From Ignavibacteriota bacterium (lineage in GTDB: Bacteria > Bacteroidota > Ignavibacteria > UBA10030), in assembly GCA_003170475.1 (NCBI GenBank), contig PMZI01000023.1, positions 404,457 to 468,456 of the forward strand: a DNA stretch of 64,000 nt, in the 5' to 3' direction. The notes under the pieces are model-generated. The model saw only the letters and a list, made by a program, of their open reading frames with translations, ran no database searches and had not been told where the DNA came from. Shown piece by piece: positions 1 to 64,000 of the stretch (its first letter is position 1; the number at the start of each line of letters is the position of its first letter). The position numbers were made by a program, and so were the translations under genes.

Positions 1-34
1 GAAGCAGTGTCTCCTTTGATTGTGCAAAACTCAT
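1..34 (-). CDS. 5' end of an unknown gene, cut by the window start
   Basis: On the minus strand an ATG at 34-32 opens a frame beginning MSFAQSKETLL that runs off the window. It is preceded by a strong Shine-Dalgarno sequence (GGAGG about four bases upstream), which is the main reason to accept it. It lies about 155 bases downstream of the ATP-grasp gene on the same strand, so the two may be co-transcribed. Eleven codons are too few to assign a family. Confidence 0.5.
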   Translation of the reverse strand, partial: MSFAQSKETLL

Positions 35-190
35 ACGGCCTCCGAGCTATGGCGGTGAGAAGAATTGATTGAAAGCACCGGAAATGTATCAATCCCGGCA
101 TTGAAAATCAAGTATGAACAGCGCAATTCTTTCATCGATTCATTTAAAGAGAAAGATGAGAAGGGGGCGTCTTAGCTCACAAATTGCGTT

Positions 191-1249
191 TCACCCTAAT
201 TTCGCTTCATTTGGGGCAACTTGACTGATCCGAGAGAACGTGAAATCGACCAATGCCTCCGAAATGGAAGAGACAATCCGCTCAGGCACCCCATCGGGAT
301 GGATGGATTGGAGCCTCATGTCGCACATCTCATTGACATAGTCGACAACGACGAATTTGTCGACGGAAGTCATCGCAATCTCCGTCGAAAAAAAATCGAG
401 TCCGCAGATTTGCTGGATGGTGATTGCGATCGAACGGAGCGGGTGGAGTCCGAACGCTTCCTCATCGTTTGGTGTTAACTCTTCATAGATATGTGTGAGA
501 TCGTTCCACCAGCACGGCAGAACGAGGCCGACAGCGTAGAAAACTCTGAACCAGCCTCGCCGATGGGCCAGCTCGACCGGAATCACTTTTTCCTGCAGGA
601 GGTATTTGTCATTCTTGTGATGCTGGCGCGTCTCGATGACATCTTTGAGAGACTCAGCTCCGAGGACGACACCGACCCCTCCGCCTGTTGTGTTCGCAGG
701 CTTGATAATGAACGGCCGTCCGAGCAACGCCAGCTCAGAAAGCGATAGCTCAACTTCCTTTCTCTGATTGAACGGGGAGATGATGATGGTGTAGGGGACC
801 TGGATGCCGTGGGACAAAAACTCAAGGTGCATCGTGGCCTTGTCTGACGCCCTTCGGAGTAAGTCGTGTGGATTGAGAATACAGAGGGTTTCACGGCGGC
901 CGGAAGTGCGAGCGATCCGATGGATGACGTTGGACAGCGCGAGAAACCGCTCGTCTTCATCAGAGGCGCGGTCGAGGAAAACACGGACGAACAGAGTGTC
1001 GTCCCGCAGTCTGGAAACCGTCTCCTCGAGGTTGTTCAGATCGACGAATTGTGTCGTAAGGCCGCGGGCACTTGCAGCAGTATCAAGACATCCAAGAAAC
1101 TCGCGATCGAATTCCCAGGTCCAGGCAACAGCAATATCAAATCCCTCACGGGCGGCTTTCATTTGACGAAAGATAGCTCCTTTCAGTCCTCTCTGCAAGC
1201 CTTCGTTCGACTCCGGGCGCAGGGTAACATCCTTGTTATTCAAAGCCAT
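191..1249 (-). CDS. ATP-grasp domain protein of unknown substrate
   Basis: A protein of about 352 residues with an ATP-grasp layout. It has a basic segment with the glycine-rich loop RPFIIKPANTTGGGVGVV, then a LLQEKVIP strand, and near the C-terminus an acidic metal-binding stretch (VVVDYVNEMCDM). ATP-grasp enzymes join a carboxylate to an amine or thiol through an acyl phosphate; the substrate cannot be read here. The frame is open upstream to 1507, but that extension is antisense to the lipoprotein gene and looks non-coding. I chose the ATG at 1249 (GGAAA about ten bases upstream); an ATG at 1267 is possible. The gene is head to head with the TPR lipoprotein gene, with only about 24 bases between start codons. 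Confidence 0.7.
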   Translation of the reverse strand: MALNNKDVTLRPESNEGLQRGLKGAIFRQMKAAREGFDIAVAWTWEFDREFLGCLDTAASARGLTTQFVDLNNLEETVSRLRDDTLFVRVFLDRASDEDERFLALSNVIHRIARTSGRRETLCILNPHDLLRRASDKATMHLEFLSHGIQVPYTIIISPFNQRKEVELSLSELALLGRPFIIKPANTTGGGVGVVLGAESLKDVIETRQHHKNDKYLLQEKVIPVELAHRRGWFRVFYAVGLVLPCWWNDLTHIYEELTPNDEEAFGLHPLRSIAITIQQICGLDFFSTEIAMTSVDKFVVVDYVNEMCDMRLQSIHPDGVPERIVSSISEALVDFTFSRISQVAPNEAKLG

Positions 1250-1273
1250 AATCGATATATTTTCCATACTCTT

Positions 1274-3001
1274 ATGAAAATTACCCTCTCTATTGTCATT
1301 GTCGCTCTTGTCACCGTCTTGGTTGGATGCAGTTCCATGAAGGAGACGGCCCAACCCTCCCCGGGAACAAAAAAAGATACTCCGCTCACGGAGCGTGTGA
1401 AGGAATACCAGCGCGATCGCGCACTCGCCCGCCTCGTGCAGGGCTCGGTGTATGACGTCACCGGTGACTATGCGAATGCAATTCTGGAATATCAGGAAGC
1501 GCTTCAACTCTATCCTCAGGCGGCCACGGAGTACGCGATCTCAAAAGACTACTCTGCTCTGGCGAAGCACGCTCTGGCGGCGCAGCACGGCGCGGAAGCG
1601 GTCCGGCTCGACTCCCTCAATATTCTGTATCATCAGAACCTTGCCACGATCTATCTGAACGCGTATCAGCCAGATCTCGCCGTGAAGGAATTCGAACGGG
1701 TTGTTCAGATCGACTCGAACAACGTCGAAGGACAGTATAACCTTGCGCGGCTCTATCAAACCACCCGGCCGTTGAAGGCCATCGAGATCTATGAGCGTCT
1801 TCTTGATCGCACGGGCGATGAGTGGGAGATTCTCCTCCAGACAGCCGAAACCTACACTTCCCTCGGCCGCTTTGATGAGGCGGCGGAAAAATACAAACAT
1901 ATGTTGGAACTGGATCCCAGCAACAAGGTCCTGCAGCGCCAGCTCGCCGAGACCTTCGGACGGGCAGGGAAGTTTCCGGAAGCACAGAAGATGTTAGAGA
2001 ACATCCTCGAGACCGACCCGAAGAATGCGGAGGCACTGTCCTCCCTGGCCGACGTCTATATGGAACAGCATCAGTATGACAAGGCAGTCCCGATCTATCA
2101 AAAGCTTCTCCTCCAGGAGCGCCAAAACACAGAGATCAAACTTCGGATCGGCATTGCGTACATCGGGCAGGCGGACCATGATTCGACGTTCGTGGTCAAG
2201 GCAAAACCGATCTTCGAGCAACTCAACAAAGATATCCCCAACGACTGGCGTCCGTGCTACTATCTCGGAGTTATCGCAGCACGCGAGGCGAAAGACTCCG
2301 TTGCCCGCGGGTATTTTGAGCGAGTGACACAGCTTGCGGCGTGGAATGGTGATGCGTGGTGGTATCTTGGATCATCGTACTTCGATAAAGGAGAATACCA
2401 GAAGCTCGTTGACGCGATGCTGAAGGCGGAAAAGACGCTTCCGAAAGATTACCGAATGCCGTTTCTCCTTGGACTTGCTTACAGTCGCATGGATCAAAAC
2501 GATCGGGCTGTGCCGGAGTTGCGCCGCTCGCTCGAACTGAAGCCGGACGACATGAACACGCTCAGTACGCTCGCCCTGACACTGGACGGGCTCCACCGCT
2601 ATCAGGAATCTGATTCACTCTACGAACGCGCGCTCAAACTGGATCCCAAGTCGCATCTTGTCATGAACAACTATGGGTACAGTCTTGCGGAACGGGGCTT
2701 GCAGCTCGAGCGTGCTCTGCAGATGTCGCTCCAGGCAATTGAAGCTGAACCAAACAATGATTCGTACCTCGACACCACTGGCTGGATTTACTTCAAGCTC
2801 GGTCGCTTCGAAGAAGCGTTGAAGTACATCTCCAAAGCAATTGGTGCGGGTGGAGCGAGTGCAACAGTGTATGAGCATATGGGGGACATTCAGTACAAAC
2901 TGGGTGAGAAGAAAAAGGCAGATCAATTCTGGAAGCAAGCGCTGGAATTGAATTCGGCCAATCAGGGTCTCAAAGATAAAATCGCCCGAGGCTCACTCTG
3001 A
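1274..3001 (+). CDS. TPR-repeat outer-membrane lipoprotein
   Basis: About 575 residues. The N-terminus is a lipoprotein signal peptide with lipobox LVGC (acylated Cys about residue 19). The rest is a chain of tetratricopeptide repeats from about residue 50 to the end, with typical repeat endings such as LDPSNK, TDPKNAEAL and LKPDDMNTL. TPR arrays are protein-protein scaffolds; in this phylum such lipoproteins often serve in envelope assembly. The frame continues upstream to 866, but that part lacks a signal peptide and overlaps the opposite gene, so the ATG at 1274 is preferred. The stop overlaps the next start by one base (TGATG), so it is translationally coupled to the DUF4292 gene. Confidence 0.85.
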   Translation: MKITLSIVIVALVTVLVGCSSMKETAQPSPGTKKDTPLTERVKEYQRDRALARLVQGSVYDVTGDYANAILEYQEALQLYPQAATEYAISKDYSALAKHALAAQHGAEAVRLDSLNILYHQNLATIYLNAYQPDLAVKEFERVVQIDSNNVEGQYNLARLYQTTRPLKAIEIYERLLDRTGDEWEILLQTAETYTSLGRFDEAAEKYKHMLELDPSNKVLQRQLAETFGRAGKFPEAQKMLENILETDPKNAEALSSLADVYMEQHQYDKAVPIYQKLLLQERQNTEIKLRIGIAYIGQADHDSTFVVKAKPIFEQLNKDIPNDWRPCYYLGVIAAREAKDSVARGYFERVTQLAAWNGDAWWYLGSSYFDKGEYQKLVDAMLKAEKTLPKDYRMPFLLGLAYSRMDQNDRAVPELRRSLELKPDDMNTLSTLALTLDGLHRYQESDSLYERALKLDPKSHLVMNNYGYSLAERGLQLERALQMSLQAIEAEPNNDSYLDTTGWIYFKLGRFEEALKYISKAIGAGGASATVYEHMGDIQYKLGEKKKADQFWKQALELNSANQGLKDKIARGSL

Positions 3002-3777
3002 TGAATCGTGTCCACGCGGGCTTGCTCTCTCTGGTCGTTGTTTTCCTTGCTGGCTGTGCATCGGTGCCAAAACCGGATCTCGCCGGCAAGACCGTGAATC
3101 CGGAAATTGTGCGGCAGATCGTCCGGGGAAACTATGAAAAGGTCCGCTCCATGACCGGTTCGGGGACGATCAGCGTGGAGACACCTGAAATGGCACAGTC
3201 CGGCTCGTTTGAGCTCTTTCTGCGGAAGCCCGACTCGGTTCTTGTGAAGATCGAAGGTCCTTTTGGTATTTCGGTCGGATCCATCCTCATCACCCGGCAG
3301 GAATTCGTCTTCTATAATAGTCTGGAGAACCAGCTCATTACGGGACCGGTCACCAGCGCCAACCTCAATCGGATTCTCAGAATCAAGTTGACATTCGATG
3401 AGCTGCTGACTCTCTTCACAGGGGGAAGTTTTCTTGCGTCGGACGATGCATCACCCGAAACAGTTGCCATCGAAGAGAACCAGTATGTCCTCACGTACAG
3501 GAGTCTTGAGGGAAGCAGACGATACTGGCTCGATCCGGCGTCCCTGCTGATTACCAGAATTCAACACCTTGATCCGAAGGGAAAGCTCTATTTCGAAGAA
3601 CGGTACGAGAAGTTTCGGACGTTTGGAGATGCATCGCTCCCGCGGTTCATCCGCGTTACGCAGCATACAAGCCAGAGAATGATTGGCGTTACATTCTCCT
3701 CACTCGACATCAACACCGGAGGTGCTCCTCTGGTGGTTGACATTCCCAAGAACGCAGAACGAATCCGCTGGCAATAA
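3001..3777 (+). CDS. DUF4292-type (LolB-like) lipoprotein
   Basis: 258 residues with a lipoprotein signal (lipobox LAGC, Cys about residue 19). The mature part reads like a LolA/LolB-type half-barrel: repeated beta strands such as GTISVETPEMAQSGSFELFL, DSVLVKIEGPFGISVGSILI and NQYVLTYRSLEGSRRYWLDP. This matches the DUF4292 family known from Bacteroidota and relatives, thought to act in lipoprotein or lipid handling at the outer membrane. Its start overlaps the TPR gene stop by one base and its stop overlaps the next start by one base, so the three genes form one coupled operon. The family call rests on pattern recognition. Confidence 0.7.
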   Translation: MNRVHAGLLSLVVVFLAGCASVPKPDLAGKTVNPEIVRQIVRGNYEKVRSMTGSGTISVETPEMAQSGSFELFLRKPDSVLVKIEGPFGISVGSILITRQEFVFYNSLENQLITGPVTSANLNRILRIKLTFDELLTLFTGGSFLASDDASPETVAIEENQYVLTYRSLEGSRRYWLDPASLLITRIQHLDPKGKLYFEERYEKFRTFGDASLPRFIRVTQHTSQRMIGVTFSSLDINTGGAPLVVDIPKNAERIRWQ

Positions 3778-5096
3778 TGCCACACAGACGATCACTCATT
3801 GTTGGGTTGTCGCTCCTCGTCGTCCTTGCGCTGGGTTTCTCCGCAACGGCTTTGTGCCAGTCAGGTACCAAACAGTCTTCAAAGAAGGCACGAGCTCCGG
3901 CAAAATCTCAGCCAGCGAAAAAGAAACCGCAATCAAGCATCAGCGACATGGAAAAGGAGCGGGCGAGATTGAACGCCGAGGCGGCCGAGTATGAGAAGAA
4001 ATTTAAAAAGAGCAAGGAAAAAGAAAGCGTCACGCTGGCGAATATCAACAAGCTTGAGCAGCAGATCAACATCAAGCGGAAGCTCATCAAGAAGCTCAGC
4101 GATCAGGAGCGACGATTGACCGGCGATATTTCGGATGCGCGGAGTTCCATCGGGGATCTCGAGCACCAGCTTGAATCACTGAAAAGCAACTACGCACGCT
4201 ATATTCGTTCGGTGTACAAATACGGCAGGGTCTACGATGTTGAATTGCTCTTCTCCTCCAGGTCGGTGAACCAGCTCTACATCCGGATAGAGTATCTCAA
4301 GCGCTTCTCGGAACAGCGGGCCAAAGACCTGCAGAATGTTGTTCACAAAAAGACCGATCTCGAGGATGAGAACCGGCAGCTGGAAACCCATCTCCAGCGT
4401 CAGCATCGGTTGCTTGCAGAGCGGAAGGCCGAAGAATCATCACTGACAGATGATGTCGCGGAACATCGGAATATGCTGAAGTCGATCACAAAGGACACGA
4501 AATTCTACCGTGAGCAGGCAGACGAAAAGACGCAGGCGGCAGAGAAACTTGCGAACATCCTCGCTGATTTGATTGAACGCGAAAAGGAACGGAAAGAACG
4601 TGAAGCTACCGCCGCCCACAATCGCGAACGCGTCCCGACAACACCCAAAACCAGCCCTACCGCCGAGACCGTGACAGGCACGTTTGCCATGAACAAAGGG
4701 AAGCTTCCCTGGCCGGTCGCCCTGGAGAGGAAGCCCGTCATCGCCTCAAAGTACGGCAAACAGATTCACCCGGTGCTCAAAACAGTCCGGGAAAACACCG
4801 GAATTGACATCAGGGTCGAAGCGGGATCCGACGTCCTTGCTGTTGCTGATGGCGAAGTATCCATCCTCACATTCATCCCCGGTTTTGGTAATACTCTCAT
4901 CCTGAACAACTATGACGGATATAGGACGATCTATGCCCATCTTTCCGAGATCACGGTCGTCGAATCGCAGAAGGTGAAGGCTGGTGAAAAGATTGCTCAA
5001 AGCGGCGAATCAGTGGAAGGACGGATACTGCATTTCGAAATCTGGCTGGGAAAAGAAAAACAAGATCCCGAGCTCTGGCTCGCCAAGCAACGATGA
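3777..5096 (+). CDS. EnvC-like murein hydrolase activator (degenerate M23/LytM)
   Basis: 439 residues: an N-terminal signal peptide (about 1-28), a long charged coiled coil (about 45-285), a basic low-complexity linker and a C-terminal M23/LytM domain (about 320-439). Active M23 peptidases bind zinc through HxxxD and HxH. Here the first histidine is Asn (NTGID) and the first His of HxH is replaced (ILHFEI), while the Asp, the YAHL histidine and the last His remain. This is the pattern of EnvC-type proteins that activate cell-wall amidases rather than cut peptidoglycan. The start overlaps the upstream stop by one base. A role in septal wall splitting is inferred from the family. Confidence 0.8.
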   Translation: MPHRRSLIVGLSLLVVLALGFSATALCQSGTKQSSKKARAPAKSQPAKKKPQSSISDMEKERARLNAEAAEYEKKFKKSKEKESVTLANINKLEQQINIKRKLIKKLSDQERRLTGDISDARSSIGDLEHQLESLKSNYARYIRSVYKYGRVYDVELLFSSRSVNQLYIRIEYLKRFSEQRAKDLQNVVHKKTDLEDENRQLETHLQRQHRLLAERKAEESSLTDDVAEHRNMLKSITKDTKFYREQADEKTQAAEKLANILADLIEREKERKEREATAAHNRERVPTTPKTSPTAETVTGTFAMNKGKLPWPVALERKPVIASKYGKQIHPVLKTVRENTGIDIRVEAGSDVLAVADGEVSILTFIPGFGNTLILNNYDGYRTIYAHLSEITVVESQKVKAGEKIAQSGESVEGRILHFEIWLGKEKQDPELWLAKQR

Positions 5097-5135
5097 AGCA
5101 CATGCACCTTCGAAAGGTTCACAAGCCCTGAGGCA

Positions 5136-6464
5136 ATGACAAAACCCTCAAGCATCAACGCCCGGGGATTCCTCCGGCCTCTCCAACTTACAGCGGTTGT
5201 CTTCTTTACAGTGTCAGGCGGACCGTACGGTCTCGAGCCGGTACTGCAGTATGTCGGCGGGGGAGTGGCGTTGATGCTCATCATCGTCACGCCGATTCTC
5301 TGGAGTATCCCCGCGATCTTCATGGTGCTTGAACTCAACGGAATGATGCCGATCAACGGCGGCTACTATCAGTGGGTAAAAAAGGGTCTGGGGTTGAAGT
5401 GGGGGTTCTTTGAAGGGTGGTGGTCTTGGCTCTTTACATTCACAGATCTTGCGATCTATCCTGTTCTGTTTGTTCAGTATCTGAGCTTCTTCTATCCCGA
5501 GGTCGCGCAATATAAGATTCCAATCTGTCTGGTGATCATCTGGGTCTCGGCAGCCTTGAATCTTCTGGGGATTCTTTCGGTCGGCCGAAGTTCACTCCTC
5601 CTCGGTTTTGGTGTGCTGGTTCCTTTTGCCATCCTTTTCGCTGTCGCCATCGGTAGAGGGTTTTCGTTTTCCCTCTCCACCGTGTCGATGCAAACGTATG
5701 GTCTCGGTTTTACGGCCTTCGGGATGGGGCTGTATACCGTGATGTGGAATTTTCTGGGGTGGGATAACGCTTCCTCGTTCGTTGAAGAAGTGTACCGCCC
5801 CGTTCGCTCGTACCTGATTTCCATCATTGCCGCGTTCGTGCTCATTCTCAGCATGTACTTTCTTTCCATCTGGACCGGCACGATCACCGGCATCGATGCT
5901 GGAGTTCTCAAGGCACAGGGATTTCCGTCGCTTGGCCTACTCGTGGGGGGCTGGTGGCTTGGCGCTGTTCTCTCGTTTGGTGGTATGGCCAGCGCGCTTG
6001 GACTTTTCATTTCGATTCTCCTCGCCATTTCCCGCGTTCCCAAAGCAATGGCTGATGATGGATTGCTCTCCCCGGCACTGAGCAGGATTCATCCCAAACA
6101 CAACGTTCCGCATGTCTCGATCATCGTCTGTGCGCTTGTTGTCAGTGGAATGATCTTTTGGGAATTTGGCGATCTGCTCATCATTGATGTGACATTGTAT
6201 GGAGCCGCCCTCTTCCTTGAGTTTGTCGCTCTGATCGTTCTGCGCATAACCAAGCCCGATGCCGAGCGGCCTTTCCGGATTCCGCTCAATGTTCCGGGCC
6301 TTGTCGTGATGACGATGTTGCCCGTAGCGTGCGCAGTTGTGGCGCTTGCCGCAGCTCTGTCGGAGGTGAGCATCTATACGAACGCGACACTGTTTGCGAT
6401 TTGCGCGGTGGGGACAGCCCCCATCGTGTGGATACTTCTCCGTGTCAGGCATTCTGCTCCGTGA
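5136..6464 (+). CDS. APC-superfamily amino acid/polyamine permease
   Basis: 442 residues, very hydrophobic, with about twelve membrane segments. The N-terminal region TVSGGPYGLEPVLQYVGGG corresponds to the unwound first helix of APC transporters, where the substrate carboxylate is bound; the family motif continues with NGGYYQWVKKGLG. The inner-membrane permease probably imports an amino acid or polyamine by cation symport or exchange; the substrate cannot be read. It follows the EnvC gene by 39 bases and could be read from the same transcript, though the functions are unrelated. A GAGG precedes the start. Confidence 0.82.
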   Translation: MTKPSSINARGFLRPLQLTAVVFFTVSGGPYGLEPVLQYVGGGVALMLIIVTPILWSIPAIFMVLELNGMMPINGGYYQWVKKGLGLKWGFFEGWWSWLFTFTDLAIYPVLFVQYLSFFYPEVAQYKIPICLVIIWVSAALNLLGILSVGRSSLLLGFGVLVPFAILFAVAIGRGFSFSLSTVSMQTYGLGFTAFGMGLYTVMWNFLGWDNASSFVEEVYRPVRSYLISIIAAFVLILSMYFLSIWTGTITGIDAGVLKAQGFPSLGLLVGGWWLGAVLSFGGMASALGLFISILLAISRVPKAMADDGLLSPALSRIHPKHNVPHVSIIVCALVVSGMIFWEFGDLLIIDVTLYGAALFLEFVALIVLRITKPDAERPFRIPLNVPGLVVMTMLPVACAVVALAAALSEVSIYTNATLFAICAVGTAPIVWILLRVRHSAP

Positions 6465-6588
6465 GTGAAAAAGTCGCTCATTTCTGTCTATACGTTGTCA
6501 AAAACCTTCCCTCACCTCTTCAGGATTCCATTTTCTGCAAAAAATGCTCGACCGATTCATTTATTCTTCCTTCCTCAGTGTGGTTGTC

Positions 6589-6653
6589 TTGACTTTCGAA
6601 GAAAGATTTAGGAAGATAGTTTTCAAGTGAACCACTGGTAAACCGTTACCAGT
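6589..6653 (+). promoter_or_regulatory. LacI-type operator palindrome with a possible -35 upstream of the first propeller gene
   Basis: The 441 bases between the permease and the next gene contain a perfect inverted repeat at 6634-6653: arms ACTGGTAA and TTACCAGT around ACCG. The core GTAAACCGTTAC resembles the LacI/GalR consensus GTAAnCGnTTnC. A TTGACT lies at 6589-6594, 49 bases before the core, close to the 51-52 bases seen at the three pectin-locus promoters, but no good -10 is visible. The rest of the gap (6654-6905) shows no gene. Operator function is inferred. Confidence 0.5.
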
Positions 6654-6905
6654 TATCTCGCCGTTTCGTTGGTTTCAGACTCACCTTTCTTTTCCTCAAG
6701 ACTGCCTAACAGGGGGGGCTCCGTGGTTCGAGGATGATTAAGTTCCTCTCGTTTTTCGAGACTCGTTCCAGCTTATGTTCCCAAGTTGTGTAGTTGTCTT
6801 TCCAATGTTCCATTCCCTTCGTCATCTCCTGACAACAGACAATCTTTGGACAGAACACCATCAGTTCTCTTCTTCTTTTTTGTTTTCCCGAAAGGATCAA
6901 AGCGT

Positions 6906-9900
6906 ATGAAAAATCAATTGAGCGTAATTTTTCTTGTCCTGCTCACTTCTTTCTGCACACACTTTCTGTCAGCACAATGGCTGCAAACCATCGGACCAAA
7001 TGGTGGTTCAGTGTCTTGCTTCACCGTCTCGGGCACGAATCTCTTTGCCGGTACTTATACCGGCGGCGTGTTTCTTTCCACCAACAACGGCACAAGCTGG
7101 ACAGCGGTGAATGCCGGCTTGACGAACCTTAATGTCACATGTCTTGCCGTCAGCGGCACGAATATCTTTGCAGCGACTAATGGTGGTGGCGTGTTTCTTT
7201 CGACCAACAACGGTACAAGCTGGACTGCAGTGAATACCGGCTTGACGGTTCCTTGGGTCTTTGCTCTTGCTGTCTCGGGCACAAATCTCTTTGCCGGGAC
7301 TGGCTATGGTGGTGTGTTTCTTTCCACCAACAACGGCACAAACTGGACTCCAGTAACTACCGTATCTACGTCTGACGTGCGCACTCTTGCCGTGTCAGGT
7401 ACGAATCTCTTTGCCGGCGCTGGCCACAGTGTATTTGTTTCCTCCAACAACGGCACAAATTGGACTTCAACCAATTTTCAGAATACCGTCTCTGCGCTTG
7501 TCGTCTCGGGCACGAATCTCTTTGTCGGGACGTATGAGGGCGTGTTTCTTTCAACCAACAACGGCGCAAGCTGGACTCCAGTCAATACGGGCTTGAACAC
7601 GTTTGTCCTGTCTCTTGCTGTCTCCGGCACAAATCTTTTTGCCGGGACTAATGGTGGTGGCGTGTTCCTCTCCACCAACAACGGCACAAGCTGGACTGCA
7701 GCCAATACAGGCTTGACGTACCCCGTTAATGCGTTTGCTGTTTCGGGCACGAACCTCTTTGCCGGGACCAATATCGGCGTGTTTCTTTCTGCCAACAACG
7801 GCACAAGCTGGACCACAGTCAATACAGGCATGACGATCCTTAGCGCCTATGCGTTTGCCGTCTCGGGAACGAATCTCTTCGCTGGAACTGAAGTCGACGG
7901 TGTCTTTCTATCCACAAACAACGGCACGAGCTGGACTCCGGTGAACACTGGGTTGACGAATACTAATGTCTTTGCGCTTGCCGTCTCGGGCACGAATCTC
8001 TTTGCCGGGACAGAGGGAGGTGTCTTTTTTTCCGCCAACAACGGCACAAGCTGGACTGCAGTCAATACAGGTTTGACGGTACCATATGTCCTTGCTCTTG
8101 CCGTCTCGGGCACGAATCTTTTTGCCGGGACGACTGATGGCGTGTATCTTTCCACCAACAACGGCACGAGCTGGACTGCAGTCAATACCGGCTGGACGAG
8201 TCATGATGGCTGTGCGTTCGCCCTCTCGGGCCCCAATCTCTTTGCGGGAACGTACAATGGCGGCGTCTTTCTTTCCACAAACAACGGCACAAGCTGGAGA
8301 GCAGTCAACACTGGTATAACGAACACCTATGTCCGTGCTCTTGCCGTCTCAGGCACGAATCTCTTCGCTGGGACTGAAGGCGATGGTGTATTTGTTTCCA
8401 CCAACAACGGAACGAGTTGGACTGCAATCAATACAGGTTTGACGAATACAACTGCCCGTGCTCTTGCCATCTCTGGCACGAATCTTTTTGCCGGGACTTC
8501 TGATGGCGTGTTTCTATCCACAAACAACGGCACAAACTGGACTCCGGTAAACACTGGGTTGACGAATACTTATGTCAATGGTCTAGCCGTCTCGGGCACG
8601 GATCTCTTTGCGGGCACGAATCTGAGGAGTGTTTGGAGGCGGCCGCTTTCGGAAATGATCGCCGGATCGGCAAGCATCAGCCCCTCAGCATCTGCGCAGG
8701 TTCCTGTCGGTGTGCCATTCTGGATTGATGTGAAGGTGGGAGATCCGACCGCCATCGCAGATCTGTACGGCATCTCATTTAAACTCAAAAGCAACAACGC
8801 ATTGTGTACCTATGTGGATGGAAGCAGCCAGGCGGGGAGCTTTCTTGGGACGAGCCCGTTGACGATCTTTCAAACTCTGGACGCACAGACCGTAGATGTC
8901 GCGGTAACTAAGACATCAGGACTTGGCGTCAACGGAAGCGGAGTCGTTGCCCGGATGCAGTTCAAGACCGCATCAACGCTACCTGTCAACTCAATCGTAC
9001 AGTTCTCACTTTATGATATCGTTGCGAACAACTCGACTGGGGCCGCAATCACCGTGTTCCCAGGCACATTGTCTGTAACATTCATCACCGCTGCGCAAGT
9101 GTGGCCGGGAGACTGCGACAACAATGGGATAGTCGACGCGGCGGATCTCTTGCCGATTGGCTTGTACTATAACCAACAATATGGCAGTGCCAACAATCCT
9201 GGAAATCAGTGGCAGGCTTTTACACGCCTGTACTGGACGAACGAGCCCCCCGGGAAGAAAGTGTACGCCGATGCCGACGGTAATGGAACGATCAATGCTG
9301 CAGATTTGCTGCCCATCGGGCTCAACTACGGAAGCACGCACCAGGTGACAACGAATAGTGCTGTGTCGGGAAGCGTGACTCAGACGCTGGCCAAGGCAAC
9401 AGCACAGGGATCTCTGGCGATTACATCGGTGACGGCAAACTCACTTGGTGGCACTCGCGTGAGTATTCCCATCCAGCTAACAACGACAGCACCGGTCTAC
9501 GGCATTGCCTTCACGCTCAAATCATCGACTGGGATCAAGTTCATCGGAGCTGATACCGCAGGCCGTGTTCTCACCGATGCAATCATGATGACGAAAGCCC
9601 TTGATGAACAAGGGTCATTCGATGTTGGCATGACGAAAGTGAGAGGAGACGGATTCACAGGGATCGGGCAACTGATCACTGTAGCGGCGGAACTGTCAGA
9701 GGCTGCGACTTCTCCTTTGAGCTTTGACATCCTGAATGTTGTGGCGAATGATGCAAGTGGCAATAGTGTGAACATCACTGGGAGCTCGTATCGCGGAGCT
9801 GTGACTTCTGAGCCAAGCTCAGCGATTCCGGAGACATACAGCCTGAGTCAGAACTACCCGAACCCGTTCAATCCATCGACGAATTTTGAGTTTCAAGTTC

Positions 9901-10109
9901 CGAGTTCTGGGTTTGTAAGCTTGAAAGTCTTTGATGTTCTTGGCAGGGAAGTTGCGACTCTGGTGCATGAAGAGCGGGCAACGGGAGTGTACGTGGCGCA
10001 CTGGGACGCGACAGCGATGCCGAGCGGAGTGTATTACTACCGACTGACGGCGACAGAGAAATCGGGCAATGTGTTTACGCAGACACGACGCATGGCGCTT
10101 GTGAAGTAA
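6906..10109 (+). CDS. Secreted T9SS protein: 14 propeller repeats, two cohesin-like domains, dockerin
   Basis: 1067 residues. The order is: signal peptide (1-24); about fourteen 40-residue repeats of the type AVSGTNLFAGT...GVFLSTNNGTSWT (about 30-580), as in sialidase/BNR-like beta-propellers; a cohesin-like domain (about 590-727); a type I dockerin-like module (about 732-813) with two calcium loops, DCDNNGIVDAADLL and DADGNGTINAADLL; a second cohesin-like domain (about 820-960); and a T9SS sorting domain starting with NYPNPFNPST about residue 982. It should be exported and attached to or released from the cell surface. Substrate or partner is unknown. The ATG at 6906 starts the signal peptide and has AAAGGA upstream; the open frame continues upstream without meaning. 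Confidence 0.8.
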   Translation: MKNQLSVIFLVLLTSFCTHFLSAQWLQTIGPNGGSVSCFTVSGTNLFAGTYTGGVFLSTNNGTSWTAVNAGLTNLNVTCLAVSGTNIFAATNGGGVFLSTNNGTSWTAVNTGLTVPWVFALAVSGTNLFAGTGYGGVFLSTNNGTNWTPVTTVSTSDVRTLAVSGTNLFAGAGHSVFVSSNNGTNWTSTNFQNTVSALVVSGTNLFVGTYEGVFLSTNNGASWTPVNTGLNTFVLSLAVSGTNLFAGTNGGGVFLSTNNGTSWTAANTGLTYPVNAFAVSGTNLFAGTNIGVFLSANNGTSWTTVNTGMTILSAYAFAVSGTNLFAGTEVDGVFLSTNNGTSWTPVNTGLTNTNVFALAVSGTNLFAGTEGGVFFSANNGTSWTAVNTGLTVPYVLALAVSGTNLFAGTTDGVYLSTNNGTSWTAVNTGWTSHDGCAFALSGPNLFAGTYNGGVFLSTNNGTSWRAVNTGITNTYVRALAVSGTNLFAGTEGDGVFVSTNNGTSWTAINTGLTNTTARALAISGTNLFAGTSDGVFLSTNNGTNWTPVNTGLTNTYVNGLAVSGTDLFAGTNLRSVWRRPLSEMIAGSASISPSASAQVPVGVPFWIDVKVGDPTAIADLYGISFKLKSNNALCTYVDGSSQAGSFLGTSPLTIFQTLDAQTVDVAVTKTSGLGVNGSGVVARMQFKTASTLPVNSIVQFSLYDIVANNSTGAAITVFPGTLSVTFITAAQVWPGDCDNNGIVDAADLLPIGLYYNQQYGSANNPGNQWQAFTRLYWTNEPPGKKVYADADGNGTINAADLLPIGLNYGSTHQVTTNSAVSGSVTQTLAKATAQGSLAITSVTANSLGGTRVSIPIQLTTTAPVYGIAFTLKSSTGIKFIGADTAGRVLTDAIMMTKALDEQGSFDVGMTKVRGDGFTGIGQLITVAAELSEAATSPLSFDILNVVANDASGNSVNITGSSYRGAVTSEPSSAIPETYSLSQNYPNPFNPSTNFEFQVPSSGFVSLKVFDVLGREVATLVHEERATGVYVAHWDATAMPSGVYYYRLTATEKSGNVFTQTRRMALVK
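7005..8640 (+). repeat. Tandem ~117-120 bp coding repeats (14 units)
   Basis: Within the first propeller gene, units of about 117-120 bases are repeated with strong identity at DNA level. Phrases such as GTCTCGGGCACGAATCTCTT and CCAACAACGGCACAAGCTGG recur in nearly every unit. Thirteen full repeats and a truncated fourteenth can be counted in translation. Such similarity suggests recent unit duplication or gene conversion, and copy number could vary between strains. Confidence 0.85.
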
Positions 10110-10130
10110 CGTGTATTGAAAGAAAATACT

Positions 10131-13100
10131 ATGAAGACATCGATGCGCCTTGTCGCAATGGTTCTGTTGTCTATGATCTTGCATTGCCAGGTCGCTTTCT
10201 CGCAATGGACACAGACCGGTGGACCATCCGGTGCTCTTGTGCATGCACTGGTTGCCAGTGGAACCAACATCTTTGCCGGCACGGACAACAATGGATTGTA
10301 TCGGTCCACCGACGATGGATGGACGTGGTCAGCGGCTCCGGCTGGTCCGGCAACGACAACTATCATGACACTTGCTTCGGTGCCGGTCAATGGCACGGGT
10401 GGAAAGATCCTCTTTGCTGGCACGTACGTTGGCGGTATCTTTCGTTCGACGGACAACGGTGCGAGCTGGTCTGATGTACACATCAAATCAACCAGTGGAA
10501 CAGTCTTCGCCTTTGCGAGCAACATTGACAGCATGGGAAAGGCAACCATCTTTGCGGGTACTAGTGGCGGCATTTTTTTCTCGACCGACAACGGCACCAA
10601 CTGGGCCAATACCGGATTTTCCTTGCCGGTTGCGGTGAATGCGCTTCTTGTTATGCCTGGCTCCGGAGGAGGTACAAGAATCTTCGCCGGCACGGAGGGC
10701 GCGGATGCTGGAATAGTTCTTTCGACGAACAATGGCGCCAAATGGGCCAGCTCGAATCAGGGGATTTCAGGAAACTATGTCAATGCCCTAGCCGCAGTCG
10801 GAACGGTTCTTTTCGCCGGGACATATCAGGATGGTGTTTACCGATCCACGGACAATGGGAAAACGTGGGCTCCGATGAACACGGGGATGACCGGAGGGAG
10901 CAGCGTGACAGCGCTCAGTGTCAACGGCTCTTCCCTCTACGCTGCAACCTACGGGGATGGCATTTATCGAACGACGAACAACGGAGGAAATTGGTCTCAC
11001 GTCGTTGGCGGATTGACAGACGCATACGTCAACGCGCTTGCCTTCAACTCCGCTGGGTCGAGACTGCTCACGGGCACAGAAACCGGCGTGTTTCGCACTG
11101 GTGACACAGGGACAAGCTGGTCAGCCGTCAATGTAGGTCTGCCTTATCTTGGTGTCAACGCTCTGGCCTTCAGTGCTGATGGCGCGAGACTCTACGCGGG
11201 GACCACTGGTGGTGGTGTGTGTTGGTCGACCGACAACGGTGCAACGTGGCAGGCACCAAACACGGGCCTGAAAAAGGACGACGGCACCACCGTGAGCGTA
11301 TATGCACTCGCCCTCATGGGGACGACGGTCTTCGCCGGCACAGATGGAAATGGTGGTGTCTACCGCTCGACCGACAACGGTGTCAACTGGACTGGCAGTC
11401 AATCAGGTCTACCCAACAACAGCGTGAAATCTCTTTTTGTGAATGGGAGCTCTGTCATCGCTGGAATGTACGGTGGTGGGGTCTACACTTCCACGAACAA
11501 TGGGAGCACATGGAAAGAAACGGATGCCGGCCTGCCTTCTGTCTCGACAGTCAACGCGTTTGTTCAGATCAGTACTACACTGTTTGCAGGAACCGGTGGA
11601 AACGGTGTCTACCGGTCCACAGATAACGGCTCGCACTGGACGCCATTGAACTCGGGACTCCCGTCCCGTGCCTCGATACAATCTCTTGCTGAGAGCGCCG
11701 GGGGCACATCCCAACTCATAGCCGGGACGGAAGGGGACGGCGTCTACATCTCGACGAATGCCGGCGCTAGTTGGACTGCGGCCAACACCGGGTTTCCCCA
11801 GGGCGTGGTCGTGAATGCGCTGGCAGTGGTTGGGGGGTCTCTCTTTGCCGGGACGGAGGGAGATAGTGTGTTTGTTTCCACCAACAGCGGAGCAACGTGG
11901 GGTACGGCTAACCGCGGCCTCACAGAGGACACCGTCAATGTTTTTGCCGTGAATCCGATGGGGATGGCGCCGACGAATCTGTATGCCGGAACAGGATCGA
12001 GCGGGGTGTTCCGCTACACCAGCAGCGTCTCTCTCAAGTCAAGCATTGTGTTGAACAAACCGGGACCTGCTTCTGTCGGTACACCGTTCTGGGTTGAAGT
12101 GAGGATTGGTGAGCCAACCGCTGTGAATGGGCTCTATGGTGTATCATTCAAGGTGAAGAGCGACAAGCCAACATGCACATACGTGGATGGCAGCGCCGCG
12201 GTCGGGACTTTTCCGGATGCGGGAGTGCTGACGTACTTCAAGATGGCAGATCCGCAAACGGTCGATATGGCTATTTCAAAGACGGCGACTCCCGGAATGA
12301 GTGGCAGTGGGCTTGTGGCCAAAGCTCAGTTTCTTTCTTCGGCGGGAGGGAGTGTCAGGTTCACAATCGAGGGATTAACGGCAATTGATCAAAACGGGAC
12401 ATCGATATCTCTCGACACAATGGGTTTGTCAATTTCATTTGGAGGGCCCGTAGCGCGATTGGTGGGAGTCGGACCTTATCAGATGGGCAAGCCATTCTGG
12501 ATACAGGTGCAGATTGGAGATCCTGACACCATCAAGGGGCTCTATGGAATATCGTTCAAGCTCAAGAGCGACAAAATCGCTTGCACGTATGTTGACGGAA
12601 GTGCGACAGCAGGGACTTTGCTTGGCACATCCGCTCTGACGTTTTTCCAAAAGGCCGATCCTCAGACCGTGGACATGGCGTTGACGAAGACCGCTTCCCC
12701 CGGCGTCACCGGAACCGGGGTCATTGCGAAAGCGGAGTTCGTTTCCTCCCTTACAGGGGCAGTGACATTCACGCTTGTGGAAGTTTCGGCCATCGATCAG
12801 AATGGAGTGAAAATTCCGTTGGGGGCAGAGTCTTTCACCATTGCGTCCATTCTCACCGCGATTGCGGAGGAGAGTCGTGAGCCAACGTCGTTCCAGTTGA
12901 GCCAGAACTATCCGAATCCATTCAATCCATCGACGAATTTTGAGTTTCAGGTCCCGAGTTCCGGGTTTGTAAGCCTTAAGGTATTTGACGTTCTAGGCAG
13001 GGAGGCTGCAACGCTGGTGAACGAGATGCGCACACCGGGGATTTATCGCGTCCGGTGGAACGCGTCGGCGATGCCGAGCGGAGTGTATGTCTACCGTCTC

Positions 13101-13148
13101 CGTGCCGGGAGTCTTGTGTCCACGAAGCAGATGGTGCTTCTGAAGTAA
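10131..13148 (+). CDS. Secreted T9SS protein: 14 propeller repeats and two cohesin-like domains
   Basis: 1005 residues: signal peptide (about 1-26, ending AFSQ), about fourteen repeats of 40-48 residues with the core VNALAV...LFAGT..GVYRSTDNG..W, then two consecutive cohesin-like domains (each with GLYG[VI]SFK[VL]KSDK and TCTYVDGSA or ACTYVDGSA), and a C-terminal T9SS sorting domain with NYPNPFNPST. It is a paralogue of the gene 22 bases upstream but lacks the dockerin and has more diverged repeats. I chose ATG 10131 (GAAAG upstream) over a TTG at 10116. It probably acts outside the cell as a binding or scaffold protein; no catalytic motif was seen. Confidence 0.78.
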   Translation: MKTSMRLVAMVLLSMILHCQVAFSQWTQTGGPSGALVHALVASGTNIFAGTDNNGLYRSTDDGWTWSAAPAGPATTTIMTLASVPVNGTGGKILFAGTYVGGIFRSTDNGASWSDVHIKSTSGTVFAFASNIDSMGKATIFAGTSGGIFFSTDNGTNWANTGFSLPVAVNALLVMPGSGGGTRIFAGTEGADAGIVLSTNNGAKWASSNQGISGNYVNALAAVGTVLFAGTYQDGVYRSTDNGKTWAPMNTGMTGGSSVTALSVNGSSLYAATYGDGIYRTTNNGGNWSHVVGGLTDAYVNALAFNSAGSRLLTGTETGVFRTGDTGTSWSAVNVGLPYLGVNALAFSADGARLYAGTTGGGVCWSTDNGATWQAPNTGLKKDDGTTVSVYALALMGTTVFAGTDGNGGVYRSTDNGVNWTGSQSGLPNNSVKSLFVNGSSVIAGMYGGGVYTSTNNGSTWKETDAGLPSVSTVNAFVQISTTLFAGTGGNGVYRSTDNGSHWTPLNSGLPSRASIQSLAESAGGTSQLIAGTEGDGVYISTNAGASWTAANTGFPQGVVVNALAVVGGSLFAGTEGDSVFVSTNSGATWGTANRGLTEDTVNVFAVNPMGMAPTNLYAGTGSSGVFRYTSSVSLKSSIVLNKPGPASVGTPFWVEVRIGEPTAVNGLYGVSFKVKSDKPTCTYVDGSAAVGTFPDAGVLTYFKMADPQTVDMAISKTATPGMSGSGLVAKAQFLSSAGGSVRFTIEGLTAIDQNGTSISLDTMGLSISFGGPVARLVGVGPYQMGKPFWIQVQIGDPDTIKGLYGISFKLKSDKIACTYVDGSATAGTLLGTSALTFFQKADPQTVDMALTKTASPGVTGTGVIAKAEFVSSLTGAVTFTLVEVSAIDQNGVKIPLGAESFTIASILTAIAEESREPTSFQLSQNYPNPFNPSTNFEFQVPSSGFVSLKVFDVLGREAATLVNEMRTPGIYRVRWNASAMPSGVYVYRLRAGSLVSTKQMVLLK

Positions 13149-13246
13149 CAGCGTTCCGCTGTATGCGGGGTTGTCAGGATTTTCTGCAGTGAAGGAAGGG
13201 CAAGCTGCGCTTTCCTGTTGCATTCATTTGACTCCAGGAACACCCA

Positions 13247-14356
13247 ATGCGAATCGACCGAATTGAACTGCGTCACACAAAGATGGAGCTCGTTTCTCCG
13301 TTCGAAACGTCCCTTGGTGTAGAGCTCTTTGAAGAGCATATCATCGTGCGCGTTGATGGTGGCGGAGTGACGGGCTGGGGTGAATGCGTTGTTGAGCCAA
13401 CACCATCCTACTCCTATGAAACGTTGGAGACGGCCTGGCATGTCCTGCGTGATTTTCTCATCCCCGCTCTTGTCGGCAAAGAGATTCTGAACATCGACGA
13501 CGCCTTGGCAAAGACCGGTTGGGTCCGAGGACATCGGATGGCACGCGCAGGATTGGAGGCGGCACTCTCGGATGCATTCGCGAAGGCACAGGGGATTTCG
13601 CTTTCGCAGTTTCTGGGAGGGACGCGCAAGCGGATCAATGTCGGTGTGAGTGTGGGACTTCAATATTCGCCAGATCGGTTGGTTGAGGTCATATCAGAAT
13701 ACTTGCAGGATGGTTACAAACGCATCAAGATCAAAATTGCCCCCGGCCGGGATCTTGCTCTCGTGAAAGCCGTGCGAAAAGCGTATCCGGATATTCAATT
13801 ACAGGTCGATGCTAATTCGGCGTACACGCTGAAGGACATTGACATGCTTCGGGCCCTGGATGAATTCAATCTGCAGCTCATCGAACAGCCATTGGCGTAT
13901 GATGATATCTACGATCATTCGATCCTGGCGCGGCAGCTCAGAACGCCCATTTGTCTGGACGAGAGCATTTACAACGTGTCCGACACAAAAGCTGCGATCG
14001 AGCTTGGAAGTTGTCGAATCATCAACATCAAGCCTGGTCGTGTTGGCGGCTACACCGAGTCCAAACGAATTCACGATTTCTGCGTTTCGAAGAACGTTCC
14101 CGTGTGGCATGGCGGGATGGACGAATCCGGCATTGGCCGGGCTGGAAATGTGGGGCTCGCGTCGCTGCCGAACTTCGTTCTCCCCGGGGATATCTCCGCA
14201 AGCAAGCGATACTATAAAGAGGATATCGTGGATCCGCCGTTTGAAGTCGACGCAGACGGCACGATGGCCGTTCCGACGAAGCCAGGCATCGGCGTCGATA
14301 TATTGATGAACCGATTGGAGCACGTGACGGCGAGGCGCGAGGAATTCAAGCCATAG
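13247..14356 (+). CDS. menC: o-succinylbenzoate synthase / N-acylamino acid racemase family enzyme
   Basis: 369 residues, enolase superfamily, muconate-lactonizing subgroup. Catalytic lysines are visible in KIKI (Lys161 and Lys163) and IKPGRVGG (Lys262). The metal ligands are Asp188 (DANSAY), Glu213 (LIEQPL) and Asp238 (CLDESI). The GGMDESGIGRAGN segment and SLPNFVLPGDISAS are typical of the MenC/NAAAR family. MenC dehydrates SHCHC to o-succinylbenzoate in menaquinone synthesis; relatives racemise N-acylamino acids. No other men genes are nearby, so the role is uncertain. It stands alone between the secreted proteins and the uronate block. Confidence 0.75.
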   Translation: MRIDRIELRHTKMELVSPFETSLGVELFEEHIIVRVDGGGVTGWGECVVEPTPSYSYETLETAWHVLRDFLIPALVGKEILNIDDALAKTGWVRGHRMARAGLEAALSDAFAKAQGISLSQFLGGTRKRINVGVSVGLQYSPDRLVEVISEYLQDGYKRIKIKIAPGRDLALVKAVRKAYPDIQLQVDANSAYTLKDIDMLRALDEFNLQLIEQPLAYDDIYDHSILARQLRTPICLDESIYNVSDTKAAIELGSCRIINIKPGRVGGYTESKRIHDFCVSKNVPVWHGGMDESGIGRAGNVGLASLPNFVLPGDISASKRYYKEDIVDPPFEVDADGTMAVPTKPGIGVDILMNRLEHVTARREEFKP

Positions 14357-14540
14357 GAAACCCCCAATCATTCCTTCAAGCTCAATGTGAAGAGACCGCT
14401 CCATCTCTCTTCTCGACGTCTCATTTGTACAGACTCTGGCAAATGTGACAACTCTCGCATCTTGCTCCGCAACTCTTCCAGTCGCGAACGACTCATGTTC
14501 ACATCTCGGAATAGTTGCCAGCCGACATATAAAAAAACTC

Positions 14541-14591
14541 TTGACAATAAAAGTCATTGTCTGTATTCTTGACATACCTAGTATACCAGGT
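14541..14591 (+). promoter_or_regulatory. Promoter and palindromic operator of the uronate block
   Basis: TTGACA (14541-14546), 17 bases, TATTCT (14564-14569) form a good sigma-70-type promoter. Immediately downstream, 14576-14591 reads ACCTAGTATACCAGGT, a 16-bp palindrome with one mismatched pair and a central GTATAC, as in many GntR-family operators. It overlaps the expected transcription start and reaches the ribosome-binding region of the regulator gene, so autoregulation is the natural reading. The remainder of the 243-base gap shows no gene. Confidence 0.65.
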
Positions 14592-14599
14592 TGCCAAGT

Positions 14600-15802
14600 A
14601 TGCCTATTGATGTCCAGGATTCCACTCCGCTCTACCTTCAAATCGTCGATGATCTCAAATCGAAGATTGCCTCGAAGGAACTGAAAGCCGGCGATCAGCT
14701 CGGCTCTCACGCCGAGCTGTCTTCGACCTATGGCGTCAGTCTCATCACAGTGAAGAAAGCGCTCGCAACCCTCATCAACGACGGCATCGTCTTCAGTCGT
14801 GTCGGCAAAGGAACATTCGTCGCACAACCTTCGATTGACACGCATCGCAATGAACACCCCACGATCGGTCTCGTCATTCAGGATGTTCGCAGTCCGTTCT
14901 TTTCCCGCATCATGCACAGCGTGGAAGATGCTGCGTACAAACTTGGTTACCATGTTCTTGTCTCCAGTTCATCGGGCGAAGCGGAAAAGGAAGAGGCACA
15001 AATCGCACGATTCCGAAATTTCGGTGTCAATGGAATGATTATTGCCTCGATGAGTCACCAGTACCACGCTACACCAACCATTCGCAAGATGCTTCATGAG
15101 GGATTTCCATTTGTCATGGTTTCCTACATCGCCGATGAGGATGTTCCCTTTGTGGGCAGCAACCACGAACAGGGCGGGTATCTGGCGACGGAATACCTCC
15201 TCAAACAAGGATACCAGAGAATTGGATACATCAACGGAGAGCCGGGAAATTTAGTCGGAGAACTGCGTCGGCGCGGGTATGAAGACGCTCTCAGAGCTTA
15301 TGGGCGGCGTATCGATAAACGCCTCCAGCTTCATCTCCGGATGAGGGGGGAAAAGCACGATTATCAGTCCGGCTATGAGATCGGAAAGAAATTTCGATCG
15401 ATATCCGCTCGGCCCGATGCCCTGTTTGTGTACAACGACCTCTCAGCCCTCGGATTTGAAGAAGCGATTCTCGAACAAGGTCTGCGGATTCCCGACGATG
15501 TCGCGATCGTCGGTTTCGATGATATCGATCGAGGAGAATATGCCCAGGTTCCACTGACGACAATGCGCCAGCCGACGGCGCTGATCGGGTCGCATGCCGT
15601 CGAGCTGCTTGTGAAACTTATGAACGGAAAGAACGCCGTGCTGCGCAAGATTCTGAAGCCGGAACTTATTCTTCGTGAATCATCCGGTCGTAACGGAAAA
15701 GGGCGAATCCGCCGAAACACCTCCGCCTTAACAAAAGGCCAACAATCTGTGCACCATGGTGCCAAGGCGATGCGATCAAGCCAGAAGGAGCATTCCCGAT
15801 GA
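14600..15802 (+). CDS. GntR/LacI hybrid transcriptional regulator of the uronate block
   Basis: 400 residues. The N-terminus (about 1-75) is a GntR-type winged helix-turn-helix (PLYLQIVDDLKSKI, then SLITVKKALATLINDGIV and GKGTFVA). The rest (about 85-365) is a LacI/periplasmic-binding-type sugar sensor (TIGLVIQDVRSPFF, PDALFVYNDLSALGF, VAIVGFDDIDRGEY). This architecture is that of the arabinose repressor AraR. It probably represses the downstream uronate genes until a uronate intermediate binds. It overlaps kdgF by four bases (ATGA), so they are co-translated. I preferred the ATG at 14600 over a TTG nine bases upstream. Confidence 0.85.
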   Translation: MPIDVQDSTPLYLQIVDDLKSKIASKELKAGDQLGSHAELSSTYGVSLITVKKALATLINDGIVFSRVGKGTFVAQPSIDTHRNEHPTIGLVIQDVRSPFFSRIMHSVEDAAYKLGYHVLVSSSSGEAEKEEAQIARFRNFGVNGMIIASMSHQYHATPTIRKMLHEGFPFVMVSYIADEDVPFVGSNHEQGGYLATEYLLKQGYQRIGYINGEPGNLVGELRRRGYEDALRAYGRRIDKRLQLHLRMRGEKHDYQSGYEIGKKFRSISARPDALFVYNDLSALGFEEAILEQGLRIPDDVAIVGFDDIDRGEYAQVPLTTMRQPTALIGSHAVELLVKLMNGKNAVLRKILKPELILRESSGRNGKGRIRRNTSALTKGQQSVHHGAKAMRSSQKEHSR

Positions 15803-16152
15803 ATCAGTCCCCGGCATTTGTGAAATCAGACGATCAGGCGTGGGAAGCTGCGGGCGATGGGGTGAAGCGCAAGATTCTCTCCTACGATTCCGGCTTAATG
15901 ATGGTGCATGTAAAATTCGTCAAAGGTGCGATAGGATACGTTCATACGCATCCTCATCGACAGGTAACATTTGTCGAACAAGGATTATTCGAAGTCCAGA
16001 TCGCCCAAAACAAAACTGTTCTTTCGAAAGGGGACACTTTTATTGTTTCTCCGAATGTGGCGCACGGCGTTGTCGCGTTGGAAGAGGGTGATCTTCTGGA
16101 TGTCTTTACTCCGGCGCGAGAAGACTTTCTCGCTACCGCCAAACCGAATTAG
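15799..16152 (+). CDS. kdgF: KdgF-like cupin, unsaturated uronate linearising enzyme
   Basis: 117 residues, a single cupin. The metal-binding HTHPHRQ (His49, His51, Gln55) and NVAHGV, followed by LLDVFTP (Asp101), match KdgF of pectinolytic bacteria in order and spacing. KdgF speeds the conversion of 4,5-unsaturated galacturonate, released by GH88/GH105-type enzymes, to the linear 5-keto-4-deoxyuronate that KduI uses. Its position between the regulator and kduD supports the call. The start overlaps the regulator stop (ATGA). Confidence 0.85.
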   Translation: MNQSPAFVKSDDQAWEAAGDGVKRKILSYDSGLMMVHVKFVKGAIGYVHTHPHRQVTFVEQGLFEVQIAQNKTVLSKGDTFIVSPNVAHGVVALEEGDLLDVFTPAREDFLATAKPN

Positions 16153-16202
16153 AAACCCTCAGTTGGAAAAATTTCAAGACGGAATCAGAGGAAGGATGTC
16201 AT

Positions 16203-16958
16203 ATGAAAGAGTCATTTGATCTCGCGGGGAAGGTGGCAATTGTGACCGGTGGATATCAGGGATTGGGAAGAGGAATGGCTATCGGGTTGGCGGAGGCCGG
16301 AGCTGACGTCGTTCTCGTCGATCGCCAGGAAGCAACCGAGACCGCCGGCGTTATTCACTCACGGGGCCGGAAAACACTGACCTTTGCTGCCGACCTGATG
16401 TCCATTGAGCCCATCCCGTTGATCGTGCAGAAGACAGTGGAGACCTTCGGGAAGATCGATATTCTCATTAACAACGCGGGCACGATTCGCCGGACGCCGG
16501 CAATAGATTATTCCGAAAAAGATTGGGATGACATCATGGCGGTCAACGCGAAGACCGTCTTCTTTTTCAGTCAGGCAGTGGCTCGTGACATGATGAAGCG
16601 AAAGTCCGGCAAGATCATCAATATCGCTTCGTTGCTCGCCTTTCAGGGGGGCATCATTGTCCCGGCGTATGCCGCGAGCAAAGGCGCCGTTGCACAGATA
16701 ACCAAGGCTCTTGCCAACGAATGGGCTGCGCACGGCATCAACATCAATGCGATTGCACCGGGGTATATGGCAACCGACAACACGAAGGCACTGCGAGAAG
16801 ACCCTGTGCGTTCCAAGGCGATTCTGGACCGGATCCCAGCCGGACGATGGGGAACGCCCCAGGATCTCGCCGGGGTCGCTGTATTTCTTGCTTCACCGGC
16901 ATCAGACTATGTCAACGGACATATCCTCGTTGTCGATGGTGGATGGCTTGCGCGATAA
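16203..16958 (+). CDS. kduD: 2-dehydro-3-deoxy-D-gluconate 5-dehydrogenase (KduD)
   Basis: 251 residues, classical short-chain dehydrogenase: cofactor motif TGGYQGLGRG near the N-terminus, NNAG about residue 90, and a catalytic Ser followed by YAASK. The sequence resembles KduD, which reduces 2,5-diketo-3-deoxygluconate (the KduI product) to 2-keto-3-deoxygluconate with NADH. Neighbours kdgF and kduI complete the unsaturated uronate route. AGGAAGG precedes the start. Confidence 0.85.
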   Translation: MKESFDLAGKVAIVTGGYQGLGRGMAIGLAEAGADVVLVDRQEATETAGVIHSRGRKTLTFAADLMSIEPIPLIVQKTVETFGKIDILINNAGTIRRTPAIDYSEKDWDDIMAVNAKTVFFFSQAVARDMMKRKSGKIINIASLLAFQGGIIVPAYAASKGAVAQITKALANEWAAHGININAIAPGYMATDNTKALREDPVRSKAILDRIPAGRWGTPQDLAGVAVFLASPASDYVNGHILVVDGGWLAR

Positions 16959-16979
16959 CCTTCGTAGAAAGAACTCTTG

Positions 16980-19310
16980 ATGGGCAGAGGGATAGGGTTG
17001 GCATTCGCAACAATCTTGTACGGCTGTTTGCTCTTTGCCCAAGACGGCAAACCTGATGTATTTCTTATGGACGCGTCAACGCTTGTGGCTGCCCGGGAAT
17101 CATTCGGCAGACCGGACGGGGTATTCAAGGCGGCGATCGAGAAGTTGCTCAACGATGCACGTAGAGCGATTGCGTTGAAACCGCTCTCGGTCGTTCAAAA
17201 AAAAGAAATTCCTCCGAGCGGTGACATACACGACTACTTGAGTCTCGCTCCATACTGGTGGCCCGACACAAGCAGGCCCGGGGGTGTTCCCTATATCCGA
17301 CGCGATGGAGAAACGAATCCTGAACACGACACCGCTGGAGATCGCACGAATTTGGGGAAAATGATTGACAACGTTGGAACGCTTGCGGTGGCCTACTTCA
17401 TCAGTGGCGTGGACGACTATGCACAAAGCGCAGCGACGCAACTGCAGGTGTGGTTCGTCGACTCCGCGACCCGCATGAATGCCAATCTCAACTTTGCCCA
17501 GGCGGTCAAAGGCCGCAATGAAGGACGAGGGATCGGCATCATAGACACCTACGGTTTGAAAGATGTGATTGACGCGATGCAATTGTTGAAGGGATCGCGG
17601 CATTGGTCCAAAACGCTCGACCGGGGAATGAAGAACTGGTTCTCAGCCTATCTGAAGTGGTTGCAGGAAAGTCCAAACGGAAAAGCGGAAGCCGACGAAT
17701 TGAATAATCACGGTAGCGCGTATGATGTCCAGGTCGCGTTCTGTGCACTCTTTATCGGCAGGAGTAACATCGCACGTGAGGTCATTTCGCGTGCTCAAGC
17801 TAGACGGATTTCCGCGCAAGTTCAGCCGGACGGTTCACAGCCGCTGGAATTAGAGCGCACGAAATCGTGGCATTATTCCTTGATGAACATGGGAATTTTG
17901 GTGAATCTCGCATTACTTGGAGAGCGGGTTGATCTGGATCTGTGGAATTATGTGGATGGAGAAGGACGCGGAATTCGAACAGCCATCGATTTTCTCCTCC
18001 CATATTCACTCAATGAAAAAGAGTGGAGATGGAAGCAGATTACGCCGATGGAACGCGACCGCATGTATCCGATCCTGAGGATTGCAGCTGCCAAATATCA
18101 TGATGCGAAGTACCTCGCGGCTTCGAAGCAAATGGTAAGTCCGAGTGTGCAGGCTGCGCGATTCAATTTCTTTCTCCCACAAGTTCCGGTGCCTGGAATG
18201 TTGGGGTCACTCGTTGCACATGCATTGAAATTCGCGGATCAACAACTCAGGCGTTCAATTGCAGAAATTCGGGATAGCACAAGGTTTGCGCGTAGCACGA
18301 TGCCTGATGGATCATGGAAGACGAGCGAAGCGAGCGAGTGGACCAGCGGATTTTTCCCGGGTGCTTTGTGGTATCAGTATGAACACACAAAAGATCCCTT
18401 CTTCAAAGAAGCTGCCGAGCGGTGGACGGCGGGCATCACCGATCAGCAATTCAATACTGGGACACATGACGTTGGGTTTATGGTTTTCAACAGTTTCGGC
18501 AACGGTCTACGGATCTCTCCGTCAGAAACGTACAAAAAGGTGATCCTGCAATCGGCGCAGACGCTTGCGACGCGATTCAATCCGACGGTCGGTTGCATCA
18601 AGTCGTGGGACAATCAGAGGTGGGGGTATCCGGTCATCATCGACAACATGATGAATCTGGAATTGTTGTTCTGGGCCGCAGAGCACGGTGGCCCAAAGAA
18701 ACTCCGAGAGATTGCCGTGAAGCATGCGGAAACCACGATGAAGAACCACTTCCGCCAGGATGGAAGCACGTACCACGTCGTCAGCTATGACACGACAAAC
18801 GGTGCAGTGAAAGCGCGGAATACGCATCAAGGGTATACGGATGAGTCCGTTTGGGCTCGCGGCCAGGCGTGGGCAATCTATGGATACACGATGACGTATC
18901 GATTCATCAGGGATGAGCGTTTTCTGCGGACTGCAGAACGGGCAGCGAACTACTTCATCGACCATCTCCCGGCGGACGATATTCCGTATTGGGACTTCAT
19001 GGCCCCGCAGATTCCCCGTGAGCCGCGTGACGTGTCCGCAGCGGCCATCGCGTCATCGGCCCTCTTTGAGTTATCGCAGTACGCAGAAGAAAAGAATCTG
19101 AGAGCCAAGTATCTTGTCGCCGCAGAGAAAATTCTCGGTTCTTTATGCTCGGCTCCCTATCTGGCAGAAGGGACGAACTCGCGGGCGCTCCTGAACCATG
19201 CCGTCGGCAGCAGGCCGGAACAATCGGAAGTTGATGTTTCCATCATCTATGCCGATTATTACTTCATAGAAGCGATGCTCCGGTTCAAGTCCATTCAGGA
19301 AGGGAAGTAA
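16980..19310 (+). CDS. Fusion of an alginate-lyase-like domain with a GH88 unsaturated glucuronyl hydrolase
   Basis: 776 residues. After a short signal peptide (ending LLFAQ), residues about 25-330 form an alginate-lyase-type (alpha/alpha) domain with NNHGSAYDVQ (Asn243-His244) and SWHYS (His298-Tyr299), residues usually needed for beta-elimination. Residues about 415-770 form a GH88 domain with its two catalytic aspartates in HDVGF (Asp497) and IIDNMMN (Asp555). The first half would create chains with unsaturated uronate ends; the second would remove those ends. The likely site is the periplasm. The exact substrate (alginate, glucuronan or another uronate polymer) cannot be read. I preferred the ATG at 16980 over a TTG one codon earlier. 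Confidence 0.8.
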   Translation: MGRGIGLAFATILYGCLLFAQDGKPDVFLMDASTLVAARESFGRPDGVFKAAIEKLLNDARRAIALKPLSVVQKKEIPPSGDIHDYLSLAPYWWPDTSRPGGVPYIRRDGETNPEHDTAGDRTNLGKMIDNVGTLAVAYFISGVDDYAQSAATQLQVWFVDSATRMNANLNFAQAVKGRNEGRGIGIIDTYGLKDVIDAMQLLKGSRHWSKTLDRGMKNWFSAYLKWLQESPNGKAEADELNNHGSAYDVQVAFCALFIGRSNIAREVISRAQARRISAQVQPDGSQPLELERTKSWHYSLMNMGILVNLALLGERVDLDLWNYVDGEGRGIRTAIDFLLPYSLNEKEWRWKQITPMERDRMYPILRIAAAKYHDAKYLAASKQMVSPSVQAARFNFFLPQVPVPGMLGSLVAHALKFADQQLRRSIAEIRDSTRFARSTMPDGSWKTSEASEWTSGFFPGALWYQYEHTKDPFFKEAAERWTAGITDQQFNTGTHDVGFMVFNSFGNGLRISPSETYKKVILQSAQTLATRFNPTVGCIKSWDNQRWGYPVIIDNMMNLELLFWAAEHGGPKKLREIAVKHAETTMKNHFRQDGSTYHVVSYDTTNGAVKARNTHQGYTDESVWARGQAWAIYGYTMTYRFIRDERFLRTAERAANYFIDHLPADDIPYWDFMAPQIPREPRDVSAAAIASSALFELSQYAEEKNLRAKYLVAAEKILGSLCSAPYLAEGTNSRALLNHAVGSRPEQSEVDVSIIYADYYFIEAMLRFKSIQEGK

Positions 19311-19360
19311 TTGACCGTATTTTTCATTGACAAAGCGTGACGAAACGAGGAAGAGTGCCC

Positions 19361-20194
19361 ATGGATGTACGATTCTCAACAGATCCCAGCGGTTTCCGCC
19401 GCATGACAACCGAAGAGCTTCGGAAGTCATTTCTCATGGACCATCTGTTCGTCCCTGACGAAATCCCGATGGTCTATTCTGACATTGACCGATCCATCAC
19501 CGGTTCCGCCGTCCCGGTAAAGGGGGCTCTCAAGCTCCTCGGCACCAAGAAGGAAATGGCCGCTGAGTATTTCGCTGAGCGGAGAGAGATCGGTGTGATC
19601 AATACAGGTTCGGAAGGCAGTGTGTGCGTCGACGGCAAAGAATACGCGATGGCATTCAAAGATGCTCTGTACATCGGGCGCGGCGTGAAGGAAATAGAAT
19701 TCAGAAGCAGCCGTTCCGACACACCGGCGATGTTCTACTTCGTCAGCTACCCGGCGCACAAGGAGTTTCCCACGACGCATGCAAAATTCTCGGATGCTGA
19801 ACCGGCCCGACTGGGCTGCCAGAAAGACGCGAACAAGCGCACGATCTACAAGTACATCCACCCGAACGGCATCAAAAGCTGTCAACTGGTGATGGGACTG
19901 ACCGAACTCGAAGACGGAAGCATCTGGAACACGATGCCTCCGCACACACATCAACGCAGATCGGAAGTCTACATGTATTTCAACATCGAGCCCGGCTCGA
20001 TGATCGTTCACATGATGGGTCAGCCGGATGAGACACGCCATATCATCATGCGAAATCGTCAGGCCGTTCTCAATCCCAGCTGGTCCATTCATGCCGGAGC
20101 TGGCACACAGAATTATACATTCATCTGGGCGATGGGGGGCGAGAATCAGGTGTTTGATGACATGGACGGCGTCAAGGTGAACGATATCGTCTAA
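19361..20194 (+). CDS. kduI: 5-keto-4-deoxyuronate isomerase (KduI)
   Basis: 277 residues, the usual length for KduI. All four zinc ligands are visible: PPHTHQRRSE gives His195, His197 and Glu202, and WSIHAG gives His244, matching the E. coli enzyme with an offset of one. It converts 5-keto-4-deoxyuronate to 2,5-diketo-3-deoxygluconate in the cytoplasm, feeding KduD. The ATG at 19361 is preceded by GAGGAAGAG; the frame extends to a GTG at 19337 that is less likely. Confidence 0.92.
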   Translation: MDVRFSTDPSGFRRMTTEELRKSFLMDHLFVPDEIPMVYSDIDRSITGSAVPVKGALKLLGTKKEMAAEYFAERREIGVINTGSEGSVCVDGKEYAMAFKDALYIGRGVKEIEFRSSRSDTPAMFYFVSYPAHKEFPTTHAKFSDAEPARLGCQKDANKRTIYKYIHPNGIKSCQLVMGLTELEDGSIWNTMPPHTHQRRSEVYMYFNIEPGSMIVHMMGQPDETRHIIMRNRQAVLNPSWSIHAGAGTQNYTFIWAMGGENQVFDDMDGVKVNDIV

Positions 20195-20241
20195 GGAACA
20201 CAACAGTCCCACTCAAGAGAATAGCCAGGTACCCTAAGACC

Positions 20242-21669
20242 ATGAAAAAGCCACAACCTCGTTTGACTCTCACGGCAAATCGGTTCTTCGATCCCACTCC
20301 GGCGGTCAGAGCCGTAGCTCGCAAGCTGTATCAGTCGGTGAAGAACCTCCCGATTATCAGCCCGCACGGGCATGTCGATCCCAACTTGTTTGTTGAGAAC
20401 AATCCGTTCCCGAATCCAACAGAACTCTTCCTGATTCCCGATCACTATATCTATCGAATGCTCTATTCACAGGGAATCCCGATGGAGTCATTGGGGGTCC
20501 GGCCTCTCGACGGTTCGTCGACAGAGACCAATGCGAAGAAAATCTGGAAACTCTTTGGTGAGAACTACCATCTCTTTCGCGGCACTCCCACCGGCGCATG
20601 GCTTAATCATGAGTTCTCGGAGGTCTTCGGAATCAAGAAGCGCTTTACGGCATCTACGGCGATCGAGATCTATGATCAGATCAACGAGAAACTTCAACTG
20701 GCCAAATTCAGACCGCGCGCCCTGTTCGATCGCTTCAACATTGCCGTGCTCTCAACCACAGATGCTGCGACGGATACGCTCGAACCGCATCAGAAAATCC
20801 GCGCATCAGGATGGAAGGGAACCATCATTCCCTGCTTTCGTCCCGACGGCGTAACGGACTTGAAGGCGAAGAATTGGAAGGCGAACATCGATCTTCTCAC
20901 CCAGCGTTCCGGAATCGACGTTACGTCATACAGCCGGTTCATTCAGGCACTGGAAAATCGCCGAGTGTTCTTCAAATCGATGGGTGCTGTCTCGACAGAT
21001 CATGGGGTCTCCTCTCCGCATACTCGCGAGTTTACCAAGGGAGAAGGGGAACGGATTTTCCAGAGAGCTCTGATGGGTCAGGCGACGTCCGAAGATTCCG
21101 CACAGTTTACAGCCCACATGCTGATGGAAATGGCGCGGATGAGCATCGAAGACGGCCTTGTTATGCAGATTCATCCGGGATCTGACCGCAATCACAATCG
21201 CATTATCTACGACAAGTACGGTTTGGACAAAGGGTGCGACATCCCGATGCAGACGGAGTACACGCACAACCTCAAAGAACTGCTCAACAAGTACGGCAAC
21301 GACCCGAAACTCACGGTCATCATCTTTACACTGGATGAATCGACCTACGCGAGAGAGCTTGCACCGCTTGCAGGTCACTATCCCGCAATGAAGCTGGGCC
21401 CACCGTGGTGGTTCCACGACAGCATTGAAGGGATGATGCGGTTCCGCTCGATGGTGACCGAGACTGCCGGCATCTATAATACTGCCGGTTTCAATGACGA
21501 CACGAGGGCGTTCGTCTCCATTCCCGCACGCCACGACTTGTCACGGCGTGTCGATGCGAATTTCCTGGCCGGACTTGTCGCCCGGCATATCGTCGAGTTG
21601 GATGAAGCACAGGAGATGATCTACGATCTGGCGAATGGTCTGGTGAAGAAGGCATACAAACTCTCATAA
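20242..21669 (+). CDS. uxaC: Uronate isomerase (UxaC)
   Basis: 475 residues, amidohydrolase-fold uronate isomerase. The N-terminal metal motif SPHGHVDP follows the family start, and conserved blocks such as YRMLYSQGIPMESLG, MQIHPGSDRNHN and LGPPWWFHDS are present. It interconverts D-galacturonate and tagaturonate, and D-glucuronate and fructuronate. It lies 47 bases after kduI and 49 before the transporter, in one transcription unit. Confidence 0.92.
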   Translation: MKKPQPRLTLTANRFFDPTPAVRAVARKLYQSVKNLPIISPHGHVDPNLFVENNPFPNPTELFLIPDHYIYRMLYSQGIPMESLGVRPLDGSSTETNAKKIWKLFGENYHLFRGTPTGAWLNHEFSEVFGIKKRFTASTAIEIYDQINEKLQLAKFRPRALFDRFNIAVLSTTDAATDTLEPHQKIRASGWKGTIIPCFRPDGVTDLKAKNWKANIDLLTQRSGIDVTSYSRFIQALENRRVFFKSMGAVSTDHGVSSPHTREFTKGEGERIFQRALMGQATSEDSAQFTAHMLMEMARMSIEDGLVMQIHPGSDRNHNRIIYDKYGLDKGCDIPMQTEYTHNLKELLNKYGNDPKLTVIIFTLDESTYARELAPLAGHYPAMKLGPPWWFHDSIEGMMRFRSMVTETAGIYNTAGFNDDTRAFVSIPARHDLSRRVDANFLAGLVARHIVELDEAQEMIYDLANGLVKKAYKLS

Positions 21670-21718
21670 CATCAACGCAGAGAACCAGGACCGATTGTTT
21701 CTGAAAGGGAGCATACCG

Positions 21719-22990
21719 ATGACTGATACCATGGAAATGTCCAAACCGCCCGGTCACTATCGCTGGACGATTTGCGCGCTGTTGTTCTTCGCCACAACCA
21801 TCAACTATGTCGACCGCCAGATTCTTGGTCTTCTCGCCCCTCTTCTTCAGGCCGAGATCAAATGGACAGAATCTGAGTACGGATTCATCGTGATGGCATT
21901 TCAGGGGGCGTATGCACTCGGAATCCTGGGTTTCGGGTGGTTTGTCGACAAGTACGGGACAAAAATCGGCTATACTGTTTCCATCGCGTGGTGGAGTGTT
22001 GCGGCCATGGCTCATGCCTTGGTGAAGACGCCGCTGGGGTTCGGTGCGGCGCGCGCCGGATTGGGGATAAGCGAAGCAGGAAACTTTCCCGCAGCCATTA
22101 AGGTGGTGGCGGAATGGTTTCCCAAAAAAGAACGCGCTCTGACAACCGGGATCTTCAATTCCGGTGCCAACATCGGTGCTGTCGCAGCCCCGGCAGTGGT
22201 CCCATGGCTGACGATCACGTACGGATGGCAGGCGGCGTTCATTGCGACCGGAGCTCTCGGATTTATCTGGATGGTGTTCTGGCTTCTTTTGTATGACAAA
22301 CCAGAGCGTCACAAGAAAGTCTCGAAGGCAGAACTGGAGTACATCCTGAGCGATCCTCCCGATCCGCCGTCTGAAAAAGTGCCATGGTTGAAACTTCTCC
22401 GATATCCACAGACGTGGGCATTTGTCCTGGGCAAGTTCATGACAGATCCCATCTGGTGGTTCTATCTGTACTGGCTGCCGAAATTCCTGAGTCAACGATT
22501 TGAACTCGATCTGAGTCATTTGGGCTTGCCTCTCATTGTGATCTACACGATGACAAGCGTCGGCAGTATCGGCGGCGGGTGGTTGTCATCAAGCTTCATC
22601 AAAGGAGGTATGGCGGTGAATCGCAGTAGAAAACTGGTGATGCTGATTTGTGCAATCTGCGTCGTGCCGATTGTTTTCGCATCACAAGCCGGTGATCTCT
22701 GGATGGCGGTTGGGCTGATCGGGTTGGCGGCAGCGTCACACCAGGGATGGTCTGCCAATTTGTTCACAACGACCTCAGATAGCTTTCCAAAGAAAGCGGT
22801 CGGTTCTGTTGTAGGATTGGGCGGCATGGCGGGCGCCATTGGCGGAATGATATTCTCAGCGTCGGCGGGTTTCATTCTGGAGTGGACGGGGAGTTACCTG
22901 AGTCTGTTCATCATTTCGGGTTCAGCATATCTGATTACCCTTGGCTTGATGCAACTCCTGACTGCAAAAGCCAAGCCGGTTGTTCTCTAG
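21719..22990 (+). CDS. exuT: Hexuronate MFS transporter (ExuT-like)
   Basis: 423 residues, major facilitator with twelve expected membrane helices. It opens with YRWTICALLFFATTINYVDR, characteristic of the anion:cation symporter branch containing ExuT, and carries the FGWFVDKYGTK loop between helices 2 and 3. It most likely imports galacturonate or glucuronate with protons across the inner membrane. The ATG at 21719 has AAAGGGAG upstream; a TTG at 21695 is rejected. Confidence 0.85.
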   Translation: MTDTMEMSKPPGHYRWTICALLFFATTINYVDRQILGLLAPLLQAEIKWTESEYGFIVMAFQGAYALGILGFGWFVDKYGTKIGYTVSIAWWSVAAMAHALVKTPLGFGAARAGLGISEAGNFPAAIKVVAEWFPKKERALTTGIFNSGANIGAVAAPAVVPWLTITYGWQAAFIATGALGFIWMVFWLLLYDKPERHKKVSKAELEYILSDPPDPPSEKVPWLKLLRYPQTWAFVLGKFMTDPIWWFYLYWLPKFLSQRFELDLSHLGLPLIVIYTMTSVGSIGGGWLSSSFIKGGMAVNRSRKLVMLICAICVVPIVFASQAGDLWMAVGLIGLAAASHQGWSANLFTTTSDSFPKKAVGSVVGLGGMAGAIGGMIFSASAGFILEWTGSYLSLFIISGSAYLITLGLMQLLTAKAKPVVL

Positions 22991-23016
22991 CCGTACAACG
23001 AAAAGGAAGGTCGAAG

Positions 23017-23850
23017 ATGAATCTGCAGGAACTTACAAAACAATATGACTTCACCGGGAAGACGGTTGTCATTACGGGTGGGGCCGGAGTCTTGGGTGGA
23101 GAAATGGCGTGTGCGTTCGTTGGCTGCAACGCCAACGTTGTCATTCTGGATCGCGATCCAGCGCTAGCCGATCAGGTTGTGAAACGCTTCGATGTGACCA
23201 AAGGCAAGTATCTTGTTGTCAAAGGTGACGTTCTCAACAAAGAGAGTCTCGAACATGCTGCGACAGAAATCATCAAGCACTTTGGACGCATCGATTGCCT
23301 CATCAATGGTGCGGGAGGAAACAATCCGAAGGCAACAACCAATCCCGAGCAGTCGTTTTTCAGTCTGCCGACGGAGAGTCTGAAGTTCGTCTCGGATCTG
23401 AATCTTCTGGGAACCATCCTCCCGAGCCAGGTCTTCGGAAAGTATATGGCGGATCAGAAGGAAGGGATTATTCTCAACGTCTCGTCCATGAATGCCTTTC
23501 GTCCTCTGACGCGCATTCCCGCCTATTCAGCCGCAAAAGCAGCTGTCAGCAATTTCACCCAATGGCTTGCGGTCCATATGGCGCAGGAGTATTCGCCCAA
23601 CATTCGTGTGAACGCCATAGCTCCCGGTTTCTTTCTGACCGAACAGAACCGGTTTCTCCTGACGGACAAAGAGACCGGCGGACTCACGCTGCGTGGAAGG
23701 AAAATCATGGATCACACGCCCATGGGCCGTTTCGGAAAACCGGAGGATTTATTGGGCGCAACGCTCTGGCTCCTGTCGCCGGCATCGGCATTTGTGACAG
23801 GGGTGGTGCTTCCAATTGACGGTGGTTTCTCAGCGTTTTCAGGTGTCTAG
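23017..23850 (+). CDS. SDR-family fructuronate reductase (UxuB-type replacement)
   Basis: 277 residues, short-chain dehydrogenase: TGGAGVLGGE cofactor loop, NGAGG, and the active site SSMNAF...YSAAK. It resembles the SDR proteins that stand in for UxuB next to uronate isomerases in Bacteroidota and Thermotoga, reducing fructuronate to D-mannonate. A gluconate-type dehydrogenase is the main alternative. AAGGAAGG precedes the ATG. It lies 26 bases after the transporter gene. Confidence 0.75.
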   Translation: MNLQELTKQYDFTGKTVVITGGAGVLGGEMACAFVGCNANVVILDRDPALADQVVKRFDVTKGKYLVVKGDVLNKESLEHAATEIIKHFGRIDCLINGAGGNNPKATTNPEQSFFSLPTESLKFVSDLNLLGTILPSQVFGKYMADQKEGIILNVSSMNAFRPLTRIPAYSAAKAAVSNFTQWLAVHMAQEYSPNIRVNAIAPGFFLTEQNRFLLTDKETGGLTLRGRKIMDHTPMGRFGKPEDLLGATLWLLSPASAFVTGVVLPIDGGFSAFSGV

Positions 23851-23897
23851 GAAAATTCACAAATCATGGGTATTTTTCCGATCACAAGGAGCATGAT

Positions 23898-24980
23898 ATG
23901 AGCAGCGGTTTGAATATCCGCCCCGAGGGCGCGCTGGATCTGGTTTCTCTTGGAGCCTTGGTCAATCGTCTCGATCCGGGGATCATTCCTTTCAGGAAGG
24001 CGACGGAGTGCAAGATTCATGTCAGCGGCGGAGAATTCAACGTCGCGGCTAACCTTGCTGACTGTTTCCGACTGAACACCGCGATTGTGAGTGCAATGGT
24101 CGATTATCCCGTCGGTGATTTGATTGGTGAACGCGTAAAGGCGATGGGAGTAAAACCGTACTATAAGCGCTTCAAGCATAATGGCGTCAACGGTCCTAAC
24201 ATGGCAACGGTGTATAGCGACCAGGGTCACGGTGTGCGTCCCCCGGTGGTGTTTTATAATCGGTCGAATGAAGCGGCTGCGCAGCTCAAGCCCGGTGACT
24301 TCGACTGGAATGCGATTTTCGCCGGCGGCGTCCGCTGGTTTCACAGCGGCGGCATTTTCGCAGCACTTTCGGAGACGACAGGGGAATTGATCATCGAGGG
24401 AATGAAGGCAGCGAAAAAAGCGGGAGCTGTCGTGAGTTTTGATTTGAACTTTCGCGAAAAGCTCTGGAGCATCTGGGGCGGGGCACAGAAAGCCGCTGAG
24501 GTGATCGGCCGGATTGTCCAGAACGTCGATGTTCTTGTCGGCAACGAGGAAGATCTACAGAAAGGCTTGGGAATTCCCGGTCCTGAAGTGGCGGCCACAT
24601 CGGCCCTTGACCCAAAAGTATTCTTCGGGATGATCGACAAAGTCTCGGCAAAATACCCACAGGTAAAAGTGGTCGCAACAACCCTGCGCGAGGTGCATTT
24701 GACGAATCGACACAGCTGGAGCGCGGTTGCATGGATGAATGGCAAAAGCTATATAGCACCAATGTGCGAACTCGGAGTTTTAGACCGCGTCGGAGGCGGC
24801 GATGGATTCGCCAGCGGGCTCTTTTACGGATTGTTGGCCGGAGAGACACCCGAAGAAGCGGTAAAACTGGGGTGGGCGCACGGAGCATTGCTGACGACGA
24901 CCCCCGGTGACACAACGATGGTGACATTGGAACAAGTGCGCGCCTTTGCGAAAGGCGGATCAGCGCGAATCCAAAGGTAG
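23898..24980 (+). CDS. kdgK: PfkB-family 2-keto-3-deoxygluconate kinase, copy 1
   Basis: 360 residues, ribokinase/PfkB fold: N-terminal SGGEFNVAANLA substrate loop, central SFDLNFREKLW, and the anion hole with catalytic base in GGGDGFASG (Asp302). In uronate clusters such kinases phosphorylate KDG to KDPG. A second copy lies at 29708 with about the same length. Not every PfkB kinase is a KDG kinase, but the order after kduD and the UxuB-like SDR makes it likely. Confidence 0.8.
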   Translation: MSSGLNIRPEGALDLVSLGALVNRLDPGIIPFRKATECKIHVSGGEFNVAANLADCFRLNTAIVSAMVDYPVGDLIGERVKAMGVKPYYKRFKHNGVNGPNMATVYSDQGHGVRPPVVFYNRSNEAAAQLKPGDFDWNAIFAGGVRWFHSGGIFAALSETTGELIIEGMKAAKKAGAVVSFDLNFREKLWSIWGGAQKAAEVIGRIVQNVDVLVGNEEDLQKGLGIPGPEVAATSALDPKVFFGMIDKVSAKYPQVKVVATTLREVHLTNRHSWSAVAWMNGKSYIAPMCELGVLDRVGGGDGFASGLFYGLLAGETPEEAVKLGWAHGALLTTTPGDTTMVTLEQVRAFAKGGSARIQR

Positions 24981-25080
24981 AAAACACAAAACAGATTTTC
25001 GATTTCCGATTCGCGATTGATGATTGAATACAAGACAGAAGAAGTATCGCTAAAACAGAACGCATCACGGAGGAAGGATC

Positions 25081-25872
25081 ATGGCAGAGCACGGCAAACA
25101 TCTCTATATGATTGTATTTCCCATCAACGCACTGGTGGCCTCGCAATTGAGTCCGCAGGAATTTGCCGAGCACTACACGGTCGGCAGCGCGAAACACTAC
25201 AAAGGAAAGGTCATTTTTGCAGAAGTAGACATCAATTTTAGAAACCCCTATTTCGAGATCGATCAGTACCTTGCTCTCACCGTGCCGCACCCGGATGGAA
25301 AACCGAAGAAAACGAAGTTCATCTGTTCTTACGCCGTGTTGGAGCACGTCGAGTTGAAGGCGTTAAAGAATCTCTATCTGGTGACGGCAAACGGGAAAGC
25401 CCTTGAACTGACCTCCAAGCCGTACACGGCAGTCAATGAACCGGGATTGGTGCGGATCTATCAGGAGATCGCCCCGTTGACGAATCTGGTCGCCTCAACC
25501 GTCGATCAGCGGGCATTCGGGAAGTACATCACCAGCGAAACAAGATCCAAGGGTGCGCCGAAGATCTGCTTCACACAATATGAATTCAACGTGGATGAAT
25601 TTCTGGAGAAGAACAGGAATCGCGAAATCATGTATTCTCCGATCCCGGAAACCAATCCGGCGCGGATCTACGACTACCTGGTGGAATTGAAGCGCGAGGC
25701 AACCAAGAAAACAAAGACGATCAGCCTGAGCACGACACTTCTCGAGGCGTCCTACGCGCTCATCAGACATGGGTTCTGGTTTGCCGCGGGGAACGATCTG
25801 CTTTTCTATCCCATGCCATCGTTGAGCGATTTGGAAAACACGTACTATGATTGGTGGAGATTTGTTCGGTGA
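25081..25872 (+). CDS. Uncharacterised protein, paralogue 1 (internally duplicated)
   Basis: 263 residues, no signal peptide or membrane segment, no family I recognise. The sequence shows an internal duplication. NALVASQLSPQEFAEHYTVG followed by KVIFAEVDINF near the N-terminus is echoed by TNLVASTVDQRAFGKYITSE followed by PKICFTQYEFN in the middle. A basic motif with KKTKTIS is followed by an aromatic C-terminus (DWWRFVR). It is clearly related to the gene at 26167, and both lie between the two KDG kinases, so a link with uronate metabolism is likely but the activity is unknown. Good ribosome-binding site (GGAGGAAGG). Confidence 0.8.
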   Translation: MAEHGKHLYMIVFPINALVASQLSPQEFAEHYTVGSAKHYKGKVIFAEVDINFRNPYFEIDQYLALTVPHPDGKPKKTKFICSYAVLEHVELKALKNLYLVTANGKALELTSKPYTAVNEPGLVRIYQEIAPLTNLVASTVDQRAFGKYITSETRSKGAPKICFTQYEFNVDEFLEKNRNREIMYSPIPETNPARIYDYLVELKREATKKTKTISLSTTLLEASYALIRHGFWFAAGNDLLFYPMPSLSDLENTYYDWWRFVR

Positions 25873-25909
25873 GGAATTGCCGCGGGAGGTTGTCTCAAGG
25901 GCCATGGTC

Positions 25910-26059
25910 GTCATTTCGAAGGAGCCCGGCCTCCCCGACAACAGAACTCGGGGCGGGTCGATGGGGTAAACTCCGCGACCGAGAAACCTAAATGAAAAGA
26001 AGGATTTCTCTCCCGATATCCTTCGATAGACTCAGGACAAGCATCGGGATCGAAATGAC
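25910..26059 (+). repeat. MITE-like palindromic element
   Basis: The 294-base gap between the two paralogues holds a 150-bp segment bounded by a perfect 10-bp inverted repeat: GTCATTTCGA at 25910-25919 and TCGAAATGAC at 26050-26059. Inside is a second inverted pair (GAGAAA and TTTCTC). It has no coding capacity. This is the form of small dispersed palindromic repeats; I see no second full copy in this window. Confidence 0.6.
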
Positions 26060-26166
26060 TGGGACGCTTCTGGAACGTCCTCAGTTCAGGAATTACACTT
26101 TGTTTCTTTATCAACCACAATGAGAAAACTGCACAACCGTACCGTTTCAACTGTTGGGAGGTCGTA

Positions 26167-26940
26167 ATGAAAATTCACCTGTATATGCTTTGCTATCGTT
26201 TCGAAGCACTCGTGGCATCACACCTTGAGCCGGAGGCATTCGGACGATATATGGCGGTCGGGACTCAGAAGAACGCGCGTGGTAACGTGCTCTTTTTTGA
26301 GATCGACCCTGCTCTGAAGAATGACTATTTCAAGTTGAACGATCTGGAACAGCGCTGTGCTCCGCACGTCGATGGGAGTCCCAAGCGCAGCAAGTACATT
26401 TCTGTGTATCGAGTGATGGAGCATCTCGATCTTTCAGCTTTTGGCAAGCTCTACTTGTGTACCGCTGACGGACGAGTGATGTCGCTTGATTCCGCGCCCT
26501 ATGATGCGAAGCAGGAAATGCCCGGATCGAATTTATACGAAGAACTCTGCCCCGTCTTCCCGCTGGTGGTTTCCGCTCTTGCCCCGGCAGCTTTCCTGAA
26601 CTTCATGACGGACCCGGGTAATCCGGTGACTATTCCTCGGCTCTTCTTCGTCGATATGCTCCTGGATCGCGATGAAAGCGGCAAGCTGGCGGGATATCTT
26701 CCGTATCCCGATCCGCTTCATTTGATCGACTGCGTGAACGATCTCGAGAAAGGAAGTGACAAGAAGACCAAGACGGTCTCGCGATCACCCCGTCACCATG
26801 CATTCTTCCGTACCATCCGACGCGGATTCTTCATCGGCGATCAGAAGGGTTTGAAGTTTTATCCGTTCCCTGAACGCCGAATCCTGGAAGTCGAGTACGC
26901 AAAATGGTGGCGGTCGGCATCAGAGAGTCTTATCTCATAA
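26167..26940 (+). CDS. Uncharacterised protein, paralogue 2 (internally duplicated)
   Basis: 257 residues, cytoplasmic by appearance. It aligns along its whole length with the gene at 25081: EALVASHLEPEAFGRYMAVG matches NALVASQLSPQEFAEHYTVG, KKTKTVS matches KKTKTIS, and both end in an aromatic YAKWWR or YYDWWR segment. It has the same internal repeat (EALVASHLEPEAFGRYM and FPLVVSALAPAAFLNFM). The function is not recognised. It is separated from its partner by a palindromic element and is 156 bases before the pyrophosphatase gene. GGGAGG lies upstream of the start. Confidence 0.8.
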   Translation: MKIHLYMLCYRFEALVASHLEPEAFGRYMAVGTQKNARGNVLFFEIDPALKNDYFKLNDLEQRCAPHVDGSPKRSKYISVYRVMEHLDLSAFGKLYLCTADGRVMSLDSAPYDAKQEMPGSNLYEELCPVFPLVVSALAPAAFLNFMTDPGNPVTIPRLFFVDMLLDRDESGKLAGYLPYPDPLHLIDCVNDLEKGSDKKTKTVSRSPRHHAFFRTIRRGFFIGDQKGLKFYPFPERRILEVEYAKWWRSASESLIS

Positions 26941-27096
26941 AGAAATAACTGGTGTGACGAGCACACCCGATCTGGATTCTGCGGCGCCCTCTCCCGGGTG
27001 AGCACATCACGGGATGGGGAGTCCAGGGGGCTTCTCCGCGACGCATCTTTTATCACTGACTTCGACATGTTGTTCAACGAGAAATGGTCTTTCACA

Positions 27097-29697
27097 ATGA
27101 AATCACTACGACAAACCTTTCAATCGGAGACCGTCCGACACGCATATCTGGTGTTGATGATGGTACTGTTCGCTGTTGTTTACATCTGGCAGATCGGATA
27201 TAGCCAGGATACGACAAAAACTGCCACGGCGGCGGTGGCAAGCGAATCGATTCACTTCTCGCCGTTCTCGCTCTTCAGCGATCCAAGATATAGTCCCATG
27301 GAAATCGGGAGCCTTCTGTTTGTTCTCGGGATTGCAGTGGCCGGACTGCTGTACGCGCTGCTTCTCGTCCGCCAGGTCTACAGAGCGGACTCCGGGACAG
27401 ACAGAATGAAGGAAATTGCCGCGGCTGTGCGCGAAGGGGCAAACGCATACCTTGGAGCACAGTTCAAGCGAATCGGGCCGCTGATCATTGTCATCACGCT
27501 TCTGCTGTTTGTGACCTACACCGGCGCTGTGGATGCATTCCGTTGGGGACGGGCAATCGCCTTCCTCGTTGGTGCTCTCTTCAGCTGGACCGTCGGCTTT
27601 GTTGGCATGCGGTTGGCGACGACAGGAAACCTCCGTGTCGCAGCAGCAGCCATGCAAGGATATGGAAAAGCGATGCAACTCGGATACAGGACCGGCACAG
27701 TGACAGGGATGCTCACTGATGGATTGGGTCTTCTTGGCGGCACGATTATCTTCCTCATCTTCGGTGAGAAAGCGTATGAAGCGTTGCTTGGGTTTGGATT
27801 TGGCGGTACGCTCCTCGCTCTCTTTATGCGCGTTGGCGGAGGTATTTACACCAAAGCGGCAGATGTCGGGGCAGATCTTGTGGGAAAGATCGAAAAAGAT
27901 CTCCCGGAGGATGATCCGCGCAACGCAGCGACCATTGCTGACAATGTCGGCGATAACGTTGGAGATTGCGCCGGTATGGCAGCAGATATCTTTGAAAGCT
28001 ATGAAGTAACAATCGTAGCAGCGATGATCCTTGGAATGGCGAGCTTCGGCCACAAAGGAGTCATCTTCCCGTTGCTTGTGCGGGGTATCGGTGTGCTTGG
28101 CTCTATCATCAGCACGTACACGGTCAGGGCGGGAGCTCACGATTCGTCTGACAAAGCACTCAAGAGCGTCCATCGAGGCTTCTGGATTGGTTCGGTCATC
28201 AGCGTCATCGGCTTCTTTGTTCTTGGCTACTACTATCTTCATTTCGACGCCGGATATCTGCTTGCGAACCCTACGGCGGTTGCAGGATTTCCGCAAGGCG
28301 ATCCGGGAATGCTCTCTACGCTCTTCTCCTGGGGTATTCCGGGACTTGATCTCCGTCCGGCTTTTACGTGTCTCGTCGGCGTGTTCCTTGCGGTTGCGCT
28401 GAACAAGGTCACGAGCTACTACACACACACAGGACATGCTCCGGTAAAAAGTCTTGCGAAAGCTTGCACTACCGGCCACGCAACCAACATCATCCAGGGA
28501 TTCGCTGTTGGTTATGAAAGCACCGTTGCAGCAATCATCGTCATTGCGACTGCAATCATGATCTCGGTCCTCATCTACGCTGGAACGCCCCCGTTGTTCA
28601 TCGCCTACGGTATTGCGATGACCGGCATCGGGATGTTAACGTTGACGGGAAACACGATTTCGATGGATGTTTTTGGACCGGTGGCCGACAATGCCAATGG
28701 CATCGGTGAAATGGGGTATGATCCAAAGGAAATGGAACAGGCAAATCCTGGAAGCTACAAACGTGCACGACAAATCCTTGCGGATCTTGACGCTGTCGGC
28801 AACACGACCAAAGCCGAAACAAAAGGAATTGCCATCGGCTCAGCCGTGATCGCAGCAGTTTCGCTCTTTGCCAGCTTCATTGCTGTGATCGCAGTTGGAA
28901 GCGAAGACAAAATCAATGAAATGACGACCGCGCAGTACCTCGCGGTATCAGGGAAACTGACGGTGGCCGATCCCATGGTCTTCGTCGGGTTCCTCATCGG
29001 AGGAGCTGTCCCGTTTCTTTTCAGCAGCATGTTGATTCGGGCGGTGGGGCGCGCCGCGTTTGATATTGTCCGTGAATGCCGGGAACAATTCAGAGATCCC
29101 GAGATCTGGGAGGGAACAAAGAAACCTGATTATGGCCGCGTCGTTGATATCTGCACCAACACGGCACAGAAGGAACTGATAGGTCCGGGATTTCTCGCGA
29201 TCATGGCTCCGCTGCTCGTCGGATTCCTGCTTGGTCCCTATGCATTGGGAGGATTTCTGGCAGGGATGATTCTCGTCGGACAGCTGCTGGCGGTCTTCAT
29301 GTCAAATGCTGGCGGCGCATGGGACAACGCGAAGAAACTGATTGAGGACGGCATCTATGGCGGCAAAGGTTCGGATGCGCACAAGGCTGCCGTCACCGGT
29401 GACACCGTCGGTGATCCGTTGAAGGACACGGCAGGACCGGCCATCAATCCGCTGATCAAAGTCATGAACATGGTCAGTCTCTTGGCGTTAGGGCTCGTTC
29501 TTAATTACAATGTCATTGCGCCGGCACATGTTGCCCCGGAACTGCAATGGGCGATGAAGACCATTGGCGGAATGGCAGCGCTGCTCTGCTCCATAGCAAT
29601 TGCATGGGCTATCTGGCAGAGTAAACGGGAGGGCGTCGAGCTTACTCAACTCGAAACCAAAGTCAAACCCGCGAAAAAGAGCAAGAAAAACCGATAA
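27097..29697 (+). CDS. hppA: Membrane proton-pumping pyrophosphatase, K+-independent type
   Basis: 866 residues, about sixteen membrane helices. Signature stretches include GGGIYTKAADVGADLVGK, DDPRNAATIADNVGDNVGD and the C-terminal DTVGDPLKDTAGPA, which bind Mg-pyrophosphate. At the potassium-dependence site the sequence is GNTTKAETKG, with Lys and Thr where K+-dependent enzymes have Ala and Gly or Ala, indicating a K+-independent proton pump. The first residues carry an extra helix before the usual start. The frame is open upstream to 26998; I prefer 27097 (GAGAAA upstream), with 27067 possible. It is followed after ten bases by the second kinase, so it belongs to the uronate transcription unit. 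Confidence 0.9.
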   Translation: MKSLRQTFQSETVRHAYLVLMMVLFAVVYIWQIGYSQDTTKTATAAVASESIHFSPFSLFSDPRYSPMEIGSLLFVLGIAVAGLLYALLLVRQVYRADSGTDRMKEIAAAVREGANAYLGAQFKRIGPLIIVITLLLFVTYTGAVDAFRWGRAIAFLVGALFSWTVGFVGMRLATTGNLRVAAAAMQGYGKAMQLGYRTGTVTGMLTDGLGLLGGTIIFLIFGEKAYEALLGFGFGGTLLALFMRVGGGIYTKAADVGADLVGKIEKDLPEDDPRNAATIADNVGDNVGDCAGMAADIFESYEVTIVAAMILGMASFGHKGVIFPLLVRGIGVLGSIISTYTVRAGAHDSSDKALKSVHRGFWIGSVISVIGFFVLGYYYLHFDAGYLLANPTAVAGFPQGDPGMLSTLFSWGIPGLDLRPAFTCLVGVFLAVALNKVTSYYTHTGHAPVKSLAKACTTGHATNIIQGFAVGYESTVAAIIVIATAIMISVLIYAGTPPLFIAYGIAMTGIGMLTLTGNTISMDVFGPVADNANGIGEMGYDPKEMEQANPGSYKRARQILADLDAVGNTTKAETKGIAIGSAVIAAVSLFASFIAVIAVGSEDKINEMTTAQYLAVSGKLTVADPMVFVGFLIGGAVPFLFSSMLIRAVGRAAFDIVRECREQFRDPEIWEGTKKPDYGRVVDICTNTAQKELIGPGFLAIMAPLLVGFLLGPYALGGFLAGMILVGQLLAVFMSNAGGAWDNAKKLIEDGIYGGKGSDAHKAAVTGDTVGDPLKDTAGPAINPLIKVMNMVSLLALGLVLNYNVIAPAHVAPELQWAMKTIGGMAALLCSIAIAWAIWQSKREGVELTQLETKVKPAKKSKKNR

Positions 29698-29707
29698 GAG
29701 GACAATT

Positions 29708-30793
29708 ATGGGTCTCAAGGTTCTCGCAGCGACAGACACCGGTCTTGATCTCCTCGCGCTCGGCGAGTGCATGATCCGGCTGAGTCCGCCCGGACATCAA
29801 CGCATCGAGTTGACGCCAACCTTTGAGGCCTATGCCGGAGGAGGAGAATATAATGTTGCGTACGCACTCGCACGATATGGAATGAGAACAGGGTGGGTCT
29901 CGCGACTTGTCGACAATCCTCTCGGACATTTTATCCAGAATCATGCTCGGACGAGTGGCATGGATGTCAGCGAGATCGTCTGGGTTCCGTACGATGGCTC
30001 GGGCCGGGCCGACCGTATCGGATTGAATTTCACAGAGGTCGGCATCGGAGTCCGCGCAAGCGTCACGCTGTACGACCGCGGACATACCGCGATCGCGCAT
30101 ATGAAACCGGGAGATGTTGATTGGAAACGCATCTTCAGGGAGCGAAAAGTCCGATGGTTTCACACGGGCGGAATTCTCACGGCACTGAGCGACAGCTGTG
30201 CGGCAGTCGCGGTTGAATCGATGAAAGCAGCTCACGACGCGGGCACGATTGTCAGCTATGATCTCAATTTCCGGAGTAAGTTGTGGTCTTCAAAGAAGGC
30301 GATCGAGGAAACGAAGAAACTCATTCCCTTTATCGACGTGCTCATTGGAAATGAAGAAGACTTTCAAAAGGTTCTTGGATTCCAGGTCGAAGGAACGGAT
30401 GAGAACCTGAAACAGCTGCCGTTGGAAGGCTATAAGAGAATGGTCGAACAGGTTGTCAAGGCGTATCCGCACATCAAAGCCGTGGGGACAACCCTGCGCG
30501 AAGTAGTAAGCGGACTTGTCAACAACTGGTCGGCGATCATGTACTATGACGGCACGTTTTATCAGTCGCGGAAGTACGAAAACCTTGAGATCGAAGATCG
30601 GGTTGGTGGAGGCGATGGATTTTGCAGCGGGTTCATCTATGGTCTGCTTCATGGCATGATACCTCAAGAGTGCGTTGAAATGGGAGCGGCGCACGGAGCG
30701 CTTCTCCAGTCGACGCGCGGCGACACCAGCATGGTGACGATGGAAGAAATCAAGCATGTGATGGGGGGCGGTTCAGCAAGGATCAAACGGTAG
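29708..30793 (+). CDS. kdgK: PfkB-family 2-keto-3-deoxygluconate kinase, copy 2
   Basis: 361 residues, paralogue of the kinase at 23898, with matching blocks AGGGEYNVAYALA, SYDLNFRSKLWS, IGNEEDFQKVLG and catalytic GGGDGFCSG (Asp303). Both end in the same GGSARI[KQ]R tail. It is probably a KDG kinase or one for a closely related keto-deoxy acid; the two copies may differ in substrate or expression. AGAGG precedes the start. It is ten bases after hppA and fourteen before the LarA-family gene. Confidence 0.78.
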   Translation: MGLKVLAATDTGLDLLALGECMIRLSPPGHQRIELTPTFEAYAGGGEYNVAYALARYGMRTGWVSRLVDNPLGHFIQNHARTSGMDVSEIVWVPYDGSGRADRIGLNFTEVGIGVRASVTLYDRGHTAIAHMKPGDVDWKRIFRERKVRWFHTGGILTALSDSCAAVAVESMKAAHDAGTIVSYDLNFRSKLWSSKKAIEETKKLIPFIDVLIGNEEDFQKVLGFQVEGTDENLKQLPLEGYKRMVEQVVKAYPHIKAVGTTLREVVSGLVNNWSAIMYYDGTFYQSRKYENLEIEDRVGGGDGFCSGFIYGLLHGMIPQECVEMGAAHGALLQSTRGDTSMVTMEEIKHVMGGGSARIKR

Positions 30794-30807
30794 CTGCGAA
30801 GGAGAGT

Positions 30808-32079
30808 ATGGTACTCTATAGGAGGGGTTCGGAGAACGATGTGCTTCAGGAAGAAGACCTGAGAAAAGGCCTCTCTGAAGCATTGGGAAAACTTGGTGCA
30901 CGCAAGAAAATACTGGCCATACCGCCCGATCATACGCGATTGCACTCCCATGCCGGCGTTCTTACGCGTCTTGCCTGGGAGTACTACGGCGAAAGACTCA
31001 CCGACATCCTCCCGTCTCTTGGTACTCACACGGCAATGACGGAGAGCCAGATCAAGAATATGTTCGGGCATACGCCGCAGGGTCTCTTCCGGGTACACGA
31101 TTGGCGGAAAGACGTCATCACGCTTGGAGAAGTGCCAGCCGAGTTCATTCGTCAACAATCGGAAGGAAAACTCGACTACCCCTGGAAAACTCAGGTGAAC
31201 AAGCTTCTGGTGGAAGGGAATTTTGACCTGATCCTTTCGATCGGTCAGGTTGTACCGCACGAAGTCATCGGCATGGCGGGTTACAACAAGAACATTTTCA
31301 TCGGAACGGGGGGGGCAGAAGGAATCAACAAAAGCCACTTCCTCGGTGCGGTGTACGGCATGGAACGAATGATGGGTCGGGCAGATACGCCGGTCCGGCG
31401 CGTCCTGAACTACGCATCCGAGCACTTCGCCAAACAGATGCCCATCCTCTACGTCCTGACGGTCGTGTCCCGAGGCGGCGATGGAAAATTGAAAGTACGG
31501 GGTCTCTACATCGGCGATGACATGGAATGTTTCAACCTGGCGTCAGCGTTGTCGCTCAAGGTAAACTTCCAGATGCTTGAGGAGCCGCTCAAGAAAGTTG
31601 TGGTGTATCTTGACCCATCCGAATTCAAGAGTACATGGCTCGGCAACAAGAGCGTCTACCGGACCCGCATGGCCATCGCTGACGGCGGCGAGCTGATCGT
31701 GCTTGCTCCAGCGCTGAAAGAATTTGGTGAGGACCAACAAATCGATAGCCTGATTCGCAAATACGGCTATGTCACCACTCCGCAAGTACTGGAGTTCGTG
31801 AAGAACAATGAAGACCTGAGAAACAATCTGAGCGCGGCTGCTCACCTGATCCACGGTTCTTCGGAAAACCGGTTTACGATCACCTATTGCCCCGGACACC
31901 TGACAAAGCAGGAGATCGAGAGCGTCAATTTCCGGTATGCAGATTTGACGGAAACGACGAAACGGTACAGCCCGAACAAACTCACCGACGGTTTCAACAC
32001 GCTGCCAGGCGGAGAAAAAGTATTCTATATCTCAAACCCCGCACTTGGTTTGTGGGCTCACAAGGACCGGTTCAAGTGA
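30808..32079 (+). CDS. LarA-family (DUF2088) nickel-dependent racemase/epimerase
   Basis: 423 residues. It carries the LarA catalytic positions: DHTR (Asp41, Arg44), GTHTAMTE (His74), VPHEVIG (His151) and YNKN (Lys161, the lysine that holds the pincer nickel cofactor), plus a His at 177. LarA isomerises lactate by hydride transfer, and relatives act on other 2-hydroxy acids, including a gluconate/mannonate C2-epimerase. Given the uronate context, an aldonate such as mannonate is the likeliest substrate (inference). The cofactor genes larB, larC and larE are not in the window. Confidence 0.75.
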   Translation: MVLYRRGSENDVLQEEDLRKGLSEALGKLGARKKILAIPPDHTRLHSHAGVLTRLAWEYYGERLTDILPSLGTHTAMTESQIKNMFGHTPQGLFRVHDWRKDVITLGEVPAEFIRQQSEGKLDYPWKTQVNKLLVEGNFDLILSIGQVVPHEVIGMAGYNKNIFIGTGGAEGINKSHFLGAVYGMERMMGRADTPVRRVLNYASEHFAKQMPILYVLTVVSRGGDGKLKVRGLYIGDDMECFNLASALSLKVNFQMLEEPLKKVVVYLDPSEFKSTWLGNKSVYRTRMAIADGGELIVLAPALKEFGEDQQIDSLIRKYGYVTTPQVLEFVKNNEDLRNNLSAAAHLIHGSSENRFTITYCPGHLTKQEIESVNFRYADLTETTKRYSPNKLTDGFNTLPGGEKVFYISNPALGLWAHKDRFK

Positions 32080-32116
32080 TCCTGTACGCCGCTTTCTCAC
32101 ACCTCACGGTTACCCG

Positions 32117-33247
32117 GTGAAAATTGTCGTTGACAAAAAGATACCCTTCATCAACGGGGTTCTGGAAAAGCGCGCCGATGTCGTGTATCTCGAGGGTCGG
32201 GAAATCTCCCGAAGGGATCTGCTTACCACCGACGCCCTGATCGTCAGGACGAGAACGAAGTGCAACCGGGACCTCCTTGAGGGAACGTCGGTGCGTTTCA
32301 TCGCATCCGCGACGATCGGGTTTGACCACATTGATACATCGTTCTGCGAAGCAAACGGAATCTTCTGGACGAATGCCGCCGGGTGCAATTCATCTTCGGT
32401 GCAGCAGTATATTGGCGGTGCGCTCGTGCATCTCGCACACAAACTGAACCTCACGCTTGCCGAAAAGACCATCGGTGTCGTGGGAGCGGGTAATGTCGGA
32501 AGCAAAGTCGCGAAGCTCTGCGAAACTATCGGAATGAGAGTCCTGCTGAATGACCCTCCACGAGAACGCAAAGAAGGATCAAATAATTTCGTTTCCCTTG
32601 AGAAGATCGTGGATGAGTCGGATATCATCACTCTTCACGTGCCCCTGAATCGCGACGGCATCGACAAGACGCTGCACATGGGTAATGAAGGCTTTTTTTC
32701 GAAACTGAACAAAGACCAGGTCTTCATCAACTCGTCGAGAGGCGAAGTTGTCGATACGTCTGCTCTGAAATCGTACCTCCGGAGTAGAAAAGCCAAGGCG
32801 TGCGTTTTGGATGTTTGGGAACACGAGCCTGAGATCGATCGGGAACTCCTCGATCTTGTGGATATCGGAACACCGCACATCGCAGGATACTCCGCTGACG
32901 GGAAAGCGAAGGGCACTTCCATGAGCGTTCAGGCCTTGAGCCGTTTCTTTGGTTTGGATCTCAATGCTTGGATCCCCGACGCAGTGCCGCCACCGGAGCA
33001 TCCGATATTGGAATTGGATTGCCGTGGATTGAACCAGCAAGCGGTCTTCGGACAACTGGTTCGGCACACCTATGATATTCGCGCAGATGACCGGAGGTTA
33101 CGGGAATCGCCGAAAACATTCGAGAAACAGCGGGGTGAATATCCGTTGCGCAGGGAATTTGCCGCCTATACCGTCAGGTTGCGAAATGCGACCGACGGTA
33201 CACTTGCGTTGGTCCGCGATCTGGGATTTCATGTTTCAGCTCTGTAG
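32117..33247 (+). CDS. pdxB: Erythronate-4-phosphate dehydrogenase
   Basis: 376 residues, the length of E. coli PdxB, in the D-2-hydroxyacid dehydrogenase family. The N-terminus KIVVDKKIPF and the NAD motif VGAGNVGSKVA are typical. The catalytic triad is represented by NSSRGEVVD (Arg), DVWEHEP (Glu) and TPHIAGYSADGK (His), and the C-terminal PdxB dimerisation domain is present. It oxidises 4-phosphoerythronate in the DXP-independent vitamin B6 pathway. The frame is open to 32045, but alignment with the family supports the GTG at 32117. It may act on another hydroxyacid in this context. Confidence 0.82.
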   Translation: MKIVVDKKIPFINGVLEKRADVVYLEGREISRRDLLTTDALIVRTRTKCNRDLLEGTSVRFIASATIGFDHIDTSFCEANGIFWTNAAGCNSSSVQQYIGGALVHLAHKLNLTLAEKTIGVVGAGNVGSKVAKLCETIGMRVLLNDPPRERKEGSNNFVSLEKIVDESDIITLHVPLNRDGIDKTLHMGNEGFFSKLNKDQVFINSSRGEVVDTSALKSYLRSRKAKACVLDVWEHEPEIDRELLDLVDIGTPHIAGYSADGKAKGTSMSVQALSRFFGLDLNAWIPDAVPPPEHPILELDCRGLNQQAVFGQLVRHTYDIRADDRRLRESPKTFEKQRGEYPLRREFAAYTVRLRNATDGTLALVRDLGFHVSAL

Positions 33248-33347
33248 GACAAGTTGTCAACCTGACCTACCAGGATAGCGATGCGGAGCGTGATACAGAA
33301 TACTGAGCGTAAATCAAAGAGCCACACAAACAAACGAAAGAACGACA

Positions 33348-34802
33348 ATGCAGGAAAAAGCTGATTTTGGATTGGTGGGGTTGGCGGTGATGGGGGAAAA
33401 TCTCGTATTGAACATAGAGAGCCGTGGATACACCGTGGCCGTCTATAATCGCACGGTCGCGAAAGTCGACCAGTTTGTTCAAGGTCGCGCGAAAGGCAAG
33501 AAGATTGTCGGGGCTCATACGATACCCGAACTGGTTGCGTCATTGAAGACACCGCGGAAAGTGATGTTGATGGTAAAAGCGGGAAAGCCTGTTGACGATT
33601 TCATTGAGCTCATCATTCCTCATCTTGAAGCGGGTGACATCATCATTGATGGGGGCAACTCACATTTTCCCGACACCATCCGGCGAACGAAATACCTCGA
33701 GTCCAAAGGATTTCTGTTCATCGGTACCGGCGTTTCGGGCGGTGAAGAAGGAGCGCTGCGCGGTCCTTCCATCATGCCCGGTGGTTCGCGCTCAGCCTGG
33801 CCGTACGTGAAGCCGATCTTTCAGTCGATCGCTGCAAAGGTCTCCGACGGTACACCATGCTGTGATTGGGTCGGCAATGATGGCGCCGGACATTTTGTGA
33901 AGATGGTGCACAATGGCATCGAGTACGGCGATATGCAGTTGATCTGTGAAGCCTATCAAATTATGAGCGAATTGCTTGGGATGAGTGCAGGCGAAATCCA
34001 TGAGGTATTCAAGCAATGGAACACCGGAGATCTCGACAGCTACCTCGTAGAAATTACGCGCGACATTCTTGCCTTCAAAGATACAGACGGCAAACCGCTG
34101 GTGGACAAGATTCTGGACACTGCCGGCCAAAAAGGAACCGGAAAATGGACGAGTGTCACATCGCTCGATCTCGGTATTCCGCTCACGCTGATCAGCGAAT
34201 CCGTCTTTGCACGATGCTTGTCGGCGATGAAGGAGGAGAGGGTTGCGGCATCGAAAGTACTGGCCGGTCCGAAGGCGAAGTTCTCGGGAGACAAGCGGGC
34301 ATTTCTTGCTGATCTTGAAAAAGCGCTGTATGCCTCGAAAATTGTCTCGTACGCCCAGGGATTCACACTGATGAGGGCAGCCGCCGAGGAATACAAATGG
34401 AGTTTGAAGTACGGCAGCATCGCGCTTCTCTGGCGCGGAGGGTGTATCATCCGCTCGGCGTTCCTCGGCAAGATCAAAGAAGCATTCGACAACAACCCGT
34501 CGCTTGCCAATCTCTTGCTGGCTCCCTTCTTCAAAGAAAAGATCGAATCTTCACAGGAAGCATGGCGTCGCGTTATCTCCACTGCTGTCCTGAACGGGGT
34601 CTGGGTTCCGGCGTTTTCAACCGCCCTCAACTATTACGACGGTTATCGCAATGCTCGCTTGCCAGCGAACCTGCTCCAGGCGCAGCGCGACTATTTTGGC
34701 GCGCATCAGTATGAGCGCGTGGACAAACCGCGCGGCGAGTTCTTCCATACAAACTGGACCGGACGCGGTGGGGACACAGCGTCATCAACGTATCGAGCGT
34801 AG
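33348..34802 (+). CDS. gnd: 6-phosphogluconate dehydrogenase, decarboxylating
   Basis: 484 residues, full length. Motifs are [12 protein letters not shown] (NADP-binding), GGNSHFPDT, the substrate loop [10 protein letters not shown] followed by GPSIMPGG, and catalytic [13 protein letters not shown]. The C-terminus [13 protein letters not shown] is as in other Gnd proteins. It converts 6-phosphogluconate to ribulose 5-phosphate with NADPH formation. In this cluster it could take carbon from uronates via gluconate, which would also need a gluconate kinase that is not in the window. Confidence 0.92.
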
Positions 34803-34860
34803 GTGAGGCGGCGGGCAGGAATCGACTCGCTGCTCTCTTTGTCAGGAAAGGGTGTAAAGG

Positions 34861-35454
34861 ATGTTCACAGAAATTACTGGCGCTACGAAAAAGCGCATGC
34901 AACTACTGGAGCAGATTGACGCCAGGGATAGAATTGACGGGACTGAAACGTCACAGCGGTTGAAGCAAATCCCACCTGAAACCGGAAAGTTCCTTGCTTT
35001 GCTTGCTGCGAATTGTCCTGATCATGGTGAATTCGTCGAAATAGGGACAAGCGCAGGGTACTCTTCATTGTGGATCTCTCTTGCTCTCCAACAGCGAGGG
35101 GCAAAGCTGAAAACGTTCGAGATATTGCCTGAAAAGATCAGGTTGGCACAAGAAACGTTTCGCGCCGCAGGCGTGACTGACCGGATAGAGTTGATCGAGG
35201 GGGATTTTCTTGAGAAAGGAAAGTCCTTAGGAGAAATTGCTTTTTGCTTTTTGGATTGTGAAAAGCATATCTACGTAAAATGTTTTGATATGATTGCGAC
35301 AAAGCTTGTGAGGGGTGGACTGCTCATCGCTGACAATGCTATCGATCACGCTGATGCCATGAAACCACTGATGGAAAAAGCTCAAAGCGATGATCGATTC
35401 GACTGCTTAACAGTGCCGATCGGCAAAGGCGAGTTTGTTTGCAGGAGAAAATGA
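34861..35454 (+). CDS. SAM-dependent O-methyltransferase
   Basis: 197 residues, class I methyltransferase of the O-methyltransferase family 3 type. The SAM-binding motif FVEIGTSAGYSSLWI is followed by KTFEILPEKI and a helix with AFCFLDCEKH, where the metal-binding Asp is expected. The substrate is unknown. It is the last gene of the plus-strand block and converges with the oxidoreductase gene, leaving 34 bases. Confidence 0.72.
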   Translation: MFTEITGATKKRMQLLEQIDARDRIDGTETSQRLKQIPPETGKFLALLAANCPDHGEFVEIGTSAGYSSLWISLALQQRGAKLKTFEILPEKIRLAQETFRAAGVTDRIELIEGDFLEKGKSLGEIAFCFLDCEKHIYVKCFDMIATKLVRGGLLIADNAIDHADAMKPLMEKAQSDDRFDCLTVPIGKGEFVCRRK

Positions 35455-35488
35455 AAGAGACAGGCGCCGTCAATTCTGACTTGTTGCC

Positions 35489-36460
35489 CTAAACTCTTCG
35501 TAACATTTTGTCCATCACCCAGTTGGTCATTGCACCGGTTTTCCCGGTGCTTGGACTCTCACCAATCCCCAGAAGTTCATCCACGATATTCTGAATGAGC
35601 GGCTGCTGAACATGCTCGGGATGAGGGATATCGAATCGTTGGACACTCCCGTCTCTCTCCAGCGTGATCGGCAATTCCAGAAACGTCGAATACGAAATCT
35701 TTCCTCGAGAACCGATAATCTCCGTAGAATCCAGATTCTCATCCGCACTAAAACTCCACAAGCCAACTCCATGAGCTCCGTTTTCAAAAGTGAACGCCGC
35801 ACTCACGATATCTTCTGCTGCGTACAACTTTCCCTGATTTGAAGAAAAACCAACTGCTGCTCCAATGGGACCCAACAAGTACTGGAGAAGATCAATCATA
35901 TGAGAGCCGAGATCGAAAAAATACCCGCCTCCAGCGATCGTTGGATCAACCCGCCATTGCTTGAGGCCTTTCTGATCGCTTTCTGAGGGCTTCTGGTACA
36001 GGCGAAGATTCACGCCGCGGATGTCTCCGATCTGACCTTCGTCGAGGAGTGATTTGAGCTTCAAGAAGCGGGGCAGCGCCCTCCGATAATAGGCAGTGAA
36101 AAGCGGAACCTTCGCCTCTTCGCAAACCTGAATGATCTCCTGGCACTCGGAGTAATTGAGCGCCATGGGCTTCTCAACGTACACCGGCTTGCCCGCACGA
36201 GCGACTGCAATCGCATACTCTTTATGCGATGAAGGGGGCGTGGCAATGTAAACGGCATCGACATCTTTGTCATGAATCAGTGACTCGGCATCGTCGTACC
36301 ATCTCGGCACGCCATGACGCTGAGCATACTCTTCCGCGAGTTTCCCGTTTCGGCGCATGACGGCGACGAGTTCCGAGCCGCGGGCTTTCTGAAACCCCGG
36401 CCCACTCTTCACCTCGGTGACATTTCCACATCCGATGATACCCCAGCGAATAGTCTTCAT
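35489..36460 (-). CDS. Gfo/Idh/MocA-family oxidoreductase
   Basis: 323 residues: Rossmann start RWGIIGCGNVTEV, the family motif YVEKPMALN with the catalytic lysine, and a beta-sheet C-terminal domain with GGGYFFDLGSHMIDLL. Such enzymes oxidise or reduce sugars and cyclitols with NAD(P). The substrate is unknown. It follows the YiaK-like gene after 61 bases on the same strand and probably shares its transcript. Confidence 0.82.
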   Translation of the reverse strand: MKTIRWGIIGCGNVTEVKSGPGFQKARGSELVAVMRRNGKLAEEYAQRHGVPRWYDDAESLIHDKDVDAVYIATPPSSHKEYAIAVARAGKPVYVEKPMALNYSECQEIIQVCEEAKVPLFTAYYRRALPRFLKLKSLLDEGQIGDIRGVNLRLYQKPSESDQKGLKQWRVDPTIAGGGYFFDLGSHMIDLLQYLLGPIGAAVGFSSNQGKLYAAEDIVSAAFTFENGAHGVGLWSFSADENLDSTEIIGSRGKISYSTFLELPITLERDGSVQRFDIPHPEHVQQPLIQNIVDELLGIGESPSTGKTGAMTNWVMDKMLRRV

Positions 36461-36521
36461 GGTGCTTGCCCCGCAAACGATGAACTAGGAACTGAAAACT
36501 GAAAACCCCTGGTGCTTCAGA

Positions 36522-37532
36522 TTATAGTTTCTGAACTTCTTCCCAAACCGATCGGTCGACAGGAATGCCTTTTTTCAGATTTTCGCTTCTTGTGTGCAGA
36601 ACCCGTTCTCCGGGATAGAGGATCTTCCTCGTTTCATCCGCTGCAAGAGATTTGTGAAGATCTTCGATAATATCATTCACCGATTCCTGAATCGTGAGAT
36701 TATTCCTGAGCTGAGAAATGTCGATTGCAATGAAGACTTGCGATACTGCGGATTCCGCTTGCTGCTGACTGATCTGTGAGGTTGACAATCCACCGGAGAG
36801 GATCACTGCCAGCACATCCAGAAGCAAAGCAAGTCCAGAACCTTTCCAGTAACCGACCGGCAGCAGGCGCCTTGATTCCAGGATTTCCGATGGATCTGTC
36901 GTTAACACTCCGGCTCTATCATATCCCCCCGGCAGCGGTAGAGGCATCGACTTGATCTGATACGATTCCACAGACCCATAGGAGAATTGCGACATCGCCA
37001 TATCAAGCACAATGGCTTCGTCCTTGAAGGGTACTCCGAGCACGAGGGGGTTGTTCCCCAAACGACAATCCACTGCTCCCCAGGCGGGCATATTCGATGT
37101 GGTATTCGTCCACCCGATGAAGACGAAGCCGGCCTTGGCTGCCCTCCATGCATAATGACCACCTCTCATCCAATGATTGGTGTTAAAGAGGGCAACACAG
37201 CCAATTCCGCATTCTTTTGCAAGATCCATCGCCCTGTCTGTTGCGAACAGTGCGTTCAACGGTCCCGGACCCAAACACCCGTCCCATTGTTCGATCGCAC
37301 CAGCACGATGCCGTATCTCAGGCTTGGCGTTTACGCGAATGTATCCGTCTCGGACATATTGAACAAACCGCGGGAAGCGATTGATTCCATGCGACGAGAC
37401 TCCATCCAGAGTGTTTTCGGCGAAGAGCCGCGCACAACGACTCCTTGCCTCGGACTCGAAACCAAGGACGTCCAAGATTCTGGAGAATTCACTCTCCAGT
37501 TGATCAACAGGAATTCGAAGTACCTCCGCCAC
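36522..37532 (-). CDS. yiaK: YiaK-like 2,3-diketo-L-gulonate reductase (Ldh2 family)
   Basis: 336 residues, close to the 332 of E. coli YiaK. Blocks match in order: SGVYSHGVNRFPRF-type GVSSHGINRFPRF, GAIEQWDG, NHWMRGGHYAW, WGAVDCRLGNNPL, MSQFSYG and GYWKGSGLALLLD. YiaK reduces 2,3-diketo-L-gulonate to 3-dehydro-L-gulonate. The start is set at GTG 37532, which has AAGGAAGG about eight bases upstream and lines up with the family N-terminus; ATGs at 37586 and 37610 would add a poor extension. In a uronate locus it may act on a related keto-acid. Confidence 0.78.
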   Translation of the reverse strand: MAEVLRIPVDQLESEFSRILDVLGFESEARSRCARLFAENTLDGVSSHGINRFPRFVQYVRDGYIRVNAKPEIRHRAGAIEQWDGCLGPGPLNALFATDRAMDLAKECGIGCVALFNTNHWMRGGHYAWRAAKAGFVFIGWTNTTSNMPAWGAVDCRLGNNPLVLGVPFKDEAIVLDMAMSQFSYGSVESYQIKSMPLPLPGGYDRAGVLTTDPSEILESRRLLPVGYWKGSGLALLLDVLAVILSGGLSTSQISQQQAESAVSQVFIAIDISQLRNNLTIQESVNDIIEDLHKSLAADETRKILYPGERVLHTRSENLKKGIPVDRSVWEEVQKL

Positions 37533-38178
37533 AATTCTGCCCTTCCTTTCCAGTTCTTCATTGCTGACAGCCAACGACGAAAACATACGCCAGCGTTTCC
37601 AGAAAATCAACCTGGAGCGCCCACCAGCTGTGCAAAGTCAGCCAATTGCACCAGAACACAGGCCTGGTGTATGAGTCTGTCGATCAGCTCTTTAACGGTT
37701 CATTTGATCGTCTGCGCATCTTTCGAATGCCTCCGTTGTCTCAATCGATACGTACTTCTTGTGATCGCGAACCAACTCGTTTTTTCAAATCGTATCTCAA
37801 CAAGAACTCTACGGTCGTCTCAAAGACCTTTCTCCTCGTAGAGAGCATGCGTACTCTGGACTGCACGGACTGAAAAGATAATTCTCAATCACTATTGATG
37901 CACGATGTCGTTTTCCTCCATGCCATGTATTTGCCTTTTCGTCGTTCATCTTGCAACACGTTCGGTGTGGGAGTAATAAAATGATCACAAAAGCGCGGAG
38001 GGGTTGTAGAAAAAACCATGACAGAGTTTGTCTTCAGAATATTGAGATTTTGGCAGTTCTCAATTCTTGGAATTTAGACAGGCGGTCTGAAGTCGTGGAT
38101 TCGAGCATTGCAAGATCAGAGACGTTTCTAAAACTGAGAATGAGGTCGTGTCTGATCGCAAAAAAAGAACCTGAGCCC
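37533..38178. other. Long divergent intergenic region, no gene seen
   Basis: About 650 bases between the minus-strand YiaK-like gene and the promoter of the first TonB receptor. Short open frames exist on both strands but lack ribosome-binding sites and recognisable protein features. It must contain the promoter of the minus-strand pair, which I could not place with confidence. Confidence 0.5.
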
Positions 38179-38241
38179 TTGACAAAGAGCCTTCTTTTGC
38201 CAAAGTTACGTTGCACCGTAAGCGATAAAGTAACCGATTCC
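38179..38241 (+). promoter_or_regulatory. Promoter and LacI-type operator of TonB receptor 1
   Basis: TTGACA at 38179-38184 and CAAAGT at 38201-38206 (spacer 16) are followed after 24 bases by GTAACCGATTCC (38230-38241), a good match to the LacI/GalR consensus GTAAnCGnTTnC. It is preceded by AGCGATAAA. The same arrangement recurs at 43646 and 50199. The start codon is 124 bases downstream. Confidence 0.72.
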
Positions 38242-38365
38242 GCGAGGGCGTTGTTCCGAGTTGTGCTCTCTGACCCAATCCTTCAAGACGAAGATCATCC
38301 AAGAGGCCCTAACGAAAACGGGTGGCAACTGTGCCGCCGCCACATCACTCTGAACTGGAGTTTCT

Positions 38366-41300
38366 ATGAAATCTTTTCTCTCACTCGCGATTCTCTGCGT
38401 CCTGACTCTCGCGATTTCCGCGAGCGCCTTCGGCCAAGGCACGTTGACCGGAGTTGTGACCGATTCTCTCACTCATGAAAAACTTGTTGGTGTCAACGTT
38501 GTTTTGCTTGGTACGGGTATCGGTAACGCAACGAACATCGAAGGTGAATACAAGATCACGAGCATTCCGTTGAAAATGTACGAAGTACGCGTCTCGTGTA
38601 TCGGATATGAAGTGAAGACGAGAAGGGTGGATTTCTCGAAGACCACAGATCAGCGATTGAACTTCCAATTGAATCAAACCGTCATTCAGGGCCAGGAAGT
38701 TGTCATCACCGGTCAGATGCGGGGTCAGGTAGCTGCGGTCAATCAGCAGGTCTCTTCCAAGACCATTGTCAATGTTGTTTCGGAGGAGCGGATTAAAGAG
38801 CTCCCCGACGCCAATGCGGCAGAGGCAATAGGTCGACTTCCAGGCGTTGCGTTGCAGCGTTCCGGCGGTGAGGCAAACAAGATCGTTCTTCGTGGAATGA
38901 GCAGTGAATTCGGAAGTGTTTCTGTCGATGGCGTTAGGATCCCGCCGACCGATGCCGATTCCAGAGGTGTGGATCTTAGCATGGTCTCTCAAGGATCATT
39001 GGCCGGCATCGAGTTGTTCAAGGCACTCACGTCGGACAAAGATGCAGATGCAATAGCCGGTACTGTCAATCTCGTCACAAAGAATGCACCCTCCGAGCGA
39101 ACAATCCAGGTGGATACCAAAGGCGCATATAATAAACTGAACAAGACCGCAAAACAGTATGATCTTGCCGTGAAGTACGGCGAACGTTTTTTTGACAATC
39201 TGCTTGGGGTCCAGATATCGGGCAACCTTGAACAGAGAGACCGAAGCAGTGAGAATGTTGGAATCGATTATGATTTGAACTACGATTCAAAGTTCACCGA
39301 TTACATTATTACGGATCTCACACTGCAATATGTCGATGAAGTGAGAAAAAGAGGCGGGGGAAGCATACTCCTCGATATCAACACGCCGGATAACGGCACG
39401 ATTAAGTTCAGCAATGTGTACAGTAGTACGAGCAGGAACTACATTACCTATAGCAGAAACTATCCGCAAACTGCAGTGTATGGACCTGTGTACTCGGACA
39501 GGGATCAGGAACAGAACATCAACACCTTTAATAGTTCACTCCATGGGAAGAATTACATATTTGGTCTGACGGCCGATTGGGGCCTGTCCTTTGCTCAATC
39601 GCGATCGCAGTACCCGTACGACTATTATATAGACTTCTTTGAGCCATCCAGCAACCTCGTCTCGGGTATGAAAGCTATTCCGCAATCGAATCTCAAAGGA
39701 CCGCCGGAATCGTACATCGACTATGCATACAATAATTTCAGTGCGGCATTCCTCGATTGGTCTTATTACCGCGCTCAGAACAACAGCGACAAAGAGAAGA
39801 CTGCGTATCTTGATCTCACGAAGAACTACACGTTCGGGAGTATGTTCTTTGGTGAATTGAAAGTGGGGGGGAAGTACCGACAGAAAGACAGAAACAAAGA
39901 CCAAAGCCAGTTGACTTCGAATCATGAAATTTTTGGTTTTGATTCCGATCAACGATTACCCGATGGAACTATTGGCCCCAAAAATTTCGCCGGAAGTCAA
40001 TTCCCACTACCATCAGCACCCGGCGCATACCCATCCGGAAAGATACTTCTTACGTATTTTCTTGATCCTAGCCCGCCGGAGAGGAGTCTCTACGACAAGT
40101 ACCGGCTCTATCCAATGATCACCAATGATGCAATTCGCTCATGGTGGGACATCAACCAGAGCGGTACGAGCGGATCAGTTTCAGAATATGTCGTCGATGG
40201 TCAGGCTGCGGCTGGTTCCTATGGCGTCGTAGAGCGGGTTTCGGCCGGGTATCTCATGAATACGCTGAACATCGGACAGGACGTCACCTTCATAGCCGGT
40301 GTTCGTGTTGAAAGTGAGAACAACGACTACACGTCAAGATTTTCACCGATACCGCTCTCTGGTTATCCTGCCGTAGGAGGTGTTTTGAAGGACACGTCCG
40401 CAAAGTATTCCGAGGTCGAATGGCTCCCGAACGTCCAACTGGCACTTAAACCTTTTGATTTTATGAATGTGCGTTTGGCTGCCTATCAAGCGCTCGCCAG
40501 GCCCGATTTCAATTACAGGTTGACGGAGGTTGTCGCAAGAAACTCCGCTACGGCGCTTCCGCGTGGAGTTCCGGCAGAATATGGAACGGCTGTCTATTAC
40601 GGAAATCCAAATCTGACTGCAGGAAAGGCGTGGAATTTTGAAGTCAACGCTTCATTCTTCAGTAACACCATTGGCCTGTTCAGCCTTTCGGCGTACTACA
40701 AGAACATTGATAACATGTATCATCTTGCCAACTTCATCCTGGTCGAAGGACCTCTGACGGCCAATGGACAGAAATATCTCGACGACAACAGCATCAATTG
40801 GAAGAATCCTTTTAATTCCAATAGCACGTCCTATTATATTTCCTATCCGTATAACTCCTCGAAGCCGACAAAGATTTGGGGATTTGAAATTGAGCACCAG
40901 GCCAACCTCGGGTTCCTACCGGGCCTGCTCAAGAATATCGTTCTGTCGTACAATGTGTCCATCGTCCGATCTGAAACCTATATCAAGTCCTATGCGATGA
41001 CCGACTCGATTTGGGTTGTCACGCATTCCCGATTCGGCGACCAAACGAATCTCTACTTAACACCAGAGTACTTCGAACTCAAACAAAAAATGGAGGGGCA
41101 ACCAGAACTATACGGCAACGTAGCGCTTGGGTATGACATTGGTGGTTTTTCAGCGCGACTCTCTCTCTTTTTCCAGAGTGAGTATACCTCGGCTTACTCC
41201 GCTGACGGGAAAAATGACATCGTAACCAACAAACTGACAAGATTGGATTTAGCGCTCAAACAACAGATCACCAGCAACTTGGCCATCATGGTCAATGTGA

Positions 41301-41422
41301 ATAACCTGACAAACGCTGATGAGAGCACTGCATATAAGAGCAGAGTCGCAGGATGGAAGCTTCAGAATTCAAGTACAAACTACGGTATGACAGCTGATGC
41401 AGCAGTACGTCTCACGTTCTAA
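38366..41422 (+). CDS. TonB-dependent outer-membrane receptor, copy 1
   Basis: 1018 residues: signal peptide (about 1-23), carboxypeptidase-regulatory-like domain (about 24-110, GVVTDSLTHEKLVGVNVVL), plug domain (about 125-250, with ELPDANAAEAIGRLPGV and IVLRGM), and a large beta-barrel ending in the C-terminal aromatic VRLTF. It should import oligosaccharides through the outer membrane using TonB energy. The size and regulatory domain recall SusC, but no SusD partner is adjacent; the downstream gene is a secreted beta-helix protein. Together with the pectinases around it, pectin fragments are the likely ligand. GGAG precedes the ATG. Confidence 0.9.
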   Translation: MKSFLSLAILCVLTLAISASAFGQGTLTGVVTDSLTHEKLVGVNVVLLGTGIGNATNIEGEYKITSIPLKMYEVRVSCIGYEVKTRRVDFSKTTDQRLNFQLNQTVIQGQEVVITGQMRGQVAAVNQQVSSKTIVNVVSEERIKELPDANAAEAIGRLPGVALQRSGGEANKIVLRGMSSEFGSVSVDGVRIPPTDADSRGVDLSMVSQGSLAGIELFKALTSDKDADAIAGTVNLVTKNAPSERTIQVDTKGAYNKLNKTAKQYDLAVKYGERFFDNLLGVQISGNLEQRDRSSENVGIDYDLNYDSKFTDYIITDLTLQYVDEVRKRGGGSILLDINTPDNGTIKFSNVYSSTSRNYITYSRNYPQTAVYGPVYSDRDQEQNINTFNSSLHGKNYIFGLTADWGLSFAQSRSQYPYDYYIDFFEPSSNLVSGMKAIPQSNLKGPPESYIDYAYNNFSAAFLDWSYYRAQNNSDKEKTAYLDLTKNYTFGSMFFGELKVGGKYRQKDRNKDQSQLTSNHEIFGFDSDQRLPDGTIGPKNFAGSQFPLPSAPGAYPSGKILLTYFLDPSPPERSLYDKYRLYPMITNDAIRSWWDINQSGTSGSVSEYVVDGQAAAGSYGVVERVSAGYLMNTLNIGQDVTFIAGVRVESENNDYTSRFSPIPLSGYPAVGGVLKDTSAKYSEVEWLPNVQLALKPFDFMNVRLAAYQALARPDFNYRLTEVVARNSATALPRGVPAEYGTAVYYGNPNLTAGKAWNFEVNASFFSNTIGLFSLSAYYKNIDNMYHLANFILVEGPLTANGQKYLDDNSINWKNPFNSNSTSYYISYPYNSSKPTKIWGFEIEHQANLGFLPGLLKNIVLSYNVSIVRSETYIKSYAMTDSIWVVTHSRFGDQTNLYLTPEYFELKQKMEGQPELYGNVALGYDIGGFSARLSLFFQSEYTSAYSADGKNDIVTNKLTRLDLALKQQITSNLAIMVNVNNLTNADESTAYKSRVAGWKLQNSSTNYGMTADAAVRLTF

Positions 41423-41459
41423 GAGAATCATTCATTCATTTTTTCGGGAGGGCTTCGCA

Positions 41460-43076
41460 ATGAAACACCTATGGTACTGTGTTGTTATTCTAGTATTGTG
41501 GGCGGCTTCCGTTTTCGGTCAGGATTTGACTGTTCCGACGCTCAAAGCTTCGGGCAAATACCTGAACGAGTTCATCGCCGCCGATTCGGCAGTAGCCAAG
41601 ACAGGAACTCGAACGTATATCCTGCAACGTGACAGTATTTATTATGTGAACGCGGTCATCAGAAACATCGGCTGGACGTTGCGAATCAAAGCCGGAACCA
41701 AAGGATACTACAAACCCACCATTTTCCTCAGCACGCCGACCGGGTCAGCGCAAAATCCGGAAGAAATGTTTAACGTCAACGGGGACATCTACCTGCAAAA
41801 CATCCTCGTAGGTGGGTATAATGAACTCACGCCGGCCTTTATCAGCGCCATAAACTCCGCACTCATCTGGACGGCTGTCGAGAACTGCACCATCGCCGTT
41901 GACAGCTGCATCTTCACGAATGTCGGTCAGGCAGCGATACGTACGGTGAGTGCACCTCGAGTCGTCAAAGTCACCAACTGCGTTTTCGCCAACATGGGAT
42001 ATGGCGGAAATTATGATCCGGGAAATGGCAGACCCATTGATTTGAGAAACGGCTCGTGCGATTCATTGGTCGTCGTGAACAACACATTTGTGAACAACAT
42101 CGACCGTGTTATCCGCCACTATGCCAGCACTGCTGCCATAAAGTACTTCATGTTTGACCATAATACGGTTATCAACAACTACGCTTTTCACGGCATGTTT
42201 GCCTTTGGCATCATGGGTGACAAAGGCATCATCACGAACAACTTGTTTGTCAATCCCTTTACCCTGGGAGTCGATACCGATGCCGTGCGTCAGGCGGAGT
42301 TTATTGACAGCGGTGAAAAAGATCGTTTTGGACAGCCAAGGATGACATGGATCAATTCCGTGCCGAACACCACAACACAGTGGACCATAAGAAACAACTA
42401 CTACACTGTCTCAACCGTTGAACAGAACTGGTACACGAGGAACACAGCTGCCGGTGTGACCGGCGAAGGTACACCGCTGACATGGCACATCAACAGCAAG
42501 ATCGCAGATTCCGTCAATGCGTTCAAGAAGGTAAGTGTTACGCTGACGAATTCTCCCGAGATCGGAACCGCCTTTATGGATTGGTACCGATCTCCCACCG
42601 GTGCGAACAAAACAAAGGTGTTCTCATCGTGGAAAATGGCAAATGATATCAATCGGGTAAGTTTTGTCTATCTGACGGATTCACTCAACTGCAAGTACCC
42701 GACGAGCGCGAGTATTTATACCGCAGCTGATGGCGGCAAGCCTGTTGGCGCTCTCACATGGTGGAACATGGCACTGACAGCCGTGGAAAAGGTCGGGAAC
42801 CAAGGCGTGCCCGAAACGTTCACGCTCAATCAGAACTACCCGAATCCGTTTAACCCCTCAACGACGCTGCAGTACACGATCTCCAAGAGCAGCCATGTTG
42901 TCCTTGAGGTGTTCAACGTGCTCGGTCAGTCAGTTGCACGGCTCGTCGATGAACCGTTGGCAACCGGAACATACAAGACGACCTTCAATGCATCGAGTTT
43001 GAGCTCCGGCGTATATCTGTACAGATTGACGGCTGGTGACTATGTCCAGACGCTCAAGATGGTTTTGATGAAGTAA
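41460..43076 (+). CDS. Secreted beta-helix T9SS protein, copy 1
   Basis: 538 residues. Signal peptide (about 1-21, ending VFGQ). The middle (about 90-400) has the repeating short-strand pattern with Asn and Val ladders of a right-handed parallel beta-helix (ENCTIAVDSCIFTNVG, KVTNCVFANMGYGG, VVNNTFVNNIDRVI, NNLFVNPF). The C-terminus from about residue 455 is a T9SS sorting domain (NQNYPNPFNPST). It resembles the DUF5123/DUF4957-type proteins of pectin loci, which may be lyases or binding proteins; I see no certain catalytic site. It lies 37 bases behind the receptor gene and is followed by a terminator. Confidence 0.78.
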   Translation: MKHLWYCVVILVLWAASVFGQDLTVPTLKASGKYLNEFIAADSAVAKTGTRTYILQRDSIYYVNAVIRNIGWTLRIKAGTKGYYKPTIFLSTPTGSAQNPEEMFNVNGDIYLQNILVGGYNELTPAFISAINSALIWTAVENCTIAVDSCIFTNVGQAAIRTVSAPRVVKVTNCVFANMGYGGNYDPGNGRPIDLRNGSCDSLVVVNNTFVNNIDRVIRHYASTAAIKYFMFDHNTVINNYAFHGMFAFGIMGDKGIITNNLFVNPFTLGVDTDAVRQAEFIDSGEKDRFGQPRMTWINSVPNTTTQWTIRNNYYTVSTVEQNWYTRNTAAGVTGEGTPLTWHINSKIADSVNAFKKVSVTLTNSPEIGTAFMDWYRSPTGANKTKVFSSWKMANDINRVSFVYLTDSLNCKYPTSASIYTAADGGKPVGALTWWNMALTAVEKVGNQGVPETFTLNQNYPNPFNPSTTLQYTISKSSHVVLEVFNVLGQSVARLVDEPLATGTYKTTFNASSLSSGVYLYRLTAGDYVQTLKMVLMK

Positions 43077-43091
43077 CGTGTGGCCTTTCGA

Positions 43092-43129
43092 GGGGCTGGA
43101 CGAAACCGTCCAGCCCCTTTTTTATTTTT
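43092..43129 (+). terminator. Rho-independent terminator after receptor unit 1
   Basis: An 11-bp perfect stem (GGGGCTGGACG, 43092-43102, with its complement at 43107-43117), a four-base loop, then TTTTTTATTTTT. It is the clearest intrinsic terminator in the window and ends the first receptor/beta-helix unit. Confidence 0.92.
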
Positions 43130-43645
43130 GTCCAGTCTGTCCGTGTCCGAGAGAATATGAAAACAGAAGTCAGAGATGTCGTAAGAAGGGATCCTCGTCA
43201 GAAGTTGTCGGCACAGATTCTCTTCATCATCTCACGTTTGCTTTTGACGCTTTGATTCTTGATCAGGGTGATCCCCAAACCAGGTCGTCCAACCTACCCC
43301 TGCATGCGGGCCGCTGTGCCGATCATGTCCGGCTTCTTCGTGTGTATGTTGGGGATTCCGACGACAGCTCTTGTATTTGGGAGATCGTCGAAGATGTTTT
43401 TGAAAGCACGATATTTCACAGCCGCTGCCTTGATCCTCGTTGGTGTCACGCCAGGGATTGTCTCGTACGCGGAAGAGGCACCTCGTGCGTATGTAAACTC
43501 GAAGTCAGTGCTGGCCCGAACCAATAAGTTCTGAGCTCCCAGAGTTAGAGAAGCCACCGTTTTTACAGCGCGGAATGATGGTACCGGCATTTGCATATAT
43601 GGGAAGACGGGCAGTTTTTTCCATTCTTTTTCGACTCGAAACCCC
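43130..43645. other. Intergenic region with an orphan reading frame of doubtful status
   Basis: About 515 bases between a terminator and the next promoter. A 91-codon plus-strand frame (43259-43534) has a hydrophobic segment and a frame on the opposite strand is also open, but neither has a good ribosome-binding site or a family I recognise. It could be the remnant of a gene left by the tandem duplication, or simply non-coding. Confidence 0.35.
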
Positions 43646-43709
43646 TTGACAAAAGAGCTTTGTTTGATTAAAGTTGTAGCACGCCGTGAGCGGTAAAGTA
43701 AACGATTAA
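43646..43709 (+). promoter_or_regulatory. Promoter and LacI-type operator of TonB receptor 2
   Basis: TTGACA at 43646-43651, a 17-base spacer, TAAAGT at 43669-43674, then after exactly 24 bases GTAAACGATTAA (43698-43709), preceded by AGCGGTAAA. The spacer (AAAGAGCTTTGTTTGAT) also resembles those of the two sister promoters. The start codon is 178 bases downstream. Confidence 0.75.
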
Positions 43710-43887
43710 GCTGATTATGGCGTTGGCCTGAGTCGTTCTGGTGCCGTTCGTCTTCCTTGCCGTAGAAACCTTGATGGAAATTTTGCGAAGGAATTTTGCT
43801 CAAGACGAGATTCCTCTGAAGAAACACATCCGCTGTGATCGCGCCATGTCCATGATTGAACAAAATCTATTTTGAAGAGGGATCTCC

Positions 43888-46887
43888 ATGAAAGCACTCA
43901 CCTCATCATCACTTCTCATCCTGATCGTTCTTCTCGTCCCCGCAATGACATTTGGACAAGCGACATTGTCTGGTGTTGTCTCCGATTCTCTGACACATGA
44001 GAAGCTTATTGGTGTCAACGTCGTGTTGGTGGGAACCGGAATGGGCAATGCAACGAACATTGAGGGTGCTTACAGTATTTCTGGAATCCCACTGAAAGTC
44101 TATGGGGTGAGAGTATCCTGCATCGGCTACGAGCCAAAGGTGATCCAGATTGATTTCTCCAGAAACACAACACGGCGGTTGGACGTCCAGTTGAATTCAA
44201 CAGTCATTCAGGGTCAGGAAGTCGTTGTGACTGCACAAATGCGCGGTCAGGTCGCAGCGATGAATCAGCAGGTTGCGTCGAACACCATCATCAATGTTGT
44301 CTCAGAGCAGAAAATCAAAGAATTGCCGGACGCCAATGCCGCGGAGGCGATCGGCCGTCTTCCCGGAGTGTCTCTGCTGCGATCCGGCGGTGAAGCAAAC
44401 AAAGTTATTCTTCGTGGATTGAGTGACAAGTACACCACCGTAACCATCGACGGCGTGAAAATCGCTGCGACGGACGCAGATTCGAGAGGCGTCGACCTGA
44501 GCACCATTTCGCAGGGTTCCCTTTCCGGCATCGAGTTGTCGAAGGCGTTGACTCCCGACAAAGATGCGGACGCCATCGCCGGCACCGTCAATCTCATTAC
44601 CAAAAAGGCGCCTTCAAAGCGTATGCTACAGGCGGACATCAAGGGAGATTATAACAAGCTGATGAACTCAGCAAACCAATATGATTTAAGCCTGCGTTAT
44701 GGAGAAAGGTTTTTTGATAACATCCTTGGTGTACAGCTGAGCGGAAATCTTGAAAACCGGATTCGAAGCAATGAGCAATCGACCATCAACTACCAGGACC
44801 GGTATGATCTCTTTCCGGCGAACTACTTCATCAGCAATTTCAAACTGCGCTTTGTCGATGAAACGAGGAAGCGCGATGGTGTGGTTCTTCTTTTGGATGT
44901 TAATACTCCCGATAGCGGCTCTGTTCGATTGAGCGGCAATTACAACGGAACGCAGCGAAACAGTTCCGCCTTCATGAGGAACTACCCTACCAACAACGCC
45001 GGAAGCACGCCGGTCTACTATGAAACTGAAGTGTCGGACCAGAAAATCACTGCGTTTAACACCTCTGTGCGAGGGGAGAATTATCTCGGCGGCCTGGCAT
45101 TCACGTGGGGCGGGGCCTATGCAAATTCCATCACCGATCTGCCGTTCGATTACTACCTTGATTATTTTGAGGCGATCGGAAAACGGGACGCATCCGGTCA
45201 TGCCACCTCCGGCATGGATCTTCCCGGGAATCTCTTCATTCAAACAAATCCAGAAGTCATCATCCCTTATGCCGTGAACAACTTCGCGGTCGCAGCAATT
45301 GACTCAGGGATCTTCAGCACGGAACACAATAGTCAGACCGAGCGGACGGCCTATCTTGACGGGAAGGGAAAATATGGACTAGGAGAGCTGATTTCAGGCG
45401 AGTTCAAGATGGGTGGAAAATACAAGTACACCACGAGACAAAAGTCGGCAAGCAGGCTCTTTGCACCGTACTACCTGGCTGCCTGGCAACCGAAGGACCT
45501 GTCGGGAACACGCTTCGCGTCCTTCTACGCGAGATACGTTGCAAATAACCAGGTGCGCAGCCCTTCGCTGACGGATTTTCTCGACTCGTCTCCGGCGCAG
45601 AGGAACTTGTTTGATTTGTATACACTCAATCCCATGATGAACAAAGATGCTGTACGGGATTGGTACAATCTGAATAAGAACGGAACGGCGGCGAAACCCG
45701 ATTACTTTACGGACAATACGGCGGATTTGGATTACTACGACATCACAGAGCGTCTGGGAGCCGGATATGCAATGACGACGACGAATATCGGGCGCGACGT
45801 GACATTCATCGCCGGAATCCGCGTCGAGAAAGAATCGGATGACTACCTCTCGAGGTTCGTTCCCGGGACAGGAGCGCTTGGGGGCTTTCCAACACCGACA
45901 GGCCAAGTAAAGGACACCACCACCTCGTATGCCGAAACGATCTGGCTGCCGAACTTCCATTTAACGCTGAGGCCTTTTGAGTTTCTTAATTTGCGGTTTG
46001 CTGCCTATAGAGCTCTCGCCCGGCCAGACTTCAGTGCGAGGTTAGTCAAGCTGTACGGACAGTCGGTAGGCTCATCCAACCAGCTGATCGTCGGAAATCC
46101 GAATCTGAAATCATCGAAAGCATGGAACTATGAGGTGAACACCTCGGTGTTCAGCAATACCATCGGACTCATTTCACTCTCGGCATTCTACAAAAACATC
46201 ACCGACGACCAGCAGCTTCTCAACGCTGCAGGGTTGGTCGGTCCGCGATTTCTGGACAGCCTGGGTATCCACTGGAACACGGCTTTGATAAAAGGGGGGT
46301 ATCAGTTGACAGTGCCGTACAATTCTGCACTTCCCACGAAGATCTGGGGATTTGAATTTGAACATCAAGCAAACCTGAGCTTCCTGCCGGGGTATCTGCA
46401 GTTTCTTGTCTTGTCGTACAACTTCTCGATTGTTCGATCTCAAACACACCTGGTCGGCACAGTGATCGACACGACCTATTTTGTCACCCACTCGGAATTT
46501 GGAGATATCGTAACTGCAAGTTATACAAACCGCATTGTTGATCGATCTCAGAAACTGGAGGGGCAGCCCGAGTTCTTCGGAAACGTCGCTCTGGGTGTCG
46601 ACATCGGTGATTTTTCTGCGCGTATGTCAGTCTTCTATCAGGGCCAGTTTAACCGTTCGTTCTCAGGCGGAGGATTGACCGACGGAATTACCGGGCGCTA
46701 TACCAGATGCGATCTGACAATCAAACAGAGATTCACAGATCACGTCGCGCTGCTTCTGAGTATCAGCAATCTCTTCAACGTCGAGGAAGACTCGTACACG
46801 ATCAACAGGGTTTATAATTGGACCCGCCTGAACACAAGTCAACGATATGGAATGACCGGAGATTTTGGAGTGAGGCTTGATTGGTAG
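43888..46887 (+). CDS. TonB-dependent outer-membrane receptor, copy 2
   Basis: 999 residues, a close paralogue of the receptor at 38366: same signal, same GVVSDSLTHEKLIGVNVVL regulatory-like domain, same plug (ELPDANAAEAIGRLPGV, ILRGLSDKYTTVTIDGV) and a barrel ending GVRLDW. The barrel loops differ more than the plug, which fits a different but related oligosaccharide ligand. No SusD-like gene follows. AGAGGG lies upstream of the ATG. It has its own copy of the conserved promoter. Confidence 0.9.
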   Translation: MKALTSSSLLILIVLLVPAMTFGQATLSGVVSDSLTHEKLIGVNVVLVGTGMGNATNIEGAYSISGIPLKVYGVRVSCIGYEPKVIQIDFSRNTTRRLDVQLNSTVIQGQEVVVTAQMRGQVAAMNQQVASNTIINVVSEQKIKELPDANAAEAIGRLPGVSLLRSGGEANKVILRGLSDKYTTVTIDGVKIAATDADSRGVDLSTISQGSLSGIELSKALTPDKDADAIAGTVNLITKKAPSKRMLQADIKGDYNKLMNSANQYDLSLRYGERFFDNILGVQLSGNLENRIRSNEQSTINYQDRYDLFPANYFISNFKLRFVDETRKRDGVVLLLDVNTPDSGSVRLSGNYNGTQRNSSAFMRNYPTNNAGSTPVYYETEVSDQKITAFNTSVRGENYLGGLAFTWGGAYANSITDLPFDYYLDYFEAIGKRDASGHATSGMDLPGNLFIQTNPEVIIPYAVNNFAVAAIDSGIFSTEHNSQTERTAYLDGKGKYGLGELISGEFKMGGKYKYTTRQKSASRLFAPYYLAAWQPKDLSGTRFASFYARYVANNQVRSPSLTDFLDSSPAQRNLFDLYTLNPMMNKDAVRDWYNLNKNGTAAKPDYFTDNTADLDYYDITERLGAGYAMTTTNIGRDVTFIAGIRVEKESDDYLSRFVPGTGALGGFPTPTGQVKDTTTSYAETIWLPNFHLTLRPFEFLNLRFAAYRALARPDFSARLVKLYGQSVGSSNQLIVGNPNLKSSKAWNYEVNTSVFSNTIGLISLSAFYKNITDDQQLLNAAGLVGPRFLDSLGIHWNTALIKGGYQLTVPYNSALPTKIWGFEFEHQANLSFLPGYLQFLVLSYNFSIVRSQTHLVGTVIDTTYFVTHSEFGDIVTASYTNRIVDRSQKLEGQPEFFGNVALGVDIGDFSARMSVFYQGQFNRSFSGGGLTDGITGRYTRCDLTIKQRFTDHVALLLSISNLFNVEEDSYTINRVYNWTRLNTSQRYGMTGDFGVRLDW

Positions 46888-47004
46888 TGAGCTTGATCCC
46901 GTTCCAGCGTGCAGCGCTTGCCGGGTATGAACGAAGAATCGCACACAGAGAACAGCATTTCTAATTACAGATCTACCACCACAAACAACCGAGGAGATCA
47001 TTTC

Positions 47005-48705
47005 ATGAAGAACATGCGAACCATGTATTGCATCGTGCTGCTGTTGTTCTTGCTGCCGGTGCTCCTGTTCGGACAGGAACTTCGTCTCGTTCCTTATTCC
47101 GGTCAGGGGAGCCAGTATCTGAATCAACAGATCGCAGCAGATACCGTGGCGAACGGCAAACTCCCCACCCGTGTGTATGTTTTGACGCGGGGAGCGCTCT
47201 ATCTATCGAATGCTGTCTTTACCAATACGGGGGGCTGGGCGTTGAAGCTGAAAGCAAACGACAGCACCACGACAAAAAAGCCGGTTATTATGCTGTATCC
47301 ATCGGGCACAGGCTCCACGCCCTGGAACCCTCCCGGCAACCTCTTTCAACTCGGTGGCAGTTTGTCGATGAAGAATATTGAAGTGACGGGGTACTATGAG
47401 CTCGTCGACACGAATCGTTGGAACATGCAGGGAGCCCTGATTAACATCCCGACAACAACTTCAGGTGTCAGCATCACCATTGACAGCTGTATCCTCTCGA
47501 ACTGCAATGGCAACCATATTCGAACTGATGGTGTCGCCTCGACGATCAAGGTAACAAACACCGTGTTTGCAAATCTGGGCTACCTCGGAAGATCAAATTT
47601 TGGCGCTGGCAAGGCCATCGATCTCAGAAATGTCACTTGCGATACATTGCTCATGGTAAACAATACGTTTGTCAACTGGCTGGACCGCATCATCCGTCAC
47701 TATCCCGCCACGGGAGCTACGAGCACAGGCGCACTTGGCTATTTCCAGTTTGATCACAATACGCTCGTCAATGGCACGTCGTACCACGGGCTGCTTTCTC
47801 TTGGCAGCGTAGGTAGCAAGGTCATTATCACGAACAATCTGTTCTTTGATCCATTCATTCTGGGAAATGACTCGGATGCGACACGTCAGGTGGAATACAT
47901 TCCGAGTGGCGAGCTCGATGCGTATGGCGGAGCGCGAATGGCCTGGATTTTCTCCTACCCCAACACTACCACCGCGTGGTCTATCTCCAATAACTATTAT
48001 TGCATCTCCGACTCGGGACAGGCGTTCTACAACCAGTTTAAATCTGCTGGTGTCACAGGCGAAGGATCGCCGTTGACGTGGCATATAAACGGTAAACTCG
48101 GAGCCGATTCAGTCAACGCGTTCAAGAAGGTGACGGTTGCACTGAGCAAAGTTCCCGCCCCGATGACACAGCTTGCGCGATGGTATCGAGCCCCCAACGG
48201 TGGGAACAAGCTGAAGAACACTCCGGGCGCATGGACGTACGGTAATGCAACCGATCCCAACGATTATGACCGAAAGAAGTATGACTGGTTAAGGGACTCG
48301 CTCAACTGCGCGTACCCGACGACATCAGCGCTCTACACCAGCGCCGTGAAGGGATTCCCTGTTGGCGACCTGAACTGGTTCCCGACCTCAAAGAGTCAGT
48401 GGCTCCTGACTGACGTAGAGCCTGTCAACAAGACAGTACCGACAGCATTCACACTGCAACAGAATTATCCGAATCCGTTCAATCCCACCACGACGTTTGA
48501 ATACTCGATTACGAAGAACAGTCACGTCGTTCTCGAAGTCTTCAACGTTCTTGGACAATCGGTTGCACGGCTGGTCGATGGGCAACTCAATGCAGGAACG
48601 TATCGTATTTCGTTCGACGCGTCCCAGCTAAGCTCTGGTGTCTATCTGTACCGGCTGAAGGCGGACAACTTGGTTCAAACCAAGAAAATGGTATTGATGA
48701 AGTAG
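47005..48705 (+). CDS. Secreted beta-helix T9SS protein, copy 2
   Basis: 566 residues, a paralogue of the protein at 41460. Signal peptide (about 1-23, ending LFGQ), a parallel beta-helix middle (TIDSCILSNCNGNHIR, KVTNTVFANLGYLG, MVNNTFVNWLDRII, ITNNLFFDPF), a shared GVTGEGSPLTWHIN segment, and a T9SS domain from about residue 484 ([12 protein letters not shown]). The same genetic order as the first unit shows that receptor and beta-helix gene were duplicated together. GAGGAG precedes the ATG; the frame extends upstream to 46909 without a signal peptide. Confidence 0.78.
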   Translation: MKNMRTMYCIVLLLFLLPVLLFGQELRLVPYSGQGSQYLNQQIAADTVANGKLPTRVYVLTRGALYLSNAVFTNTGGWALKLKANDSTTTKKPVIMLYPSGTGSTPWNPPGNLFQLGGSLSMKNIEVTGYYELVDTNRWNMQGALINIPTTTSGVSITIDSCILSNCNGNHIRTDGVASTIKVTNTVFANLGYLGRSNFGAGKAIDLRNVTCDTLLMVNNTFVNWLDRIIRHYPATGATSTGALGYFQFDHNTLVNGTSYHGLLSLGSVGSKVIITNNLFFDPFILGNDSDATRQVEYIPSGELDAYGGARMAWIFSYPNTTTAWSISNNYYCISDSGQAFYNQFKSAGVTGEGSPLTWHINGKLGADSVNAFKKVTVALSKVPAPMTQLARWYRAPNGGNKLKNTPGAWTYGNATDPNDYDRKKYDWLRDSLNCAYPTTSALYTSAVKGFPVGDLNWFPTSKSQWLLTDVEPVNKTVPTAFTLQQNYPNPFNPTTTFEYSITKNSHVVLEVFNVLGQSVARLVDGQLNAGTYRISFDASQLSSGVYLYRLKADNLVQTKKMVLMK

Positions 48706-48729
48706 TTGGTGGACTTTCTCTGTTGTCTG

Positions 48730-48763
48730 CACCGGGGCTGGAATATCAGTTTCAGCCCCGGTG
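48730..48763 (+). terminator. Strong hairpin after receptor unit 2
   Basis: CACCGGGGCTG (48730-48740) pairs perfectly with CAGCCCCGGTG (48753-48763). It resembles the stem of the terminator at 43092 (GGGGCTG core), but no T-run follows, so termination may be weak. Confidence 0.6.
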
Positions 48764-48847
48764 GTGGACAACGGTGTCCCTTCCTCGATTTCATCTTAGG
48801 GTGTAGTTCAAAGAAGTTGATTCACATCAAAGAGAGTGGAGACTGCT

Positions 48848-50098
48848 GTGATACTTGAGCAATACTCGATCGGCATCGGCGATAGGTTCGGCCACCAGGG
48901 GGCAGCACAACTGTGCGCTTTGCAACAGGCAGAACGTCAGGGTGTAACGATCGTTCCCGTGTGGAACAAATCGTTTCGTGAACATTCCATTGTGGGCACC
49001 TCGCCGACCGATACACGATTAGCGGCGGACAATGCTGTAAAGGAGCGCGGCTGGAAGAACTCATACTACGTGGATGCAGACCACATTGGCTTAAAGAATG
49101 TTGATTGTTTCATTGACTCGAGCAACTTCTTCACACTGGATGTCGCAGACTACATTGGCAAGGCTGCCGGTGAGAAAGAGATCGATGCATTTGTTGGGTC
49201 AATGTCGAAATACTTGTCGGCTTTCCCAATGCCAGGAGTTCGAACAACAACAAGAGTCACGGAAGAAGACCTGCTTGCTATCGGCCGGAAGTACTTGTAT
49301 GCGATCCAAGAAGCCGGAAGGATCTACCGGCACATCGCGGCACAAAAAGGAGTGGATCATTTTGTCACAGAAGTTTCGACCGATGAGGCAAATGAACCAC
49401 AATCCCCGGCGCAACTGTTCTTCATTCTGGCGGCGCTTGCGCACGAAGGAGTGAAGGTTCAGACGATCGCTCCGAAGTTTACGGGAAGGTTTTTGAAAGG
49501 AATTGACTACGTCGGCTCCGTTGAGACATTCAGCGCTGAGTTCGAGGAAGATTTGCTTGTCATCGCTCACGCGGTGAAGACATTTGATTTGCCGAAGAAT
49601 TTGAAACTCAGCGTACATTCGGGCAGCGACAAATTTTCGCTGTATCCGGTCATCCATCGCGCGATCAAGAAGCATAACGCGGGGCTGCATTTGAAAACTG
49701 CCGGGACAACCTGGCTGGAGGAGCTCATCGGTCTCGCCATGGCCGGAGGCACAGGGCTCGATACCGCCAAGGAAGTCTACGTCAAATCCTATGGTCGGAT
49801 TGATGAGTTGTGCAAACCGTACGAAACAGTTATTGATATCGACAGGGCGAAGTTACCCGATCCGCAGACTGTGATGGCATGGACCAGCGACGAGTATGCA
49901 AACGCATTGAGGCACAATCAGAAAGATCCACGCTACAATCTACATTTCAGGCAACTGCTTCATGTCGGATACAAAGTTGCTGCCGAAATGGGAGACAAGT
50001 ACCTCCAGATGCTCAAAGACTCGCGGGAAATCATCGGGAAGAATGTGACAGAGAATTTGTTCGATCGTCACATCCGGCCCATTTTTCTCGGCACCTGA
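48848..50098 (+). CDS. uxaE: Tagaturonate/fructuronate epimerase (UxaE)
   Basis: About 416 residues of the tagaturonate epimerase family first shown in Thermotoga maritima. Conserved-looking blocks are YSIGIGDRFGHQG, VWNKSFREH, FVTEVSTDEANEPQSP, APKFTGRF and LSVHSGSDKFSLYP (metal-site His and Asp-rich segments). It links galacturonate (UxaC product tagaturonate) to fructuronate and so to the UxuB-like SDR. The start is GTG 48848, placed six bases after GGAG; a GTG at 48836 is also possible. It is monocistronic by position, far from the uxaC block. Confidence 0.85.
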   Translation: MILEQYSIGIGDRFGHQGAAQLCALQQAERQGVTIVPVWNKSFREHSIVGTSPTDTRLAADNAVKERGWKNSYYVDADHIGLKNVDCFIDSSNFFTLDVADYIGKAAGEKEIDAFVGSMSKYLSAFPMPGVRTTTRVTEEDLLAIGRKYLYAIQEAGRIYRHIAAQKGVDHFVTEVSTDEANEPQSPAQLFFILAALAHEGVKVQTIAPKFTGRFLKGIDYVGSVETFSAEFEEDLLVIAHAVKTFDLPKNLKLSVHSGSDKFSLYPVIHRAIKKHNAGLHLKTAGTTWLEELIGLAMAGGTGLDTAKEVYVKSYGRIDELCKPYETVIDIDRAKLPDPQTVMAWTSDEYANALRHNQKDPRYNLHFRQLLHVGYKVAAEMGDKYLQMLKDSREIIGKNVTENLFDRHIRPIFLGT

Positions 50099-50198
50099 CA
50101 GCGTTGACTCCATCCTTCCGCCATTTTGCCTCGCCAGAACCGAATTCCATGAGCGTTCGCAAAACTGGCAAAATCATGCAGAAAAACCTCAATTCAGC

Positions 50199-50262
50199 TT
50201 GACAAATAGTCTTTGTTTTGGTAAAGTTCATTTGAATTGAGAGCGGTAAAGTAATCGTTAAA
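50199..50262 (+). promoter_or_regulatory. Promoter and LacI-type operator of the esterase operon
   Basis: TTGACA at 50199-50204, spacer 17, TAAAGT at 50222-50227, and after 24 bases GTAATCGTTAAA (50251-50262), preceded by AGCGGTAAA at 50242-50250. This is the third copy of the promoter/operator pattern, here in front of an unrelated gene 58 bases downstream. The operon it drives contains the LacI gene, suggesting feedback. Confidence 0.74.
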
Positions 50263-50320
50263 GTAAGCATCAAAACGAACCTCTTCCAAAGATCTTCCGC
50301 TCTTCGCCTGTCTCGACCAT

Positions 50321-51325
50321 ATGTATACTCCAAGCAAATCCATTCGCACGCTGTTCTTTACTTCCATCAGCCTCCTGGCTGTACTGTTTTCCCAACTTTC
50401 GGGTCAGCAGAAAGAAATTTCCCGCGATACGTCGTTCACTCTCGACAACACAGCCCCAAAAGTCTACAAACAATATCCACACGCCAGACTTGTCGTGGCA
50501 ATTCTTCCGGACGGTATCGCTGCAGAGGAGAACATTGTCTATGCCCGCTACAAGGAGAGAGAGCTGCATCTTGATCTCTTCTCCCCGCGTGAGAAAGGCG
50601 AAGCATTCCACCCCGGGGTCATCCTGATTCACGGAGGCGGCTGGCGCTCCGGTCATCGTCAAATGGAATGGCCGATGGCTCAGTATCTGGCTGCACGGGG
50701 ATATGTGACGGCGACAGTAGAGTATCGTCTCTCGATGGAGGCTCGATATCCCGCAGGAGTCTACGATCTCAAAGCAGCGATTCGATGGATGCGTGCGAAC
50801 GCTGCAAGACATCACATTGACCCGAACAAGATCGCGGTGTACGGCTGTTCGGCCGGAGGTGAACTCGCGGCATTTCTTGGCACCACGGGCGACGTAAAAA
50901 AATTCGAGGGGAGCCCTGAAGATACAACGATCTCAACCAGAGTGCAGGCAGTTGTCGATGTTGACGGCGTGCTCGACTTTACGACTCCCGCAGAAAGTGC
51001 GAAGGACGGCGATCCGACAAAACCATCAGCAGGAAAATCATGGTTTGGTGCATCCTATGCGGAGAATCCGGAAATCTGGAGAGAAGCCTCGCCCATCAAT
51101 TATGTCGACGCAGGGGCGGCACCCATCCTGTTTGTCAACAGCTCGCTGGAACGATTCCACGCGGGCAGAGATGAAATGATTGGACAGTTGAATGAGCTCC
51201 GGATCTATTCCGAAGTGCATACGATTCCGGATACTCCGCATCCATTTTGGCTGTTTCATCCGTGGTTTGAAGAAGCCTCGGGATATATCGTGACATTTCT
51301 CGACAAGACACTCAAAGGCAAATAA
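50321..51325 (+). CDS. Secreted alpha/beta-hydrolase, probable carbohydrate acetylesterase
   Basis: 334 residues with an N-terminal signal peptide (about 1-30). The oxyanion loop HGGGW (His104) and nucleophile YGCSAGG (Ser177) mark the alpha/beta-hydrolase fold; an Asp in VDGVLDF and a His in TPHPFW are candidates for the rest of the triad. This BD-FAE/pectin acetylesterase-like group removes acetyl groups from plant polysaccharides. It heads an operon with a rhamnogalacturonan acetylesterase, a T9SS protein, a GH105 enzyme and the LacI regulator. No clear Shine-Dalgarno precedes the ATG. Confidence 0.78.
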   Translation: MYTPSKSIRTLFFTSISLLAVLFSQLSGQQKEISRDTSFTLDNTAPKVYKQYPHARLVVAILPDGIAAEENIVYARYKERELHLDLFSPREKGEAFHPGVILIHGGGWRSGHRQMEWPMAQYLAARGYVTATVEYRLSMEARYPAGVYDLKAAIRWMRANAARHHIDPNKIAVYGCSAGGELAAFLGTTGDVKKFEGSPEDTTISTRVQAVVDVDGVLDFTTPAESAKDGDPTKPSAGKSWFGASYAENPEIWREASPINYVDAGAAPILFVNSSLERFHAGRDEMIGQLNELRIYSEVHTIPDTPHPFWLFHPWFEEASGYIVTFLDKTLKGK

Positions 51326-51357
51326 TTATCCTTCTAAGGCGGGTCATTCGAAACTCT

Positions 51358-52332
51358 ATGAAGAGCCTTCTCACGTTCTTCCTCCTGATACTCTTCAGCG
51401 CCGCGTCGCTGGTCGCTGAATCTGGAATCGCCGTCGACGCAAAGGCCAAGATGCTGGTTGCCACAGCCGGGATCGACTATCAATGGTATCGCGATGGAAA
51501 AGTCGTCGCTGGAGAAATCGGGCAGACGTTGGGTGTAAGCGAATCAGGAATCTACGCCGTTGCATACACCGATGTTTGCGGTAGACGCAAACTTCAGAAC
51601 GCGCGCGTTGAGGTGTCAGGTACGAAGATTGTCAAAGTGTACTTGATTGGTGATTCAACGATGGCAGACTACACCCTTGATGCCGACTACAAGGCGAAGC
51701 GCTTTCCCATCACAGGGTGGGGACAGGTGTTTCAGGCATTCATGAGTTCGGATAGCTTGTTCAAAGTTCGCAACATCCTGAAGGCGGATAGTGTGGTCGT
51801 GGTCGATAAGGCACGAGGAGGACGGAGCACTCGAACGTTTTTTGAGGAAGGAAGATGGTCAGAGGTCTGCAAGTCGCTCGAGGCGAACGACCTGGTCCTG
51901 ATCCAGTTTGGGCACAACGATGCTGCGAAAGACAAACCGGAACGCTATGTCAACGTCGAGGGATACAAGGAGTATCTGCGTCTGTTTGTCAATCAGGCCC
52001 GCGAAAAGGGAGCGGTTCCTATTTTGTTGACTCCTGTGAATCGGAACTATCCATGGGCCGACGGAAAACTCTCGAATGTGCACGGAGAATACCCTGATGC
52101 CGTCAAACAAGTCGCGAAAGAATTGAATGTGCAGATCATCGACCTGACTCAGCTCTCCATCGACTTCTTCACGTTGAAGGGTCAGGAATATGTAAGCAGT
52201 CATTATTTTATGAATTTTGCCGCAGGGCTCTATGAAGGATATCCCAATGGGGGCAAGGACAATACGCATTTTCAGCCTGAAGGAGCGGTAGAAGTTGCCC
52301 GGCTCGTATTTCAGGCGATGGCCGGCCTGTGA
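51358..52332 (+). CDS. Rhamnogalacturonan acetylesterase (SGNH, CE12-like), copy 1
   Basis: 324 residues: signal peptide (about 1-20), a short beta-rich N-terminal segment (about 25-90, YQWYRDGKVV as in Ig-like domains), then an SGNH esterase with IGDSTMADY (Ser100), GWGQ, FGHNDAAKDKPERY and the C-terminal DNTHF (Asp301, His304). It deacetylates rhamnogalacturonan I. It follows the esterase gene after 32 bases. Confidence 0.86.
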   Translation: MKSLLTFFLLILFSAASLVAESGIAVDAKAKMLVATAGIDYQWYRDGKVVAGEIGQTLGVSESGIYAVAYTDVCGRRKLQNARVEVSGTKIVKVYLIGDSTMADYTLDADYKAKRFPITGWGQVFQAFMSSDSLFKVRNILKADSVVVVDKARGGRSTRTFFEEGRWSEVCKSLEANDLVLIQFGHNDAAKDKPERYVNVEGYKEYLRLFVNQAREKGAVPILLTPVNRNYPWADGKLSNVHGEYPDAVKQVAKELNVQIIDLTQLSIDFFTLKGQEYVSSHYFMNFAAGLYEGYPNGGKDNTHFQPEGAVEVARLVFQAMAGL

Positions 52333-52611
52333 AAAGGTATGAACCTATGTGGAGACAGACACACCTCCATCATCGCAGAATCCATCAAATGATCGATGCT
52401 CGGCGGTTTTGCTCGTTGTTGACGCTGACCACGCTCTTGAGTGTCAGGGAATATGCTGAGGTCGGCTATGATTTTTGACTGTGCATGGACGGCAGAAGGG
52501 GCGATCTTGATTCGAAGATAAAATGATCATTCACAAAGAACGACTGGTATCCACATTCAGGTGTGACACAGAATCGTCCGAAACGGTACAATAATTAAAG
52601 AGAGGTGCATC

Positions 52612-53523
52612 ATGAAACAACGTATACCATTGCTGCTACTTGCATTCGTCATGATGGCGATGCCGGCGGCACTTGCTCAGACACCCGATAGTGTCATTTG
52701 GTACTTGAGCAGCACGACACTGAAGATTGCCGCGAACACTGCCAACGTCATAGGAGATTCAAACTCGGTTGGACCGGCGCTTGGCCTGCAAATCGCCAGC
52801 TACAATGCGAACGGCCAGCGATGCAACTTGGCTGGTCCAGGCGGCAACAATTGGCCGGCAAGCGAAACCGATACGGCAGCGGGACGTTACATCCAATTCG
52901 ATGCTTCGCCTATCAGCGGGCGCAGCTTCACTGTAAAGAGAATATTCTTCAACTATGGCGGAGCTAGCAGTACAAATGCTATGAAAGGAAAGGCGTTCTA
53001 TTCGACAAATAACTGGTCTTCGATGACGCTGCTCAATACAGATTCCGCGTTCGTTTACCCGAACTCCACCGTATCGCCGTATTCAAAAGCCGTTAATGTA
53101 ACAGTTCCAAACAAGGGGAGATTCTCGCTGAGAATATATCCTTTCTGGGTATCGGCAACGGCAGGCACCAGCTCGAAATACTCAGTTCTCGATTCGGTAA
53201 CGATTTCGGGAGCAACAGCAGTGGCCAGTAGCGTGGAGAAGACGGGAATCGAAGTACCGAGTGAGTTCATGCTTCATCAGAACTATCCCAATCCGTTCAA
53301 TCCATCGACGAATATCGAATATCGAATATCGAAATCCGGAACTGTCACCCTGAAAGTGTTTGATGTGCTGGGTCGCGAAGTTGCGACTCTGGTGAACGTA
53401 GAACTCCAACCAGGAATATATCAAGCAACATTCGACGGTGCACATCTTGCCTCGGGAGTCTACCTGTATCAGTTGAGGGCAGGGGATTTCGTCCAGACGC
53501 AACGAATGGTGCTCGCGAAATAG
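52612..53523 (+). CDS. Small secreted T9SS protein of unknown function (beta-sandwich-like)
   Basis: 303 residues: signal peptide (about 1-22), a 190-residue beta-rich domain with aromatic and Ser/Thr-rich strands (FDASPISGRSFTVKRIFFNY, GRFSLRIYPFWVSA), and a T9SS sorting domain from about residue 221 (HQNYPNPFNPST). The SLRIYPFW region reminds me of accessory domains on Bacteroidota pectinases, so it may bind pectin; no catalytic motif was seen. It lies in the esterase operon, 279 bases after the acetylesterase. The sorting-domain coding sequence contains a short 7-bp tandem repeat (53309-53329). Confidence 0.7.
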   Translation: MKQRIPLLLLAFVMMAMPAALAQTPDSVIWYLSSTTLKIAANTANVIGDSNSVGPALGLQIASYNANGQRCNLAGPGGNNWPASETDTAAGRYIQFDASPISGRSFTVKRIFFNYGGASSTNAMKGKAFYSTNNWSSMTLLNTDSAFVYPNSTVSPYSKAVNVTVPNKGRFSLRIYPFWVSATAGTSSKYSVLDSVTISGATAVASSVEKTGIEVPSEFMLHQNYPNPFNPSTNIEYRISKSGTVTLKVFDVLGREVATLVNVELQPGIYQATFDGAHLASGVYLYQLRAGDFVQTQRMVLAK

Positions 53524-53548
53524 CGATGCTCCCGGAGCGCAGTTCGCA

Positions 53549-53579
53549 TGGGGCTGAGTTTTAATGTCTCGGCCCCAGC
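53549..53579 (+). terminator. Hairpin after the small T9SS gene
   Basis: TGGGGCTGAG (53549-53558) pairs with CTCGGCCCCA (53568-53577) with one wobble-type mismatch. No T-run follows. It has the same GGGGCTG core as hairpins at 43092 and 48730, suggesting a common stem used after T9SS genes; partial attenuation before the GH105 gene is possible. Confidence 0.5.
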
Positions 53580-53657
53580 TATCCCACACGTCATTGTGCA
53601 GCGGTTGGAAATCTTTGACACCTTCAAGAATATCTTGTGAGCCTTAAAGGGGACACC

Positions 53658-54905
53658 ATGAAAGCACCATCTTTCGGTCTCTTCATATCTCTTCTGTTTC
53701 TCCTGCCTCTGCCGACCATGGGCAATGGAAGCAATTCGGCCGGGAACGGAGGTGATTCGTTGTCCATCTCCGATCAATGGCCATGGTCAAAACGGATCGC
53801 CGAGTCCTTTGTCCTGCGCCATCCCGGCGCGGTGACGTATGACTCGCTGTCTCCGAGCGAGAAGTGGAATTATGAGCAGGGACTGATGCTGGAGGCTCTT
53901 CATCAAATGTGGTTGTTCACGAAGGATCAACGATACTTCGATTTCATCAGGCGGAATATCGATCAGTATGTCGATGAATCCGGGAACATCAAGACCTATA
54001 AGCATGACGAGTTCAATCTTGACAACGTGGCCGTCGGCAGAGCGCTGCTCACACTCTCTGAGACAACGGAGAACAAAAAATATAAAAGCGCTGCCGACAC
54101 CCTCAGGTTTCAGCTCAAGAACCAACCGAGGACTCACGAAGGCGGGTTCTGGCACAAACAGATCTATCCATATCAGATGTGGCTGGACGGCCTGTTCATG
54201 GCGGAGCCGTTCTATGCCTGGTACGCGAAAAGCTTCAAAGAACCTGACGCGTTCGAGGATATTGTAAACCAATTCGTGTTCATTGCCAAGCACACGCGCG
54301 ACCCCAAGACCGGATTGCTGTATCATGGATGGGATGAAAGCAAACAGCAGCGATGGGCGAATCCGGAGACAGGCTGTTCTCCCAATTTCTGGGGAAGGGC
54401 AGTGGGTTGGTATGAGATAGCGATCGTCGATGTTCTGGATTTTCTGCCCAAGAACCATCCGCGCAGACATGAACTCATTTCGATTCTCAGGGATGTATCG
54501 GCTGCAACCCTGAAATTCCGTGATGGAAAAACGAACCTTTGGTATCAGGTGCTCGATCAGGGGAAGCGGGAAGGAAATTATCTGGAGGCTTCTGCATCCT
54601 GCATGTTGACCTATGCGTTTGCCAAGGGTGCTCAGAAAGGATATCTGGACAAGAATTACCTGACAGCGGCACGAGAATCGTTCGAGGGAATCAACAAATA
54701 CCTGATTTCCGTCGATGCGAAGGGGTTCATCGATCTCCTTCACACCTGCCAGGGTGCCGGTCTGGGAGGCAATCCGTACAGAGATGGGAGTTATGAGTAC
54801 TACATCGGTGAGCGCCAGCGGACAAACGATATGAAAGGGTATGGTCCGCTTCTCCTTGCCGCCATCGAGCTGGAAAAAGCTGGCGTCAGAGTCAAGAGTC
54901 ACTGA
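53658..54905 (+). CDS. Unsaturated rhamnogalacturonyl hydrolase (GH105, YteR-like)
   Basis: 415 residues: signal peptide-like start (about 1-22), then an (alpha/alpha)6 barrel with the GH105 signature YPYQMWLDGLFM, where Asp177 corresponds to the catalytic Asp of Bacillus YteR. Other family blocks are GLLYHGWDES, FWGRAVGWY and EASASCMLTYA. It removes unsaturated galacturonate from rhamnogalacturonan oligomers by hydrating the double bond, giving the substrate for KdgF/KduI. The ATG at 53658 has AAAGGGG upstream. The protein is probably periplasmic. Confidence 0.9.
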   Translation: MKAPSFGLFISLLFLLPLPTMGNGSNSAGNGGDSLSISDQWPWSKRIAESFVLRHPGAVTYDSLSPSEKWNYEQGLMLEALHQMWLFTKDQRYFDFIRRNIDQYVDESGNIKTYKHDEFNLDNVAVGRALLTLSETTENKKYKSAADTLRFQLKNQPRTHEGGFWHKQIYPYQMWLDGLFMAEPFYAWYAKSFKEPDAFEDIVNQFVFIAKHTRDPKTGLLYHGWDESKQQRWANPETGCSPNFWGRAVGWYEIAIVDVLDFLPKNHPRRHELISILRDVSAATLKFRDGKTNLWYQVLDQGKREGNYLEASASCMLTYAFAKGAQKGYLDKNYLTAARESFEGINKYLISVDAKGFIDLLHTCQGAGLGGNPYRDGSYEYYIGERQRTNDMKGYGPLLLAAIELEKAGVRVKSH

Positions 54906-54973
54906 AGTTAGATGTTCTGTGAGGGACGCACCGTCACCTCCCAGTGTCTCACTAAATTGGAAGGAACTGCCAC

Positions 54974-56017
54974 GTGAAACGTAGAGCGCATATAACCCTT
55001 GATGACATCGCCAAGAAGGTGAAAGTCTCCCGGGTTACAGTCTCGAAAGCACTTCGGGGTCATCCTGATATATCCGAGAAGACATCGAAACTCGTGCGGA
55101 AGGTTGCCAACGATCTCGGCTACAGTCCGAATTTCATCGCAAGAAACCTTTCAGCACGAAGATCCAACATGCTCGGGGTCGTTGTTCCAAAGATCGCGCA
55201 CTTCTTCTTTAGCTCTCTTATCGAATCGATCTACAATGCGGCTTTCGAAAAAAACTATGAAACAATCCTGACGGTTTCGCAGGAGAATGCGGATCGTGAA
55301 AAGAAACATATCCAGACCCTTGTCTCCATGCGTGTTGATGGAATCATTATATCGGTTTCTCAGGAGACGAAAGACGTGGAAATCTTCAAGTGGATCAGGA
55401 AGATGGGGATCCCGGTCGTGTTTGTTGATCGCATGCCATACCCTCCCATTGAGGGTTTCAGCACCGTGCAGGTTGATGACAAAGGCGGAGCACGCCAGGT
55501 GGTCGAGCAGGCAGTGAAGGCAGGATACCGAAAAATGGCGATGATCGGTGGCAATCCGTCGATTAACATTGGCAAGAATCGCCAGATTGGATTTGAGGAA
55601 TCGTTGGCGCAACATCAGCTTCCGGTGAAACCCGAGTGGATTGTACATGGAGGATTCGGCAAGGAAGATGGCTACCGAGGATTCAAAAAGCTATGTGAAA
55701 ACGGTGATCGACCGGAGTTCGTCTTTGCGATCACATATCCGGTTGCCCTGGGAATCTATGAAGCCGCAAAAGAACTCGGACTTCGTATTCCCAATGATAT
55801 TGACATCATCTGCTGTGGAGAAAGCGACATGATTAGCTTCCTTCATCCTTCATTGAGTTGTGTCAGTCAAAACCCGCAGGAATTGGGAACGTCAGCAGTC
55901 AAAACAATGCTCGAGGTTATTGAGCGTCCTGATGAGATTCCGGAGCGCCATGTGGTGGTTCCAACACAACTGATCCTGCGGGAGACCGGACTGGGAAAAA
56001 TGCGGGTGGGAGACTAG
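54974..56017 (+). CDS. LacI-family transcriptional regulator of the pectin genes
   Basis: 347 residues: N-terminal helix-turn-helix (ITLDDIAKKVKVSRVTVSKALRG), hinge NLSARRSNMLGVVVP, and a sugar-binding domain ending in a typical LILRETG. LacI-type repressors bind operators with a central CG. Such sites (GTAAnCGnTT) stand after the promoters at 38179, 43646 and 50199, and a related palindrome at 6634, so this is the likely regulator, acting on its own operon as well. The start is GTG with GGAAGGAA upstream. A hairpin follows the stop. Confidence 0.88.
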   Translation: MKRRAHITLDDIAKKVKVSRVTVSKALRGHPDISEKTSKLVRKVANDLGYSPNFIARNLSARRSNMLGVVVPKIAHFFFSSLIESIYNAAFEKNYETILTVSQENADREKKHIQTLVSMRVDGIIISVSQETKDVEIFKWIRKMGIPVVFVDRMPYPPIEGFSTVQVDDKGGARQVVEQAVKAGYRKMAMIGGNPSINIGKNRQIGFEESLAQHQLPVKPEWIVHGGFGKEDGYRGFKKLCENGDRPEFVFAITYPVALGIYEAAKELGLRIPNDIDIICCGESDMISFLHPSLSCVSQNPQELGTSAVKTMLEVIERPDEIPERHVVVPTQLILRETGLGKMRVGD

Positions 56018-56036
56018 GAAACTAGCGAAAGAGCTC

Positions 56037-56083
56037 GGCATCGACTAAAGTCGATGCCTTTCAACGAAACCCCTCGGGTTTCG
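56037..56083 (+). terminator. Double hairpin after the LacI gene
   Basis: Two perfect stem-loops in a row: 56037-56058 (10-bp arms GGCATCGACT and AGTCGATGCC with two bases between them), followed by TTT, and 56065-56083 (CGAAACCC, loop CTC, GGGTTTCG). They may act as terminator, or be a REP-like intergenic element. The remaining bases to 56253 hold no gene. Confidence 0.65.
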
Positions 56084-56253
56084 AAACAATTGAGCCGTCA
56101 CCTCACAACGCGTCCTCCTGTAGGCTGGCGGTCACCCTATCTTGATGGGTTCAAGATTTCTCGTCTCCACAAGACGGAGACTCGAAACGACAAAACGGGA
56201 AGACTCCCATCACCAATGATTTAGTTTAATCCACAATTGCGACTGAAGTTATC

Positions 56254-57768
56254 ATGAACACGATGAATATGTTCTTCAAAAAGCTGATGGGGGTTCTCGC
56301 CGTTCTGACCTTGCTCGGCTTTCAGGGTGAAAGACCGGCTCGGCTCTATCTCATCGGCGATTCAACCATGGCGGACAAGCCGCTCATCGGGACGGCGGAG
56401 CGCGGCTGGGGGCAGGTCTTGCCGTTGTTTTTTGATCGCGGGGTCGTCGTGGAAAACCATGCACGAAATGGCCGGAGCACGAAGAGTTTTATCGCAGAAG
56501 GAAGATGGCAAACAGTGCTGGACAAGTTGCAGCAGGGCGACTATGTGTTCATACAATTCGGACACAATGATGCGAAGAAAGAAGATACTTCCCGCTTTGC
56601 AGAACCTCATACCGACTACAAAAAAAATCTGCTGCGGTTTGTCACGGACGCCCGCGAGAAAGGGGCAACACCGATACTCTTCACGCCGGTAAGCCGAAGA
56701 CAATATGACGATCACGGCAGCCTCGTCGATACCCATGGCGACTATCCGATCGTTGTACGGGAGCTTGCTGCAGAGCAGAAAGTCTCGCTCATCGATGTTC
56801 ATCAAAGTACCATGCAATGGCTCAGGAGGCTCGGGCCCGATGATTCCAAGAGGGCATTTGTCTGGATCAAGGCGGATCTCTACACGGCAAATCGTGCCGG
56901 GAGACAGGACAACACACACTTCAATGAATCGGGAGCTCTGAACGTTGCACAGCTTGTTGTTGATGGGCTCAAGGAGCTGAATCTTCCTCTCGCCAAACAT
57001 CTTAAGGCTCTCGACAAATCGGCGATGGTTGGACTCGGCAAGATCGTCTGCCTGGACGAATTTTACAACAATGAATGGCGGAAGGATGCCAAGGGCAAAC
57101 CCGAGCGTTATCACTACGTCTGGGAAGACACGACAAATTCCGGCTTCTCAACCCTCGGCAGTATGATCGTCAACATGGGAGCATCCATTGACACTCTCTG
57201 TGAGGCTCCTACAACTCAAGACCTTACCCGCGCCAGCCTCTACATCATTGTTGATCCCGATACGCCGCTTGAGACGGAACATCCCAACTACCTCGAGCAA
57301 CCCGCCATCGATGTAATCGAGAAGTGGGTGAAGAGCGGCGGTGTTCTTGTTCTGATGGGAAATGACAAGGGGAATGCTGAGTTCGAGCATTTCAATCAGC
57401 TCGCAGCGCGATTCGGCATGCACTTCAACGAAGACAGTCGGAACAAGGTGACGGGCAACGCATACGATATGGGTAAGTTCGATTCCTTTCCGGACCATCC
57501 GCTCTTCAAAGGGGTCAGGCAGATTTACATGAAGGAAATCTCAACCCTCAAGGTGCAGGATCCAGCTGTTCCACTCTTCTCGGATAAAGGGGATGTGATC
57601 ATTGCTTTCGCCAAAGTCGGCAAGGGGTCAGTCTTTGCCGTCGGCGATCCATGGCTTTACAATGAGTACATCACCCACCGCAAGCTTCCTGAAGCATATG
57701 AGAACGACAAAGCAGCGGAAAATCTCTTCCGATGGCTTCTGGAGCTCGCGCAACCGGCAGCAAACTGA
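56254..57768 (+). CDS. Rhamnogalacturonan acetylesterase (SGNH) with extra C-terminal domain
   Basis: 504 residues. Signal peptide (about 1-25), SGNH esterase (about 28-245) with IGDSTMADK (Ser37), FGHNDAKKED and DNTHF (Asp219, His222). Then comes a second domain of about 250 residues with the look of a glutamine-amidotransferase-like flavodoxin fold (YIIVDPDTP, VKSGGVLVLMGNDKGN, FAVGDPWLYNEY), of the DUF4350/ThuA-like sort. The first half deacetylates rhamnogalacturonan; the role of the second is unknown, perhaps carbohydrate binding. It is the second such esterase in the locus. Confidence 0.82.
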   Translation: MNTMNMFFKKLMGVLAVLTLLGFQGERPARLYLIGDSTMADKPLIGTAERGWGQVLPLFFDRGVVVENHARNGRSTKSFIAEGRWQTVLDKLQQGDYVFIQFGHNDAKKEDTSRFAEPHTDYKKNLLRFVTDAREKGATPILFTPVSRRQYDDHGSLVDTHGDYPIVVRELAAEQKVSLIDVHQSTMQWLRRLGPDDSKRAFVWIKADLYTANRAGRQDNTHFNESGALNVAQLVVDGLKELNLPLAKHLKALDKSAMVGLGKIVCLDEFYNNEWRKDAKGKPERYHYVWEDTTNSGFSTLGSMIVNMGASIDTLCEAPTTQDLTRASLYIIVDPDTPLETEHPNYLEQPAIDVIEKWVKSGGVLVLMGNDKGNAEFEHFNQLAARFGMHFNEDSRNKVTGNAYDMGKFDSFPDHPLFKGVRQIYMKEISTLKVQDPAVPLFSDKGDVIIAFAKVGKGSVFAVGDPWLYNEYITHRKLPEAYENDKAAENLFRWLLELAQPAAN

Positions 57769-57789
57769 GAGTCCCCAAGGTGATCCTAA

Positions 57790-57961
57790 TCGGGGATTGA
57801 GAACGAGGTCCCGAACAGAACCATTTCGGGACGACATGCTAAAGCGTATGTCACCCCGACATGTTTCGCTTTAGGAATCCCGCATGTGAGCGGAATCCAA
57901 AAGCGGGACTCTTGGTCGGGGTCTGAAAACAAGCCCTCGAACAAAAGCATTTCGGGACGAC
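57790..57961 (+). repeat. Intergenic 46-bp imperfect direct repeats
   Basis: Two imperfect 46-base repeats, 57790-57835 and 57916-57961, 126 bases apart. Both begin TCGGGG and end ATTTCGGGACGAC. Between them is a GC-rich palindromic stretch (CCCGCATGTGAGCGG). The unit lies between the esterase and GH43 genes and is non-coding. It looks like a dispersed intergenic repeat. Confidence 0.6.
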
Positions 57962-57990
57962 GTTCAAAGTATCATTTCGAATGGAGTTTT

Positions 57991-59643
57991 GTGCGAGCAT
58001 TTTGTCTCTTACTCTCCCTCCTGCTTCTCTTTGCATTTCCGTTGAGCGCGCAGCAGTCCTCTCAAGATCGCGGCGTGTGGATCCCCGACAATGGAGACGG
58101 GACGTACAAGAACCCTGTCATCTATGCAGATTATTCTGACCCGGATGCCATTCGCGTCGGCGATGATTTCTACATGATTTCGTCGAGCTTCGGCTGTTTC
58201 CCGGGCTTGCCGATTCTTCGATCTCATGATCTTGTGAATTGGACGATCATCGGTCACGCTGTTCTCCAGTATCCCTATGATGAGTTCAACGAACCGCAGC
58301 ACGGGATGGCTATTTGGGCGCCGTCGATACGATTTCGCAACGGAGAGTTCTTCATCTATTTTGGTGACCCGGACCGCGGCGTGTTCCTGACGAAGGCCAA
58401 ACATCCGGCTGGTCCATGGGAACCGTTGCGACTCATCCGCAAGGTGACCGGATGGATTGACACATGTCCACTCTGGGACGACGATGGCAGCGCCTATCTT
58501 ATCCACGCCTGGTCCAACAGTCGCGTTGGGATCAAGAGCATGCTTGTGGTCAACAAGATGAACAACGACGGCACGCAAATTCTTGATGACGGAATTGTTG
58601 TCTTCGATGGGCATGCAAGCCAGCCAACCATTGAAGGGCCAAAATTCTACAAACGGAATGGATACTACTATATTTTTGCGCCGGCTGGTGGAGTCAAACC
58701 CGGATGGCAAACAGTCCTTCGCTCGAAAAGTGTTTTCGGTCCTTATGAGGATAAAGAGGTTCTCGAGCGGGGGACAACAAACATCAACGGCCCGCACCAA
58801 GGCGCATGGGTTGATACCAAGTCCGGTGAAGACTGGTTCATCCACTTTCAAGACAGATACGCCTACGGCAGGATCATTCATCTGCAGCCAATGCGGTGGG
58901 AAAACGATTGGCCGGTGATGGGCGTCGACAATGACAAGAATGGGATTGGCGAGCCTGTGGCATCCCATACCATGCCACGCGTGGAAAAGACCTTCCCCAT
59001 CGAGGTGCCACAAACGACAGATGAATTCAATTCCCCAAATCTTGGACTACAGTGGCAATGGGAAGGGAACGGCCGCAGCGAATGGACCTCGCTTGACGCG
59101 CGCAAAGGGTGGCTAAGACTCTTTCCCCAACGCCCGACACCGAAGCACAAGAATCTGTGGAATATTCCGAATCTGATGCTTCAAAAATTTCCCGCGCCGG
59201 CCTTCAGAGCGACAGCGAAGCTTGATTGCACATCACTATCACCCTTCGAAGAAACCGGACTCCTGATTTTCGGACACGACTACTCCTATGCTGCGATCCG
59301 AAGAACTGCGACGGGCTATAGCGTACTACAGATGATGTGTGCGAAAGCGGACAAAGGCACTCAGGAAGAAATTGTCGCGTCCGCTGATATCGCGTCCGCT
59401 GAAGTCTATTTGCGCGTTGAGGTGAAGTCGGAGAATGATACAGACGTCATCCCGAACGTCCTTTGCGCGTTCAGTTACAGCGTGGATGGAAAGTCGTTTC
59501 ATGCACTTGGGAAAGTGTTTACCGCCCGCGAAGGAGTTTGGGTGGGAGCAAAAGTTGGTCTCTTCTCTCTGGCGACTGGTGAAACGCCGCAGCTCGGGTA
59601 TGCCGACATAGACTGGCTCAGATTCGAGCCCTTGAAGAAATAG
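57991..59643 (+). CDS. Secreted GH43 glycoside hydrolase with C-terminal beta-sandwich
   Basis: 550 residues: signal peptide (about 1-20, ending PLSAQQ), five-bladed GH43 domain (about 35-330) with catalytic Asp50 (YSDPDAI), the pKa-modulating Asp157 (WIDTCPLWDDDG) and the acid Glu215 (TIEGPKF), then a beta-sandwich (about 355-550) as in the GH43_C2 type. GH43 enzymes cut arabinose, xylose or galactose links; here arabinan or galactan side chains of pectin are likely. The GTG at 57991 begins the signal peptide and follows GGAG; the frame extends into the upstream repeat, which I take as non-coding. Confidence 0.85.
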   Translation: MRAFCLLLSLLLLFAFPLSAQQSSQDRGVWIPDNGDGTYKNPVIYADYSDPDAIRVGDDFYMISSSFGCFPGLPILRSHDLVNWTIIGHAVLQYPYDEFNEPQHGMAIWAPSIRFRNGEFFIYFGDPDRGVFLTKAKHPAGPWEPLRLIRKVTGWIDTCPLWDDDGSAYLIHAWSNSRVGIKSMLVVNKMNNDGTQILDDGIVVFDGHASQPTIEGPKFYKRNGYYYIFAPAGGVKPGWQTVLRSKSVFGPYEDKEVLERGTTNINGPHQGAWVDTKSGEDWFIHFQDRYAYGRIIHLQPMRWENDWPVMGVDNDKNGIGEPVASHTMPRVEKTFPIEVPQTTDEFNSPNLGLQWQWEGNGRSEWTSLDARKGWLRLFPQRPTPKHKNLWNIPNLMLQKFPAPAFRATAKLDCTSLSPFEETGLLIFGHDYSYAAIRRTATGYSVLQMMCAKADKGTQEEIVASADIASAEVYLRVEVKSENDTDVIPNVLCAFSYSVDGKSFHALGKVFTAREGVWVGAKVGLFSLATGETPQLGYADIDWLRFEPLKK

Positions 59644-59697
59644 TATTCTGCTGCAATCGCATAACATTGTTTCAGACGTTAATTGCCATTGGCAGAT

Positions 59698-59720
59698 CAC
59701 CCCGAGGGGTGTTTTCCTTT
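59698..59720 (+). terminator. Terminator after the GH43 gene
   Basis: CACCCC (59698-59703) and GGGGTG (59706-59711) form a short GC stem with two bases between the arms, followed by TTTTCCTTT. It lies 55 bases after the stop codon. The stem is short, so moderate confidence. Confidence 0.6.
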
Positions 59721-59763
59721 GAACCGAGACTAGAAGCTACCTCAAAAATGGATTTCACTCCCG

Positions 59764-59934
59764 TCCCGAAGGGATCCCTTCGGGAAATGCTTCTGTCGGG
59801 AGTCCAGAAGAGAGCATAATATTTGCCCAAGGCCGATTTAATCCATGATCTGGATTCCCCGCCTGCCATGAGAGAACGACGATGGCGGGCAGGCCGCTTA
59901 AGACATGCGGGAATGACAAGCCGACCTTTGGGAG
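59764..59934 (+). repeat. Palindromic intergenic repeats before the small CarbD-reg-like gene
   Basis: A perfect 22-bp palindrome (59764-59785, centred on GGGATCCC) is followed by an inverted pair GCCTGCC and GGCAGGC around 59862-59900 and a terminal ATTCCC/GGGAAT pair. They are non-coding and resemble small dispersed repeats such as the Neisseria ATTCCC...GGGAAT type. Function unknown. Confidence 0.45.
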
Positions 59935-59972
59935 TATTTTTGAGATGGGTTCTAGTCATCAAGGAGTTCCCA

Positions 59973-60689
59973 ATGCGAATGATCTTGAACCTGCTTCTTG
60001 TAGTGTCTGTCAGCGCTATCGCGAGTGCTCAAGTGCATCAGAAGCCAATGGTCATCTCAGGCTTCGTCAGAGATTTTCAAGGACGGGTCATCGACAGTGC
60101 GAATGTTGTTCTTCAGAACCGGATGTTTCAGCCGGTGGCCCAAACCGTCACGGATAAGATGGGCTACTATTCGCTCAAGGTCGAGAAACGAGACTACAAC
60201 TCGTTGCTCGCAATCCGCATGAGCGACTATGGTAAGACGCGGTTGGAATTCTGGGCGTGGAAGATTCCTCCTGCAGATTCACTGCTGATCGATCCTCGCT
60301 ACCATAGATTGGAAGTCTATGGCCTTAATGCGTTCGTGGTTCAAGGCTCCGGTTCGCGATCGATCTTCGTATACTTTCGGCCGATGAGTCTTACTCGCTA
60401 TGCGGAGTGGCAGTCTCTTCACGACACCACGGGCAGCGAAATGCGAGTAATCGGTCCAACGCTGGCCACAAAAGACATTGCGGTCACCATAGATGGTCAG
60501 GTGTCGAACATCTTGGACCTTTGTGAGGTCAAGGAAAAAGCGAAGGTGGGATTCATGAGGGGTTACTTCATCCAATGCACACTGCCGAACTCAAAACCAC
60601 GTGACACTACTTCACGTATCGTCATCGCAGTGACTGATCCGGAGAACCAGGACAAAGGAGAAGGCATGCTCTTTTGGAGTGGTGACTAG
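59973..60689 (+). CDS. Secreted protein with carboxypeptidase-regulatory-like domain, unknown function
   Basis: 238 residues: signal peptide (about 1-20, ending ASAQ), then a beta-sandwich of the carboxypeptidase-regulatory type (ISGFVRDFQGRVIDSANVVLQN, then DKMGYYSLKV). The remaining 150 residues are not recognised and may form another beta domain. No catalytic motif and no T9SS tail were found. It is placed between GH43 and GH28 genes, so a role in pectin breakdown or surface attachment is possible. AAGGAG precedes the ATG; the open frame upstream lies in repeats. Confidence 0.68.
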   Translation: MRMILNLLLVVSVSAIASAQVHQKPMVISGFVRDFQGRVIDSANVVLQNRMFQPVAQTVTDKMGYYSLKVEKRDYNSLLAIRMSDYGKTRLEFWAWKIPPADSLLIDPRYHRLEVYGLNAFVVQGSGSRSIFVYFRPMSLTRYAEWQSLHDTTGSEMRVIGPTLATKDIAVTIDGQVSNILDLCEVKEKAKVGFMRGYFIQCTLPNSKPRDTTSRIVIAVTDPENQDKGEGMLFWSGD

Positions 60690-60728
60690 CCGCCCCAAGG
60701 TCTGCAACCGGCTACTAACAAACGGCAA

Positions 60729-60745
60729 ACCCCGCGTAGCGGGGT
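60729..60745 (+). terminator. Hairpin upstream of the polygalacturonase gene
   Basis: ACCCCGC, loop GTA, GCGGGGT form a perfect 7-bp stem 40 bases after the preceding stop. No T-run follows. It may be a weak terminator or part of a repeat; the rest of this 213-base gap shows nothing else. Confidence 0.4.
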
Positions 60746-60902
60746 ACACCGTCGCTCGCACGCTGGATAGGCGATGTTGAAGCAGAGGATGGGCCCAATG
60801 AAAGGTGCTCGCTCCATTGCTCGCCAACAGGACAATCGAGGATCAGTTCGATACTGGCGGCTCGCAATGACAGTTTGGCTAAACGAAATCTGAAGGAGAA
60901 AC

Positions 60903-62543
60903 ATGATGAAAGTACAACGATGCTTCCTGCAGGCCATGGTGCTGATGTTTGTGGCCGGGTTCATCCCGCGGTCCCAAGCGCAGACAGCAAGCGCTTCTGA
61001 TCAGGAGATCAAAGCGTACACCGCTAACTTGCCCTTCTCCATGCCGGAGATTCAGGCGCCGGTGTTCCCCGCAAACAAGGTCAGCATCGTCGATTGCGGT
61101 GCCGTCCCCGACGGCGAAACGATGAACACAAAAGCCATTAACGATGCAATCCAAACGCTCGCAAAAAAAGGGGGCGGAACTGTTGTCATTCCTCCAGGAA
61201 TGTGGTTGACAGGTCCGATCGGATTCGAAAGCAACATCAATCTGTATGTTGAGACGGGCGCCGTTGTCCTCTTCAGCCCGAACTTCGAAGACTACCCCGT
61301 GCCGGCAAAGGGAAATCGGGTGACGTCACCGATCCATGGTCAAGGTTTGACCAATATTGCCATCACCGGGAGCGGGATGTTTAACGGGAACGGGCAGCAT
61401 TGGCGCCCGGTCAAGAAAGAAAAGCTTACCGATCGACAGTGGAAGGAACTCGTTGCATCAGGAGGCGTCGTGACTCCCGATGGCAAAATGTGGTGGCCTT
61501 CGAATGAAGCGATGAATGGAGAGAGCTATCTCAAGGACCTTCGCACCGTGAATAAGAAACCGACTCCGGAAGATCTGGCTGGAGCAAGGGAATTTCTGCG
61601 GCCCACCATGGTAGATTTCACTGATTGCACGAACGTTCTCATCGATGGACCGACGTTTACCAATACTCCGGGATGGGTGCTTCATCCGACAGAATGCGAA
61701 AACGTCATTATTCGGAACACTACTGTCACCAACAACTGGTGGGGACAGAATACCGATGCAGCGGATATCAGCGGATGCCGCAATGTTCTCTTCTATCGCA
61801 ACGTCTTGAATGCCGGCGACGATGGCATTTGCATGAAGTCCGGAGCGAGTAAGAAGCGGGAGTTTGCACTCGAAAATGTGGTCATCGCAGACTGCATTGT
61901 CTATAACGGACATGGCGGCTTCGTCATCGGGAGCAATACCGATGGTGGCATGCGGAACATCTCCGTGAAGAACTGCACATTCATCGGCACCGATATCGGC
62001 CTCCGTTTCAAATCGGCCCGTGATCGCGGAGGCAGGGTGGAGAAAATCTATGTTGATGGAATTCGCATGAAGGATATCGCGACATCGGCCATTCTGTTCG
62101 ATCTCTTTTACGATAGCAATGGTGACAGCGATCCGAACAAGGTAAAGATGCCTTATTTCCGTGATTTCGACATTAGGAATGTTGTCTGCGATGGAGCTGC
62201 CGACGCGATTTTTGTGCGAGGACTTTCCGACGCGCCAATTCAATCGATTTCCCTCACGAACATCTTCATCACCTCTCAACGTGCGATGACGATGGAGGAT
62301 GCCGACGGATTTGTGCTCAAGAACATCCGGCTAAACTTCACATCCGGACCGGTCCTCTCCGTGAAGAACGCAAAAAACATACAACTCGATCAGATGACCT
62401 CGTCTTCCACGCCGGAAGTGTTCATCAAAGCCAGCGGCGAACGGACGGAGAAGATCCGAGTGTCGAAGGTTGACGCCTCAAAGGCGAAGCGTTCTGTCGA
62501 GCAGACGGAGGAAGTGCGAAAAGACGCCATTGTTGTGAGATGA
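60903..62543 (+). CDS. Polygalacturonase / exo-polygalacturonosidase (GH28)
   Basis: 546 residues: signal peptide (about 1-26), N-terminal [24 protein letters not shown] typical of GH28, then a parallel beta-helix. All four GH28 motifs are present: NTD (Asn283-Asp285), DD (Asp306-Asp307), GHGG (His337) and RFK (Arg368-Lys370). It hydrolyses alpha-1,4 galacturonan in pectin; the longer loops suggest an exo-acting or rhamnogalacturonan-related type. AAGGAGAAAC precedes the start. It is followed after 20 bases by the PL9 gene. Confidence 0.9.
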
Positions 62544-62563
62544 AAGTGCCCGAAAGAATTGGA

Positions 62564-64000
62564 ATGTTCATGAGCGTGAGAGCGCTGAAGAAGCACATAA
62601 ACGCATTAAGTATCGCGATGGTAGCCGTCTGTTTCGTCACGATATTCCTTCCTGTCCTTTCAAGCGCCAAGACCTACTACGTTTCTCCTGGAGGGAACGA
62701 TGCGGCTGCGGGTACCATCGACCAGCCTTTTCTTACCATTGTGAAAGCACACTCCGTTGTTGCTGCTGGAGACACCATTTTTGTACGTGGTGGAAATTAT
62801 GTTGTCAATGCCACGATCAATCTCTCCAAGAACGGAACGGGCACAAGTGGGTTTTTCCTGTTGGCGTATCCTGGTGGACGGCCCATTCTCGATTTTTCAT
62901 CGATGACAGTTTCGAGTGGCAACAGAGGTATCCAACTGTCAGGAAGTTATTGGTACATCAAAGGATTCGATGTCAAAGGTGCAGGCGACAATGGGATGTT
63001 CATCAGTGGCTCGTTCAACACAGTCGAATTCTGTGCTCTTTTCGAAAACAGGGATACCGGCCTGCAGATTGGGAACGGCGCTTCAAACAACAGGATCATC
63101 AACTGTGATTCCTATTATAATGTGGATCCGAGTCAGGGAAATGCAGACGGTTTTTCGCCGAAACTCGATGTCGGTACAGCCAACTATTTTTATGGCTGCC
63201 GATCTTGGCAGAATTCCGATGATGGGTGGGATGGATATTTGCGACCATCCAACGATGTCACGACAACGCTTGAAAACTGCTGGAGTTTCAACAACGGCTA
63301 TCTGAAGAATGGGGGCGCTAGCAGTGGAAATGGGAACGGGTTCAAGATGGGCGGGGGTGACAACGGAAACAGCGATCATTTGAAACACAATATGATCTTG
63401 AAGAGATGTCTTGCATTTGACAATAGAGTTAAAGGCTTCGACCAAAACAACAACGTGGGATCGATGACTCTCTACAATTGCACGGCATACAGAAACGGAA
63501 CAAACTACAGCATAAGTAGTACACTTGATTCGGGCAAAACACTGATCGTCATCAATTGTGTCTCGCTGGGGAGCTATGGTTCGTTGGGGAGTTTCGCCGC
63601 TCAACAGACAAACAGTTGGTTGAGTCCTTTCGGCGTCTCGAATGCTGATTTTGTCTCTGTCGATACAGGAGGCGTGCGTGGGCCGAGAAAAGCAGATGGT
63701 AGTCTGCCGGACCTACTTTTCATGCATCTCGCCCCCGGCAGTCGGCTGATCGATGCTGGGACGATTATTGGAATGCCCTACGGTGGAACCGCCCCCGACC
63801 TGGGGGCATTCGAATATGGAACGACAACTTCGGTCAACAATGAACGAGAGCTCTTTTCACCTGAGACTTTTACGCTTTCTCAAAATTTTCCCAATCCGTT
63901 CAATCCCACAACAACAATTCGGTATTGGCTTCCCTCTGCCGGGCCTGTTTCGTTACGGGTTTATGACACACTCGGCCGTGAAGTTGCAGTGCTCGTTGCA
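62564..64000 (+). CDS. Pectate lyase PL9 with T9SS tail, cut by the window end
   Basis: At least 479 residues, open to the last base. After a signal segment (about 1-35, ending SSAKTYYV) comes a parallel beta-helix. The PL9 signature is visible: [10 protein letters not shown] (Asp195) and NSDDGWDGY (Asp219, Asp220, Asp223). This is exactly the spacing of the calcium-binding aspartates of Pel9A of Dickeya. A Lys at 261 (NGFKMGGG) matches its catalytic lysine within two residues. It cuts polygalacturonate by beta-elimination. The end shows a T9SS domain ([10 protein letters not shown]); about the last 40 residues lie outside. The start could also be the ATG at 62570. Confidence 0.88.

Follow-up and report, generated by a model that had tools for sequence, protein, structure and literature searches.

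A promoter-operator cassette of three pectin-related transcription units in an Ignavibacteriales genome and its probable LacI-type repressor

In the E. coli lac promoter-operator (LacI/O1) a LacI-family repressor acts at a sigma-70-type promoter whose start region is covered by the operator, centred at about +11. The LacI-family operator consensus has a CG pair centring an inverted repeat of 16-22 bp (PMC4052901, as excerpted). LacI-family sites show a spacing peak at 13 bp, and overlapping pairs were found before 110 operons; more than half of the operons of GntR and its orthologues in gammaproteobacteria conserve such pairs (PMC4052901, as excerpted). Overlapping LacI-family sites as such are therefore already described. 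UxaR, UxuR and KdgR of Bacteroides also belong to the LacI family and are associated with galacturonate, glucuronate and KDG (PMC3878776, PMC4052901, as excerpted). Among the titles and abstract openings of the open-licence literature on LacI and pectin in Ignavibacteria, no study of the regulon described here was found.

The window (the whole stretch of DNA analyzed, 64,000 nucleotides) belongs to an Ignavibacteriales genome and carries a pectin/uronate gene cluster. Like lac, this cluster appears to combine a LacI-family repressor with an operator over the start region of sigma-70-type promoters, and the first CG centre of the operator (CG1), at a predicted +11 in the window, resembles the lac operator centre in position. 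Unlike lac, it would be an autoregulated regulon of three units with two overlapping CG-centred sites, and the putative repressor P0001 (347 aa) is probably a dimer without lac-type tetramer looping, because its chain ends right after the sugar-binding domain. Adjacent sites seem to overlap as they do for E. coli GntR (gntKU) and elsewhere in the LacI family (PMC4052901, as excerpted), but they are spaced by 12 bp instead of about 13 bp, both CGs occur in nearly all sites found, and a third in-register CG is present in 11 of 43 non-redundant sites. The Bacteroides regulators are alike by family and role, that is in LacI-family control of uronate catabolism (in the excerpted sources); here the regulon would extend to outer-membrane receptors and secreted proteins.

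Promoter cassettes and genes of the cluster

The promoters were read directly from the sequence; the operators are given with their scores in the profile model R1 (see below).

38179-38206, + strand: promoter 1 (TTGACA 38179-38184, 16-base spacer, CAAAGT 38201-38206)
38217-38243, + strand: operator 1 (CG1 38223-38224, CG2 38235-38236; 27.0 bits, E 1.5e-5)
43646-43674, + strand: promoter 2 (TTGACA 43646-43651, 17-base spacer, TAAAGT 43669-43674)
43685-43711, + strand: operator 2 (CG1 43691-43692, CG2 43703-43704; 31.5 bits, E 5.4e-7)
50199-50227, + strand: promoter 3 (TTGACA 50199-50204, 17-base spacer, TAAAGT 50222-50227)
50238-50264, + strand: operator 3 (CG1 50244-50245, CG2 50256-50257; 27.9 bits, E 7.3e-6)

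A cassette shared by these three places had been proposed in a preliminary description, and direct reading confirmed it in a form stronger than claimed. The -10 hexamer is followed at all three sites by exactly 23 bases (not 24, as first counted) and then GTAAnCG. The spacers measure 16, 17 and 17 bases, so it is from the -10 box, not from the -35 box, that the operator keeps a constant distance. AGCGRTAAA indeed stands upstream of the core at every site. The core is GTAACCGATT at 38230, GTAAACGATT at 43698 and GTAATCGTTA at 50251; the proposed GTAAnCGnTT thus fits sites 1 and 2 but not site 3. Transcription starts are predicted near 38213, 43681 and 50234. TAAAGT reappears 25 bases 3' of each -10 box, with one further copy in site 3. 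The downstream TAAAGT was considered as a second -10 box and rejected, as in relatives that copy forms the operator core and it is the -10 that varies. A candidate fourth member at 6635, the inverted repeat CTGGTAAACCGTTACCAG, was also rejected; it has a different sequence and one exact copy in the window.

Three copies of the full cassette were counted in the window; 100 shuffles gave none. In the whole genome (4,075,875 bases) TTGACA-N16/17-YAAAGT has three matches, all in the window, a count not in itself above chance since the reversed control also has three (one forward, two reverse). All three matches carry the operator behind them, and this is not chance. The operator 15-mer GCGRTAAAGTAANCG has three exact genome copies, all in the window, against none for its reversed control. 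At up to two mismatches the control outnumbers it (73 matches against 35), so loose matching is mostly noise and uninformative, and GTAAnCGnTT by itself, with 2 exact matches in the window where chance would give 1.2, lacks significance. Both were replaced by R1, a model of the operator only, built from 14 sites with the promoter left out. Among 150 of 812 first-look candidates scored in this genome, R1 found three sites up to E 10, each of them inside this cluster, which points to an apparently local regulator. The genome-wide enrichment before carbohydrate genes that had been expected was thus not found.

The three units contain the following features.

38366-41422, + strand: TonB-dependent receptor 1, 1018 aa (Pfam TonB_dep_Rec_b-barrel, Plug, CarbopepD_reg_2)
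41397-43076, + strand: secreted partner protein with type IX secretion sorting tail (Pfam Por_Secre_tail)
43090-43119, + strand: intrinsic-terminator-like hairpin after unit 1, 13 pairs, the longest stem of a scan without overall excess (18 sites, 18.9 in shuffles)
43888-46887, + strand: TonB-dependent receptor 2, 999 aa, paralogue of receptor 1 (Pfam)
46909-48705, + strand: secreted partner protein with type IX secretion sorting tail (Pfam search)
48836-50098, + strand: UxaE, tagaturonate epimerase (PF16257, E 1.8e-54)
50321-51325, + strand: BD-FAE type esterase (PF20434, E 2.4e-49)
51358-52332, + strand: GDSL esterase, PaeY-like (pectin acetylesterase; Pfam Lipase_GDSL_2), at 65.4 bits far under the cut-off of 1000 of PaeY model NF041897
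52612-53523, + strand: secreted protein with type IX sorting tail (Pfam search)
53637-54905, + strand: GH88 family enzyme, presumably of the unsaturated uronyl hydrolase type (PF07470, E 9.1e-111)
54974-56017, + strand: LacI-family regulator P0001, 347 aa, proposed repressor (Pfam LacI and Peripla_BP_3)

Sites 1 and 2 precede paralogous receptors, as had been stated (61-63% identity over 410-449 aa). The operon of site 3 had been called unrelated; its first gene does differ from the receptors, but its function is related, as all three units hold pectin/galacturonate-type genes (Pfam). The proposed link of the cassette to carbohydrate genes is supported. With two of three promoters before paralogues and similar promoter spacers, it could be supposed that the promoters were recently copied along with their genes and have yet to diverge. 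However, promoter 3 precedes an unrelated gene, flanks beyond the cassette align poorly, and the same element recurs in further genera, families and orders, where it precedes several related classes of gene. This conservation contradicts recent copying, to which we give almost no credence, and upholds the earlier argument for selection on the cassette.

Operator architecture and position

The operator, first described as GTAAnCGnTT, contains this core but is wider. Its consensus, AGTTAnCGRTAAAGTAAnCGATWAAGTAA, comprises two apparently overlapping CG-centred units 12 bp apart, and 12 bp is also the best direct shift within the motif. Around CG1 it reads TTAnCGnTAA, a 10-bp palindrome, and around CG2 TAAnCGnTWA, somewhat symmetric further out; compared with their own reverse complements, the units have a similarity of 0.65 and 0.64. 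Outside TTAnCGnTAA / TAAnCGnTTA the palindromes are imperfect, and no clean palindrome of 16-22 bp was found. Of 34 non-redundant non-training sites, 31 have CG1 and 33 have CG2, but the model had been trained on both CGs. Anchored on TTGAC and allowing one missing half, a scan of the window together with 20 clusters of relatives yielded 11 sites (9 with both CGs, 2 with TG for CG2) and adds little, because 10 of these are training sites. A response-regulator-type direct repeat, considered on account of the 12-bp period, seems less likely given the CG centres and the association with LacI. A further idea, which we put forward tentatively and regard as rather doubtful, is that the operator, instead of being a pair of ordinary LacI sites, forms a purpose-built tandem array whose 12-bp unit (CGRTAAAGTAAn) comes two or three times and is maintained in several families of the class. 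LacI dimers sharing half-sites would then compete, slide or stack in register, resulting in graded repression, and in one promoter class half-site and -10 box would be in the same bases.

The 43 non-redundant TTGAC-bearing sites give CTTGACA-17-TAnnTT and do not match the Bacteroides-type promoter, TTG ... TAnnTTTG with TAnnTTTG at -7. In the window the operator lies wholly 3' of the predicted start (about +5 to +31), and it had been suggested to act there as a roadblock. The position holds for the window, but a block of initiation is likelier. Relative to predicted starts, CG1 is at -3 in 8 of the 43 sites, where the left half-site overlaps the -10 box, at +1 to +4 in 22 and at +8 to +13 in 13, which is inside the RNA polymerase footprint. 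By these predicted positions the operator overlaps the footprint at the start, as in lac, and in neither the window nor the relatives does it lie 3' of the promoter footprint. A true roadblock, in which the repressor stops elongating polymerase and not initiation, would suit the window sites, entirely past the start as they are; given the relatives, we consider it improbable. At all three sites of the window the motif falls within the predicted untranslated leader, which would also suit a 5'-leader RNA element instead of a DNA operator. The overlap with the -10 box and the closeness of CG1 to the predicted start in 22 more sites would, however, leave part of the motif untranscribed, and an RNA element has hardly any likelihood.

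Occurrence in relatives and the candidate regulator

R1 was applied to 198 genomes of relatives. As 35 first-look candidates per genome were scored, counts are lower bounds: at least 102 of 198 genomes have a match at E <= 0.1 and at least 37 at E <= 1e-3. The training sites had been picked partly in LacI-bearing loci, by the both-CG pattern and with TTGAC in front, so LacI association, TTGAC count and CG conservation are partly circular, and the fair figures are those without training genomes or sites. The 72 matches analyzed are all those at E <= 0.0133, plus one at E 0.0328 (G031) and minus three (training sites G003:C233 and G032:C4, and G097:C136:3229, a second match in one region). TTGAC stands 30-48 bases before CG1 in 40 of the 60 top non-training matches, against 55 of 3317 control windows (1.7%), and in 52 of 72 when the 12 training sites, all with TTGAC and three of them in this window, are added. 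Removal of sites with >=85% identity over 40 bases reduced these 52 to 43, and removal of training sites and near copies to 34. Aligned on TTGAC, these 34 have A at place 2 of the second hexamer in 33 and T at place 6 in all. Many of the 20 matches without TTGAC look like chance; some nevertheless precede regulon-type genes (L113 UxaC, L155 receptor, L157 pectinesterase, L172 GH88, L176 and L177 LarA-like). The exact 15-mer has 13 matches in 61 genomes, four of which (L083, L084, L085, L091) have no TTGACA in front.

Downstream of the 52 sites are 22 window-like receptors, 7 GH28, 4 PL9-type, 2 GH88, 2 UxaE and 2 LarA-like genes, and one each for LacI, MFS, BD-FAE esterase and SSF symporter; the other nine comprise 5 weak calls and 4 genes without assignment. 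By the operator-only model, the operator thus precedes pectin genes in several families of the class. An autoregulatory arrangement recurs, with a site ~0.25 kb before lacI (L119) or before GH88-lacI (L146, L172).

P0001 has the LacI helix-turn-helix (PF00356, E 3.4e-13) and sensor domain (PF13377, E 3.1e-27) that define a LacI-family protein, and its solved relatives are CcpA, PurR and LacI. The recognition helix, SRVTVSKALRGHPDIS, is nearly invariant in orthologues; S-[RKNE]-VTVSK-[AV]-LRGH is kept in 38 of 38 LacI loci >=49% identical, among 45 scanned. A P0001 orthologue (E <= 1e-90) is present in 30 of 37 operator-bearing genomes and in 24 of 161 others (Fisher p 1.7e-14), and without the 11 training genomes in 20 of 27 against 23 of 160 (p 8e-10), related genomes not being independent. 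The 30 genomes with both hold 40 sites; 19 share a contig with lacI, all within 20 kb, 11 of them in training genomes. The other 24 LacI-bearing genomes have no site at E <= 1e-3, and many have weaker matches. Orthologue fragments occur in two of the seven operator-bearing genomes without a LacI orthologue. G026, G092 and G095, also without one, are 55-79% complete, and G012 has LacI paralogues only (41% and 36%). In G037, whose completeness is estimated at 100%, the operator precedes a GH28 gene, but no LacI orthologue is present (best match 27%).

G037 and G012 would be in agreement with another regulator binding the cassette, for example the GntR-LacI hybrid at 14591-15802, a second sugar-type regulator in the window, or a LacI paralogue; indeed paralogues of ~40% identity retain a large part of the recognition helix (L054 and L055 SRVTVSKALRDHPDIS; L056 TRVTVSKAL). 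However, the operator tracks the P0001 orthologue across genomes and often clusters with it, in L119 it stands directly before lacI, and no homologue of the 14591 protein is among the best non-overlapping matches in the 20 relative clusters. The motif moreover shows the central CG typical of LacI-family sites (PMC4052901, as excerpted). Another regulator therefore seems quite improbable, and the co-occurrence favours P0001 as the likely regulator, as originally suggested.

Proposed regulation of pectin utilization

The three promoters share an operator that is very probably the docking site of the LacI-type repressor encoded in the same cluster. It is hypothesized that P0001 binds the double operator, which occupies the start region of the sigma-70-type promoters (CTTGACA, 17 bp, TAnnTT), as a dimer and, as long as products of pectin breakdown are lacking, blocks RNA polymerase at the promoter. 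A pectin uptake product (galacturonate, an unsaturated galacturonide or a KDG-type intermediate) would release it. The operons of both outer-membrane receptors would then be expressed jointly with UxaE, the esterases, the GH88 enzyme and P0001 itself. Unit 3 would be transcribed through to lacI. It has a gap of 279 bases (52333-52611) with a promoter-like match at 52563, and lacI may therefore have a second promoter of its own. Judged from sequence comparisons, we hold it to be highly likely that the cluster is a lac-like, negatively autoregulated local pectin regulon in which P0001 blocks polymerase at the promoter.

For pectin use in Ignavibacteria and relatives the analysis points to the likely regulator, operator and targets, and in these genomes the motif can flag pectin genes whose function is unknown. 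The overlap of 12 bp and the shifting distance between operator and promoter offer a natural series for relating operator position to repression.

Pectin cluster and promoter-operator sites of the window

The window harbours a pectin/uronate cluster encoding UxaC, KduI, PfkB kinases, a 6PGD-type dehydrogenase and UxaE, together with GH28, GH43, GH88, an alginate-lyase-type protein and GDSL/BD-FAE esterases. TonB receptors and proteins with type IX sorting tails are found among these genes. The promoter-operator sites, the predicted units downstream of them and the proposed repressor gene are:

38179: site 1; unit 1, receptor 1 and its partner
43090: 13-pair terminator-like hairpin, after unit 1
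43646: site 2; unit 2, receptor 2, its partner and UxaE
50199: site 3; unit 3, BD-FAE esterase, GDSL esterase, sorting-tail protein, GH88 and lacI
54974-56017 (+): lacI, encoding the LacI-family protein P0001 (347 aa)

Unit 3 is inferred to be continuous from the BD-FAE esterase to lacI; a 279-base gap inside it holds a promoter-like match at 52563. At all three sites TTGACA, a 16/17-base spacer and [CT]AAAGT are followed by exactly 23 bases and GTAAnCG. The constant spacing claimed in the preliminary description was thus confirmed, with a gap of 23 bases instead of 24, while its common motif GTAAnCGnTT fits sites 1 and 2 but not site 3. By itself, the promoter pattern is present at three places in the 4.08-Mb genome, each of them in the window; its reversed control likewise has three matches. 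The exact operator 15-mer GCGRTAAAGTAANCG has three matches in this genome, all in the window, against none for the exact reversed control. A genome-wide scan with an operator model (a profile of 34 columns from 14 sites, promoter bases excluded), recovered sites 1-3 and no further place up to E 10, with 150 of 812 candidates scored.

Several other features of the window were observed. An 18-base inverted repeat, CTGGTAAACCGTTACCAG, whose arms of 7 match exactly, is located at 6635-6652, with TTGACT 46 bases ahead (6589) and the gene of a large sorting-tail protein downstream; its layout is similar to that of sites 1-3, but the operator is different. A protein that joins a GntR-type DNA-binding domain to a LacI-type sugar-binding domain, an AraR-like layout, is encoded amid uronate genes (14591-15802). 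It may control the 13-37 kb part of the window, in which the operator model gives no site. The uronate cluster also includes a membrane H+-pyrophosphatase gene (26998-29697) and a protein whose N-terminus carries a lactate-racemase (LarA) domain (30808-32079). Homologues of the latter (68-72% identical) follow an operator-like site in four genomes of the same class (L149, L164, L176, L177), which suggests a role in pectin breakdown.

Architecture of operator and promoter

The operator consensus is AGTTAnCGRTAAAGTAAnCGATWAAGTAA. It resembles itself most strongly when shifted directly by 12 bases and when inverted about an axis midway between the two CG centres (CG1 and CG2), each of which is the centre of a partial palindrome. 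The stretch between them holds the most conserved bases and would be a shared half-site. Of 43 non-redundant sites, 40 carry CG1 and 42 carry CG2 (31 and 33 of 34 without training sites), a conservation that is partly circular because the training pattern contained both CGs. A third CG at +24, less circular because of its position at the model's edge, is found in 11 of 43 sites (10 of 34 without training sites), exceeding every offset other than CG1 and CG2. A TTGAC-anchored scan with either half optional yielded 11 sites, 10 of them training sites, with both CGs in 9 and TG replacing CG2 in 2.

Training sites had been chosen with TTGAC upstream and were therefore left out of the promoter test. 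TTGAC was found 30-48 bases upstream of CG1 in 40 of the 60 top non-training matches, compared to 55 of 3317 control windows from the same loci, and this fraction drops with falling profile score from 17/18 to 3/10. Alignment of the 43 sites on TTGAC revealed CTTGACA, then TAnnTT 17 bases on; in the second hexamer of the 34 non-training sites place 2 is A in 33 and place 6 is T in all 34. The regulon promoters have a classical sigma-70 layout, CTTGACA-17-TAnnTT, and differ from the Bacteroides-type promoter, which is TAnnTTTG.

The distance between TTGAC (first T) and CG1 (its C) falls into three groups: 31 (8/43), 35-37 (22/43) and 42-47 (13/43), or 8, 18 and 8 of the 34 non-training sites. 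With the start predicted 7 bases after the -10, CG1 would lie at about -3, +1 to +4 and +8 to +13, respectively, and at +11 for sites 1-3. In the 31-base group the left half of the operator shares bases with the -10, which reads TAAGTT or similar. It had been speculated that the operator acts as an elongation roadblock just past the start. However, all predicted positions, from -3 to +13, cover the start region, which makes a lac-like block of initiation more likely.

Co-occurrence of operator and proposed regulator in relatives

P0001 combines a LacI helix-turn-helix with a sugar-binding domain. Orthologues occur in 54 of 198 relatives (E <= 1e-90); of 296 genomes sampled across the phylum, 22 have one (E <= 1e-95), all of them from the same class or closer. 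Two named relatives were found, an Ignavibacteriales MAG whose LacI is 93% identical and a Bacteroidetes MAG at 57%. Among the genes matched in 20 fetched clusters, a GH88 homologue is present in 19 and lies directly beside lacI in 15. The recognition helix SRVTVSKALRGHPDIS is nearly invariant in 38 of 45 scanned loci, those at least 49% identical to P0001, with one place varying between R, K, N and E. Of seven more distant paralogues, L054 to L056 keep RVTVSKAL and the rest diverge more. The constant helix agrees with a single conserved operator, to which P0001 is the putative binder. One LacI orthologue (L041, genome G027) has a single in-frame TAG, which may mean that the copy is broken or the assembly faulty.

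The operator model matched 102 of the 198 genomes with E <= 0.1 and 37 of them with E <= 1e-3. LacI is present in 30 of these 37 compared to 24 of the 161 others (p 1.7e-14), and in 20/27 compared to 23/160 with training genomes removed (p 8e-10); the significance is overstated because the genomes are related. Seven operator-bearing genomes have no full orthologue. Fragments of one are present in G087 and G071, completeness is 55-79% for G026, G092 and G095, and G012 carries paralogues with 41% and 36% identity; G037, whose genome is estimated to be complete, is a genuine exception. Across 61 genomes the exact 15-mer was matched 13 times (reversed control: twice), with TTGACA upstream in 9 cases and absent in 4.

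Proposed regulation of the pectin regulon

Most likely, a lac-like repressor controls the pectin regulon; a pectin breakdown product would release it, and the repressor gene would be autoregulated. The analysis establishes the motif, its geometry, its conservation and its co-occurrence with the LacI orthologue, from which binding, repression, the inducer and the start positions are to be distinguished as inferences. Overlapping LacI-family sites ~13 bp apart are already described (PMC4052901), as are LacI-family uronate regulators of Bacteroides (PMC3878776). The regulon therefore belongs to a known type; its less ordinary features are the overlap at 12 bp and the classes of promoter-operator distance.
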